64,000 nt of DNA from Apus apus (Eukaryota > Chordata > Aves > Apodiformes > Apodidae), in contig NC_067282.1 in assembly GCF_020740795.1 (NCBI RefSeq), forward strand, positions 171,894,274-171,958,273. The letters are read 5' to 3'. Numbering within the stretch: position 1 is the stretch's first letter; each line of letters begins with the position of its first letter. Under the pieces are notes generated by a model. That model was not told where the DNA came from. It did no database searches and was given only the letters and a program-made list of their open reading frames with translations. Below, in pieces: positions 1-64,000 of this stretch. Both the position numbers and the translations under genes were made by a program.

Positions 1-3000
1 GAAGCAGCATCACTGCGGATTGATACGAAACTTACCAACAAACCAATTGAAGTTAAGCTAATATTTAGCTCTTGATTGTGAAGTCCAAAGCTTCCTGCAA
101 CTTCAACAACTATCTGTAGACAAGTACATGGCATCGTTGGAAGAAAGTCTGTCACAACCAACTGAAGACACTGGAATGCAGTCCGTATTAAGGACTCTCT
201 TAAAAAAAAAACAAAACACAACACAAAAAAAACAACACAAAACCAAAACATACACACACACTCATTTCAAATTTCTTCAAGTGCATGTCTTTTGAATACA
301 ACACCTATGTAGCATTATTTAAAAAAATGTTTTTGAGATAAATCTGCAGTATTTTAAATGTTTCAACTAAGGGGGTTTTTTGAGACATAACATTAAGTTG
401 AAACTTCAAACTCTGATGAAGTATTTTAGTCCATGTTAATCACCTAGTGAAGTTTGGACTCTCCAATGGTCCTCAGCTGGTTTTACACAGTAAAGCCCAC
501 TTCTCTGTTCTGGGGTTCTAGGACTTGTTAGTTCAAATGTGTCAGCTAAAACCTTCTAAAAAAGCCACAAGGCAAAAACCAAAGCTTAAGTTTGAGCATG
601 ATAATCTTCCAAAGAGTAAGCTGTTCTGAACAATTTATTCTATCAGCAGTTAGAAACTACTTAAAGTACACCAAATTGGTGGGCAAAATGTATTTTTATT
701 TATCAGGGAAGATACATGCTAGCATCACGGTAGTCTTACTTCCTTCAATACTATGTTAGACAAAACATTTCCAAAATATCTGCCACTAAATTGATCTTTA
801 ATAAATACTTTGCCTTCTGAATTATATTCTGAATACAAAGATAAAACCAAAATGTAATATGGAAAAGGTTTGTGAGAAAAGGCTCTCAGAAGCAGAAAGG
901 TCATCTATAACTAAAACCTAGTTTAGCGAGAGACAAAATGAAAGAAGCAAAAGCATTTATAGAGTGTAGATAAAACAGAACATGGACCCTGCATTTAAAT
1001 TTCACTACAGGGTTTTTTTTTAATAAGTTTAATGTACAAAAAATCCCAAGGGTTAGTAATACACAAACTTTTGTCCTTCAGAATATAGATCAGAGGAAAA
1101 AAAAATCAGAATACATGTGTCAGTTACATATTTCAGAATCCTAAATAATAATATTTCAGATAATTAAAAATCAGAATTACAGGTGGACCATTTCCACTGT
1201 ACTGTAACAGCCGACACGGTATGAAAGACAGAGGAATGCACAAGAAACTTAACATGGACAGTATATTAGTATTACTAATTCACTCACACACTACTTTTCC
1301 CCATATTTATTACAGGACTCTATAAAGTGAAACACACCCAAAACTGTTGCAGTTCCCTTGCCACTACAAAGTTCCAGAGGCACGTGACTTTCAAGGACTC
1401 TAGAAGAGAAGGGAAGGAGGCAGGAAATGAAAGTACAAATTCACTACTCCTTTTGAAGAGCTGAGTTAATAGGAAAGCAACCTCTTCCTAATCTTCAAAT
1501 GTGAGGCTGCTAGAACAAATTCAAAACAGTCCATTTCCCAATTAATGTCCCAGACCACTATGTCTTTGGAGAAAGGTTTCAAACTCCTTCATGCAAGTGG
1601 CAACAGCAATACAGCTCTTCAAAATATAAAACTGTCCTTAATGTTGCAGGTGGCCATGAAAAAGGTAAATATAAATGCAAGAAACTTAAACTTAGCTTGA
1701 AAATTTAAGATTGTATAGGGCTTAATGTATCTTTAAAATAAACAGAGACAGGCCATTGAAAAATTATCTGAAGAAAGATTTCATTTTGCTTGGCAGGCTG
1801 ATATCGTACAATTGAGAAGTGACCGCGGCATCACTGGCTCTCAAAATAGTACCTTTTGTACTTAAAAGCAGCCTGGCAATAAGTTTTCCTGGAAGGCAAA
1901 TGGACTTTTGTCCTGGAATCCAGGATGTTCACTGACCAGGGAGAAGGCACTTGTGAAGAAAGTCTAATAGTCACTGAGTTTATATTTAAAGTATGAAAAT
2001 AGTGCACAGACCCTGTGCTCACAGCTTTAATGAGGCAAGAAATTCAGTTGCTTCCCTAGGAAAAGGAGACTTGCTTCATTTTTTTTCCTACTGTAGCTGG
2101 TATGATGTGGGCAAACAGTGCTCTCTGTGTTTAGTAGGAGGAGACTAAGATATCACAAAAGATCTTAGTAATGTCTTGAGATATCTGACAGTGAGGTAGG
2201 GGTTTGAGATGTAAAAGGATGTGAAGACTGTCTTGAGAAGGAATTTGTTTTGATACTCATCCATCAACAACTACAGTGAAAATCAAAAGGAACCACAGAA
2301 CACATTGCACCAAGTGTGGAAACAGCAATTACCAAAGGAAGCCTGGTTACCAAAAAGAGGATGCTCACAACCAAGAATGCCAATATCCTTGGAAATTTGG
2401 TGAGTATCACTGCCGGGGCAAGCAATACTGGTATAAGAGCAAAATCCTTCAAGCATATGAAGGAGCTTTAGGAGGTCTTCATATGGCTAGAAGACAGAAG
2501 ACAGGGCAAAAGGAGAGATACTCCAAGGTAAATTCTTTTGATGTCAGAGTTATTTTTGCTGAGCTACCCTAGTGCTAGTCAAGACTTACAAAGAAGGAAG
2601 AATATGATCTAAGTGTATGGGTATAGATCTTGGTGCCTACAGTTCCAGGGCCAGATGTTAACTTCACTGCCCACTTAAAAAAAAACAAAACCTCCTTGCA
2701 ACTTCACCTCTCACTTCCCCTTGTGGGGAAGAGGAGCAGTCCAGTAACTGCTGGCCATAGAGCCAGCTGTGTTAGTCAAGTGATTCACTCACAGCAAGTA
2801 CATCATCTTCCATCCTTGTGCCACCAGCAGCCATTTAGGGAGGAAGGTTTCAACAAAAAAGAGAGTATTTAGAAGATGACACATTAGAGACTATCCAATG
2901 ATTTAAGAAGAAAAAGAAACAATGGAGGAACTGTGAGTAACAACTAAGTCATACAGAATTATCTGCAAGCACCAGAGATGTGTCCAGTACGTGGTTAAGA

Positions 3001-3279
3001 CCAAATGATCTGGCACAAGAATCTCTTCAGTGTATACTGCATGCTGACCACAGGAGAAGGTAGAGTGGAACAATTCTCTGGTCTTCTGAAAGATTAATTC
3101 AGTAAGTAAAATGTGATACAGGAAAAAAAACCCAACAACTGTGTTTTTACTGAGGGAAATTGTTCATAAATTAAAAGTGACAATAAAAATTATGGTTATT
3201 AACAAAGTGGTTATAAAAGCAGAATTCTTTCTACTGTTCTTATCTTACGTGATTTAAAAATTTTATTTCCACTACTTAC
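1..3279 (-). other. MON2 intron 22 (partial)
   Basis: AT-rich non-coding sequence with a simple repeat near the left edge. A 98-codon plus-strand frame at 2276-2572 has a CxxC-like start but no recognised identity. I searched for the next MON2 residues and did not find them. Confidence 0.8.
184..262. repeat. A/C-rich simple repeat
   Basis: A run of A interrupted by single C (AAAACAAAACACAACAC type), ending in (AC)n. Confidence 0.8.
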
Positions 3280-3455
3280 CCCTGATCACTTCGGATTGCC
3301 CCCATGACTCCAAGCACCAATGGCCAACCAGGTCCTAAGCTGTCACCCTGGCTTTGCAAAATCTGTAGCACACACTCCAACTGCTTGATCCTGATATCAG
3401 GATGACTAATGTTCGACAGTTCCTTTAGTGGATTCAATAAAAGCAAATGCAGTCT
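3280..3455 (-). CDS. MON2: MON2 coding exon 22 (residues 861-918), last seen in window
   Basis: Begins [20 protein letters not shown] and ends [13 protein letters not shown] plus GG. Acceptor TTTTAG|AGA, donor CAGGG|GTAAGT. Phase 2 out, so the next exon must lie off the left edge; I found no continuation of the protein in the remaining 3.3 kb. Confidence 0.95.
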
Positions 3456-6400
3456 CTAAAAGTAAACAGAAAAGAATGTTAAGGATGCTAAAATTTAAAT
3501 GATCCCGAACGATTTTTATGTCCAGTAAGTGAAACGTACAGTACCTATTGAAGATCCATTAAATTAATTCAGTAACTCATTCATTAAATGCTCAAATTCA
3601 GTATCAAGACTGGCCTTTCAAAAAAATCTGTTTACAAAGGATCTCAGCAGGAAGTCTACAGTTTTTCCTCTTTTTCCGCTCACCTGTTCTCCAGGTACCT
3701 CAGGAAGTAGCTACAGCACACCATCACAGATGCATAAAAACCATCATGCAACTTTATATTCACCCAGCAGTGCTAGACTCAGCTTCCTACTAAAGAGAAC
3801 TTGGAAAAACTATCTATTGAACTTTGGTAAAAATATTAGAATGTTTTATTAATAATGGATTGAACAGGTATGATTTAGAAGGTTTAGCAATTTATTTTTT
3901 ACCTGTTACCACATCACATACTTAATTCTAAACATTCAGGGAATGTTTTGCAGTCATGAGGGTGACCCGTAATTTATTCCAACAAACGGACATAATATGC
4001 AAAAGCATCACCACTCTTTGTTATGCATTTTAAAAAAGGAATTAGGGTAGTTTATTAGAATGCATGAGGAGATTCACAATAGTTACATCTGAATGTTACA
4101 GCTGTAGGCTTTACAAACTCAATAGTGAAGTTGCTTTATGAAAGCCTCATATCAAAATGAACAGTAGAAAACTTCCTCTAGGGAAGATTTTTATTTCATG
4201 TTCATTTAAAGTTCTATAAAAGGAAGATTTATTTTACCTGATTTTGAGATAATGGAGGATCATGGCTGAATGTCAGTCCTGCTTTAATGAGAGAAGTTAA
4301 AGCTTCTGCTCCCCATTCTCTCATTCTGGAGTTTGGATGCTGACAGACCTGAACACAAAGAAACACGTTGCTTAAAGTCACTTTTATTTAACCAAGATTG
4401 GGATATATATAATAAACAGAAATGGGTATTTTAATTACATTAGAATTTATGTACAGTATTATAACAATTTTTAACAACAATACAATAAATATCAAGATGA
4501 TAAAATTAAGTTTAATGTTTAAAAAAATCTTATATTTTGGACAGACATACCTTCTGAATAAGGAAGCAATAGGAAGCAGTGAAAGACACAGAAGGAAACG
4601 TAATGAAAACCACAGCACTTCAAGCCAATACATTTTCCAAAATGAATATACTAACTGCTAATTCAGAAAATGATTAATTAAAAAGCACCAAACAGGCAAC
4701 AAATGCCTGAAACTCTCAGGTTTAGTATAAAATTAGAAGTTTCATTTTCCATGCACTGCTTAACATAACCAGGCAAGGAAGCATGACAGCAGCCAACACA
4801 GAAAGTGTGTGCTCTTCTATATTCTCAAATGCAAAGAGTAACTACATAGTGAATGTAAAATGAGCTTTATATTCCATTATTCCAAAAATTTGATAAACAC
4901 AATATCAAGCTTAAGTTTCAAATGTATGTCTTAACTTCTTTTTGTCTCCTGAATATCTAAACCTATAGTTTTGCTAATTGCTTTTTTTTAGAACAGAGTA
5001 ATTAAAAACATTGTGCAAATCCTTTGCATAGATACCTAGTACGATGTACTCCCATATCTGATAACATTAACCTCAAACAAGTAAGTCTACAGGTTCATTG
5101 ACCTCTACATTATTAGTTCCACCTGCACTTCCAGCCCTAGCTCAGCTAGTGTCAGAAACTAGAGGCAGGATCAGAAGGAAGGTTTATGGTTTTGGCTGGT
5201 CCCCTACCAACCCCTAGCCAAATGGAAAAGGAGACCATGCAGAAGAGCTAGCTTAATGTTAAAAAATGCAGACAGAAAATAGCTACTCTACTGAATTATG
5301 TAATTTTTTGTTAACTTATATAAAAAGAGAGCATTTTAACTACTTCATGATGCTCTGAATCTAACCAGATAATCAGTTCCAGAGAGAGGGAATGAATTCT
5401 TCCCTCAGGCTGTGTATAATCAAATTTGCAGCTGGTGTTTTATCCCTCCTTATTGTACCTCGATGACTTAAATTTTAAAAGGAAATAAGGCAGTGCTTTA
5501 AAAGAAATTGAAAGAGTGTATTTCTCACAAAAACAGTGGCTAATACCCACAATGGATAGCAGACTGAAACAGACTGATTACTAGATGAAAACACAATCTC
5601 AAGATGTGGACAACGAACCGTACCATCTTAGAGGGGAAAAAAACCCAACCAACCAAAAGACAGAAAGAGATGCCCATGCTTTAAGTCTTTAAACTCCCAA
5701 ATATCCAAATTTCTTCTCCTAGATTAAAGATTATGCGGAGATGACCTCCATAAATAAGGCTAGAGATGGCAAATCTTTAATACTGTTTGAAATAATGCAC
5801 TGCTTCTAAGGAAGAGTCTGATATTTTCTGGAAAATGAGGAAGAAAAGCTTTCTCCTCTACCCACTTTAAATTGAACCCTGTTCTTGCATTTCAGTCTTC
5901 TACATACCTGTGTAGAGGATTAAAACTTGACAATTACATTCTCTCACCTGGTTTTAGTTTCAAATTCAAAATTTAAGATTTTATTTTTCCTTGATGGAGC
6001 ATATTTTTCATCTTGAAGTTAAAATACTTAAGAAATTGAAATAGGATTATGACACCTATTTTTTGTATTTGTTTAGTATTCACTTAAAGACACCATTCAA
6101 AATGTTAGCTTAAACATTTTTAAAACAAACCTTTTGTTAGTAAATCTAATGGCTTCAATCTACCTGACAAGGACACAGAAATATATCTTATAATCTTCCT
6201 AAATATTTATACTATGTGAATCCAAAGCCAGATTTGTTTTTCTTACCTTAATTATAACACATACAGGAAGTATATAAGTTGATAATTTTAAACATTGCCA
6301 TGTTTAAAACTTATAAAGATTGACATCACCATAAATACAAAGTCAATTAGAGATATTAAAATACTGGAATTTAAATATATAAATTCAGTTTAAAATTCAA

Positions 6401-9400
6401 ATTGTGATGTATTCAAGTTACAAAACCAAAATGCATAAGCCAAAGAATTTAGATACTTATTTTTTAAAATTACAGTTCAAAAATGCATTTCCACAAGATC
6501 TTCATTAATACAAACTAAATTCTAATACAACTGATAAAAGCAATTATTTACCTCCAGAAGATGACCGGTCAGAGGTCTCCAAAGAATCTCAATCCTGTGC
6601 ATGTTAACTAGTCCTGTTTCCAGTAATTTAGCAACAGCAAAAAGCGATGGTTCCTTAAAGAAACAGAATTTGAACACACGACTTAGAGGTAAGTTAGACA
6701 ATGTCAGAGTCTTTTACTACATTATAATGTATAAATTAAGGTGCAACGAATCTCCTTGAGCTACTGTGTTTCATAGGCTGTGATCGCTGACAGAACATCT
6801 TAGGTAGCACGGCTGGAAGTTTCCACAGCATCTGCAGTACTTCATGACAAGCCACAAGGGGGTAGCAACAGCCTACTGTGAAGAATACTTCTTTCTTATT
6901 TTTTATAGTTTTCTCCAAGTTTGACAATAACCAAACAACTGATATTCCTTTCAAAATTCTCATTTTTACACAGAACTCTCTCCAATCAGCTTCTAACATA
7001 TTTTACTAGCAAAACAGCCTTTTTCCCATCACAACCTGTGAAGTTAAAGTTATATATGAACAAAAATTCTGGAGTATTTTTCATTTAAGAAATCCCTTAT
7101 GCTTTATTATCCAACCGCTTCATAAAGGCCCCACAGAAATACAATACAGTTCCCATCCAGCAAATGCATATGCAAATATTTGTGATATTTGTGACTTTTT
7201 CTGAAGTATATTATAAATTAAATTTGAAACAAAACCAAACACCTCACAGATCATATTGTGCTATTCAGAATCCCTAACCTCTGAAATGACAAGAAAGTAC
7301 TTTAGAAGTTTTATCCAACCACAATCTGATTAATGGAAACACATGACATTCCTTAGTTAACAAAAAACATAGCAGAAACACAATGAGAATATTCAGAGAA
7401 TTTAGTAATCGTATGAACCATCATAAACAAGACCTTCTCTGGTTAATAATTTATTCTTTACTCTAAACTATTAAATGTATTACTGTCTAAACATTAGAAA
7501 AAGTTAAAGGATAAATGTACAAGTCTTCTGCCTGTTTCACAAAAACATCTAAGAAGAAAATAAATAACTCTTTTTATACCTTATTGTTTCCATAGGCCAT
7601 ATCCATTGCTTCCAGAGACAAGGAGCAAAGGGCATTTATTAAATGATGTAAAGACACATCGTCAAGGTACCTGGAAAATAACAGCTATCAAAACACTGCT
7701 GAGTTTGACATACACACATTATTTTAATTATAAGGTGAGGTTTCTTACTGTGAGCTTTCAAAAAGCCTTGAGAGTATGCTGGATATAACTGGCAGATCAG
7801 TCATAACTGCTGTAGTCAGAACCTTGAAAAAGAGACAGAAATATGTCCTGTAGATTGCAACAGAAAATACTGCATAATCATTAACTGGGAGAGGAAGAAT
7901 CATGCTTACTGTGCTGGGTCCTTCTACAGCTCTTCCAGGTTTTAATGCACCTCCAACACCAGGCTTCAGTCCTAGAATCCATACAAGATGCTGAAACACA
8001 AAAGGATCATTTTCAGCAGAAAAGTGTTTCTGGCAGAGAGGAAATGAACACCGAGCTAGCCATCACCCTTCCAGCCAAACAGAATTCAAGGGAAATGCTA
8101 AAGAACTTAATCAAGGCAATTCAAATTACACCATGAGTGGAATCAAAGCTTCATCTATTGCTCACATAAAATCTCAAAACCAAATTATGGCAAAAAAGCA
8201 AGGCATAAATATTTCATATTATACCTGAAGAGTAGCCAGGACAAGTTGCCACGATGTACCAAGAACAGCTCCATGGCAGTGAGCTAAGTTGAGTAACGTC
8301 CTCATACACTGGATATTTTTTGAAGTCAGCTAAAAAAACCAAAACACAACAACCAAAAAACCACAAAATGTTTCTTATTCTGCAGTGATAGTGTTTCTAG
8401 AAAAGCTGCACACTTTTTACTAAATAGCTTAAATATTATATTATGGGTGCAATGTATCTTTTTTAGATAAGTACTTCAGTATCTCTCCTTCCCTCAGTCT
8501 TACTGTCTTATCTTGCTGGGGTTGAATATGATTTTCACTGCCCTCTCCTCCCAGTTTCACATTATTATGAAAGACAAGTTCAAGTTTAAGTGCATCTTCT
8601 CAAAAAAAAAATCAGAATCACAGAATAGTCATGGTCAGAAAGAGCCTCTGAAAGAAACAAGCAAACAAAAAAAACACCCCAAAAACTAACCAAGCAAAAA
8701 ACCCCACCACGCAACACGCCACCCAACCTCCTCCCAACAAAATTCCAAACACACACAAACCAAATAACACCCACAAAAAAACCACACCCTATAATCTTGG
8801 TCACTAGAGCATGCCCTGAAGTTCCACATCTACACACTTCTTGAATACCTCCAAGGATGGTGATTCAACCATCCCCCTGGGCAGGCTGTTCCAGTGCCTG
8901 ACCACCACTTCAGTAAAGAAATTCTTCTTACTGTCCAATCTAAACCTCCCTTGCCACAACTTCAGACCATTCAGGGACTTATCTTAAAAAACCCCACATA
9001 TTAAGTGAGCCTTCACAAACAGGCAGATAACAGAGCCGAGACCTCGAATTTTAAAATGGAATGGATAACATTTGAGATAACCATTATTTGTAAGCACACT
9101 GTTTATCTGTTGCCTATTTTTGAGACCCACTGAGATGCAGAAAGAAGCAGTTAAGCAGGATGAGATGACTTACAAGTTGTACTTACCATTACTGTTCCCT
9201 GTGGCTGAAGAGCTAAGGGTTGCCCTACTGCCACAACCTGCTGATGAGACTCACTCGAGGGACTGATCATTTGAACATTCTGTCCCTGAATGGAATACGC
9301 TAGAAGGAAATTGAAGAGGAAAAAAATTTAGATTTAAAATCCAGTACTTACTTGTAGCAAAAAACACCTTCTGCCAGAGGACTCCAGAGAATTTTTTCAC

Positions 9401-12400
9401 AGTATTAGTTTTAAGGTCACTTTGACACCTTTAGTTATATTTAGATTATTATGTCATTGCCTTACGGAGTTAAGGGAGCCAGTAATTACTCCCTCTGCTA
9501 ACTATGAGATTGCTTGCAATAGACCAATACATTTTATGTTGAGACCGAAATACCTGTGTGAAGATACATGCATCCCGCTATGTCTCAACTCAGTTCTCCG
9601 TGGTAACTGTGTGTAAATACTGTGCTACCACTCTATCAGAGAACTCAGAAAATGAAGGTGTCATAAATGCTATGCCATGTTTTTTTTTTTCCAATAAAGG
9701 CCTTCAGGACACCCACTTTATAACTCACCTGTTTTAAAGAAGAGCAACCTATATAAAACAACTGAAGTTCATTGCTTCATTTTCAGAGGTTTGTGTAGCT
9801 CAGTCACATGCACTGCTTCACGGACTTACGATCTAATAACATACTTAACTTACAGGGTAAAGGTGTTGCTCCTTATTCCCAAATTAAGGTATTTTTGTTT
9901 TGTATTAAGAGGTTTAATGTTAAATCCATCTGCATATTCTCCAGGTAGTTGCATTTTTCAGAATACAGTAATTAATTTTCAAAATTAGAAGCAGAGTACA
10001 TCTGCAACTGGCATATCCCACCAATTAAAACATTCTCTCAGGATACGGGAGGCATTAATCCAACTTCTTGTAAGCCTAGAACTTAAGATCTTCCATTTAT
10101 GCAGTAAGTACTACCATCAACAGACAACTGCAGATAAAACTGTAGTACACCATGAATGCAGATGTTCTAGCCAACTGTTAAATAGCTGAGTTACCGAGAG
10201 GCCTTTTCAGCCTTTGAATGCCTTAATTACATATTCTAACAGATCTTCAGGATGATAGACAGATCTCCTTAGAATATTTACTTCTAACATACGCTAAGCA
10301 TTCAGGAAGTTTTAGGTTGACTAGAATTACACCCAGCAGATGCTGCAAGACTAACCAGTTCTGGAAAGCAGGCAGTCTAGATCATGTCTGAGGATACTAA
10401 CAATCTAGTATAGCCAAACACTACAGTTGCATATCTTTGCAATCGTATCCTGGGAAAATTTGGGTTTAGAGGACAATACACAGAAATACAATGCAGGAAA
10501 ACCTATTTACTCACATTTGCTGGACAAAGCTGCAGTTGTGCTGTTTAATACAGTAAGAGCATAGTGAGGAGGCAAGGATCCTTTGCAAATGGCAGTGATA
10601 AAGGCATCTCTTGATGTTACAAGACCCAGTTTTCCACAAAGTGCAGCCATGGTTAGTTCTGCTTTTAGAATATTTTCAGTGGCAGCTTCATCAGTGCTGA
10701 AAGAGTACACATCATTTATTAAGAATTAATCAACCTAACCGAAACCGAAAGCCACAAGGCATACTTTAAACCTGTCAACGCTAGAAATATTGAAGAGCAA
10801 GCATAGCCAATCCATAGAATTCTTCGGAACCATTTCCCATAAAACTGGTCTTTAGTTCTGAAGGACTTATCAAAGGAGATTATGAGGAGGTATTTAACAC
10901 CAATTTCAGAAAATTGTGTTTGATAACAATTGTTTCTTTGAAAGAGACTTTTAAGTTACCAAAGTTATTATCTAGAAAACATCATTTCCACTTCAAAGAC
11001 TGCATAACACTAACAATTACTGAGACATTATTAAATGTCACTTATCAACAGTAATCAGGGCATGGGTAGAATCATTTCAATGTGTTGAAACACTCAAAGT
11101 AAAAAAGAATGAAAATAATCTAAACAGTTTAAATGGAAGCCTTTGAAAATGTATTTAATTGTTTTCTGTTGAAATATATTGAAAGCTGATGCTAGACTTC
11201 TGGAGACTTCTCTGCCATTTTCTCTGTAGCCATCACTAACCCACAAGCCTGTCTACTCAGCTGCCATGAACAGCAGTGTTCTCTTGTACAACTGTCAACT
11301 TGACTGGTACCAAAAGTCAGTTCAAAATATAGCTGGGAATCTCATATTTGAAAAATCTAGAGACATGAAAGACCAAATACCTTGCATCAAGCAGGAGGGA
11401 TAAAGCAGCCAGAAGACCACACCAACAAGCATTCACCATTTCTTCCCAGACAGCTCTGCTAACTTGAAATACATACACTTGTTTATAGCAGAAACACAGT
11501 CTTTTATTTAATAACTTTAAATTGTATGACAAACAAAATGCCTCCTACTGCATCTTTTAATATGTATGTGTATACACTAACACTCACACTAGTACTATTC
11601 AAACTGCTGCATTTAAAGCAGCATTGCTTAAGTAAAATATGTCACCAAGGCATTGCTTAGTCTAAATTACACCAAAGAAGCCTCAGTAAGGTATATATAA
11701 CTACTTTTAATAACTTTTTATAAAAATAAATATTCAGAACTGCATAAACGTGGGACAAGTAACCCACTGAAATTTTGCAGTGAAGGAAAAACACTCTCCG
11801 CTGGTATTAATAATTCTCCTTTCTGGTTCGTTTTTTTGTTTCTGTTTCCCACTTCTTTAACGGGGAAAAACTATAGGTCTGCCCGACCTCCCACCTGCCG
11901 GCCCCACGCCCAGGCCCGGGGCAGGACGGGCGGTGGCTGCAGGACCCTGGAGAGCTCCGCGCTCCCGCGGGTCCCGCCCCGCCGGGGCTTCGGTGGCTCC
12001 CGGCGCCGCAGCCCCCGCTGCTGACACGCCACCCAAAATCCCTCCCGAGAGCCAAGTCCTTCTGTACGGACGTATATAGGCTCCCCATATGTTGCACAAA
12101 CACGAGCCTCAGTTCCTATTACTTTTGCATTTAAAGAAGTTCTTCCCTAACTACTTTTGTCTTCTTTAAAATCTCTCCATTAAAGAATCTTTTTTGTCTT
12201 GTTGCTAGAAATACATTTTTGTTCTTTAATGTGTTGTAACTGCCACGTTTCTCTCAGTCAGGTTGTCTCATGTGACCTTGGATCTCAGTGTCAAACAGAA
12301 TTAAGGACACAGGAAGGCAGAACAGTAGTTCTGGAGAGCAGAATGCCCGTCATTTCTCCCTCGTTACTCCACGTACATGCACGTAAAACAGTATTAATAC

Positions 12401-15400
12401 ACCGCAAGGAGTCTATGGCTAAGGTGCTGTAGGACAGAAGCACTAAATTAAGTAATTTTTTAAAAGACTACTGCTGTTTCATTTAAATAAAAAAACCAAG
12501 AAAAACCAACAAAAAAATTATATATGGTTTACAAACAATAAATCTAAGCAACAAAACATGAACTATTTCAATCTGCTTTATGTAAAACTGCTGTATTTTA
12601 CATACCCAGTTCTTTCTCTGATTGGTCAGATACAGACTGCAAGTCTTGCTGCTCTGAAGATGACTGTGCTGGTAACGAAGCTGTCTCTGTTGTGGTTTGA
12701 CCGACTGTTTCTGCCTCTCCCAACTCTCCTTCAATCATGGTAGTGATACCACGGACAAGATCCAGTAAACAGTGAAATGCCACCGACATGGCATAGCCTT
12801 CAGGAATTGTGGGTGGCTCTACTTTGTCCAGCATTTCCAAACTAAAAAATGGAAAGCATGACAAGTAAGTGTGTAACAGCACCACTGTGATCAAAACAGA
12901 AAACAAGATTCCATATGAACGTTAAGTACAAACTGGCCCCAAATGCCATCCTTCAAGATGTGTATCAACTCAAGAAAATAACCTATTTGATTAAGTAATT
13001 AAGTAAAAGAGTAAATGGGCCACTAAATAAAACAGTAAATGAAAGAGTACAAACCCTGAGTACAGTATTTATATTGGCAAATAAATATTTTTTTAAAATT
13101 AACATGTAAGTAAGCACCACTGAATGAATTGTTCTATTATTATTGTCCTTAAAGACACCGCAACAGAACCTATTATTCAGAAGAACTCACGTACACAGGA
13201 ACAACAGAGGAAATAGGTCAGAAAGTCATGAGTATGAACATAACAAATTGAGAAGAACTCAGACATTCCATCACTGTTATCTCTGAGTCCATATGACTGG
13301 AAAAGCCGGTCACAGCAAGATGATATATGACAAAATATTCATAATCTACATGCATAGGTAAACAATGGAAGTTATTTATACAAAGAGGAAATGTCTAGAT
13401 GATTCACTGCTGAAAACCACAACCTTAAAACATCACTATGCTGGAATGGAGCCTCATTGCCACTTTTCTTTGTATTTTACCTTAAAAGCACAAAGAACCA
13501 CAGAGTTACAAATCCAACAGGAAACAGATTGTAGCTGCTATGGGAGCAGCATTTACACAAGGAGAGACAGCCTGTTACAAAAACTACCTGCTACCCCAAC
13601 AACCACTATTTAATCATTTGCTCTAAAAACCATTCTTAAGAAGGCTAGGCATTCCAGTTGCAATATACCAAAGACACTTTTAAACTGTAGTGCCATCACC
13701 ACCCTTTACTGCACAAAGAATTTTCATTCTCCCAAACATGTAACACTTCAGTTATTCCCTCTGATTTCCTGAAGATGGCTGCCTTAGATATCTCTGAGCA
13801 TAGGCAGTATAAGTAAATCATACGGTTAACACTTCACCCTCTATTTACAAGTAAGTGTGTACACGTAAAGAGGAAGACAAGGCATAGCGGTCTGTGAAGA
13901 GACAGGCCCACACTGTCAAAAAGACCTCTGCTAGTTCTGTTCACAATTCCTATCTCTAATTACATCACTGTGTAAAAGTATAAGATGTGGCCATTGTATG
14001 AACATTTAATGGCAGGAGGAGAGAATCAATGCCAGGAAGTGACCCTACAGTTACAGTTAGCCATCTCCTTACAAGCACACTGTAAGAGAAAATTGTTGTC
14101 AAGACACGCTAGTGACAATTCCGTAAACTTACACAGAAATAAAAAGAATGCAAAAATTTCATCCACTTTTTTTCCTGAAAACAGTCAGGTAACCTAAAAA
14201 AAAACATTCATGGTCACTGCTGGAACAAAAGTCAATGCATACACATTGAACTACTGAAATCTAAGGATGAATTTGCCCTGCGTTTCAAAGGAACATAAAG
14301 GAGTTTCTACCTTAAAAAAGTACTGGGATCCAGGCTATTTTCTGCTTTCTTTTGCCAAAATTTCATGGGCTGCACAAATGACTTCCAATTTGGAAGAGAT
14401 TGACCCTCAATGGTCATGACTGACAGGAAAAAACTTTCAGTACTTCAAAAGTAACATAATATTCACAGTCTAAACTTGGAATAAAATCTCTGCTATACAA
14501 AGTCATGACAAAATAATTGGTCACTCTAAAAAGCATTCAAAACCTTTGTCTACAGGTTATATACTGCAATATCCTAATGTCTCTAATATTTGCCATTACA
14601 CAACTGTTGCAAAAGATATTCTAAATTTGTTATATACTATAACAAGGCCTAAAAGTAAAGGGTTAATACAGCAACAATATGGTAGGAAAAAAAATCCAAC
14701 AGATGCTAAAGCCGTAGGGGATAATTGGATCAGAATCCAGAGCATTCAGACAAAATAGCGAAAAATCAGAACACCTCACGGTGCCACCAAAAAAAAAAAT
14801 CCATAATATACCTCAACACCAATTAAGACCTCCATATTCACTAATTCAAAAAATCCTTAAACCATCAAGTTGCAAATAAAATCGTTATATACACTTTCAA
14901 AAAGAAAGAGGTACTTACTATGTAGCTTTAGCACTGCCTTGTACTGTTACATTCAGGATAGGTATCCAAGTCCCTCTGTACTCAAAGGCAGGTAATACAC
15001 TTGCACCTCCTCCCATTCCGAGTACTCCCGGATTAGTTTGTGCTGAGCCAGTATTCCCTGATGCATTGCTTCCTGTTCAGATAAACAAAGTGATAAAATT
15101 AACCGGTCTAATTGTAATGATCAGCAAACACCTTTTTTCTTTTTGGATTTTTAAGTTGAGATACATGGGTTAATCTGAGACACCATGCTTGATAATAAAA
15201 ATCAACAACACAAAAAATTATTTTTGAGCTCCCTCTACTGTCTAAAACATGATCTTATGTGCAAAGTAGTAAGCTTAAAAGACAAGAGTTGATTGATGCC
15301 AACTGCTTTATTTTCAGTCAGATTAAAATGTTCCTGTGAAAGGTATAGTGGCATTCATAACATTGTGAACCCACTCAACTTACATCATCTTGATAAAATA

Positions 15401-18400
15401 ATCTTTATTTTAATGAAGAGTCAGATATTTACAAATTAAGGATTATTTGAATAGTTTCATCTAGAACTCAGTGGTAAGAAAGAGAGGTTAATAAAACCCC
15501 TCCAAAATGCATGGGGGGGAAGTTGCGGAAGCATCCTGACTGCTGGTAGCCTCTGTAACTGCATCAACATAATTTCAAGAACGAAGATCCTCACAAACTT
15601 AAAGATTTCAGAATTGCAAATACCACAAGGAGAAACTCAGACAACTGCCAACGTTTGAGCTTGTTCCATGCCAAGGTAGAAGAAGAAAAAACACATCAGA
15701 GACGAGCTGACAACACACCAACCAACAGCTAGGAGGGAACAAACTTTGGTTCCAATTTAAGAAGCCAAAGGGGGAAGAAAACAAGGACAAGGAATTCTGT
15801 ATATACACACTTGCTAAATACAGAGGAGGTCTGCACTTACCAGCACTAGGTATCACCAGTTCAGACTCTCTCTGTACAATGGGTAGAGAAGGGCAGAGTC
15901 CCCAAGAAGGTGACTCACAGCACCTAATACATTCAGTATAACAACTGCGATTTTGGTGTGCTTGCTTTTAACATGTAGAGAGACTAAATTACTATTTTAG
16001 GCAGGATGAATACACACAGAAAGCTATGTCTACACTTTAACACAGTCAAACTTAGGCTGAAACAACAAAATCATACTGCTAAACAGAAATGGTTTGGCTG
16101 TCACCAAAACAAACACAGTTCAACTGGTGTCATTTTCTATAATCCCACTGAGCAGTCAGACACATACAACTATTTTTATATCAACATAACTCTTGAAAGT
16201 GGTAAAAAGGTGTATATTACACCCGTAATTACACCATGAAACTTAGGTAGATGCAGCTTTCAACCTCTCCTATAAAACAGGTACCTTGTTCCAAAACTGA
16301 GGCTCAAAAGCCAACTACAGGTGTATCAGGCAGCCTGCTACAACAGGACTACTGTTGTAACTAGAAGACCATATTCAAAAATCAGGTTGCATTAATCCAC
16401 TCTTTGCACGTTAGACATGGCCATGGGAGGAAAAGAGGCAGAGAAATGCATGAGAAAGAAACATGAGAAACACTGAGGCAGAAAGGAGAAGTGAAAAGGT
16501 AAAGGAGAAAGCAAACTGGAACAATAAGCCAGAGAAACAGCAACAACACTAAGGGTGTGACCTTACTGCAGCGCTACTTCACATGAAGGCAAAATTAAGT
16601 TTGCAGGAGAACGAGTATTTCAGAATGGCTTCTCATATGTGCATATTACACAATGAAAAGTGCTTGTCTAATTTACGTTAAGTGGATTAAACTAACTGAC
16701 AAATAATAGTAATAGAAGTGCTCAATCAGCTTCCATAGACAGTTATGGAACAACAGCTACTGACTCAAAGTTCTTCCAAGTTATCAACACTAACACCAAC
16801 CTGGAATTCAGACTTGATGAGTGAACCTTGTAGGGTGCGAGTCTAACACTAGACTTTTCCATGTTTAATAATAGACACGATAGATAATAATTACACTTTG
16901 ATTGTCTGCTTGTTCTTTAAGAAGGCATGACAAAAGATACCCTTAGAAATTATTTGTGTTGTTTGTTGCTGAGGCCTCTGCTTCCAGAACAACAAGAAGG
17001 AGAGCCTTAACTCAGACATAGTCTTCCCCCTAATACAGGTAGATAAAATTGCCTATGGTATCAGACCCGAAAACACCAGTTTGCCTTAAGCTAGCTTTTC
17101 ACAGTAATGAACATGGAAGTACAGAACTGTACCAAGCCAAATGTATATACTGAATCAAACCAGAACTTATTATTACCAAAACATGCTGGGAAATTAAACA
17201 TATAGTAAGGACAAGGCTTTACCAGTTTGGCTTGGCGTCACCGATGTGTTCCCTGTGTTTGGTACAAGAAATAGTGACTGGATGAAGGACCCCAGTGCAT
17301 TCACAATATCACGGAAAACTTTAGTGGAATGTTGTTTCATATCATATGACTGACAAAAGGACCTGGAAAATATTTTATAAGATATAATAAGTATTTGAAA
17401 AATTAGGACCTAAAGCATATTTTAACACCAACTTCCCTCCCTCTTCACACTGTAGACTAAAGCACATTTTAACTGCAAATATTTAGGTGAATGATAAAAT
17501 GTCAACTTTGGTAAATGCTCCTTTGACACCGGTAAGACAGAGAGGTTTTGGAACACTGAAATAACTATAATTCAGCCCTTCTGAATAATGAGCATTGCCT
17601 AATGCTTTATTTAAAGTTATCATGAAGAGTTTATCGCATTTAAGTTCTGATATATTTATAATGTTTTAGGAAGCATTTTCCATTAAATAAAACTTAACAG
17701 ATTTCTTAAATTTTAAGTAAAGGTGAAACTCAATATATTTAATACCGTAGCAGCTGAGGTTGCACACAAAGCCTGTGAATGGATTCTACTGCAACAGCTC
17801 TTAGCCACTGTGGTTTGTCTGCATCCAGAAACTTAACCAGCAGTGAGAGGAAGATTTCACATTCTGTTACCTAAAAGATACAGTTTATGGCTGTTAAATT
17901 AAAAGAAAAAGCCTCCTGCAAAATATTTTCTCAAAAAAACTTGTTTCATCTTAGGAGTACTACCTAAGTTTTGCGCAGGATCTAAAAAACTCCAACAAGC
18001 ATTTGTTCAAAATTATACAGAAACACAACTAAAAATCACATTTTTGCCAAGCTAACACCACATATGCAATTGTATTCAAGGAGTTTAATTCCTCACAGAC
18101 ATTTCAGTTCTTACATGTGCTACAGTAAACAAATGATATGGAAAATATATTTTTTTAGCACGTATGCAAAATTTAGGAGGTAAGAACAGATGAACATGTG
18201 TTTTTTATGCAAATGCTGTCAACAGCTTTAGCAACACAAGTCTATTGCCTATAATAATTGCCTATTACCAATTATTAACATGGCACAGCAATCAACATTA
18301 CCTAATCCCAGGCTAACAACTTAAGATCAAAAGGTTCCCAAAACCTTAACTGAAAGGTAGTCAAGTAAGAAAGGACAACAGCTGATCTACTCTGAGAATT

Positions 18401-21400
18401 TATAGAAGCCCTTGTTTAATAAAATCATACATGTAGAATACATGTAAACACAACATAAGAAGAAAGGAGTACTAGTTCTTTCTTCTCTCAGTGTATGTCA
18501 ACAGTTCCCAAGAACTAATTAATACTATTACTGATCACAGTACTGGCATACACATAGAAAAACAATTGCATAAAGAAAATCTGACCATATTCTTACCAGC
18601 AAACTGTAAAACTGCTTAATCAAAACCGAAACTACTCTCAGCAAACGCATACAGATGGGAAAGTATGGTTTTTCCACTGGTGCTGGGGAAGATGACATGC
18701 TGGAACCTTGCCTGAATTTGATATTTGGGGAGAAGAGCTTTATAACAAGAGGGCACACCCTTTCTTTAAGAAGAAAACTGAATTCCTGATGCTGAAAGAG
18801 AAAACAGCACAAATTATAAGCAAATTTAATTGGTACCAGTAGCTCTGATGATGCATCTTATTTACGTTTACTGTTATGATAAAGCCCTCTGAAGTCATGT
18901 AAATCTTGGTGTAAATTACACAATCAGGAAATGAAACGGAAGAATGGCAGACACCATTAACAAGCTATGATGAAATGACATGGTCAGGTTCATACCATGC
19001 ACCCCTCTTCTTGTATTTTGCAAATTAAAATAGGCTGCTAATACATAATTTATTAGATATTTAATTTTTAGTCTAGATACTCTTAGCAAAAATGTGTTAT
19101 TTATATGCAGTAGATCCACACAAGTCCTAGTTATGACTCCTCCTGCTTTGCAAGTGGGATGAGGTTACACTTTTCATAGAAATAACAATGCCACAAAGGT
19201 GTCATATATCATGCAGGATAAAAAAAATGCATCTTTGGAGGATATATAAATGGGAAAGAGTGAAACAGAATACAATATGCTTTACAAAATACACAACACA
19301 AACCAAGTGTATGAGAACAGAAAAAAGTGGGCAAAAAGAACACAGTACTTTTCTATCACAAAAACCCAACAGGTACAAGCTGCAAATCCTTTTGGTAAGC
19401 AGTACTCATGCTAAATTAAATAGGAGTTAATGAAGCATAAATTTTACTAGTCCTGTGAACAAAAGTGTTCCAATTTTCTCTCCAAGAACTACTCACTTGT
19501 AGAAAGACTTGAGGAAAGTCATTGAGGACTGACTCAAGAAGTTCAAGGCCAAATGTTCGGGTCATTTCTGTCATACCCACGAGCCAATAGGGAGCATCAG
19601 CATTAACTAACTGACAAAGATCCTTAAAAAGAAATACAACATTTACATTCTGTGCACATTCCTGTACTGGCATACGTTTTCTAAGTCTACAACAAAATTT
19701 ACACTTTCTCCCTCTCCCTGAAGAATTTTCAAATTTCAACATAACTTTTCCTGAGATACTTCTTTCACATAAATTATTAAGCAAAAAAAGTTTCTAAAAG
19801 AATTATTAAACTTTGCTGTTATCCTTGTAGCAATTGTGTTAATTCTGCCCTCAAAAATATCCAATTTGCGAAGGCAAGAAGATTTTTATTGGTGAGATGA
19901 ATACAACTACTATTTTATTCCACTTTAATACACAATACCAAGCCCACGAAGCACGACTGAACTACAGTAGCAGTATTTGGCTCATGGAAAAAATAATATT
20001 GATTTTAATGCAGACATGAATGCTTAGCTATTATTTAAGATACATAGTAAAAGATTTTCCTAGGCCACTTTGTCTTCATTTTCCAGTCATAACCCTGGGA
20101 TACAACATACATTGCCAATTACAATAAATGCACATAAGAAAGACTGAGACTCTGGCCAAGGACCTTGTCAGTATGTCAACAGGAAAGTTTTGAGATTTCT
20201 TACAGAGATGAACAAGCACCCAATCATAATGTATGCACCCAATGCAAATGTATAAATATAAGCTCCCAACTACCTGAAAAAGCATATATGCATCTTTAGC
20301 ACATGGCTTGAGTGTACTGACAGATCTTCTGTTACTGTTTCCTTGAACTGCAACTGGCTGGTCAACAGTATCTGTGTAACAGAAAAACAGTTTTGTGAAC
20401 AAAGGAACTGTTGAAAATCAAGTACCTTTTAAGTGTTCTTAAAAAGATTCTAGGAGGATGACCAGGTGGTTCTTCTGCAACTTATCATGTCTACGAAAAT
20501 AAACATTAGATTGAATAACAAAGATCAGGAATACCAAGCATATCTTTCCAATAGAAGTTCTCTTCAAAACTATTACTGCCATGTATTTCACAGTAACCTC
20601 AGTTACCTTCACCTTAAATGACACTTTCACCTCAAATTCCTTCACAATACTAACCTGAAGACCAGTTCTCACTGCTTGAAAAAAACCTAGGTTTTACATA
20701 TTGCTGTAGTGACATGGACTTGACACAATGGCTAAGGATTTCATCTCCTTTGAATGCAAGTAAATGTATAAAGAAAGCAAAAAAGAATAAAGCCTATGAC
20801 TTTTTAAGTACTATTTATAGACTTTCTACTACTTTTTTATCTGAAAAATCAACACACATTTTGATGTGGGTGCAGAAAACAGGTTAATACCAGCAAGGAG
20901 AGCAAGAAGCACACCCACCTTTGTATCGTTCATCTTCAGCGACCACCCTCTCAAATACCACCGTAACGACCTGCCGCACCGTGGCTGCCGCAGTGTTGTT
21001 TGTGATATTATCTTTAGTGAAGTGCAGTCGAAAACAAAGTACAATGGCCTGGAAGGGGGGAGAAAAAAATAATCCCCTTACAACAGTATATTTTCACCTT
21101 TTAGCTAAGACACCTGATTGAGGAACGTTCTCCACTACAGTTTGTCAAAAGGTTGCCTGAAAAAAAATTGTTTTTATCATTCTGGTTTTTCAAATATAAA
21201 ATGAGTTTTATGGCTTACTGTAGCCAAATACCTCTTTACTAATCCTCCCCAAAGGCAATCTAGAAGTGGTATTAACTGAAGACATTATGATGTGTCAATA
21301 AAACTACAATTGTCATACAGAGAATACACAGTAATCAACCACATAAAACAACTTTCATGAATACTAATGTCAAAAGGGTATTAGGATTACACAGTTAATC

Positions 21401-24400
21401 ACAGAAAGGTCAGCCAACTCCAAAGCTAAAATGCCATTCCTCACCTACATTAAATCCCAATACTTTTACAGCCACATTGCCTAGACTGCAATTATTCCTC
21501 TCTAAGGCGCATGTTTTAATGTGTCACTGTGCTGGCAGTGATCTGAATACTGTTTCCCATTGGATTTCATGTTACCTCTAACACACAGTTTAATACTTAA
21601 TTCATACTTAATTTTGAAAATGAACATCTGTATGTGCAGTGAAACCTGTATTTCTTGTTCTTTTGTCCTTGTTTGGGTTTCTTGCACTTGCATGAATCTC
21701 AATCACACCCAGCCATAGTGCTGCATGCTCTGAGACATACAAGATTCAGAATTTTTTTTGCTTCTTTTTCGTGTAAATGATTTGTGGGCTTTGCCCAGAT
21801 GGTATCTCCATGGATTCTGAATTTTTACAACACAATCATACACCTCTGGACTTTCAGAAGATACTGCATTATTCTCTAGGTTAATCTAACAGTATTTGCC
21901 TGTATTAAGGGGCTTTTCAAGATGGTTTGCCAGTAATTTTCTTCAAGCTGAAACATATTCTGATATTCTCTAAGAACTTTTCAACTTTAAATAAACCAAC
22001 TTTCAGACATTCCTCGAAAGAATCTTAAGGGAAACAAACCAACAAATGCTAAATTTTAGCCATGTCAATTATTGTTTATATTTGGTTAAGTGAGAAACTC
22101 TAGTAATTTAAGGCTTGGATAGTATCAAGAAATGTCACAGGACAGGTTTTTTTCTTACCCCTGTCAGAGCCTACCCAGATTTTACTAGATGTCTCAATGT
22201 ACTAAATTTTAACTTGCACTAAGGAAATCGTTAGAAGTACAACAATTAGATTCTCCAGTATTTGTATTATGTGGCCCTGCTTCTGGATCAGGACACAAGA
22301 AACGAAAAAGACATGCTGGGAAAGACTTTCCTGAGTTATTTGACACTGCTGTACCCACATGCTCTTGTGATTGGTGTCCAAAAGGAGGAAGTTTCTAAAC
22401 ATGAGAGAGAGGCAGGGAGAGAGGGGAGAGAGGCAGGGAGGGACGGAGAGGATATATGGAGGCAGGGGAAGAAGAATAAATGAAGGCAGTGATGAGAAGT
22501 AGCTTCTATTCTGCCATTTATATGTTTTATAAATTTTCTCTTATCCTCCTGCCTTATGCAGATCTTTAGCTTCATTTTCCTTTCATGTTTTTCCTTCCCT
22601 TGGTTAAGCAGATTAATGTAGCCAGGGTCTGGCGGCCGGAAGATCTCGTGCTGTACGGAAAGACAGGGCCCCTCCCCCCCCCCTCAGGACAGCCAATAGT
22701 GTATAGACTGTGATGTAAGCAAAACGGATGTGACGTTACTCAAGCTATATAATGCCGTGCCGCATGGCAATAAAGGCCATTTTGCCATCCACCACATTGG
22801 TGTCTGTGTGCATATGGACCGAGCGACCAGGGGTTGGTCGCCGTGCCGTTCCTGAACCAGGTCGCCTTGCCTTTCCGAAGGCAACAAGTGGTGCCGAAAC
22901 CCGGGAGTCGAGGGATCTCGCCCCGAATCGGGAAATCGCCTGGAATCTGGTGAACGGCGGCCGGAGCGGTAAAACCAGCCCGGCGGACGCCCCGGACCAA
23001 CAAGGAGGAGGACGCTCCGGGACCAACGAGGATTGAGGCACTCGTGAAGGTCGAAATGGAAACCCTTGTGAAGGTCGTATTACAAATACATAAGCAGTGG
23101 GGGATTGATTGTAAGCCCAAAGATTTTACTCTTGCTGTTGCGAGACTTTTGCAAACCGGGGTCATTGAACAGCCGGTGGATATTCTCCACCCTGAGGTGT
23201 GGGACAAATGTACTAAGGCTTTAGCCAAGGAGACAATGTCTTCGGGTAGTGGAAAAAACCTGAAATCGTGGGGGAGGGTCGTGCAGGCTCTGGAGAAAGC
23301 CCTACGAGAACAGGAGACCTGGAGGGAGGCAAAGAATTGTTTAAAGGTCATCCCGAAACTGGGAGTCGGGGCGGCCACACAGACCTTGCACCCCCCGGGC
23401 GGTGACGATTCCGCCGAGCCCGGGGATCCGGGGGGAGGCGAGACAAAAACATTGGAATCTCCGCCCGCTTTGACCCCCCCGCGCAGCCCCAGCCCCGATC
23501 GGCGGGGGGGCGGCGCGGCCCCACGGTCCCCGGAGCCACCACGGTCTCCGGACCCCCCACGGTCCCCGGAGCCCGACCCGCTCACGGAGAGGCTTAGACG
23601 AGCCGTATCCTTTTGGCGCGGGCTGGCTGAAGAGGCCAGGGGCGCCACGGAGATACCGGGGTCTGAGGAGCTCTGGGCGGAACCGCCGCCATGTGCGCCC
23701 CAAGATGGCGCCGAGCGCAAGAGGAGGGAGCGGGGCGAAGGCGCACGTGGCGGGGGCGGGGAGGAGGCGCCGGCATCGCTGGGCGTGCACGAGCGGCAGG
23801 GGGAGGGGGGCGTGAGCAAAGGGCGGAGCCAATCAGAGCCACCCGCCTTATAGGGCAAACAGCCCGCCCCGCAGGGGGCGGGGTGAGCCAGGAGGGAGGG
23901 AACCGGCCACTCGCAGAGGAGGGGGGCGGGGCCGGAGTCCGCCCGCCCATGACGGAAGGGGGCGGGGCCGGAGCCCGACAAAAGGGCACTGGCAACCGGA
24001 AGCGGCCGGTCAGTCGAGCTCTGACTTCGGGTCAGACACGGACTGGAGTGAGGAGTTCGCAACGGATTCAACTTCAGAGGAAGAGGAAATGGGAATAAAT
24101 ACAGTCAAAAGCAAATATATCCCAATCCAAAATAAAAATAAAATCCGAAATAAAAAAGGACTGCAAAGGGAAGAATTCCCTTTCACTGATTGGAAAGGAA
24201 TAAAAATTGCATGTGCTGATTTGGTCCCACCAACCACACTAGCATTCCCGGTCCGGCTAACAGAGGGGGGACAAAGGGTCTTTTCACCAATAAACCTTAA
24301 GGACATACATACAATTATTAAGGCAATTGCGGACAAAGGACTCAATTCTGCTATGGTCACCAGCCTCATAGATGGCCTTTTTGGGGGAGATGATCTGCTC

Positions 24401-27400
24401 CCATTTGATATAAATCAAGCCTGTAGAATGATCTTTGACGGAGCAGGGATGTTTGTGTTTAAACAAGAATGGGAGGACCACTGTACAAGGCAACTAGCCC
24501 AGGTGACCGGGGCAGACCACCCACTCTACGGCTCCACACTGCAGCGGCTGATGGGTAAAGACCCAACAATGATCACCCCCCAGGCGCAGGCCCAGGGCCT
24601 GCGGGTCCATGAAATTATGGCAACCACTCGCGCAGCCAGAGAAGCCATTCACGCAACTTCCAGAACTGTTGTCAAGCCATCGCCGTGGTCCTCGATTAAG
24701 CAAAAGGAAAGTGAGAGTTTTGCACAATTTGTGGATCGCCTCCAGGCAGCAGTTGACTCCTCAACCCTGCCCGCGGAAGCAAAAGGCCCAGTTGTCGCAG
24801 ACTGTTTACGTCAGCAGTGTAACTCAGTAACCAAAGAAATCATACGTTCACTGCCAGTGAGGTCGAGTATCGCGGACATGATTAGGCACGTCGCAAGGGA
24901 AGAGCATCTAACCCCAATTCAGACTGCTGTTAATACCATGATGGCTAATGTGATGGCATGTTTTAAATGCGGTCAGGCGGGGCATATGGTAGCAAACTGC
25001 CCTCGGTTGGGGGACCCACCAACAGCGCTCCCCCCGCACCAGAATCGACCCAGAGGACTCTGTTGGGTTTGTGGAAAGAAGGGACATTTCGCCAGGGAAT
25101 GCAGATCTAGAAACCAGGGAAACGGGAGGGGGAGAGGGCACCAGGGCCGTGCACAGCCCTCTCCCACGTGGGACATGAGGCGGCCCAACCATACCAACCG
25201 CGGATGGGGTGGAATGCATCCGAACCCGCAGCACCCTCGAGAAGCAACCAACTTTATGGCTCAACCAACAATCCAGCCAAACCTGCCCCTACCTCAGGAA
25301 CAGCAAGGACCACCTTTTGGGGGCGAGACCCCAGGGTGGCCCTGGCAGTGAAATGTGATAGCCCGCCAGTGGTTTGGGGGATCTGTTCCCTCTGCAATAC
25401 CTTAAATGATATCACCATTAGTGTTCCCTTTTTGATTGACACTGGAGCAGATGTTACAGTCATTCCCGAAACAAACTGGCCCCAGCACTGGAAATTGGAG
25501 AATGCCCCCATGGTGGGCGGAGTCGGAGGACTAACCCAGGCTCGAAAGAGTGCTCAATTAGTAGCGATCACGCTTCACACGGAAAAAGGACCAGAGAAAA
25601 CCATCACCCTCTTCCCATATGTCATGCCTGGAGTCCCACCCCTGTTGGGAAGGGACGCTCTAGCCCTTTTGAAAGCCAGGGTGACAAATTTACCGTGAGG
25701 GCCACTGCCGCACACCCACTTCCACCGATCAGACAGATGTGGAAATCGTCTGACCCAGTGTGGGTCGAGCAGTGGCCCCTGCCAAAGCCTCGAATGGACG
25801 CTCTTCTTGAACTAGTTGACCGAGAACTACAACGAGGTCACATAGAGCCTTCCACCAGCCCATGGAACACCCCAGTTTTCGTAATCCCCAAACGGTCTGG
25901 TGAAGGGTTTCGTCTCCTTCATGACCTGCGAGAAGTAAATAAGAGGATACAACCAATGGGTCCTGTCCAAACGTTATTACCTATGAACTCCATGATACCA
26001 GAAGGACAACCTTGTGCCGTCCTTGATATTAAGGACTGTTTCTTTTCAATACCCCTGCATGAAGAGGACAAGGAGCGGTTTGCTTTTTCTGTCGTGTTCC
26101 CAAACAGCCAACGCCCTAACCTGCGCTTCCAGTGGAAAGTGCTGCCTCAGGGAATGATCAACTCACCTACCATCTGCCAGATTGCAGTGGATCGGGCGCT
26201 GGCACCGGTTCGGCACAGTGACCCGACAGCGACTATCATTCAGTACATGGACGATATCTTGATTGCCGCGCCGTCAGGAAGTCAGGTGGACCACCTGGTA
26301 TCAGCAGTTTCGGAAACTTTAAAAACAAACGGGTTCGAAATTGCGAGCGCAAAAGTCAAAAGAGGACCATGTGTAACCTTTCTGGGAGTGGGGATCACCA
26401 GTTCTTATATAACACCCCCCCAAATTAAAATCCGTCGGGACATCAGAACACTCCACGACATGCAACAATTAGTGGGGTCCTTGCAATGGCTCCGCAATAT
26501 TGTCCTGATACCCCCCGAAATCATGGCCCCCCTGCATGATCTTCTAAAAGGAAAGAACCCATGGGAACAAAAAACTCTGACAACAGAAGCAATGAACTCC
26601 CTCGATTTCATCGAGCAACAGGTATCATCAAGCACGCTTGCCAGGTGGAACCCAGGTGTTCCACTCGACCTGTACGTACATTTCACAAAGGGAGGGGGAG
26701 TAGGGACACTGGCCCAGGGGCCACCTGAAAAAGCCCAGCCAATACAATGGATAGTCCTAGGAAAGCCATCACATGCATTCTCTCCAGGAGTCGAGTGCCT
26801 TGGCAATCTCATCATGAAAGGTAGAAAGCTCGCCCTAAGACACCTAGGCATCGAACCTGCCAGGATATTCCTACCCTTCCGCAAACAGCTCCCAATACAA
26901 TCAGTGACCATGTCAGAGTATTTAGCTACAGCCCTTGTCGGATTTGGTGGAGAAGTTCGGTACGCTGCAAAGCCCCCCTGGACTCAAATGCTGGAAATCG
27001 TCAACATTGACATCCCACAGAAGATCATGGACCGGCCCCAACAGGGACCAACAGTCTTCACAGATGCATCCTCAACAACCTCAACCGCGGCGGCAGTGTG
27101 GCAATCAGGAGAAGAATGGCACAGCATCAAAATGACCGATTGTGCGCTTTCAGTTCAGCAGCTAGAAGCGATGGCCATAGTGCTGGCATGTGGACTGTTT
27201 CCAACGGAACACCTTAACATAGTGACCGATTCGATGTTCGTGGCCAAGCTTTGCTTAGCCATGTCAGGACCCAGCGTGTCAACATCAGCAGTAGCCCTAA
27301 TGCTGGAAGAAGCACTCTCTTCTCGAGAGGGCACCATATCGGTCATCCACATCAACAGCCATAACCCGGTCAAAGGGTTTTTCCAAACTGGCAATGACAA

Positions 27401-30400
27401 AGCAGACGCCGCTGCAAAAGGAGTGTGGGCGCTAAGGGATGCCCGGCAGTTACATGAGTCTCTTCACATCGGGGCCAAAGCGCTAGCGAAGAAATGCGGG
27501 ATTTCTGTCACTGATGCGAAACACGTAGTTGCTACATGTCCTCACTGTCAGAAAGCACCACTGTGGTCCAGTGGAGTCAACCCCAGAGGTCTCAAGGCCT
27601 CTGAAGTGTGGCAGACAGACTTTACACTCTGTCAGTTGCTGAAACCTCGAGCGTGGCTAGCAGTAACTATGGACACCTATAGCGGAATGAGCGTAGCCAC
27701 ACAACACCCCAAAACCGACTCCAAAGCGACCATCCAGCATTGGATAACGGTCATGGCATGGCTTGGTATCCCTAGTCAGATCAAAACAGACAATGGCCCA
27801 AATTTTGTTTCCAAATCAGTCCAGACATTTGCTCTGAAATGGGGTATCACCCTAATACATGGCATTCCATACAATAGCACAGGACAAGCCATAGTCGAAA
27901 GAGCAAATCAAACCCTGAAAACTAAGTTAGAGGTGCTGGCAAAGACAGAGGGTTTTGTCAATGTCATCCCCTCAGGAGACCAAGCACGCCTGCTAGCGAC
28001 TGCTCTTTTAGCACTGAATCAATTTCCTAGAGGGGAAGAGATGAATAGCCCTACACAAAAACATTGGGCCACTCAAGCGCTAGAAGAAGGCCCGTTGGTT
28101 ATAATTAGAAATGAGCTAGGGGAATGGGAACAAGGGTGGAGGCTAGTCCTTACAGGGCGAGGGTATGCTGCAGTCAAAAAAGATGGGAAAGTCAAGTGGT
28201 GTCCGCTTAAGTCTATTAAGCCTGACCTCCAGAATGAAACTAATGAAAACTGTAAGTTTTTATCCACAGAACCGGATCACCAGACGTCCTCGTAACCTGC
28301 ACGCCCCGGCAACGAGAGAGGACGGCAAGTCAACAAGCATGCTGTCTGCATCCGAGAGTCTCACGCTGGCGGACTCCAAACAACAACGATATAGCCCCCG
28401 TGGGAGGAGGCTACAATGTATTTGTGTAATCTTGATTCTAGCGCTAGTCACTAAAGGACAGGCAGAACCAGAGTACCACCCCCATCGTCCATTCAGGTGG
28501 GTCCTACAAGACCCTGACAAATTGATAAAGGAAAACTTAACAGCAGGTACCCCGACTTTTATGGTAACAGTTGGTGACTTATTCCCCGGGTCAGCGCTGG
28601 TCAATAAACCCGGATGCGAACCATCATGCAAACCAATATGGGGAACATATTGGTGCCCCAGCTCAAACCCAGGAAAGAGCTATTGCAACTATCCAGGTTA
28701 TTATTTTTGTGGGTATTGGGGATGTGAGACAATTGTAACAAGTGATAGATGGAAACCGGAGACAGATGACGAATTTTTGCGGGTAACCTGGGGACCACAT
28801 GGGTGTAAACATCCAACTTTTGCGGTGGATGGAGTGATATATCGTAGAGGCAAATATACTTGCACCCATTTGAAGTTGGAAATCTTACATCCAAATGATG
28901 CGGGATGGGCTATAGGGAAAAAGTGGTCAGTATTTCTTCACTACGGTGGCACAGATCCAGGAAGGGTGATAAAAATTATCAGGCTTATACCACAAGCACC
29001 CCAAGCAGTCGGGCCTAACCCGGTTCTTAACCCACGAATACCCACAACCGAAGCCATCACACCCTTAACGACACACACCACCAATATCATCGATAGGAAC
29101 CCTCTTTGGAAAATGATAGAAGCTAGCTACCAAGTGCTGAACAAAACCAACCCGAATCTCACGGAGCACTGCTGGCTGTGTTATGGAGTAAAACCACCCT
29201 TTTATGAGGCCATAGGAGTCAGCAACACACCCATATGGGTAAATAGTACAAATCCGGCTCAATGTAACTGGAACATAGAAAAGCAAGGGATTACACTAGC
29301 ACAGGTGGTGGGAAGTGGCATATGTATAGGTAAAGTCCCAATACACAAAAAACAACTGTGTATTAATATGATACAAGGTAAAATCCCTGCAAAGTGGTTA
29401 GTACCAGCCACCAATTCCAAGTGGGTTTGTTCTATTATGGGAGTTACACCTTGCTTGTTGTTGGACAAATTTGACGAATCCTCAGAATACTGTGTCCAGG
29501 TAGCTATAGTCCCCAAAGTCTTTTACCATCCCGAAGACGTTGTCTATGACTCTCTAATTACCCCTGAACACCATCTGTTAAAACGAGAGCCTTTTACAGC
29601 AATAACAATAGCTACTCTAATGATCCTAGGAGGTGCGGGAGTAGGTACAGGAGTGGCATCATTGGTCCAACAAAATAAAGAATTTAATGCCTTGAGAACA
29701 GCAGTAGATGAGGACCTGGCAAGAATTGAACAATCAATAAGTGCCTTAGAACAATCACTTAGATCATTATCTGAAGTTGTGTTGCAAAATCGGAGAGGGT
29801 TAGACCTTATGTTTTTACAACAAGGGGGAGTGTGTGCTGCACTAGTGGAAGAATGCTGCGTATACGCGGACCACACTGGAATCGTGAGGGACACTATGGC
29901 CAAATTGCGAGAGGGATTGGAAAAACGGAAAAGAGAAAGAGAGGCACAACAAGATTGGTTTGCAGCATGGTTCAACCATTCACCATGGCTGAACACCTTG
30001 ATATCTACCTTGATGGGACCGATCACAATGATCATGATAGCATTAATCTTTGGACCCTGCATACTGAACAGACTCGTGTCATTTGTCAGGAGCCGGTTAG
30101 AGACAGTTAACATCATGTTGGTAGAGCATCAACAATTGCTCTAGGAATATTTTTATACCCTGTTACCCCCAAACTACCTCAAGTTCAACATGCCTTGTAT
30201 TTTTCTATTCAAGTTTACAGTATATATTTTTGAGATTGTTATACGTTTAAATTTTTTAAGATTGTTATAAAGTTTAAGATAGGAATAGGATGTTTTATAT
30301 CTAGGATTTTTATACCTGTAGTTTTTTAGAACTGTTATATTTAGCCAATTTAATTATGCATAGGGAGGGGGGAAATGTAGCCAGGGTCTGGCGGCCGGAA

Positions 30401-33400
30401 GATCTCGTGCTGTACGGAAAGACAGGGCCCCTCCCCCCCCCCTCAGGACAGCCAATAGTGTATAGACTGTGATGTAAGCAAAACGGATGTGACGTTACTC
30501 AAGCTATATAATGCCGTGCCGCATGGCAATAAAGGCCATTTTGCCATCCACCACATTGGTGTCTGTGTGCATATGGACCGAGCGACCAGGGGTTGGTCGC
30601 CGTGCCGTTCCTGAACCAGGTCGCCTTGCCTTTCCGAAGGCAACAGATTAATAATGATTTTAATACCCACACATTTAAAGAACTAGGAAGTTATTTCATT
30701 AAGACCAGATGCAAAGAAAAACTGACAACTTTCCACCAGAGGGTATGTTTTCAAAATTTTTCCATTGTATTCTCTCTCTCAATAAATAAATAAACAAACA
30801 AACAAATAACTCTGCTATTAAACCAATATACTGATAATACAGCAAAATAAAAACCCAGCAATTTAGAATAATTTAAATCAAAGTATCCTTCTTAAGTTGA
30901 AAAAAAATTATAAAATGTAATGTAGAAGAGCAACTTACTTTAGACAGAACTTCACAGATCAGTAAAAATGTTTAATATAAGATACTTCAAAGACAAGTAT
31001 CTTATAACTTAAGATTAAAATGGATCAGAATCCTTATTTTTTACCTTCCTTAAAATGGTACATTTAAAATAATGTAATAAAATTATCCCTCTTCTGACTG
31101 AAAGAGCAGTAGCTGGACTGCTTCCAAAAAAGAGATTTAAGGCAGGGTGGCAGGCAGCTTCTCCTAATATTTGCTTTATTAGGGAGAGCTTACAATGTGC
31201 TGTGTGCTCTGATTTCACTATCAAACATGCATATTATCAAATTAGCAGGTAAGAAGGACAGGCATTAGCCCAATATTGTTATTTAAAGTTGCGATTAAGA
31301 AAACTATTATTGAAGAGGAATTAAAATACAGATTGCAAGCTAAAACAAAAAATACAGAAGGAAGCTAAAACAAACCCTGTTTTCAGAGTCTAGATATCAA
31401 GACATGAGAGACATATCAATCAAAAAAGCCACTACTTCCAAATGCTTAATTTGTAAAATTTCTCCCTGTATTTCCTCTTGGATCTGGTAAGTACTTCAGT
31501 CGGCACTAACAAATTCTTACCTTGGATAGTGCTTCATCATGCACAACTGTATTGGTTGTTAAAAGTACAAGAACTGTCTGAAGCAATTTAAGTTCTTCAA
31601 GACTATTTTCCATCAGTTGCCAAAGCATATTAATAATGTTTCCTGCTGCAGCCTACAAAGAAATGGTATTTTAAAACAATTACGATGCTTACATACTGGT
31701 AACATCACGTGTACACATGGAAGAACAGCACTCTCATAAATGTGTATCATAACTGAATATGCCTGTTTGTCTTTACCACAGGACTACATTGAGAACATAC
31801 ATCAAAATTCATTGTCACAAGCTTCCCAAAATATCTGTAAAGAACTGATGACAGAAACCTCTTAATGCGTAGTACAAATCAAAGTGTGTACTTAATTTTC
31901 CAGATAGAAAAGACAGTACAAACACGTTTTACCCTCAAAATTCATCCATATCAGAGCAAAATAGGTGTAATTTTACATTATGCAAGCACAACTCAAAGCG
32001 TATTTTAACAGTATTATTTTAATCAGCTTCTTAACACACTATATATGCGGTACCATCACATGACATGACATTTACAGTGGCAGAGAACATACATCAATTT
32101 TATCTTAATTTTAAAAGTAACTTGTGTGAAAAACATAATACATAATGATAACACAGAATTTTGTGGATGCCACCTTAGGAATTATATTTATCAAGGACCA
32201 TTACACGTTCTGATCCTGTACTGTAAGATTGCAAACTAAATGAGATGGTTTGAATTTTGATTAATTTCCTTCTGGAGTTCACTAATGTTTCCTCACCTCT
32301 TTCTTTTTTTCTTTCATAGTCAAAAAGGTTTTATTTTAAATTACAATTTTTGAAAAACAGATACCAGATAAGTATTTTGCAGACTATGCTCATTAGAATA
32401 TAAACAGCCTCCCAAAAAAACCCAACAACATTCACCTGCAGTTTGACACCTGTATTTCTCACACTGAAATATTTTTGTATTTATATAAAAATTGATCTTA
32501 CCTCTGAAACAACTTCATGGGACATGAGTCTCTGTATGGCTGCTAGACACAGCTGAGTGATCTTTGGTTCCTTTGTTCCACAACCCATTAGAAAAGGCTG
32601 AACTACCTCTGAGCTGTTCTCTTTCAATGCTTTCAAAAAGAGATACGGAAGAAGTCAATGTTTGGTACGTTGAAGAATACAATGCAAAACACATTAATCA
32701 TACACATTAACAAAAAGCAACCTCCAGTCTTGGAAATGTGGGATTTACTCTCGCACCACAGGGAAAAACCCAGTGAAGACAGACACTGGGCTGCCACAGC
32801 TCACTTCTGCAATTACCCTGGTTGAGGCTCAAATCCCAAGCACCTTCTCCTTTACAGTCTCAAGTGACTTTCTCTTTCCAAATACAAATTAGCCATTTAG
32901 AGTGCATTTGGTTAAAAAGAATCTGTAAGGATCTGCCCACTCCAGAACTTTGTGGCCTTGTAGCAGTGACCAGCCTCAGGCTGGTAGCCTCCCCCTCCTG
33001 CTTTGCTTCCACTTGGTACCAAATTCAAAAGCAACACAAAGTGAGGCACACAGACACATATCAAAGCATGTGGCACAATGCAAAATGCCACTGACAAAAC
33101 AAGAGAAAGACACTGGACTGTTCATATCTTAGGTACATAGACCTGGCCACGAATTTTTCAGCCACTGCTTTAGTGAGAAAAGGCAGTTTCTTAAAACGAA
33201 GCATTGCCAGGAGAAAACACAAGCTTCATGAACCTTTTGGTTTGGGATTTTTTTTCAGGAAAAAAACACTTTACAACGAATACAAGATTCCACACTGACA
33301 ATTTACAAAGTTCTCCTCCATAAACATAATTCTAGAAGCCTGAGATAAACTTCATAAAATTAAAAAGGAAGAAAATATTTCTGGAGGATGAAAGGAAAGC

Positions 33401-36400
33401 ATGACTCTGACGAGAGCCTTTTTGTTTGCAGGAGTGGTTATTCATCCATGCAAAGTTTTAAGATTTTAGCTGCTCATCGCCATTTCAGACACTAAAAGCT
33501 TCCTCAGAGATGAAAGTGCAATGTGTGTTCTTACACTAAATGTCATACACCGTGTGACACAGTGTCTACATGTAATAGGAGAAATGTGTTAATGGAAATA
33601 TTTCAAAAACATTTTCACACAATGGATCTTCCCATGAACTAACAAAAAATACAGTCTCTCATAAGAATGCCAACATGATCTATTTTATTTCTTCTATTGT
33701 GCAATTTGAGTTTGGGTCTCAGAAAGTTGATTATTATGTATCACTAAAACTGTTTTGAAAAAAAAAAACAACAAAACATAAAAGTAAAAGCTATAAAAAT
33801 ATATTTTAGTAATTTTTTTCAACTGAAGGACTAACATAACTAGCAAGCTTCTATGAAAAGAATAGGCTAGTATAAATTATAGACGCCAACTAATAATAGC
33901 TCTTATAGGGTAATAATAACACATTTACAGTCCATACTTTAGTGAGTCTCTTCAGAGCCAGTACAGGCTCTATGTCCAGCTGACAGAGGCCGACCTTTCA
34001 CTAAATGCCTCATGAAAAACAATTAAAATGTCAAATCAAATGTGAATTAATACAGTTCCACTGCCTGTGTAACAACCTGCTTTGATTTCCACAGGTTTTT
34101 AAACTTAATTATGAAGTAAATAAATGTGCTTTTAAAATATATGTATAAACATTATACACCAATACTACTCTCTTACAAAACACTGTCATTTTCAAATTAA
34201 AACAAAACATTGGGTACTTCATGAAAAACTGAATTTGCTCCCAATTAAGACATGCCTTTTAGACACAGAATCACAGAATGGCTTGGGTTGGAAGGGATCA
34301 TCTAGTTCCAACTCCCCTGCCATGAGCCTGGAACCCTCCTGCCATGGGCATCTAACTGTCCATGTCTACATGCGAGCCAGATGTCTAAGCTGCCTTTATA
34401 GTCTATGAACACCTACAACACATGGCCAACAGATCCCAGAGAGTTCACTCCAACATGGGCACAAATGCTTCTTCATTCATATAAATTTCTTAATTACCAC
34501 TAAATTCTAACCATTATGCAGAAAAAAGAAAGCAACACTTTTAAAAAGATACCACAAACTTTTTATCCTTAACATAAGACTCATAAGAAAGCTCTGTATG
34601 TCAAATATGGCATGAGAATTAATTTAAACCTTTTACAGTATTTTTCCTATAATCCATTAAAAAGAATAAGCTCAGAACAGAATCTATACAAGGAAGTTTA
34701 CTATATGAAGCAGAAAAAATAATGTTTTGTAGACCTGGTTCGGTACCAATCACTAGAATAGCTTCAGTCTTTAAAAGCACACAATTTTTCCAGTTCTGCT
34801 TCTATTTTGGTACCAATACTATGTAAGAATATATTTAAAAAGAAATCTGTCATAATGAACCATATAAAAAAAGAAGTTTTGGAAAAGTAAAACTTAATCC
34901 ATCATTGCATCAGCAAGATTTTAATTCTAATTAAAAAACCCCCACAACTTCTAAAACAAAAGTATGAATTGCACACCTCAGAGCCACGTGGAAACAATCT
35001 ACCTCCTGTGATATAAAGCACAAGCCGACTTCTCTTTTGGAATTACTCAAATCCTCATAAATAAATTATAAAGCATGTACAGTCTAACATGAATGTACTC
35101 TGACACAGCTCAACTTAACTTTTCCAAGAGAAAGATGTTAGATCAATGACCTCAGCATTCTGGCAATTTAAACACATCTCACTAGACATAATATTACCTC
35201 TGTGTATTTGGCATTTTAAAATTGCATATATGTTCCTAATAATTATAATCCTACACAGTGTACTGCTTCAAGAATGTATCAGGTCAGCTTTTTCAAAACA
35301 TTGTGATACAGCTGTTCTCACCTGTCTTAGTCAGATGACAGTTTACCTCAAAATATGAAGAAAAATCATATGCTGATCAAAACATTTATTTGGATTACTA
35401 GAATGTCTAGCAGATGTTCCTAAATCACCTAGCAGTCAAAAAGTATCTGCTTCTGTAGATTTCACACTTACAGTAGCCTTCTGCAGCTGCATTATTACTA
35501 AAGTATCCATACTATCTTTCCCCCCAAAAAATATAAATAGCAGATAGAAGACAACAGAGAACTTGACATTAATTTATTAGGTTACAATTGCTACCTCAAA
35601 AAATAAGAGTCCATAAAGAATTGGGACTGTTTAATGGCATTACATTTAAACTGTGGAATGTTATGATAACGTGCAAGCAAAGTACACGATCCCCTCTGTT
35701 CTGCAGTTTCTTACTGGGAAAAAAAGTTACCATTCTATTAGCAAAATTAACTAATCAAAAGAACTTTTAGAACTTGCTGTTTTTCCAAACCTTGTAACAA
35801 CAAATCTGGGCAGGTTTTTTAATGAAGTAAATAAATACTAACTACATTCAAGTTTAAACCTTCCAAAAAATAAAAGAACTTACAAAATTTAACCAACTAC
35901 CAAAAGGTGTTCCCTCAAAAAGACGGAAGACTGCCTCTCCAAGCCAAAATCAATAATCTTTCACATCTCTTCACTTTGAAATGAAGACAAAAAACCAAAG
36001 GATTTTGCAGGATTAAAAATGAGCTTTCTAAAATAGAAAGTTCTTCACACAGTGATATGCCAAAGAATGTTGACAGCTTCCCAAATTACTAGCTAGAGAT
36101 TTCTCTTGTTCATTTGTATTTTGATATAGCTGACATTACCTGGCATAGTTTTCCCACTTATGTCAGCATTCATGACAGCAGTAAAAACAAAGAAAATAAA
36201 CAAATAAAAAAGAGGCATTAAAGTGAAATACTGAGGGATGGGACTGCTACTTCAAATAATGCTAGAAAGTGCCTCCTTACCAATATATTTACATATCTTA
36301 AAACAAGAAATAGTTTTACCCCTGTTTCATTTGGACCTTTCAAATAATTTAGCATTTTAAGGATTCTGACTACAGTTGGGGTAGACACTTAAATATTAAT

Positions 36401-39400
36401 ACAGGGACATTCAAACTGGCCAAAGGCTTTACCAGCAACTGGCAAGAAACCATCATATTTAATAGAGCTGAAGAAAGTCAGTTATACCGTTTTAAGCACT
36501 TACAAAGCTGCAACTCAAAAGATACCTCCTGTCCCTCAAGGCAATGTTACATCCCAAATTGAATGACCTTGTCTCAGCTTTAGATGGATTTTTGCCTGCC
36601 AGGTACAAGTCTCCAAAGACTCTCATACTAAACACACAGATGAGGATCATACTGCAGAACTCCACACAGAGCACTCAACAACAGCTGTGGTGAACGTAGA
36701 CAGTGAATAAAAAATTCAGAATTTGGAGTCCAAGCATTTCATGCTATTCTTCTAAGTGGATGGTTACTTTTGTAGATCCACAACTGAAAATGGAGACCTT
36801 CCTCAGCATCAGTACAGCACTAACATAAAATGGAAGTAGTATTAAAAAATCCTTATGGTACTGGATTTTTTGCTAGGTGCCCAAAAGTATCAGGTGCCCA
36901 TCACTCATACAGTGCACACTAGAAAGCATGTAAGCTTATTATACATACCCAAGACATCTTTTTAACATTTTGATCTGTAACCCAAGTTTGTTTTTCCCAC
37001 TGCATCCCAAATAATTACCTGCCAAAATATCAGTGTTCCGTGCAGCTATTGTTTTCACTTTTATTATTCCTGATTCAGCAGCCTGGAAAAGAAGAAAATA
37101 AGTAGTTCAGATGCTATTTCATACATTAGTATCTGGAAAGAAATAAGAATACTGAAGAAAAAAAAAAGTATAGCCTCAGCGCAAAGATGTTTTTTGTAGC
37201 GTTTTCAGTAAGCAGACCTAATGCAGAAGTGAAATAATTGTAGCTTCTGGAATTCCTTTCCAGAATTCCACAGGAAGGGGTATATTCTGTGGTTCAAAAG
37301 CTTCAGAAATCGTATTCTCAAGTACTACCTTCCAGTGCTATGAATGCAAAGAAAAATCAAGAGTAAACAAAAAAACTGTTACATAGTGGCATTACAGTTT
37401 CAAGTTGTGAAACAATTACCATTATATATAATCCGTCATTCCTAGAATTATAGAATCATCAAGGTTGGAAAAGACCTTCATGATCATCAAGTCCAACTGT
37501 CCACTCTACAACCCCTAACCACTAAATCATCTTCTGAAACAAATTCATTGGGTTGGAAGGCTGAAGAAACTGAGAACATCATTAACTATATCAATGATTA
37601 ACACTTAAGCAATGAAATCAAGATAATAAACTGAATGTGGCACACGACACTTGAATATTATCACTTCTCTTTCAGCTGGGCAGCAGTATTTTCCATCTGA
37701 AAGCTAACACTTTCATTAACAAGAAGTATCAGAATGAAACCCATTTTCCCATGGAGTTTGTCTGTACAAATGCCCCATACAAATTATGCCTGGACATTAC
37801 TACCAAGAAGCCTTCCTCACAATGCTCTCCATTCTTCCCAACACGCCATACAACCCACATCAACATTTCCTCCCCTTTCCCCTTAAGTATGACCCAAGAG
37901 ACCAACAGCAGCCTCCTCTCCCTCATCCCTCCAGTAGGATCCAGAGGAGATTATGCATGGGCAGAGACTGGCTGGGTTGCAGGCAGGTGCTGCACAACTG
38001 AGCAGTCCACCAAGGAGATCACACACTGCTGCGAGGGACAAGCAATTCTCTCTTCAATGGTCCATAAAGGCTTCCCAGCGTAAATCACTAAAGTAAGGCT
38101 CTCTAATGAAAGCAAACCAAGCTGAAAATACAAGATTGAGGATTTGCATTTCAAAACTATGATTCCTGACAAGTTTTGTGTACAAAACACAAAATACTTT
38201 GCAAATGGCGGCTTTCCATTTTTAAATTCTGTTTATAAGCTGGGATACAGGAAGTTCTGTAATTATCTGCATTATGCTTGGTTTCTATTTAGAATTCCAA
38301 TTCAAAATGCTTAAAAACTGTCACTGCACACATCCTATGCACACACACAAAACCAATACTCCAGTATAAATGTAAAAAGATCACATACTAACACTTATAA
38401 GAAATTACCTCAGTTGATGACAAATAAGCAGCAAATAAAATGAGACTATAAACAGTTATCTGGCTATTCTGTATACATCAATATAAAACTGCATTTTTAT
38501 TGCATGAACTTACCTTGGCAAATCAACAGATATTAATAGATTTTAACTTTACAAATTTACATCAATTAAAACAGTACCCTATAGGACACTGCCCCATTAG
38601 AAAGGATCTTATAAAAACACTAATCAAGGAGATGGCCAGCATCATACTTTTTATTTATGGGTATTAATACCATAATTTACTTTCCCACAAATATAAGGCA
38701 TCATGTTTTCAAAGCAGTCACCACTTTAAAAAGTAATATTATCAGTTTCTCTGAGCCCCACAGTTAATTGCAGTCTAATGAGCAAGTAAGTTATCTCTTC
38801 AATTTCAGAAGGAAGCAAATACAAGCATATCATGTAACATAACAAAGCTCAAGCAAGTCTGAAACCTTCTGTCAGTTAAACTTCTTGTTCTGCTACTTTA
38901 ATAACTGAAATTAACTAAAATAAAATATCTCAAACACACACTTGTCATTATTGAGTTTTGCTTCATGTTTCTGCTGAAGCAACTACAGCACCCACTCTGG
39001 GGTGAGGAAATTTTGATGATGAACAGGAATTGACTCTCAGTGATAGCACATATTAAAGTCAATCTCTTCCATTACTTTGATTTGGTTTTAGACATTAGTC
39101 AATAATCTTACAGCAAAATTCAACAGGACCCTCCAAGCTCAAGTACTTGCTCCATTATCTTTTGCTTGCTTGGAAATTGCCAAGGATTTGCTGATGACAT
39201 GGATCACCCACACAAATCAAGAAAACAAAAAAATCCAGACACGCATGGTGCAGTTTCAAGCAGACTGAGAAGACTGTGTATAAAACCTGCCTTCTGGCCT
39301 CAAAGTTCCCTTCCCAGGGTACAGATTGATAACTTTCACAGCTCACCAAGAACCTCACCCTAAAGCTACCTTATAGACAGAGGCTCTCTGCACAAGAGAG

Positions 39401-42400
39401 ACGAGGATGTGGAAATTCACAGAGACTTTCAAAACTAGCTTTAAGTTTCTCAGATACAAAACTCTTCTGCAGCTCATGGATTTCTCAGTCCTCAGTTCAA
39501 ATGGAGAAAAATTTCAGCCTTCTTGTCACTAGATGAACTGTGTGCATCTTCCAAATTTTTGGAAATTTTAACTCTTGCATATGGCCAAAAGCACCAAGGT
39601 AACAGAGGCAGGCAACTTCTGCTCAAGTGCTTGACAAGCAAAGACTTAACCCATCCTCAAGCAGATTCAATGTTTTCCAACATCCAAGTAACATTCAACA
39701 GTTAAATTTCTCTACCTTATAGTCCACATGCAGAGATTTAAAGATTTATAACATATATTGCATATGGAAACATGAGGATAACTGTGATATGCATTTCTAC
39801 TAGCAACTGGTCAGGTCAATGTAAAGGCAAGCCACCCACATCAGCATTAGAGCAGTAAGTGCATCTGAAAGGCACTGTTCCTCAAATCTGTCTTTCAGAG
39901 ACACTGTGAAAGCTCTCAAACCAAACTGCAGTGGATCAGTCTATGTTACTGAAGGATACCACTGTAGCTAACTCCATGGTGATGATGTTACCTGGCACCC
40001 TAAGAATGGTCACATCAAGTAATAGCAGGACATGTGCTTGAATATGTAAATATATAATTACTTAGTGTTTTACTTCTCGCAGGCAAAGACATCATGGAAG
40101 CCCTACTGCAATGTGGCAATGCACGTGGATGAGCAAGTAACGTACCAGAGCGTCAGCTGCGATATGATCTGACAGCACATCAGTTGCTCCACAGTAATGC
40201 CTCTGGACTTGCCCTTGCTCTGGTGTAAATGTGAAAGAACTACCTTTCTTTCATTGCAAACTAACAAGATAGTTAATTTTTCATCAGAGAAAAGATAACA
40301 AACATCTAATATCTTACAAGTGACCCTTTTCAGAAAGTGAAAAAAACACCCACTGTACCTACCGTATAAGCAATTTTTTAAGTTTCAAAATGGGTTGGTT
40401 TTTTGTGGTTTTTTTTAGTTCTAAAAAGTATCAACTTACTGATCTTAAAAAATCTGTTATCTCACAATTAGGACCAGAAGTTTGTTTTGTTTTGTTTTTA
40501 AACAAAAAGTATATAAACACAAAGATATTTAACATAACAAGTAGGCAGGTGCTAATTTCTACTAAGGCTTGATCTAACTTTAAATATGTTTCTGTATGAA
40601 CTTCTAAACACTTCTTACAGAGTTACAAAAAATAATAAAGAATTTCCAACACTAATGATTTGCAAGACCATTTGTGTTTCAGTTGTATGCTCAGAGCAAA
40701 CTGCTGTCTCCAGAGATATCATAACTGCCATAAGGTTTGCAGCTCTTACTACACAAACTTTTAATTTCACTTTCAGGAATGTTGATCTGTGGTGGTATTT
40801 ACACATTGTTTGCCAACCTTTTACTAAGACTGGATGAAAGTTATATATACATATAATCCGCGGCCACTTCCACATCTGTTACATGAAATAAAAAGAGCAA
40901 TTTATTATTTATTTTTCTGTTCATCATTATCAGCCTTTTCAACTGAAACACTAACCCTATAACCAATAGTTTTTATAAGAGACCCTTCTATGTAAAGTAC
41001 AGTTTCACTTCATTCCTATTCTGGCTTGCTTTGCAAAAGCACATTCTGGACCATTACTGTACTGTTAAACTATTATTTGGAACAGCACACACTCACAAAA
41101 AGCTCCACACTAAATCAACCTCATGAAAGTGCTCGAGTGTTTCGCATTTGTGGAAAAGAGCACTGTACTTGCCTTCGATATTTTTATCCTCCTCCTCGGG
41201 TGTACAATCCCTACACAGACCCTTCTCTTTTATAGATGCTCATTCTACCTGTGATTTAAACTGGTGAAATGCCAGTTCTGATCTGACAGCACTATGCACT
41301 CGTAGGGATTTATTATATTGAATGATTTAATGTATTTGGCTTAGAACTTGCTCACCTTCTACCGGCTTGGAGAAAAAACTATCAGCAGAATCTGTGGAAA
41401 GGAAGCACCACTTGCCATAAAGGTAGATGCAAGCAGGTAGTACTTAAGTCAATGGGAAACACAGAAGCCCATGAACCATGGGGACAATGGCATCCAAAGG
41501 ACACTCTCTTTCAAAAGGATGGTGACTGGGGAAGGTTATTGATGACCAGAGAGAGGCAAGCGCCACACGCATCTCAAGGGAGGGCACAGAAGAGCATTCA
41601 GGGCACTAGAGGCCAGTCAGTTTCCAACCCTGGGAAGGTTATGGACCAAATCCTCCCGGAAGCCATTCGTAAGTACGTAAAGGGCAAGAAGATGACTAGA
41701 AACAGCCAACGTGAATTTAGCATGGACCTCACCAACCCCACTGTGTTGTATCATGAGACGATGGGCTGTATGGGTAAGGGGAGAGCACTACGCATTTTAT
41801 ATCTTGACTATAGCAGGGCCTTTGATGCAACTTCTAATTGTGTCCTAATAGTCAAACTGGTGAGACAGACAAGTGGACAGTAAAGTGGGGGGAAGACTAG
41901 CTGAAAGGGTAACTGTAAATGGTATAAAGTCCAGCTTATATCCAGTTACTAGTGGTGCTCTTCAGGGACTGATACTGAGATTAATACCATTTGACATCTT
42001 TACTAGCAACCTGGATAAAGGCATAGAATCTGCAGACAAATATAAAATTCAGGGTACTGTTGAATATTCGAGGGGCGGGGGGCTGTACTCAGAGGCACCC
42101 AGATAGGCTGAGAAATGGGCTAGTACAAAACTAATTAAGTTCAACAAAGGCCAATGCAAAGTCCAACTCCATGAACCAGTACAGGCTGGGAGCTGGCTTT
42201 GCAGCAAATCATCCAGGGTCCTGGTGGACAACAAAGTGGAACCAAGAGTCAGCAGTGAAGCCTTGCAACAAGGGTGGCCAACTGCATGCAGGGCTGAATT
42301 AACAAGTACATAGGCAGCACGTCAAGGGAGTCCTTCCCTCTATTTGGCTCTGGTGGGACTACTGCTGTAGTAGTAATACAACCAGTTTTAGCCTCCCCAG

Positions 42401-45400
42401 TGAAAGAAAGATACTGATGGAGCAAGTTCACTGGAAGTTTACCAAGACAGCTGGGGGATGGAGAACAGATAAGGAAGTGCTGCGAGAACTGTACTTGTTC
42501 AGCATGAAGAATACAAGACTAAGGGAAGGGCTTGTTACAGTCCACAGCTTCCTAAAGGAAGGCTGTAGGGAACACGAAGCAGTTTGCAATTGTTGTTCAC
42601 ATGTATGCTTCATCCTGGATATATGTACAAATAGAGAATGAAGGCAGGAAACACCAAAAGCAGTAATACTCCTTTCAAATCACTTCATACTCTACAATTC
42701 CCGCACAAGTTTTTCACTGTAGTTTTTCTTCCACAGAATCTTAGCAACAATGATAAAATACTATTATAAATTCAAAATTGTATTTTGCTAGACCCTTTTC
42801 ACTATCACTAAACCTTCAATACAAAAACAGCTATAGTTTTCCAATTTTTTAATCTGGAACATATGATTTAGGTGAATTGTTGAACAGCCTGATTATTTTT
42901 TTAAGTACAAAAATCAACATGGTTGCTTTCTATCACCTTTATTTAGAATATACAAGACAAGTAACTGCAAACAGACGATCAGTCTCTATTAATATACAAA
43001 GTAGTTTCTTCAGCTTTTCATGCTTTACCTCAGACAGAAGCAAATGTTCTGATTTAATCTACATCATGTTCTACTTATGCTCAGTGAAGGAACTAAATAG
43101 TACGCATTTCTGATTCTAACAACAGGCACAACACAGCTGAGGATACCAAACTCCAGTCCCTGCTAGACTTGACTCTACTCAAGGATGGAGACATTCTCAG
43201 CTAGTAGGGCTCCAATGCTTTGAGAAAAAAATAAAAGCATTAACTGATCCTGTTGTACACTTTCTCCATTTATTCAAGATTTATGATACTGTAGTTTTTT
43301 GTTTTTGAAAACTCACAACCTTGTTCATTTCTAGCCTTACTGCAACTATATTAGTTGCCCTCATATTAAAAGTGCTCTTTCCCTTAACAGGAGTGACTAC
43401 TCCTCTGGTCCGTAATCTTCTGAAATGGTCAGTTTCCTGCATCAGCAGCAAATTCAGAATCCTGAACGTTAATCATCAGCAATGTCAAGAGAAGTGACAC
43501 CTTTATCTAAATTGCTTCAGAGCTGTTGCCTCTGGAGGCAACGTACTTGATGTGAATATGGAGGTAAAGATAATGAAATACAAATATTTAATACCAGGTT
43601 TCATTTCACAATCAAAATACTGCACCTCAGGTGAAAAAACATCACATATAAATCAACAGAACAAATCAGAATAAATGACACAAACCAACTCATTACTGAA
43701 CAGTACTGATGTAGACATAAAGAAAAAAGCTAACCAAGACTTGATATAGAAGAAACAGCCAATTAGCAACAAAAACTTAAGTTATACTTCTCTTTCACAG
43801 TCAAATCGGGAAGTACCCTGCATTTTGTATTATATGATATAGAAATTACAGATACATACACTATATTGTTTATATATTATCTGAATATATGGTATTTCAT
43901 ATATGTAGTATATGGATACTTTGAGGAGCCCTCACCTACCATTAAATGGATTTCTGAGTGATCCATCCAGTACAATGCAACCCAATATAAATCAACCAAA
44001 ATAGAGCACTTGAATTTTCATTACATACTTTTGCCACAACAATAATCATTAAAATGACAATTAAAAACCACAACACCCTGTTTCAGAGTTTTAGGAGATT
44101 TACACTTGCAGTTCAAACTCATTTTGCCTTCAGCTTGCTGATCAGAGCAGATGGCACCAGGAAACTCCTGAGGCTTTGTCACAAATACTATATTCAGAGT
44201 CACCCAGTCAGCAACAGCAATGCCTGCTTGCAGTATAAGAGGAAACAACAATCGACAGTCTGGGCACTAGTTGAGAACTGGAGTCAGTCACCAAGACATT
44301 CCAACACTCACTACAGGCTTTCTGTATAGTCTCAAGAAAGCCACAGGAGGCAGATGAGCATTCAATCAGATTAAGATGCACAACTTGAAAAATTTAGACT
44401 CTCATTTCAATGGAGTTTTAGTCTCTGTGGAATGGTCCTTAAATCTTAAAGCCTCTCCTTCAGCTAATTCAGCTGACCTGCTAGCAGGGGCTCAATACAG
44501 AAATCTAAGCTCAGACTTCTGTATCCAAGACAACTACATGCAGACGGAAGACAATCCCATGCTCTTCTGAATCAGCTGCTGGAAGCCAAAGAAGCAACAT
44601 TAATGTCTCTCAAGTGGCAAAGATACTCAATATGTAGGTGACAGACTGAATCAATCCCCGGACTACAAGATCCTCTGAACAGTTACTCAGCTCCGTTGAT
44701 AATACTTCCATAACGAACAGAGCCTGCATCATCAACGAAGGTAGCTTTGATGCTCAAAGTTGGGCACTTTAATCCTACATTGAAGTCAAACTTGAAAAGT
44801 TCACATATAGACCGAGATACAAAAAACTTTATTCATGTTTTCATTCACTAAATTGCAACGTACTCCATGATGGAAAAATTTGGTCTACATGCATTATGTG
44901 AATAATTTCTGAACGCATGACATTTCCTGTCAAAGACTAAAATGATTACATTAAATGCAGGATTTATAATAAATCTTGAAGCATAGAACGCATTTTAATA
45001 GATCCCCTAGAAAATCAACATTACACTTAAAAAAATATAATTTGAAAAAATATTGCTGTACACTGATCAATACTGAATTAAAAACACTGCAAAATTAATG
45101 GATTCCAAACACAAAGCTAGCAGAAACAGCAACTGGTAAAGATCGGGAATTATAAAAGGAACTGTAGGAAATATTAGGAATCACCTGTTTCACATTACCA
45201 GCTCAGCTACAGGCTGGCAACTAAAGAATGCTACAGAATAATCTCCAGTCACATGCACAAAACACATGCTGGAGAGCAAGCTGTCTAATTACAACAATAT
45301 GGATTTTACAGAGCATAGTTTCTACATTTCAAAAGAACATTCAAATTACTAGTTAAGTGAATACACATTAAAGGAAACAAAACACTCTACAGTATTAGCA

Positions 45401-48400
45401 CTCTTCTGAATTAATGGTGTGAAGACCTGAAAATTAACCAATCTGGAAAGTTCAGTGCAGGCTAAGTTCCCTGTAGGCTACAGTATTGGAACTATTTAAT
45501 CCATTTTAATAGAATAATAAAAGGGAAGGCCCCAAAACTTGATTTCTCCTACAGAAAATGGTCTACATACAAAGGTTTGTTCTCTGCCAGGTCTGTTTGG
45601 CTCATCTTTTTTACTGCAAGAATAGCATGAATGTAGAGCTCTCAGAAACCACTCAATGCCAGTGATACATCAAGTGACTCAAACACCAAAATCACAAGGC
45701 ATTTCAGCATGTTGTTTTCCCTCTTAGCCTTCTCTGATTTGTGTACTATGCTACATACAACAGATTTTCTGAAATACTGTTACAGAACAAACAGCTAATA
45801 TTCACACATAATTCTTTTTAAACTGTTCCTTGCAGTTGCATTAGGAATCCTACCAACCACTTCGACATCCTTGTAGTTTCATGCAGCTACCCAATGACAT
45901 CAGAGAGGTCCCCCAAAATGACAAGCTTCACAACTAATTTTTTTGCATCAGCCCTAAGATGTTTTCAGGGTCAGCATATCATTCTTCAAAATGAGAATTA
46001 TTTAACCCAGGGATAAAACTGTCATGCATGTCACTCAATGCAGACAAGAGTGGACTCCAAAGGAAGAAATGTATGAATAAAACCTTTGTCCACAGAACAC
46101 AACGGCCCCTCAGAAAGGGCAAATCCTATCTCTTGGCTCAGCTAGCCCACACCACTTCTACTGTAGTTAAATAATTTTAAGTTTCCTATATCCAAAACTC
46201 ACTCAAATCTAGATTCTTTAACTTTTAACCAAAGAATTTTTAAGGCTGCTTGCCTGCAAAAAGAGCTATTATAAAAGAAGGAAAGTAAGATTGCAGAAGG
46301 GTATTATATTATTTTTCCTACAACTATATATTCTTTTTATATATGTATTTTTTTTACAATACAGATTTAAAAAAAAAATGTCTGTATGCCAAAGAGGTAT
46401 AGAGAGTCTATAGTCCTACAGAGAGTCTATCAAAAGCTGTATTTCAGGAGTCTCAAGAGAGCGCTTCAGCTGACCAAACCATTCAAAGCTAAAACTGTGC
46501 TGCTTTTCCAGGTTGAGGGTTGTTGAACACTATTTCTTTCCCAGCCCTACTATTCCAAATTACTGCAGCAGCAAACATCCTACAACATACCAATACCTGC
46601 AAGCCGTTACACAGCTGCTAAGCAGAGGGCAGACCCCAGCGCACCATGTATCTAAGCTGGACCTGGCTGATCCTGTCAGTCCCTGTCAGGCCTGCCTGCC
46701 CATTCCCACCAGCACAAGTGACCTGGATAAGAGGAGGGTTTTCTCCTCCGATATTTTTCAAACTCATTTTGCTTTTACTGCTATTTAGAAGTCAGGAAAA
46801 AACAACAACAACCTGAGTCAACATAGAGACTACAAGCCTCCTAGAAAGCTGAGACTGTTGGAGCGGATCTGTGTAAACAACAAGGAGTTAGATACGGCTG
46901 GTGTTCAGGCTGAGAAGAGCTTTTGGGGTATACTTATTTTCCCTTTTAACTCCATTATTTCTGCTAATTATAAATATTTCCCCCTTACATTTCTAACATG
47001 TTTTATGCAGTGAAATTATCTAACCACATCAGATACAACTTAGAGAATAGTATTTTCATTCAGTAATAAGAAACAGCAGGTAACCTATTTAACACACCAA
47101 ACTATTTTTAATTTTGTGGTAAGACAAAATTCTTACTCCAATTCACTAAAAGAGCACCACAAGCTTCCCACACACCCACCACAAGATAACCAAACTCCAG
47201 TCACCAGCAGGTTAAAATATTTTATGAAGTGTGATGCGTGTGCCAAATAACTCAGTCCAGAGTTAGAAGCATTACAACATTCTCTAGTACAGAGCAAAGC
47301 TTAGATCACTAGATTAAAAAAACCAAAGAAAACCAAACCAACAGAATAATGTCCAAATTAGTATTGCTTTCTAGAAGAAATGCCAGATTACTTACAATAA
47401 CATGAGCAGAAGTAATGCCTGTACCAAAGACTGCTTCATCCTCAATAATTTCAAGCTCCAAAAGATACTATTTAACTTACACTTTGCCCTCAGAGCTTCT
47501 ATCACATCTGTGGTTGATGTATTTTTTGTTTCCCAGTTAGAAAAGTAGACATGGCAAAAACAGGAATACATTTTTCAGCAATGTCATTATTTGTTGGCAT
47601 ATCACAGATGTAACCACCAAATCACTCCTTGGTCACAGAACAGAGCTTTCACACTTAGTGTACTTCTGTAGTCTGTATTGATCTGAGGAAGTATCAAACA
47701 GGAAAATCACCTAGTAACAAACAGATCTGGGTCTGAATTCTAATAGTAATGGATATTCCCCACACCCTTAAGAAAAGTAAGTCTAGCATGTTAGTTAATC
47801 CCCAAACATCATCAGCAACACAAATTCAAACCCACAGATTCTTTCCATAGCTCCCATTCTCAACACATTAAGCAGCACCACCTAGGAAAATTCTACTTGG
47901 GTAGTATTTGTCACATGGAGCAGAGATGAGGTGTGGATTGCTTTGGAGCCAACAATGCATTCAGTTATTAGTTAAAAGCTCCTTCTAACTAACAGAAAGG
48001 AAGTTTGCCACGTATTTGTGTCATAAATTTAACACTGGGAGAAACTCATCATTTCAGTATTTCTTAACAGATTATCACAGAGTCAGCAAAAACCTCAGAA
48101 TCCACTGTTGCAAGTGAGTGAACTTAGAGCTACATGATTTCCACATAACGGTGACCTACTAAAAAAACTTTACAGACTCAGAAGTAACAGAAAAATAGGA
48201 GACAAAGTGCTTAATACAGTGCAGACTTCAAGTTCCATTTTCAACAACGTGTTAAGACCTTGCTTCCAGCTCCTAACTGAGGATAAAGTGTAAATCCCAC
48301 AGTCTGTGGGATTCCCACAGCTGCATCCAGACCCCCTTCCCATTCCTCCCAAGAAAAAATTCCAATAAAGCTTTTCAGCTACGTCATCTAATTGCCTGTT

Positions 48401-51026
48401 CAAATAATAATTTAATATTGTTTTGGTCTCTCTGTACCTAATAGATATGGCATTAGTTTGTAGTAACATACATTAGAAGGACCTTTAAAAAGTGAAAACA
48501 GGCTCTATTTTTCTGATCATACAACTTTCCAGCTCCTTACTGTATTGATTTAAAAAGTATTCACTCAAATTTGAGCTACAAGTAGAATTGAGAACTACAC
48601 CACCACTTCTGTCAGCAGCAAACCTACCAGCTAAAATTGTTTTGCAGAATTTAAACAGAGAACAGACAAAACATTTTAGAAATGGCTGACGATAACAAAT
48701 AGCTGTGAGCAAAATTTTAGATTACGTCAGAGATTGGAAAGATCATTAGAAGCAGCTTACCTTCATAAAACTCCTATCAAATCTAACAACTATGATACAG
48801 CTCATAACTAATAATTTTGGACTAGGAGTTTTTCAATAGCTTTATCACAGTATGATAAGTTTATTAGGTGACATGGACGTACACACATCAGCTGCAAGAT
48901 AAACTCATAAATTACATTGCGTGTGGTAGTGACGAGGATAGCCAAGTTACACTGCAAGCAAAAAAACTGAGATTACAAGTAGCAGGAATTTGGTTTTTCA
49001 AAGCCTGTGTTTCAAAAAGCTGGTACTGTTCCAAGTAAGAAGAACATGCCATTTCTCTGATCTCTCTAGCCAGATCAAATCATGATCAGAAGCAATGTAT
49101 GCAATTAGAATGCCTGTTTAGTCATTGAAACTTGACAGAAAAGGACCCATTTCCTTTAAAACTAGAACAAAAAAAAATGGCTTCCAGAAGTGAGGAAGTA
49201 AGATCGTTTCCTGCAACTATATTATACATCCTACTGTAGAACTGCTCTCACCTCATATCTCTGTAAGAGCTCACAACTCATAGTAGAAAGAGTCCCAACT
49301 CTTCATAAACACTTTTCAATACTATTCCATAAATCTATCTGAACTCCAGACAACTGTGAAAATCTGTTGAGTGTTCTTAATGAAGCTATGCAAACTGCTG
49401 TGGAGATGTAAAAGGAAACAACACAAAAGTTGTACTTCCACAAGAATACAACAAACATGCTGACCAAGTATCAAGAACTGCAGGAGCTACTCTAATCTTC
49501 AGCATGGCAAATATAAGGAACCACTATTAAAAACACTAGCATAAGAATTACAATACCCACCTACTTTGTTGATCTTGAAATAAGTAACCATTAGCACAGT
49601 GGGGAAACCTGTTCAGACAACTTACTCAGTCACACCAGTACTACATAGAAAAAATTGGGAGCTGCACCCCACCTCCCTCCAACAAACACTCGAGTTTCTT
49701 TCCCACTGACAGCAACTTTTTCTTATTTACATGTGACCACACATAATTTCTCAGAACTGATCAGAACTTTCTCTAGTTTTTCTGTGACCATACACAATTT
49801 CTCAAACACACTTGATGTTCCTCTGCAAACTACAGTCACGTAAGGTGCTCTGTCACAGCATGAGGCTTCATGTCTTTCAAAACAAGCCCAGCCATTAGCT
49901 CCAATTCATCTCCTAAGTGTACAGTACTTCATACAACATTAAAGATGCTATCACTTAATTGGAACTAAAGTCACATTACATACGTAATTCCTTTCTTCCA
50001 AACTGAGAGTCTTCACCGTATTTTCCCAGATATCTTTCTGGTTCTACACCTTAATCTGTTAACATATTAGTATCTTCCCTCCCAGCATTGCATAGAAAAA
50101 AAATATTTTTAAATGGCAAACTACTGATAGGGGAAAAGTTAAGCTGACTGTGTAAACACACTATAGAAAGACATGGTTAAAATGTATTTTCCCTTCAGTT
50201 ACAGTAGTCTGGCTCATCAAGATTACTGAAGTCACAGAACTGCATGCTGAGTAAACTGAGGTTTGAAAAATAAATCATGCAAACCTACTAGCACAGATTT
50301 ATTACACGATTTATTATTTTATTTTATTAAGGGAGAAAAAAAAGTGAACTGCAAGGCTGTGTCTCCTGAGCCTCCCCGGTGTAACCACACCATTGCGGGG
50401 TCACATCAGCCCTTGTGCCAGCGACCACCCGCCACCCACGCAGCTGGCAGGGGACTCAGCGGGCCCCGGGACCCACCGGAACCGGAGGGGCGGCCTCACC
50501 GGTGCGGTCACCTCTCCTCTCCCCCCGACCAGCCCACTCTCTGGGTGCCTGCCCGAAGCCTCAGCACCCAGCCCGCCCGCGGGCGACTTTCGTGAGGAGA
50601 TGCTGAGACAGCCAAGCCAAACTTTGCCTCTCTCCCCCGGGAGGACGCTGGGGGTGAAGCAGAGCTGCCCCCGCTCCGCCCCTGTCAGCCCCTCTCCCTG
50701 AGGGGAACTAGCCCGGCCCACGTCCCTTGCCTCGATCCCCCATCAAAGACAGCGACGGGCAGACACACACGGCAGAGCCAGCGCTCGGCAGCGCTCGGCC
50801 GCGCAGGACAGACCCGGCCGGCGGCGGGTGCAGGGGCACGCCGGCAGCCCCGCCCCAGCCGGGCCCCCGCAGCGGCCCCGCCGCCCGGCCCGTCTCAGCG
50901 CAGCCCACCCCTCACCTCCTTGACAGGGGGGAATTTCTTCCGGCACTCCAGGCTCAGGCCCCGCAGGTCTCCCTGCATGTTTTCCAGCAGCTTCTTCACG
51001 GCTTCGGGGCTGCTGGTCCCGGACAT
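3280..51026 (-). CDS. MON2: MON2, 5' half of gene (22 coding exons, partial)
   Basis: MON2 is a large peripheral membrane protein of the trans-Golgi and endosomes. It is related to the big Arf-GEFs (DCB and HUS regions) but lacks a Sec7 domain, and it works with DOPEY proteins and retromer-linked recycling. I recognised it from the N-terminus [18 protein letters not shown] and from continuous similarity to the vertebrate protein through all exons. The 22 exons use GT-AG introns, and their phases join without a break into 918 codons plus 2 bases. The DCB/HUS region corresponds roughly to the first half of this translation. The product is mostly helical repeats, with no signal peptide or membrane span seen. 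The remaining exons lie beyond the left edge. Identification is from remembered family sequence; exon edges were placed by hand from splice signals and phase. Confidence 0.96.
3456..6551 (-). other. MON2 introns 21 and 20
   Basis: Apart from exon 21, AT-rich sequence with no repeats or other genes seen; short open frames only. Confidence 0.75.
4238..4348 (-). CDS. MON2: MON2 coding exon 21 (residues 824-860)
   Basis: Begins [20 protein letters not shown] and ends PPLSQNQ. 37 codons, phase 0. Acceptor TCAG|GTC, donor CAG|GTAAAA. Confidence 0.95.
6552..6653 (-). CDS. MON2: MON2 coding exon 20 (residues 790-823)
   Basis: Begins [20 protein letters not shown] and ends RPLTGHLLE. 34 codons, phase 0. 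Acceptor TTTAAG|GAA, donor GAG|GTAAAT. Confidence 0.95.
6654..7579 (-). other. MON2 intron 19
   Basis: AT-rich intron; nothing beyond chance open frames. Confidence 0.75.
7580..7670 (-). CDS. MON2: MON2 coding exon 19 (residues 759-789)
   Basis: Encodes (Q)[19 protein letters not shown] and ends MAYGNNK. Acceptor TTCCAG|GTAC, donor AAG|GTATAA. The intron to exon 18 is 78 bp. Confidence 0.95.
7749..7822 (-). CDS. MON2: MON2 coding exon 18 (residues 735-758)
   Basis: Encodes [20 protein letters not shown] followed by FESS and two bases of the next Gln codon. Acceptor CAAG|GTT, donor TCACA|GTAAG. The intron to exon 17 is only 87 bp. Confidence 0.94.
7910..7990 (-). CDS. MON2: MON2 coding exon 17 (residues 708-734)
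   Basis: Encodes [20 protein letters not shown] followed by AVEGPST. 27 codons, phase 0. Acceptor TTTCAG|CAT, donor ACA|GTAAGC. Confidence 0.94.
8225..8329 (-). CDS. MON2: MON2 coding exon 16 (residues 673-707)
   Basis: Begins [20 protein letters not shown] and ends [10 protein letters not shown]. 35 codons, phase 0. The acceptor follows an uninterrupted T-run and the donor is CAG|GTAT. Confidence 0.95.
8611..8985 (-). mobile_element. CR1 LINE 3' end, interrupted by A/C-rich tract
   Basis: The left end has the CR1 tail motif (CAGAATCACAGAAT on the plus strand). The right part (GGTGATTCAACCATCCCCCT, GGCAGGCTGTTCCAGTGCCTG) is the conserved CR1 3' region in reverse orientation. Between them is a roughly 130-bp run of A/C-rich simple sequence (about 8655-8790), which replaces or expands part of the element. 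Lies in MON2 intron 15. Confidence 0.88.
8650..8790. repeat. A/C-rich low-complexity tract within CR1
   Basis: About 140 bp made almost only of A and C (ACCCCAAAAACTAACC, AAACCCCACCACGC, and so on), between two recognisable parts of a CR1 copy. Confidence 0.7.
9187..9299 (-). CDS. MON2: MON2 coding exon 15 (residues 635-672)
   Basis: Encodes (S)[19 protein letters not shown] and ends [10 protein letters not shown]. Acceptor TTCTAG|CGTAT, donor ATG|GTAAGT. Phase 1 in, phase 0 out. A polar linker within the protein. Confidence 0.95.
10515..10696 (-). CDS. MON2: MON2 coding exon 14 (residues 574-634)
   Basis: Begins [20 protein letters not shown] and ends [12 protein letters not shown] plus T. 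Acceptor TTTCAG|CACTG, donor AAAT|GTGAGT. Phase 2 in, phase 1 out. Confidence 0.95.
11381..11462 (-). CDS. MON2: MON2 coding exon 13 (residues 547-573)
   Basis: Encodes [20 protein letters not shown] followed by LSLLLDA. Acceptor TTTCAAG|TTAGC, donor GCAAG|GTATTTG. Phase 1 in, phase 2 out; the leftover AG plus C gives Ser at the start of exon 14. Confidence 0.95.
11875..12050. other. Isolated GC-rich island in MON2 intron 12
   Basis: About 175 bp of GC- and CpG-rich sequence (CCGGCCCCACGCCCAGGCCC, CCGCGGGTCCCGCCCCGCCG) sharply bounded by AT-rich intron. Open frames on both strands are by-products of composition. It could be an alternative intronic promoter or an inserted GC-rich fragment; no gene is recognisable. 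Confidence 0.55.
12606..12841 (-). CDS. MON2: MON2 coding exon 12 (residues 468-546)
   Basis: Begins (Y)[20 protein letters not shown], continues through [20 protein letters not shown], and ends with a Thr/Ser/Gln-rich acidic tail ([19 protein letters not shown]). Acceptor TTTTAG|TTTG, donor CTGG|GTATGT. Phase 2 in, phase 1 out. Confidence 0.95.
12842..14918 (-). other. MON2 intron 11
   Basis: AT-rich; no repeat family or gene recognised. Confidence 0.75.
14919..15072 (-). CDS. MON2: MON2 coding exon 11 (residues 417-467)
   Basis: Starts with a Gly/Asn/Ser-rich linker ([20 protein letters not shown]), then [20 protein letters not shown] and ...GSAKAT. Acceptor GAACAG|GA, donor ACATA|GTAAGT. 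Phase 1 in, phase 2 out. Confidence 0.94.
15073..17222 (-). other. MON2 intron 10
   Basis: AT-rich; no repeat family or gene recognised. Confidence 0.75.
17223..17362 (-). CDS. MON2: MON2 coding exon 10 (residues 370-416)
   Basis: Encodes (R)[20 protein letters not shown], then a Thr/Asn/Ser-rich linker near [15 protein letters not shown]. Phase 2 in, phase 1 out, donor ACTG|GTAAAG. The linker is a low-complexity part of the protein and may differ between lineages. Confidence 0.94.
17746..17870 (-). CDS. MON2: MON2 coding exon 9 (residues 329-369 plus 2 bases)
   Basis: Begins [20 protein letters not shown] and ends CVQPQLL. Acceptor TTTTAG|GTA, donor CTACG|GTATT. The leftover CG joins exon 10 to make Arg. 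Confidence 0.95.
18597..18791 (-). CDS. MON2: MON2 coding exon 8 (residues 264-328)
   Basis: Begins [20 protein letters not shown] and ends [11 protein letters not shown]. It contains a short Ser/Pro stretch ([17 protein letters not shown]). 65 codons, phase 0, donor CTG|GTAAGA. Confidence 0.96.
19497..19622 (-). CDS. MON2: MON2 coding exon 7 (residues 222-263)
   Basis: Begins [20 protein letters not shown] and ends DFPQVFLQ. This is the signature found in the HUS region of large Arf-GEF relatives. 42 codons, phase 0 at both ends, donor CAA|GTGAGT. Confidence 0.96.
20274..20371 (-). CDS. MON2: MON2 coding exon 6 (residues 189-221)
   Basis: Encodes [20 protein letters not shown] followed by [13 protein letters not shown]. 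Phase 1 in, phase 0 out; acceptor ACACAG|ATA, donor TTCAG|GTAGTT. Confidence 0.95.
20919..21048 (-). CDS. MON2: MON2 coding exon 5 (residues 146-188)
   Basis: Begins [20 protein letters not shown] and ends [11 protein letters not shown] plus G (phase 1). Acceptor CCAG|GCC, donor AAAG|GTGGGT. First exon downstream of the provirus in the direction of MON2 transcription. Confidence 0.96.
21049..22610 (-). other. MON2 intron 4, part left of provirus
   Basis: Unremarkable AT-rich intron with the purine-rich repeat near its right end. Before the retroviral insertion the whole intron was about 2.4 kb. Confidence 0.75.
22396..22472. repeat. Purine-rich (GAGAGG/GGCAGG) simple repeat
   Basis: Imperfect tandem of GAGAGGCAGGGA-like units, about 75 bp, 140 bp left of the provirus. 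It can form polypurine/polypyrimidine structure; no role is evident. Confidence 0.75.
22611..22616 (+). repeat. Target-site duplication, left copy (GATTAA)
   Basis: GATTAA lies directly before the TG of the 5' LTR, and the same six bases follow the CA of the 3' LTR. A 6-bp duplication is typical of alpharetrovirus-like and many class II integrases. Confidence 0.95.
22617..22886 (+). repeat. 5' LTR (270 bp)
   Basis: Starts TGTAGCCAGGG and ends GAAGGCAACA (TG...CA). It is short for a retroviral LTR. U3 holds a C-run (10 C), a CCAAT box at 22693, an ATF/CREB-like TGACGTTA at 22731 and a TATATAA box at 22746. AATAAA at 22769 marks the poly(A) signal. R/U5 contains a 7-bp perfect hairpin (GCGACCA/TGGTCGC, 22823-22841) and a short upstream ATG at about 22814. 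Reading both copies side by side I find no difference from the 3' LTR. Confidence 0.97.
22693..22774 (+). promoter_or_regulatory. Proviral core promoter and poly(A) signal in 5' LTR
   Basis: In order: CCAAT (22693-22697), TGACGTTA (22731-22738, ATF/CREB-like), TATATAA (22746-22752) and AATAAA (22769-22774). The poly(A) signal lies about 17 bp after the TATA box, so it would fall near or just before the transcription start. R must therefore be short or the signal lies at the U3/R edge. Confidence 0.75.
22889..22906 (+). other. Primer binding site for tRNA-Phe
   Basis: TGGTGCCGAAACCCGGGA is complementary to the 3' 18 bases of vertebrate tRNA-Phe (ending ...TTTCGGCACCA). It lies two bases after the LTR, the normal position. 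Phe priming is unlike the Trp primer of avian leukosis-type viruses and the Lys primers of most betaretroviruses. Confidence 0.93.
22907..23055 (+). other. Proviral leader (likely packaging region)
   Basis: Untranslated sequence between the primer site and the first gag ATG. Two weak splice-donor candidates are seen (GT at 22950 and at 22969). I cannot tell which, if either, is used to make env mRNA. Confidence 0.5.
23056..23853 (+). CDS. gag: gag, first part: matrix and proline-rich region
   Basis: ATG at 23056 opens [20 protein letters not shown]; the open frame runs upstream only to a GTG at 23044. The first 100 or so residues have the helical pattern of an alpharetrovirus-type matrix: [11 protein letters not shown], then [19 protein letters not shown]. 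Gly2 is absent, so no N-myristoylation is expected. After about residue 110 the frame becomes Pro/Arg/Gly-rich with a tandem [12 protein letters not shown] repeat. It ends at TAG 23851-23853 before any capsid. The capsid-nucleocapsid frame (+1 relative to this one) is open from 23816, so the two overlap by 38 bp without being joined. The GC-rich second half may be open only because it lacks A/T-rich stops. Confidence 0.85.
   Translation: METLVKVVLQIHKQWGIDCKPKDFTLAVARLLQTGVIEQPVDILHPEVWDKCTKALAKETMSSGSGKNLKSWGRVVQALEKALREQETWREAKNCLKVIPKLGVGAATQTLHPPGGDDSAEPGDPGGGETKTLESPPALTPPRSPSPDRRGGGAAPRSPEPPRSPDPPRSPEPDPLTERLRRAVSFWRGLAEEARGATEIPGSEELWAEPPPCAPQDGAERKRRERGEGARGGGGEEAPASLGVHERQGEGGVSKGRSQSEPPAL
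23390..24015 (+). other. Promoter-like CpG-rich block inside gag
   Basis: About 600 bp with far higher GC and CpG content than the rest of the provirus. It carries a YY1-like AAGATGGCG near 23701, a CCAAT box at 23829 (GGAGCCAATCAGAGCC), a TATA-like TTATAGGG at 23848 and repeated Sp1-type GC boxes (GGGGCGGGGC). The segment around 23921-23940 is repeated imperfectly about 37 bp later. These are hallmarks of a vertebrate housekeeping promoter. It coincides with the join between matrix and capsid and with the gag frame change. Whether it is host DNA picked up by the virus or a skewed Gag spacer cannot be settled by eye. Confidence 0.55.
23816..25351 (+). CDS. gag: gag, second part: capsid and nucleocapsid
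   Basis: Open in frame 2 from just after TGA 23813 to TGA 25351; the first ATG is at 24089, but the frame is open and acidic/Ser-rich before it, so normal synthesis is probably as part of Gag. Numbering from 24089: capsid begins near residue 30-55 ([17 protein letters not shown]). The major homology region is at 203-218 ([16 protein letters not shown]). Two CCHC zinc knuckles are at 291-304 ([14 protein letters not shown]) and 325-338 ([14 protein letters not shown]). The C-terminus is Gly/Pro/Gln-rich. No clear PTAP, PPxY or YPxL late motif was seen. Ribosomes reach pro by the slippery site after the second knuckle. Confidence 0.93.
   Translation, partial: AKGGANQSHPPYRANSPPRRGRGEPGGREPATRRGGGRGRSPPAHDGRGRGRSPTKGHWQPEAAGQSSSDFGSDTDWSEEFATDSTSEEEEMGINTVKSKYIPIQNKNKIRNKKGLQREEFPFTDWKGIKIACADLVPPTTLAFPVRLTEGGQRVFSPINLKDIHTIIKAIADKGLNSAMVTSLIDGLFGGDDLLPFDINQACRMIFDGAGMFVFKQEWEDHCTRQLAQVTGADHPLYGSTLQRLMGKDPTMITPQAQAQGLRVHEIMATTRAAREAIHATSRTVVKPSPWSSIKQKESESFAQFVDRLQAAVDSSTLPAEAKGPVVADCLRQQCNSVTKEIIRSLPVRSSIADMIRHVAREEHLTPIQTAVNTMMANVMACFKCGQAGHMVANCPRLGDPPTALPPHQNRPRGLCWVCGKKGHFARECRSRNQGNGRGRGHQGRAQPSPTWDMRRPNHTNRGWGGMHPNPQHPREATNFMAQPTIQPNLPLPQEQQGPPFGGETPGWPWQ
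25117..25186 (+). promoter_or_regulatory. gag-pro -1 ribosomal frameshift signal
   Basis: Heptamer G GGA AAC (25117-25123) lies in the correct phase in the nucleocapsid frame; this heptamer is the type-D betaretrovirus gag-pro slippery site. After a 6-base spacer comes a 10-bp perfect stem (25130-25139 with 25156-25165). Loop bases GGGCCG (25144-25149) can pair with CGGCCC (25181-25186), making an H-type pseudoknot. The -1 frame is open from the slip point through the protease. Pairing was checked by eye only. Confidence 0.9.
25121..25698 (+). CDS. pro: pro, retroviral aspartic protease (by -1 frameshift)
   Basis: Frame 1, entered from gag at the GGGAAAC site; there is no ATG near its start. 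A linker precedes the protease proper, whose active site is [10 protein letters not shown] (Asp at 25438-25440). A flap-like segment [12 protein letters not shown] follows, then the C-terminal [10 protein letters not shown] typical of alpha/betaretroviral proteases. Length is that of one protease domain, with no dUTPase and no G-patch extension, unlike the pro genes of MMTV-like and D-type viruses. It ends at TGA 25696-25698, just after the pro-pol slippery site. Confidence 0.93.
25686..25778 (+). promoter_or_regulatory. pro-pol -1 ribosomal frameshift signal
   Basis: Heptamer A AAT TTA (25686-25692) is in phase in the pro frame, followed by CCG and the pro stop TGA. This is the alpharetrovirus gag-pol heptamer with an almost identical surrounding arrangement. 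Six bases later begins a 10-bp perfect stem, GGGCCACTGC (25699-25708) with GCAGTGGCCC (25769-25778). Its 60-base loop contains a second hairpin, TCAGAC/GTCTGA (25729-25734 with 25748-25753). The -1 frame leads straight into pol. Confidence 0.9.
25692..28295 (+). CDS. pol: pol: reverse transcriptase, RNase H, integrase
   Basis: About 867 codons in frame 0, entered by -1 slippage from pro. Numbering from the GTG at 25695: RT spans about 20-330, with catalytic Asp111 (LDIKDCFF) and the YMDD box at 184-187. RNase H has Asp457 (FTDAS), Glu491, Asp512 (TDS) and Asp571 (NDKAD). Integrase has a HHCC zinc site (His587, His591, Cys615, Cys618) and a DD35E triad (Asp642, Asp699, Glu735 with exactly 35 residues between the last two). 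No stop or frameshift interrupts it, so all three enzymatic centres look intact. The [19 protein letters not shown] motif and general layout fit class II (alpha/beta-like) elements. The 3' end overlaps the open frame upstream of env. Confidence 0.96.
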   Translation, partial: TVRATAAHPLPPIRQMWKSSDPVWVEQWPLPKPRMDALLELVDRELQRGHIEPSTSPWNTPVFVIPKRSGEGFRLLHDLREVNKRIQPMGPVQTLLPMNSMIPEGQPCAVLDIKDCFFSIPLHEEDKERFAFSVVFPNSQRPNLRFQWKVLPQGMINSPTICQIAVDRALAPVRHSDPTATIIQYMDDILIAAPSGSQVDHLVSAVSETLKTNGFEIASAKVKRGPCVTFLGVGITSSYITPPQIKIRRDIRTLHDMQQLVGSLQWLRNIVLIPPEIMAPLHDLLKGKNPWEQKTLTTEAMNSLDFIEQQVSSSTLARWNPGVPLDLYVHFTKGGGVGTLAQGPPEKAQPIQWIVLGKPSHAFSPGVECLGNLIMKGRKLALRHLGIEPARIFLPFRKQLPIQSVTMSEYLATALVGFGGEVRYAAKPPWTQMLEIVNIDIPQKIMDRPQQGPTVFTDASSTTSTAAAVWQSGEEWHSIKMTDCALSVQQLEAMAIVLACGLFPTEHLNIVTDSMFVAKLCLAMSGPSVSTSAVALMLEEALSSREGTISVIHINSHNPVKGFFQTGNDKADAAAKGVWALRDARQLHESLHIGAKALAKKCGISVTDAKHVVATCPHCQKAPLWSSGVNPRGLKASEVWQTDFTLCQLLKPRAWLAVTMDTYSGMSVATQHPKTDSKATIQHWITVMAWLGIPSQIKTDNGPNFVSKSVQTFALKWGITLIHGIPYNSTGQAIVERANQTLKTKLEVLAKTEGFVNVIPSGDQARLLATALLALNQFPRGEEMNSPTQKHWATQALEEGPLVIIRNELGEWEQGWRLVLTGRGYAAVKKDGKVKWCPLKSIKPDLQNETNENCKFLSTEPDHQTSS
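28339..30144 (+). CDS. env: env, gammaretrovirus-type envelope glycoprotein
   Basis: Complete open frame. It is open from 28165 inside pol; I chose the ATG at 28339, 44 bp after the pol stop, giving 601 residues. A hydrophobic signal ([16 protein letters not shown]) lies at about 27-42. SU contains CWLC at 278-281, a GGTDPGR segment and a GPNP-containing proline-rich stretch, all gammaretroviral traits. The SU/TM junction is after LLKR (about 416), which lacks the first Arg of a full furin site. TM has a fusion peptide (about 417-443), heptad-like helix, an immunosuppressive-domain-type segment [18 protein letters not shown]6CC at 499-507 and a membrane span (about 551-580). The tail is short, ending in QQLL. 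Made from a spliced mRNA whose acceptor I could not identify. Confidence 0.94.
   Translation: MLSASESLTLADSKQQRYSPRGRRLQCICVILILALVTKGQAEPEYHPHRPFRWVLQDPDKLIKENLTAGTPTFMVTVGDLFPGSALVNKPGCEPSCKPIWGTYWCPSSNPGKSYCNYPGYYFCGYWGCETIVTSDRWKPETDDEFLRVTWGPHGCKHPTFAVDGVIYRRGKYTCTHLKLEILHPNDAGWAIGKKWSVFLHYGGTDPGRVIKIIRLIPQAPQAVGPNPVLNPRIPTTEAITPLTTHTTNIIDRNPLWKMIEASYQVLNKTNPNLTEHCWLCYGVKPPFYEAIGVSNTPIWVNSTNPAQCNWNIEKQGITLAQVVGSGICIGKVPIHKKQLCINMIQGKIPAKWLVPATNSKWVCSIMGVTPCLLLDKFDESSEYCVQVAIVPKVFYHPEDVVYDSLITPEHHLLKREPFTAITIATLMILGGAGVGTGVASLVQQNKEFNALRTAVDEDLARIEQSISALEQSLRSLSEVVLQNRRGLDLMFLQQGGVCAALVEECCVYADHTGIVRDTMAKLREGLEKRKREREAQQDWFAAWFNHSPWLNTLISTLMGPITMIMIALIFGPCILNRLVSFVRSRLETVNIMLVEHQQLL
30145..30361 (+). 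other. AT-rich untranslated region between env and 3' LTR
   Basis: About 215 bp, very T-rich and coding nothing. AGATTGTTATA occurs twice (30233-30243 and 30259-30269), 26 bp apart, with a weaker third ACTGTTATATTTA near 30329. D-type retroviruses keep a constitutive RNA export element at this position; no known export element is recognised here. Confidence 0.6.
30362..30375 (+). other. Polypurine tract
   Basis: AGGGAGGGGGGAAA, 14 purines in a row ending exactly at the first base of the 3' LTR: the plus-strand primer of reverse transcription. Confidence 0.93.
30376..30645 (+). repeat. 3' LTR (270 bp)
   Basis: Same length and, by eye, same sequence as the 5' LTR, including the 10-C run. TATATAA is at 30505 and AATAAA at 30528. 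It follows directly on the polypurine tract. Confidence 0.97.
30646..30651 (+). repeat. Target-site duplication, right copy (GATTAA)
   Basis: Perfect copy of the six bases before the 5' LTR, directly after the terminal CA of the 3' LTR. Confidence 0.95.
30652..31520 (-). other. MON2 intron 4, part right of provirus
   Basis: AT-rich intron with one microsatellite; nothing else recognised. Confidence 0.75.
30778..30810. repeat. (AAAT)n/(AAAC)n microsatellite
   Basis: AATAAATAAATAAACAAACAAACAAATAA, about 125 bp right of the provirus. Confidence 0.85.
31521..31652 (-). CDS. MON2: MON2 coding exon 4 (residues 102-145)
   Basis: Begins [20 protein letters not shown] and ends HDEALSK; 44 codons, phase 0 at both ends, acceptor TAG|GCT and donor AAG|GTAAG. 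The next intron carries the endogenous retrovirus, so this exon and exon 5 are about 10.5 kb apart instead of about 2.4 kb. Confidence 0.97.
32502..32629 (-). CDS. MON2: MON2 coding exon 3 (residues 59-101)
   Basis: Begins [20 protein letters not shown] and ends SHEVVSE. Acceptor GAAAG|CA, donor GAG|GTAAG. Together with the G from exon 2 it gives exactly 43 codons. Part of the N-terminal DCB region. Confidence 0.96.
34263..34455 (-). mobile_element. CR1 LINE 3' fragment
   Basis: Begins CACAGAATCACAGAATGGCT, then TTGGGTTGGAAGGGATCATC, the classic 3' end of avian CR1, read on the opposite strand. Truncated at its 5' end after about 190 bp. Lies in MON2 intron 2. Confidence 0.92.
37019..37082 (-). 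CDS. MON2: MON2 coding exon 2 (residues 38-58)
   Basis: Encodes [20 protein letters not shown] plus A. Acceptor TTTTCCAG, donor GGCAG|GTAATTA. Phase 0 in, phase 1 out; the single leftover G joins exon 3. Nearly invariant DCB-region sequence. The intron before it, about 13.8 kb, is the largest in the window. Confidence 0.96.
37442..37560 (-). mobile_element. CR1 LINE 3' fragment
   Basis: ATTATAGAATCATCAAGGTT, then GGAAAAGACCTTCATGATCA and AAGTCCAACTGTCCA: about 120 bp of CR1 3' end in reverse orientation. Lies near the 3' end of MON2 intron 1. Confidence 0.92.
41440..42640 (+). pseudogene. Degenerate CR1 reverse transcriptase (ORF2) remnant
   Basis: Translated pieces in shifting frames match the order of a CR1-type non-LTR reverse transcriptase. 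These include a KPGKVMDQI-like segment, [20 protein letters not shown] (catalytic Asp in DYSRAFD), then after a frame shift [33 protein letters not shown], and further on LALVGLLL-like and QDSW-like blocks. The FADD box region is broken. Frameshifts and stops make it non-functional and old. On the plus strand in MON2 intron 1. Confidence 0.82.
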
Positions 51027-51600
51027 GGCGCCAGCGGGCCGGCCCCGGGCCGGGCGCTGTTCCGAGCGAGCACGGGCAGCACCTCCTCGCTCCGCGGCCC
51101 CGGCCGACACGTCTGCGCCCGACACCGGAACCCGTCAGCCCCGGCCCCGGCCCCTCCCCGCGGCTCCCCCGCTCCCACAATGCCGGGCGCCGCGCGTCAG
51201 GCCCGCTTCCGCACACACGGCGCGGGGGCGGCACCGCGACCCGGCCCGGCCCGCCGCCCGGGGCCCGCCGTGCCGGCCGTTGTTGCGCCTTCTTCGCTGC
51301 GTCGCTGTCCCCGTGCCCGGCCGGCATGAGAGGCAGGAGGCGGGTCCGGGGCCCGGGCCGTCGGGGTCCGGCACCGCCGGGGAGCTGCGGGCGGAGAGGG
51401 AACAACGTGTTGCGTCGGCGAAGAGTGGCCGGGGGGGGTGGTGAGGCGGGCTGGCCTGGCCTTGGGGCCCCTGCCCCTGGGCCTCGGCAGCCACCGCCCC
51501 GGGCTGAGTCCGGCTCTCGGGGAGAGGTCGGCACCGAGTGCGGTTTGGAGAACAAAACGCTGTTACGTTTTCCTTGTGAATCGTGAACTTTGCTTGCTCC
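50390..51600. promoter_or_regulatory. CpG island / MON2 promoter
   Basis: About 1.2 kb of strongly GC- and CpG-rich sequence between AT-rich flanks, spanning MON2 exon 1, its 5' UTR and upstream DNA. No TATA box is seen near the start of MON2, as is usual for CpG-island housekeeping promoters. Several overlapping long open frames on both strands reflect the absence of AT-rich stop codons, not genes. Divergent non-coding transcription from such islands is common but cannot be shown here. Confidence 0.85.
50916..51026 (-). CDS. MON2: MON2 coding exon 1 (residues 1-37)
   Basis: Start codon in a good context (gcgccATGt), followed by [18 protein letters not shown]. The exon ends ...PPVKE in phase 0 at a GAG|GTGAGG donor. 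It lies inside the CpG island. An in-frame ATG exists 33 codons upstream (51125), but the residues between are Ala/Arg/Gly-rich and do not belong to the known protein, so I kept the conserved start. Confidence 0.96.
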
Positions 51601-54600
51601 TGGCGGGAGGGAAGGTCTGTGCCCTCCGCCAGCCGTGCGCGTGCCCAGCTCCACGGCTTTCTCCCGGGGAAGCCGGAGCGAATCCTTCCGGGAAGTCTGG
51701 AGATAAACACAAGCAGGGCAAAAGCAGAGGGGCAGGGGGCAGTCGGTCCCGGGTACCTTCCTTGCCACCAGCAGCTGCTCAGCACTGTCCCTCTGAAATC
51801 CAAACGCTTTCCAAGGAGCGTTTTTTATCCCATATTAAAAGGCAGGCACCCGAACAGCGGGCAGGGACTCTCCAGCCGGGACCTGTTGCGTCTGGTCCTG
51901 CATCCCGTGTAACTTCAGCCACAGCAAAGGCTAGAAGCCTGAGCACTGCCTGGGATCTTCCTGCTGGAGGACACCATTCAACATCGAACATTTGACGGAG
52001 GTTTTTGTCCCTGCAGCAACTATTTTTCCATATTCTACTTGCTGTACATGCTGTGCTGCAGTGTCTGCCTACCTGTAATGCAGCACGGTCCTGCTGCCCT
52101 TTCATAAAGTCAGGGAGCTGGAAAACATCCTTGAGTCTCTATAGTCTGTAATTTTTAAACTTGGGAATCTTGAAAACAAGTTAGAAAGTGACAGAATGGA
52201 GAATAAATTTTTACTGTCTGACTTTTTAAAATAAATGTATATAACAGCTTTTCTGCAGACTTCCCTGAAAATCTTTTATGCAGAGAGTGTTTTAAGATTT
52301 CCTTTGTGTGTGTGAGAGAGTATTGCTATGAAAAAGGGAAAAGAACATCTCACAGATCTGAGCATCCCTACTTGTACATTTAGGTTCATTTACTGTGACA
52401 TACACTGCAAATCATACAGTAAACGGGCTCCCACTGGCACAGCATTGTACACTGCACCTGTAGACATAAATTTTTAGGTGTGCTTTATAAGGCAAAAAAG
52501 TGCAGAATTGCTTTCTAAGTAATATTTTAAGATCCTTATTTTTACATAATTTTCAAATTACTGGTGGAAAACTAGACAGGACTGGATAAATGAGAATTTT
52601 TAAAACAGCATATAATATTGGCACAACTGAATTAGGTGGTCAAACTTTACGTGCCTTCAGACAAGGAATTAGGATTTCACCCCTGTGTTTAGTAAAATTA
52701 AGAACTGTTACTGCGTAACACTGTTGTGCTTTCAAAATGCATCGGTCCGTATTCACAAAAGCTTTGATTTTTATATGCTGACTTAAACAAGTAGCACGAT
52801 TTACAAGCTTAGCCAGTAAGAATTTTGGTAAGGATTTTCCCATCTAAGTGCTGCTACTCTGGGCTTCAGTCCTGTTGGCAATTCCCTGACCAGTCCAAAT
52901 ACTTAAATATGAACCATGGATGATTTCCTAGGAGAATGAGTCAATTAATTATTGACTATGCATAGGTATTTCTTAGGTAAGTTTTAATGATTTACTTCCT
53001 TCTTGTTTGGAATTTTCCATCCATTTACGGTACATGGTAAAGGTGTGGGCATATTGGTGCTCCTTGATTCTACTTGTCTGCCTAAATTAAAACAATTAAA
53101 ATTTCTTGTGAAATGAGGGTCAGTAAACTGTTCTAGAACACTGCCTTTCTTATGAAAAGGCAGTCAGTATTTTGAGTAGAAGTTGTCTTAATGTCACATC
53201 TTGAGTTAAAGCATCCCACTGTCATTATTATCCCTGTTAATTAAAATGAAGATGTGGAAGACTGTCATATGGCCATGTTCCCCTTTTAACACTGATGAGA
53301 CAGCAAGAATTGAGATTAATCACATGGAAAACAAACAAGTTAGTATGTACCAGATTGTATGCCATACTGGTTTCCTGCAGGCTCCATCTTTGATAGTTAA
53401 ATCTCAGTGATTTAGTTTAAAGTTTGTTTTATTTGCTGACTTCACTTTTTATCATGTAGATTTATCATACATTTCTTTTCAATTGCCAGCTTTGACACTC
53501 ACTCTGCTCAGCCTGGCAAGCCAAATACAGCAAGATTGCTCACAGGGTTGGAAATGAATTGTACAAGGGGTTACTGAAGAGAAAACAGATCTGCTGAGTA
53601 CGAGAACTGGGAACTACACACGTGCCTGAATCTCATGTGAGTATCTCAAACACAAGATAATCTTTCTAACTGTTTTGATGTATGCCTTTTGTAAATGCAG
53701 AAGATTTATTAGTTAAGCTAAACAAGAGCGGTTATACTATTTGAATTAGCCAGGTTCCTTTTAAGTGACACGGATTAGATTCTTGTAGTTGCATTTCATT
53801 GTAATAGATAAAAAGTGCTTGCCTGTCTTCCAATATGTTTTAAATCCCTCAGTTTCAATTCAAGTTGCTTTTGAGTTGGGAAGTGGAGCAGTGTGTGTGG
53901 ACATCTCTGAGGGCACATTTCTTGACTAGCAAGCTAAAAATGCTAGTTGTTAAGCTGAATTTGTATTGCAATTATTATATTGTTGTTTGCTATGTTATTA
54001 AATTATATGTTATTTTGTGATGGGCAGTGGGATGATTTAAATAATTCCCTGTAGCTATGTGACCCTAATTACCAACAAAAATGCTTGTGAGACCTATTGT
54101 GATTCATTAAATTACCTCCTGGAACCAGCGTTCATGTTCATTCCAAATGATGTGCATCAGCCCCTTTGATTCAATTAACCAGGGGATGGCATTTGGCCGT
54201 ATTAATTTCAGGTGTTCACTTCTAGTTACATCCTGATAGATGTATGCAGATGCAGGCTTTGAATATGAGAACAGAGTTCTGTTGCTACGTTACACAGAGG
54301 CAAAATAGAATATGATAGTGTTTCTAGCATGGACTGCTCGTGAGTCTAGCCTTTAATCCTTTCTGCAGAGGTGTGAGCATATATTTATGTTAGTACACTT
54401 TTTTTGTGTGTGTTTGCAGTTAATACACATCTTACTTTGTGTAGTCAACTGGAACAGCAATCCCAGCTGCTATCTGTTGGTGAATCATCTTCTTTGTCAT
54501 AGCAAACAATCAGTAATTATGTGACATTATCTTTACAGTCAATGACAAAAATGTTAAGTAGCAATTCCCAGGATGTCAGAACTGTGACGTGTATTTGACA

Positions 54601-57600
54601 CTCAGCAATGATTCCCTGTTGAGTTACAGTCTGGTCACTTCAGGGCCTACACACAAATCTCTCAACCAGAGGCTCAGATGTTTCCATGACTTGTGTAGCC
54701 AGCCAGCAAAGCAGTTTTCTCAATTTTTCCTGCCTGAATCTTGTCCAAACAGATTCTCAAAGCAGTGGTTTTTTTTTCCACATTGCCCTTTCAAGTACTG
54801 GTAATAGAATCAGCTGAACATTTTAATGTCCTTTCTGAGAAAGAACTGCTGGCCACTGCTTGAATTAATTTATTGGTGTCCTAGAGCTAGTAGCGTATCA
54901 ACACAAACAGATACGTGATACTCACAAAATCTCAGCAGCAGTTCCCATACCCTTCACACTTAAAACTGAGCATGAGTCAGGACAGATTAAATAATTTTTT
55001 CAGCTCACACAGGAAGTATGCAGCTGGCCTGGCAAACAAACCTTACTCTGTGTGTTAAGCTGAATCTCTCCTTCATTCCCTTACACAATAAATACTATTT
55101 ATTAGATAACAGAATTATTATCTATTCAGATAGCACCTGTGATTTTTACTTGCATGGTATGTAATGCACTGCATTCATTATATGTTCTTTTTTTCTGCCA
55201 AGTGTAGGAAATACCAAAACCATAATGGAGATTTTACTAAACAGTTGTTTACATTGAAAAAAAACCCATGCTGACTGTCCCTGCTATCATCTTAACTCAG
55301 CACAGCCTGAGGTCACGGTCCAAGGATGAAGAAACTTGTTGCCCTTCTTGCAATTTCAATTTATTGCAGTCTTCATGTCCTTTATTAGGAATTTTGCTTT
55401 AGAAATAAAGGCATAGATGTGTTGTAGATATGCCTAGAGTTATGATTTGAAACAATGTTATTTGATCCAGAGCTCTTGCAGTGGACAGTGAATCAGCTGC
55501 AGTCCTGGGAGAAGTCTTTTCTGGAATATCTTGTTCTGACTGCAAGATGCATAACATAAAATGCCCATCAAGAATGTCGGAAATATGCATTGTGCTGCAG
55601 TCTTGTTTATTTTGCTACTCTCTCATCTATTTGGCAAAAACTGACCTATATCTCTTCAGTCATTACCTTTTTATTTCTTCAGCTTGTGTGAAAATTATTT
55701 CCAGATACCTAGTAGCCTACAGACAAGCTGCTGATCACAAAGCAAGACCAGAGAGAATAAAGGTGATCCCTTGTGTAAAAATAATTCCTTCTGGCTGCTG
55801 CAGCAGAGAGGAGAAGCTGCTGGATGCTTTCCCCAGGCTTTGGTGAATCCTTTTTTAAGATAATCGTTCCAGATTGCAGCCCTGGGGCTGCTGAGGGATA
55901 TGGTTGATACAGCAGAGTTTTCCATCTAATGAATGAGTGTTTGGTCCTTTGTGTTGAAGGTGGCCTCTGTCTATGGTGCAAGCATTGCAGTTTTATCTAT
56001 GAAATGCAGAAACTAGTTATAAAAATAGATACACTCACTACACTCATGCACATAAGGAGCATGGAGGCCAGCAGGCTACAGAAGTATTATTTTTTTCTCA
56101 CACTACCCCAGCTACGCCGCTGGTGTGACCAACTTTATTTGTAGCTAACTCAGGACCAGCCTAGAAAAGGCTTGATATGGCCGTGTACTTCTGAAGCCTT
56201 CAGCACGACTGTTTGCAAAGATGACTGAAGTGTGACCATGCCTTTATTTTACAGGCAGTTCTTTCTGTGGTAAACCGTGAGGATTAGAGATTTCTTGTGG
56301 AAGAGATCCTGGTGAAGAGCTGTTTGGTAAAGAGGCCTGGATTTACCTCACATATTATGCTTGTCTTTGCTGCTTTATGAAAATTACAGACCTCTGATTT
56401 CATTCAGAGGACTTTGCCCTTGAGATGAGTATTTGTATGGCTGCATGTGTGGCTATGTTTATAAGCAGCAGTCTGAAGAAATTTTGTTACTCAGGTGGAG
56501 TCAAAACAGATAAACATTTCTCAGGGAATTTGGAAGGCAGCCAAAGAAATCCTATCATAAAGAGCCAAATGCTTTCCTTTGTACTAAAATGATTCTACAG
56601 TTCACCTCCACAAGTGAATGTCTATTTCCAATAAAGCAGGGCTATGCCATAGTATGTATCTACATCCTGGGTCATGTGCAAGCAGCTACATCTGGATCCA
56701 AGGATGCATACATGTGGCAATTTCATAGTTAGTAGTGGTGTTTGGGGAACATTACCAGAAGTTGTAATTGGTATTTCACAAATGGGAGCTCCTTTCTGAA
56801 ACCCACTCCCAGGGCACGGTGGATGAGCTTGTCCATTTCCTCATGCCAGTGTGTGGATGTGCTTTTGGCTGACTGCTGTTGGCTGGGGCATAGGAAATTT
56901 TAGGTATGAACACTGGCTGTTCCAGCTGAGAGCCAAGCCCTGGAGATACTGGATGGATCGTTAAGTGGAATGTGAAACTTATTCAGCAAGGTGTTATTTC
57001 CCTTCGGCAGCATGGTCATCAGTGGATTTGTATGACTGTTAATTTCTAGGGGCTTTACTTCCCTACTCCTGTCTTAACTAACAAAACCATGCCATGACCT
57101 GAGAAGATCTGATAAATGATATAATTATAAAATTAACAGTTAGCGTGTACTAAGTATTGTCAAACTCTTTACCTAACAGCTGTGGTCCTCGCCAGCTCTG
57201 CCAGCCTTCAGTATGGGGATACAAATGTCTGGTGAGCTTGAAAGTCAAGAAAGCCAGGATCAGCCTTGCTGACAGAGTTACAGTAGGGTTTCAAAGCACT
57301 TGATGCTTCATTTTTCCCCCCTTCAGGACATTTGGACCTTGCCTTTGTAAACCTATACTTCAAAATTATTAATATAGCTTCTGCTCTCCGGATATTATCC
57401 AATACTTGGACACATAAACTGAAGTTTTCTAGGTAACGACTAGGTGAGGACTCATATAAAAATAGTATGGCTCTTCTATTACTGTCTTACTTCAAAATGT
57501 CCTCATCATGTGCTAGAATCACCCATAGATTGTTTCCTTTCTAGTGGTTTTCTGTATCTTTCACTAAGAAGTTAAATCAGTTGCTAGGAATGAAATTACT

Positions 57601-59086
57601 TTTGTTTTCTTTCCCTACAAGGCAACCCAAGGATTCTAACTCTTAATCACCTGTCAGTAACTTTTGCAGTATTTACTTTTTTTTTTTAATTGTAAGACAC
57701 TTCTTTTTTAAAACATGCATTTGAAATCCTCTAACACCTCCTTACTAGTATCCTGCAGCTACTTGTTACATTCATCTTTTCTATCATGAGCACAGGTTTT
57801 TCCATTCCTCTGCCCTTGTCCCTGCTGAGATTCATAATTTTTTGCATTTTTGCACAATTCCTTCCTCTTTGCCATGAGTTCTTTTGCTTTTATCTCCTAC
57901 TGGTGTAGTCATATTGGATTACTTAATGTTTGTTCTAGAATGAAGTATGGAAATTTACATCTTTTATCTGATTTTTTTCTGTTTATTTTTAGCTGCACAT
58001 TGTTCACAGAAGTTTTGTGAATATTTTTATTGGTTAAATAAATTAAGTTGGCATGTCTATGTGGGCTTTTTATTTCAAGGAAAGAATAACATGTCTGTCA
58101 AATTCTAATAATATTGTCATATGCTACTGGGAAAATGGGGACATAATAATGCATCACACTGGATATCAAGGGAGTAACTTACATCATAAAAATGAGCTTC
58201 TAAATTACAGTCTCAGAGAGCATGACATTAACCAAACAGAAATTCAAAGATTATAGAGAGAGGGTAACCAAATGCATTACCAAATGCTTGTAAGTAGTTC
58301 TACAAACTTTTTATTTATTTACTTCTTAATCTCTGCTACCTTATCTGAAAAATATTACAGAAATGTCTAAGGTCACATTTCCTGAAAACAACTTCTAAGG
58401 TGTAATTTCCTACACCAAATCTCAACATATACATCTAATTTCCTTCAACTGTGTAAAAAGAAGTTAATTCAACAATTAAGGATATTTTATTAAGAAAGTT
58501 TTGTTTTCTCCATCCCACCAGTTAAATGTGATTGTTGTGCATTATAGGCATCAGAAATCCAAATATTTTTATTAGGTTTGATCAAAACATTTCTATTTAC
58601 TTTATTGCCCAGCTGTAATTCATTAATCTAAAATGTTCACAAGATTTTCTTAATTGAGAATTTGGAAAACGAAAACAGTAGTATATAAATGGTTTTATTT
58701 TACAGTAGAACCCAACAACATTCACATAGTGCCAGAGGCCAGAAAGTCATTGGAGGCCAAGAATTTTTTTAAGTAAAAGATGTGAAAATTGTTCTGCCAT
58801 TAGCAACAGCCCTAGTACACTTTTGAAAACTGTGTCTGAATCTAGGTCTCAGCTCCATAAGTTGTATTTAGGATCCATATCATGTGTGGTGAAGTTATTC
58901 AGGACATCAGTCTCACCAAATAAGTAGGTTATGCAGACACCTCACTTAATTCACTGGGCAGCTTTTTAGGTAATGCAAAATTAGTCAACGTGACTAATGC
59001 TTTTTATTTGATCTGGCAAATGCAACTATAAGGTAGCAATGCTGTGTAACTTCTACTGGCCAGTATGGAAGCTGCTGTTTCCCCAT
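51601..59086. other. Intergenic DNA upstream of MON2
   Basis: Composition falls from GC-rich to AT-rich. Only short chance open frames; no protein family or RNA gene recognised. The 121-codon frame at 55481-55846 has no recognisable motif. Confidence 0.65.
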
Positions 59087-59497
59087 TGTCCTAGTTTTGC
59101 TGGGACAGGATCCTAGGCCAGCCATGGAGGGCGGGCCAGTGGTAGCTCTGTCATCTGGGAGCTCAGGTCAGGGCAATTGTCCCATGCTGGCTAACAGGGG
59201 TGTCCTACCTTAGTATAAATGGGGAGGGTGGAGAGTCCGCTTTCCTGGGGCTACCCCCTCTTGGCCTAATGCTCCTGGTACTTGCAAGGTCTAGGCTGAG
59301 TACAAGCTTATTGACTTCATGTTGTTGTTTGTCTAAGTTTTGTTATTTCATCAAAACCGGTTGTATTTCAGCCCACAGGGCTCCTCTTCCTTATTCCCCT
59401 CCTTGGCTTGGGAGGGGTCATTGGGTGAGAGATCAGTTTAGCTTAACTGGTCTTAACTTAGTTAAACTTCAGTTTAGCCGTGGGTATGGGCTAAACA
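59087..59497 (+). mobile_element. Solo LTR of an avian endogenous retrovirus
   Basis: A roughly 410-bp unit starting TGTCCTAGTTTTGCTGGGAC and ending GGGCTAAACA. It contains a TATAAATGGGG box (about 59214), a central T-rich part and CAGCCCACAGGGCTCCTCTT near the middle. The layout is that of the LTRs frequent in songbird and related genomes, which begin with a TGTTCTGGTTTTGCTGGGA-like motif and end in GGGTTAAACCACGACA-like motifs. No internal retroviral sequence flanks it, and no clear target duplication was found. Family assignment is from memory. Confidence 0.7.
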
Positions 59498-62400
59498 TTG
59501 GAATGGGGGAGCAGAACTCAAATAGGATCCAAATACCTTTTCCTCTTACTCAGCAAATTGCACAAGGAAACCAGTCCGGTATGAGCAGTCCTAAACTGTG
59601 TATTTCTTGAGTACCACTAAGAAACGTTTATGCGAGTTGGCAGAAGGGATAGTCTTTGCATTTGTTTTTTAATAGATACAGATGATAAAGTTACCAATTA
59701 CTGTCTCTTCTGTTTGCAGACTTTCTTCTCAGCCAAGAGACATACTCACACTCACACAACACCCACAGCACAGTATGTATTCATAACATTGACAGGTGTT
59801 GAAAACAAGCATAGCTCAGCTGAATTCTTTCCAGACACCGTTCATTGTTTTCTGGAAAATGCCTTTGTGCCCCCCAGCGCTGGCTGGAGACCTTGTTTTG
59901 GTTCCACTGTGGGTAGGTTTTAATTTTCATTTTTAAGGAACTGTGCATTTTTCAAAAAGGGCATGTCTGAACAGGTAATTGTGCATTAACAAAAATTGTC
60001 CTGGAGACAGAAGAAAAATCCTACTGTTTGCTACCCTGAAACAAGAGTGTGAGTTTTATTCCCATATTAATTAATTCTTAAAACACTACTGAGTGAAGTC
60101 TTCCCTCAAACCATGCTGATACTACTACAGATACAGGTCTCCATTCAAAACTGAAGTGATTTTTAAGAGGTACCATTTGGTCTGAAGAGGGAGGAACATT
60201 TCTCTGAAAAGAAAGGGTATTTGCAGATTCACAGATCTCAAAGCTGAGGCAGATTGCTCAGACTACATCTCCAGGCAGGGGAAGGATGGGCTGCCTCCCT
60301 CCTTAGCCCAGGGAGGGCATCCAGCCCAGGGTTAACATGACACCCATCATTTGCCTCTGCTGGTTGTTCTCTGACCTTCTTGTTAAAAAGTAATTGCATA
60401 AAACTCCCACACCTATATCTCTTTTCAGATTGTGTAGTTTCAGTTTTGAACCATTAGTTCTTTGAACGTTTCTCTCCAATTCCTCCTGCATAGCTATGCT
60501 CTCCCTCATGAAGTACTGCACAAAAACTGAGGCACTTCTCAGAAGTCTGAGGAAACAATTCTTTATATCCATTAGTGCAAATGTGTTTGCTTAGAGGTTG
60601 CAACTTTTTTTTTTCTGTAATGTCTCCTAATTTACAAGCTGAACTTCTAAAAGGTAGTATATTTTCCCAGTATCCTTACCACTGACCTAGGAAGATTAAA
60701 TTAACTTTTAATTTCTGCTTATGCATCCACGGATAAATTCATATGCCAGTGTTTCTCGTTGGGAGCTCATGCTGAATTACTTGTCCACCAGGTCTGCACA
60801 GGATTTAAGGGTACTTGCCACTTTCTGGGATACAACCCACCTTCTGTAGATATGAACTGAATGTTTTATATACTGAATAAAAACATTAATTTAAGACCAA
60901 GTGCCACCAGTTTCTTCAATAATCCCCATATTCCTAATGGAAACTATTTTGAGATTGTTGGTCAGCTCCTATTCTTGGTATTGTGTGATACTGTGTAATG
61001 CTCATGTTTTGCTGAGAGTAATGTGATACTTCATGTGATAATTAAGTGACAAGCACTTGAATAATCCTACATACACTTGTGCTATAATCCTTATCGATTC
61101 TCCTTTTAAAGTAGAAAATCCATAATAACAAAATAATAAAAACTCCCAAAAGAATAAAGGAACTTACTTTTCAGAAAACCATACTGGCTAATGTGAATTC
61201 TTTATTATTTGAGTCCTCTATCAGCTTTTGCATTATTTGGCCCAGGATGTTTGTTGATGCTACCTGACATAGAGTCACCCAGTTCATTCCCTAGTTAATG
61301 AATGAGTGTTCATAAATTTGTCACATTTGTACTCTTCTGGAGGTGCCATGCTGTTACAAGTTGTTATTTCAATAAGGCAGGCCTCTGCCTGCCTCAGGAG
61401 CATGTGGTGCCAGCAAAGCATTTAATATTGGAACTAAGGAAGTGGAAATATTTTCACAATCTGTTTACATCCTAAGGAAAAAGGACTAAAAAAATCTGAA
61501 GAATGCCCTTTGCCTGCAGATTTCTGAATATGCTTATTCTAACAAATACAGCTTTCATAGTCATCCTGTCTCACTACATTTATCGTGATTCTCTTTGTCA
61601 AAGTAACCAGTATTTAGAAACTATGAGAAACCATACCCTGACATTACAGAATCTGACATCAAAGAAGGCAGAATAATTTTTGGAGAAAACTGGCATGTTT
61701 GCTAATTAGTTTCTTTGCCTGTCTATACTGACTTCCCCTTAAAGATTTCAAAACACTTAAAAAATACAATGTGCTCTGTAACAAAGTACAAACTTGCTGG
61801 GAAAGCTAGAAGGGGTTGCTCCCTTCCTCTTAGCAACTAGCTGTAGATGCAGATGTTTCTACATCATCTGGCAGGGTAGTATCTGGCAGCTTTCTTGATG
61901 GGCACCAAAGCATCCAGAAGGCTGTCCGAAGCCAGCTAAAACAAGAGGTCCTGGGCAGTATCTCATCACCTCTCCTTCCCTCCTAGCCAGGCTTTAAATG
62001 ATACGTTGCTGTCACAAAATCTGTGGAGTAACTGGGAATTGCAGGCTGTCATGTGCCTCCTCCTGTTTTGTTTCTTTGGCTGTCACGTTAACAAGGCTAG
62101 CTGTATCTTTCAATTCTGGGCTTTATGCTGATATGTAGAGCCATCAAAAAGCTTGCTGTCAATGTAACTGAAAAAAGAAAGTGTGCTGTAGATTTTTATT
62201 AGACATGATTCATAGAGATGTTAGGACCCTCTTTCTTTTCTATATAAATGACTAGTTGAGTGACAGTAACTTTTGATAGACACTGTAAAGAATAATGTGC
62301 TTTCTGTAGTTTGAATATTAAACACGGGATGAATTATCATATCCTATATGTGAATATGTAATATTTTTATGAAACTCACAACTTGGCTGAATTCCCAGAA

Positions 62401-63360
62401 ACCTTTGAGACAGTCATATAGAAGTGTTACTGATTCTTGTATCTGATTAGGAAACTTACAAACTTGCCTTGTGTAAACTTGGAAGCCAAACTACCTGTAA
62501 CAAAAAAGTAGAAACCAGAAACCATCTGTGTAACTTTTTCCTAAATAAATGTTACTTTGAATAATACTCTTTTAAGCTCTATCTGGATGATGTAACGACT
62601 AGCAAACAAGTATATTCTGTCAAATGTAAGATTCCATATATATTCCATATATATTCCATATATATATGAAATGTGTTAGGAAATACTAAAGATTTGATCT
62701 ACAAAATCCAAAGGGAGTCTTCAGTAAGTCAGACCAGATCCTTTGCTCCTTGGTCATTTTTCCAAGCAAGTTCTAGGCTAACGTGATATGGCAAAACCAA
62801 TGACAGCATGAATATAGGGGGGGCATTTGTGCATGTTACTCAGAGATGATTGCTTCTCCAGGATTACTTCCTCTGCTCCACAGATAAATCTCATCTCTCA
62901 AGTGCTCTGAGTAAAATAAGCAAGTTAAACTCACAAGCTGTCTAGTACATAGCTTTGTATTGGCTTACTGTATTCCACACCTAAATACAAGATTTTAAGC
63001 CAAAAGCTTGTTATCATTTTCCCTCCACCATATCAGGTTTGTCTTATCTTAAATATATTGCCCCATTTCACCAACCATCTCACAGATGGCATCTTTCCAT
63101 TTGATTATTATTACAGTATTACTTTTGAAAAAAAGAGTATAGGTTGTTATGACAGTAACTTTTATTTTGCAGCATTATAAATGTTTTCAGAGCCAGACAG
63201 TGACAGGAGAGAATCCCTATCTTCTGGAAATACTATTAATCGTGTTCTGTGTTAGTCATTAAACAGCCATTTAGTTCCTGATGATGTCTTAGACAAAGGC
63301 TACCCATGACACAGACACGTGGGAAAAGAATTCGTAAGACAATGGCAGACTAATTAAGGC
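59498..63360. other. Intergenic DNA right of solo LTR
   Basis: AT-rich, with a short ATATATTCC repeat. No gene or known repeat family recognised. Confidence 0.65.
62634..62670. repeat. ATATATTCC tandem repeat
   Basis: CCATATATATT repeated about three times, ending in (AT)n. Confidence 0.8.
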
Positions 63361-63370
63361 CTTGAATAGC

Positions 63371-64000
63371 TTTATTGAAATCTGTATAAATAAACATGCG
63401 CATTTCAAATGTAAACCCAAGTGAACTCAAGTGCAGACAAAATTTTAACCTCTGTCATGCAGGAGGTTAGTTTACATTTTAAAAAAAACAAAAACAAAAA
63501 CAACCTCAAAGCAGCTTTAAAATACCAGGATGAAACACCAGTTTTAATATCAAGGTATAAAGCAAAGCCATGTCCAACATATCTCATTTATATCCTGGTC
63601 AAATGCAATTTTTTAAACTTTTTAATGCTAACATAAATAAATAATTTACCAAAATGTGCACTCACAGAGTGAACTTTTATTTACAATACACAATTTATAA
63701 CCTATTGTATTTGATTAGTTCAAGTGAAGAACATCATACTTTTTGCTTTTTTCTTTTTTAAATTATTTGTTTCAACAGTGGGACACAAAGCAATTCTCCA
63801 GGTAGTAAATATGTGAAGTGTGCCCACACATTTGAAGAGCCTCTCCCAAAGGCAGTATTGTATACAAATCAACAATACATTCTTCCAACTAGATCAAAGG
63901 GAAAGCAGCAAATTAAAAAAATGTATCAAACTGTCACACTTATTTTGGCATCCTGGACCCCTGAACATAGTTAACTAAAATCCAATTCAAAGTCTGTATG
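63371..64000 (-). other. Possible 3' UTR of next gene on the minus strand
   Basis: On the minus strand, AATAAA occurs at 63681-63676 and at 63376-63371, in unusually uniform AT-rich sequence without repeats. In human and chicken-like gene order USP15 lies upstream of MON2 in the same direction, so a 3' UTR ending here would fit. No coding sequence is visible, so this is inference only. Confidence 0.3.

What the first reader, a model, noticed from the sequence alone, without database searches (positions are those of the whole stretch)
22617..30645. Very young, nearly intact endogenous retrovirus with identical LTRs
Both 270-bp LTRs read identically by eye, down to a 10-C run. The GATTAA target duplication is perfect, and pro, pol and env are open with all catalytic and fusion motifs present. 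LTRs are identical at insertion and diverge afterwards, so this copy is recent and may be polymorphic or have replication-competent relatives in the species.
Basis: partly seen in the sequence, partly recalled or inferred. Interest (0 to 1): 0.9.

Follow-up and report, generated by a model that had tools for sequence, protein, structure and literature searches.

The report
Swift retrovirus with hitchhiking deleted offspring
A bird genome, likely the common swift's, carries a retrovirus that likely inserted recently and whose gag gene is broken, beside at least 34 related copies that have lost the envelope gene, many of which likely spread on proteins supplied by other copies, much as a well-known mouse element is reported to do.

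Summary
The two 270-bp LTRs are identical, the GATTAA duplication is perfect, and pro, pol and env are open. But gag is broken (matrix and capsid in different frames), and zero differences in 270 bp bounds the age only to about 1-4 My (recalled bird rates). Eight of 23 other elements dated here also show no LTR substitution.

The element belongs to a published kind: avian class II retroviruses related to alpharetroviruses but with a gamma-type envelope. It lies antisense in an intron of a DCB-domain gene, probably MON2, in a genome that is likely the common swift's.

The new part is the family around it. Two different deletions remove env, both starting shortly after the pol stop. At least 21 loci share a 1.9-kb deletion that fuses the capsid N-terminal domain in frame to RNase H-integrase; the junction is open in 14 of 14 copies read. 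All four combinations of this deletion with the commoner env deletion exist, so the copies recombine. The architecture matches mouse IAP I-delta-1 elements and likely arose independently. Mobilisation in trans is inferred, not shown.

The parts
22611..22616 (.). target-site duplication GATTAA, 5' copy
22617..22886 (+). 5' LTR, 270 bp, TG...CA; TATAA at 22748, AATAAA at 22769
22889..22906 (+). primer-binding site, complementary to a tRNA-Phe 3' end (tRNA identity recalled)
   Evidence: sequence; confirming pattern search not answered
23056..23853 (+). gag, matrix part (Retro_M), frame 1
23816..25351 (+). gag, capsid-nucleocapsid part (Gag_p24, Gag_p24_C, zinc knuckles), frame 2; out of frame with matrix
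25117..25123 (+). GGGAAAC, predicted gag-pro -1 frameshift site in gag frame, followed by a predicted stem (-36 kcal/mol in 90 nt; no shuffle control)
25111..25698 (+). pro (aspartyl protease), own frame
25686..25692 (+). AAATTTA, predicted pro-pol -1 frameshift site in pro frame, followed by a predicted stem (-42 kcal/mol in 90 nt; no shuffle control)
25440..28295 (+). pol (RT, RNase H, integrase), open
28165..30144 (+). env, 659 aa, gamma-type (TLV_coat, CX6CC, fusion peptide right after KR)
24621..26517 (+). end points of deletion A (1.9 kb), found at 21 other loci; it joins capsid-ORF residue 178 to pol residue 275 in frame. The stretch is present in the window copy
28318..29940 (+). end points of env deletion B, found at 27 other loci. 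The stretch is present in the window copy
28419..29970 (+). end points of second env deletion B' (7 other loci). The stretch is present in the window copy
26747..27884 (+). end points of pol deletion C (3 of the copies read). The stretch is present in the window copy
30362..30375 (+). purine-rich tract next to the 3' LTR, putative polypurine tract
   Evidence: sequence; function inferred from position
30376..30645 (+). 3' LTR, identical to the 5' LTR
30646..30651 (.). target-site duplication GATTAA, 3' copy
20932..21051 (-). exon match of host DCB-domain gene (profile 138-177), downstream of the insertion in gene order
31497..31652 (-). exon match of host DCB-domain gene (profile 94-146), upstream of the insertion in gene order; one stop inside, as when a match runs past an exon end
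32427..32633 (-). exon match of host DCB-domain gene (profile 50-117); one stop inside
50901..51029 (-). likely first coding exon of the same gene, MON2-like N-terminus (name recalled)
   Evidence: no PDB relative

Best explanation
This is a likely recent, env-bearing provirus of an alpharetrovirus-related family with a gamma-type envelope, with gag broken between matrix and capsid, in a genome that is likely the common swift's and that also holds at least 34 env-less relatives and 21 loci (most of them env-less) sharing one 1.9-kb deletion that fuses capsid in frame to RNase H-integrase, deleted copies that likely spread on proteins supplied by other copies. Shown here: structure, identical LTRs and duplicated target site; broken gag; shared deletion end points at loci with different target-site duplications; the in-frame fusion; all four combinations of the gag-pol deletion with env deletion B. 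Inferred: recency; deletions arose by template switching during reverse transcription; deleted RNAs were co-packaged with fuller RNAs, which both moved and recombined them; env loss turned a probably infectious lineage into a mainly intracellular one; the fusion protein may help its own RNA in cis, as reported for mouse IAP I-delta-1. The window copy itself probably cannot supply a whole Gag from one frame, so it would also need others' Gag.
For: LTRs 0/270 different, perfect duplication. LTR search of the same genome: 262 candidates, 40 scored, all at least 97% identical. Of 24 elements with LTR pairs compared, the window included, 9 have no substitution and 21 have at most 4; 20 of 24 have a perfect 6-bp target duplication, all 20 different in sequence. 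Shared end points: A in 21 full-junction matches of 40 (40 of 76 candidates scored), B in 27 of 43 (40 of 79 candidates scored), B' and C in others. Direct repeats at the end points: 10 of 11 bases for A, 4 of 4 for B. Capsid-pol fusion open across the junction in 14 of 14 copies, reaching pol residue 845 or beyond uninterrupted in 10 of 14. Pfam on one fusion ORF: Retro_M, Gag_p24, RNase_H, Integrase_Zn, rve, no RVT_1. All four A/B combinations: neither (window), A only (L040), B only (L009), both (L011). Gag and pol trees mix the classes, and L044 joins L016 in gag (100/99) but L014 in pol (88/80). Mouse precedent: PMC6466679 and PMC7411935 (passages).
Against: No expression, particle or transposition data. 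dN/dS in pol does not show that the fusion is kept by selection: shared variants 0.39, single-copy 0.52, Fisher p 0.41, and variants shared only within deletion-A copies are 8 nonsynonymous to 3 synonymous. Open frames in young copies are expected without selection. The LTR sample leans to young copies: 9 of the 24 pairs were taken because both LTRs were among the 40 best matches to the window's, and most others came from gag or env matches at 97% or more. The trees are weakly resolved (1 of 16 and 4 of 20 inner branches starred) and rooted at the midpoint only. Matrix to capsid is one open frame in only 4 of 19 deleted copies, which might mean residual assembly errors in this G+C-rich stretch. 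Four of 24 elements show no perfect duplication here: for three (C63, C65, L046) the LTR hit or the fetched stretch was cut short, for L040 the flanks do not match over 6 bases. The host name rests on one contig-length match.
Confidence: 0.77

Rival explanations
1. One reading: an ordinary recent copy of a replication-competent virus, with env-bearing relatives doing the spreading by reinfection.
For: Env is open over its full length in 3 of 8 env-bearing copies examined, the window included. Three of 5 env-bearing copies with compared LTR pairs have 0-2 differences. Env comparisons of the pair window/C33 with four other copies give omega 0.55-0.67, weakly consistent with env having been used.
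Against: gag is broken here. Env-bearing copies are the minority: 8 loci at 98% or more by env piece against at least 34 env-less. Two full-size env-bearing copies are older, 15/266 and 8/238 LTR differences. Among the four other env copies omega is 0.77-0.96, not different from 1, and window against C33 is 1.07 on 11 changes.
Confidence: 0.15
2. The LTRs are identical because of gene conversion, and the insertion is old.
For: Gene conversion between LTRs cannot be excluded from one copy.
Against: The target-site duplication is unmutated, pol and env are open, and 8 of 23 other elements also have no LTR substitution; conversion at all of them is unlikely.
Confidence: 0.04
3. The deleted copies are passive DNA duplicates or defective debris, not a mobilised non-autonomous subfamily.
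For: No transposition was observed; many young ERV families hold deleted copies.
Against: Deletion-A loci lie on 9 contigs; 12 of the 14 read show a perfect 6-bp duplication, each different, and LTR pairs differ at 0-4 positions in all 14: the signature of separate retroviral integrations.
Confidence: 0.04

Closest known systems
Avian class II ERVs with gamma-type env, basal to alpharetroviruses (described in Henzy and Johnson 2013, PMC3758190, passages read)
   Same: Class II pol on the alpharetrovirus side of the tree, gag-pol mixing alpha and beta features, gamma-type TM, several bird orders
   Different: No sequence of those elements was compared by name; the swift copies and their deletion derivatives are not described in the passages read
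Mouse IAP I-delta-1 elements (PMC6466679, PMC7411935; passages)
   Same: 1.9-kb deletion of part of gag and pol giving an ORF for a gag-pol fusion; env-less in nearly all copies read; many copies with near-identical LTRs
   Different: Different retroviral lineage (pol 35% identical to a Chinese hamster IAP); dependence on trans proteins and the cis effect are untested here; one copy couples the deletion with a full env
EAV-HP and lymphoproliferative disease virus
   Same: Named alpharetrovirus-side Pol relatives (47% and 44% identity)
   Different: Distinct clade in the Pol tree
Guineafowl predicted protein P0221 (LOC110401160)
   Same: Matrix and capsid followed directly by RT thumb, RNase H and integrase, with no RVT_1
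   Different: EAV-HP-like family (67% to EAV-HP pol); junction near capsid-ORF residue 250 / pol 190, so a separate event, if not a gene-prediction product

Membership tests
Avian class II ERV with gamma-type env | Pol in class II, next to alpharetroviruses | tested here: met
   47% to EAV-HP, 44% to LPDV, 34% to SRV-1; tree groups it with the EAV-HP and LPDV side at 100 (32 hand-picked rows). PDB: best match over RT is 7sr6, labelled only Polymerase; best integrase match is 7jn3, labelled only integrase, and RSV integrase 1c0m follows
Avian class II ERV with gamma-type env | gag-pol with both alpha and beta features | tested here: met
   Retro_M matrix and a capsid matching the Rous sarcoma virus capsid, but pro in its own frame with two predicted -1 sites
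Avian class II ERV with gamma-type env | Gamma-type TM: CX6CC, fusion peptide at the TM N-terminus without flanking cysteines | tested here: met
   (by eye)
Avian class II ERV with gamma-type env | Found in several bird species | tested here: met
   Pol 67-91% in crane, shorebirds, eagle, swallow, finch, thrush and unnamed sources, several over part of the length only
Alpharetrovirus genus (sensu stricto) | Avian gamma-type env with cysteine-flanked internal fusion peptide (PMC3758190) | tested here: not met
   no cysteine between the KR site and CX6CC (by eye)
Alpharetrovirus genus (sensu stricto) | pro in the gag frame (recalled) | tested here: not met
   gag mod 3 = 2, pro mod 3 = 1
Betaretrovirus (type D) | Pol clusters with SRV/MPMV | tested here: not met
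   SRV-1 falls outside with CHIAP
IAP I-delta-1-like non-autonomous element (deletion-A copies) | About 1.9-kb deletion joining gag to pol in frame | tested here: met
IAP I-delta-1-like non-autonomous element (deletion-A copies) | Needs Gag and Pol in trans; fusion acts in cis | not testable with these tools
   RVT_1 and protease are missing from the fusion, so trans supply is inferred
IAP I-delta-1 (membership by descent) | Derived from IAP | tested here: not met
   separate clade from CHIAP: it works like I-delta-1 but is not one

The most novel reading that the evidence does not exclude
A bird retrovirus lineage has independently evolved the trick of mouse IAP I-delta-1: a 1.9-kb deletion makes a Gag-RNaseH-integrase fusion without reverse transcriptase or protease, the deleted element outnumbers its env-bearing parents, and it swaps deletions with them by recombination, in a wild swift where the takeover is recent and may still be going on. 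With the guineafowl protein this would make three separate origins, suggesting that the fusion itself gives the deleted RNA an advantage.
Probability: 0.4. Interest if true: 0.75.

Novelty: new variant of a known kind. Interest (0 to 1): 0.52.

Why it matters
Env loss is thought to turn infectious retroviruses into genomic spreaders (PMC6466679, passage), and mouse I-delta-1 shows that a gag-pol deletion can do even better. This genome appears to hold the steps side by side: env-bearing copies, some of them old, two env-loss deletions, and gag-pol deletions combined with them and reshuffled. If the fusion arose more than once, why such a crippled element wins becomes a comparative question rather than a mouse oddity.

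Tried and rejected
The viral-contig scan with Env gave no relative (records of this genome may be left out there). No tRNA gene was found in the window. The likely first host exon had no PDB relative; the host gene was instead found by the DCB family search. dN/dS on pol and env was tried as a test of selection and is inconclusive. Gene conversion, segmental duplication and a purely infectious mode were considered and set low, for the reasons given under rivals. Calling the provirus nearly intact was rejected because of gag. A reading of the Env cleavage site as damaged was rejected because some near relatives share it. The chromosome W test of contig C33 (family PF13907) did not complete.

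Literature: no paper in the library holds Apus apus, endogenous retrovirus and LTR together. Searches for avian gag-pol fusions or env loss (10 of 12 and 10 of 27 papers listed) and for swift LTR elements (10 of 191 listed) were judged by titles and starts of abstracts only; none of those listed announces these elements. Passages of the cordon-bleu/zebra finch paper PMC6523648 and of PMC4272516 do not describe them either. The library covers open-licence papers only, so this is no proof of absence from print.

Row choices: the Pol tree used 32 hand-picked protein hits plus the window, out of 120 listed and 326 found. The pol-segment tree used 18 copies plus the window; L018, L019, L048, C65 and C33:9.66, which lack or split that stretch, were left out. 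The gag tree used 22 copies plus the window. LTR hits in C63 and C65 covered LTR positions 1-236 only, and one LTR of L046 positions 1-256. Two of the 21 deletion-A loci were not read.
Full report
Observation. The two LTRs are 270/270 identical and flanked by a perfect GATTAA duplication. Behind the 5' LTR stands a primer-binding site that matches the 3' end of tRNA-Phe (identity recalled), and a purine tract precedes the 3' LTR. pro, pol and env are open, with the expected Pfam domains and motifs. gag is interrupted: matrix is in frame 1, while capsid and nucleocapsid are in frame 2. pro has its own frame. A GGGAAAC in the gag frame and an AAATTTA in the pro frame, each followed by a strong predicted stem (no shuffle control), are likely -1 frameshift sites.

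Host and place. One contig of the window's genome, C5, is 115,508,478 bases long. The same length is printed for the contig of an Apus apus protein, so the host is likely the common swift. Exon matches of a DCB-domain gene lie on the minus strand at 20932-21051, 31497-31652 and 32427-32633; the search gave 7 matches in this genome, 3 of them here, and 0 of 14 control genomes rang. Two of the three contain a stop, as when a match runs past an exon end. The provirus therefore sits antisense in an intron of that gene, probably MON2 from the recalled N-terminus at 51029.

Lineage. Pol is 91% identical to an unnamed ENA protein, 86-89% to crane, shorebird and eagle copies over 59-82% of its length (one crane hit 82% over 36%), 67-83% to songbird copies, 47% to EAV-HP, 44% to LPDV and 34% to SRV-1. 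The Pol tree puts the window in a supported set of 10 rows with crane, Calidris, Haliaeetus and unnamed rows, with the songbird rows outside it (32 hand-picked rows). Env is less alike: 57% over 96% of its length for the best hit, 81% over 55% for another. Env is gamma-type: CX6CC, and a fusion peptide directly after the KR site with no cysteine before CX6CC. Henzy and Johnson (PMC3758190, passages) describe class II gag-pol with gamma-type env in several birds, basal to alpharetroviruses. The element fits that kind in each feature tested. High Pol identity between bird orders suggests virus transfer between orders, but this was not tested against host dates.

Age. Zero differences in 270 bases gives a 95% upper bound of 1.1% divergence, or 1.2-3.7 My for recalled rates of 4.6 to 1.5e-9 per year. 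The window's private branch in the pol segment 26530-28295 (0.93%) predicts 5 LTR differences if it arose after insertion; none is seen (P about 0.007), so most of those changes predate insertion. Of 24 elements whose LTR pairs were compared, the window included, 9 have no substitution and the others 1 to 15. Twenty of the 24 have a perfect 6-bp target duplication, all different. The sample leans to young copies, because many were chosen from the 40 best LTR matches.

Deletion classes. Mapping the fetched copies to window coordinates gave shared end points: A 24621/26517, B 28318/29940, B' 28419/29970, C 26747/27884, and D in one copy. Combinations seen: none (the window; the two other full-size copies were read in pieces only), B, A+B, A+B', B+C, A+B+C, A with env, B' without A, D with env. 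Junction searches of the genome found A at 21 loci, after which only half-junction matches follow (40 of 76 candidates scored), and B at 27 loci plus one partial (40 of 79 candidates scored). Seven further loci have B'. That makes at least 34 env-less loci. An env piece is found at 98% or more at 8 loci, the window included, and at 93% over part of its length at a ninth; one search shows 9 matches with only the 3' side of the B junction. Of the 21 A loci, 13 also carry B, 5 carry B' and 1 carries env, and 2 were not read. Both env deletions begin shortly after the pol stop at 28295 and spare the 3' end, so pol can stay open: it is one frame over nearly its whole length in 2 of the 3 copies read that have deletion B alone.

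The fusion. Deletion A joins capsid-ORF residue 178 to pol residue 275 in frame in 14 of 14 copies read. In 10 of 14 the open frame runs uninterrupted to pol residue 845 or further; one more gets there with deletion C, and three stop earlier. The fusion keeps the capsid N-terminal domain, RNase H and integrase, and in 3 of the 14 the whole matrix ORF in the same frame. It loses the capsid C-terminal domain, nucleocapsid, protease and the RT active site (YMDD is at pol residue 184). Mouse I-delta-1 is described as having a 1.9-kb deletion of part of gag and pol giving a gag-pol fusion ORF, as needing proteins in trans, and as being helped in cis by its fusion (PMC6466679 and PMC7411935, passages). 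The match in size, position and outcome is close, while descent is separate. A guineafowl predicted protein has a similar layout with another junction in an EAV-HP-like family; it may be a gene-prediction product.

Recombination. All four combinations of A and B exist, and likewise of A and B'. The gag tree joins L044 (A+B') with L016 (A+B) at 100/99, while the pol tree joins L044 with L014 (A+B') at 88/80. In both trees, which are rooted at the midpoint only, the two full-size env-bearing copies on C4 and C63 (in gag also C65) lie outside, and the window copy lies among the deleted ones. The simplest reading is co-packaging and template switching between full and deleted RNAs.

Against. No expression or mobility data exist here. 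Selection tests are weak: in pol, shared and single-copy variants do not differ (p 0.41); in env, omega is 0.55-0.67 between the pair window/C33 and four other copies (p 0.015-0.11, not independent), 0.77-0.96 among those four, and 1.07 between window and C33 on 11 changes. Matrix to capsid is continuous in only 4 of 19 deleted copies, which may be real or may reflect assembly errors in a G+C-rich stretch.

Verdict. The provirus is a new member of a known kind. The env-less and RT-less derivatives around it, with their I-delta-1-like fusion, are the part worth attention.

Noticed in passing
G000 contig C33 (10.97 Mb, 1.0% of the assembly): Strong excess of family copies: 7 of 21 deletion-A loci, 6 of 27 deletion-B loci and 9 of the 40 best LTR hits (binomial p 1e-9, 2e-7, 2e-10, the three sets overlapping). 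It may be the W chromosome, described as an ERV refugium in birds (PMC8310711, passages); the test with CHD1 did not complete.
   Followed up: partly
P0221, guineafowl LOC110401160: Predicted matrix-capsid-RNaseH-integrase fusion without RVT_1 in an EAV-HP-like family, junction different from the swift one.
   Followed up: partly
L018, about 34 kb beyond the window end on the same contig: A second copy of the family (deletions B and C) about 75 kb downstream of the window provirus, start to start; its LTRs differ at 6 of 269 positions.
   Followed up: yes
L041/L042 (C33:9.66 Mb): Copy with env deletion B' and about 1.3 kb of sequence between parts that match window 27517 and 27510, which finds no match in the provirus; not identified.
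   Followed up: no
P0107, unnamed ENA protein (26 member sequences, longest contig 8979 bases): Nearest Pol relative (91%) comes from unnamed ENA assemblies, the longest contig being of about proviral length; its source could not be traced here.
   Followed up: no
G000, env piece matches mostly at 77-83% over part of the piece and capsid matches at 82-86%: One or more older, more diverged related families also live in this genome.
   Followed up: no
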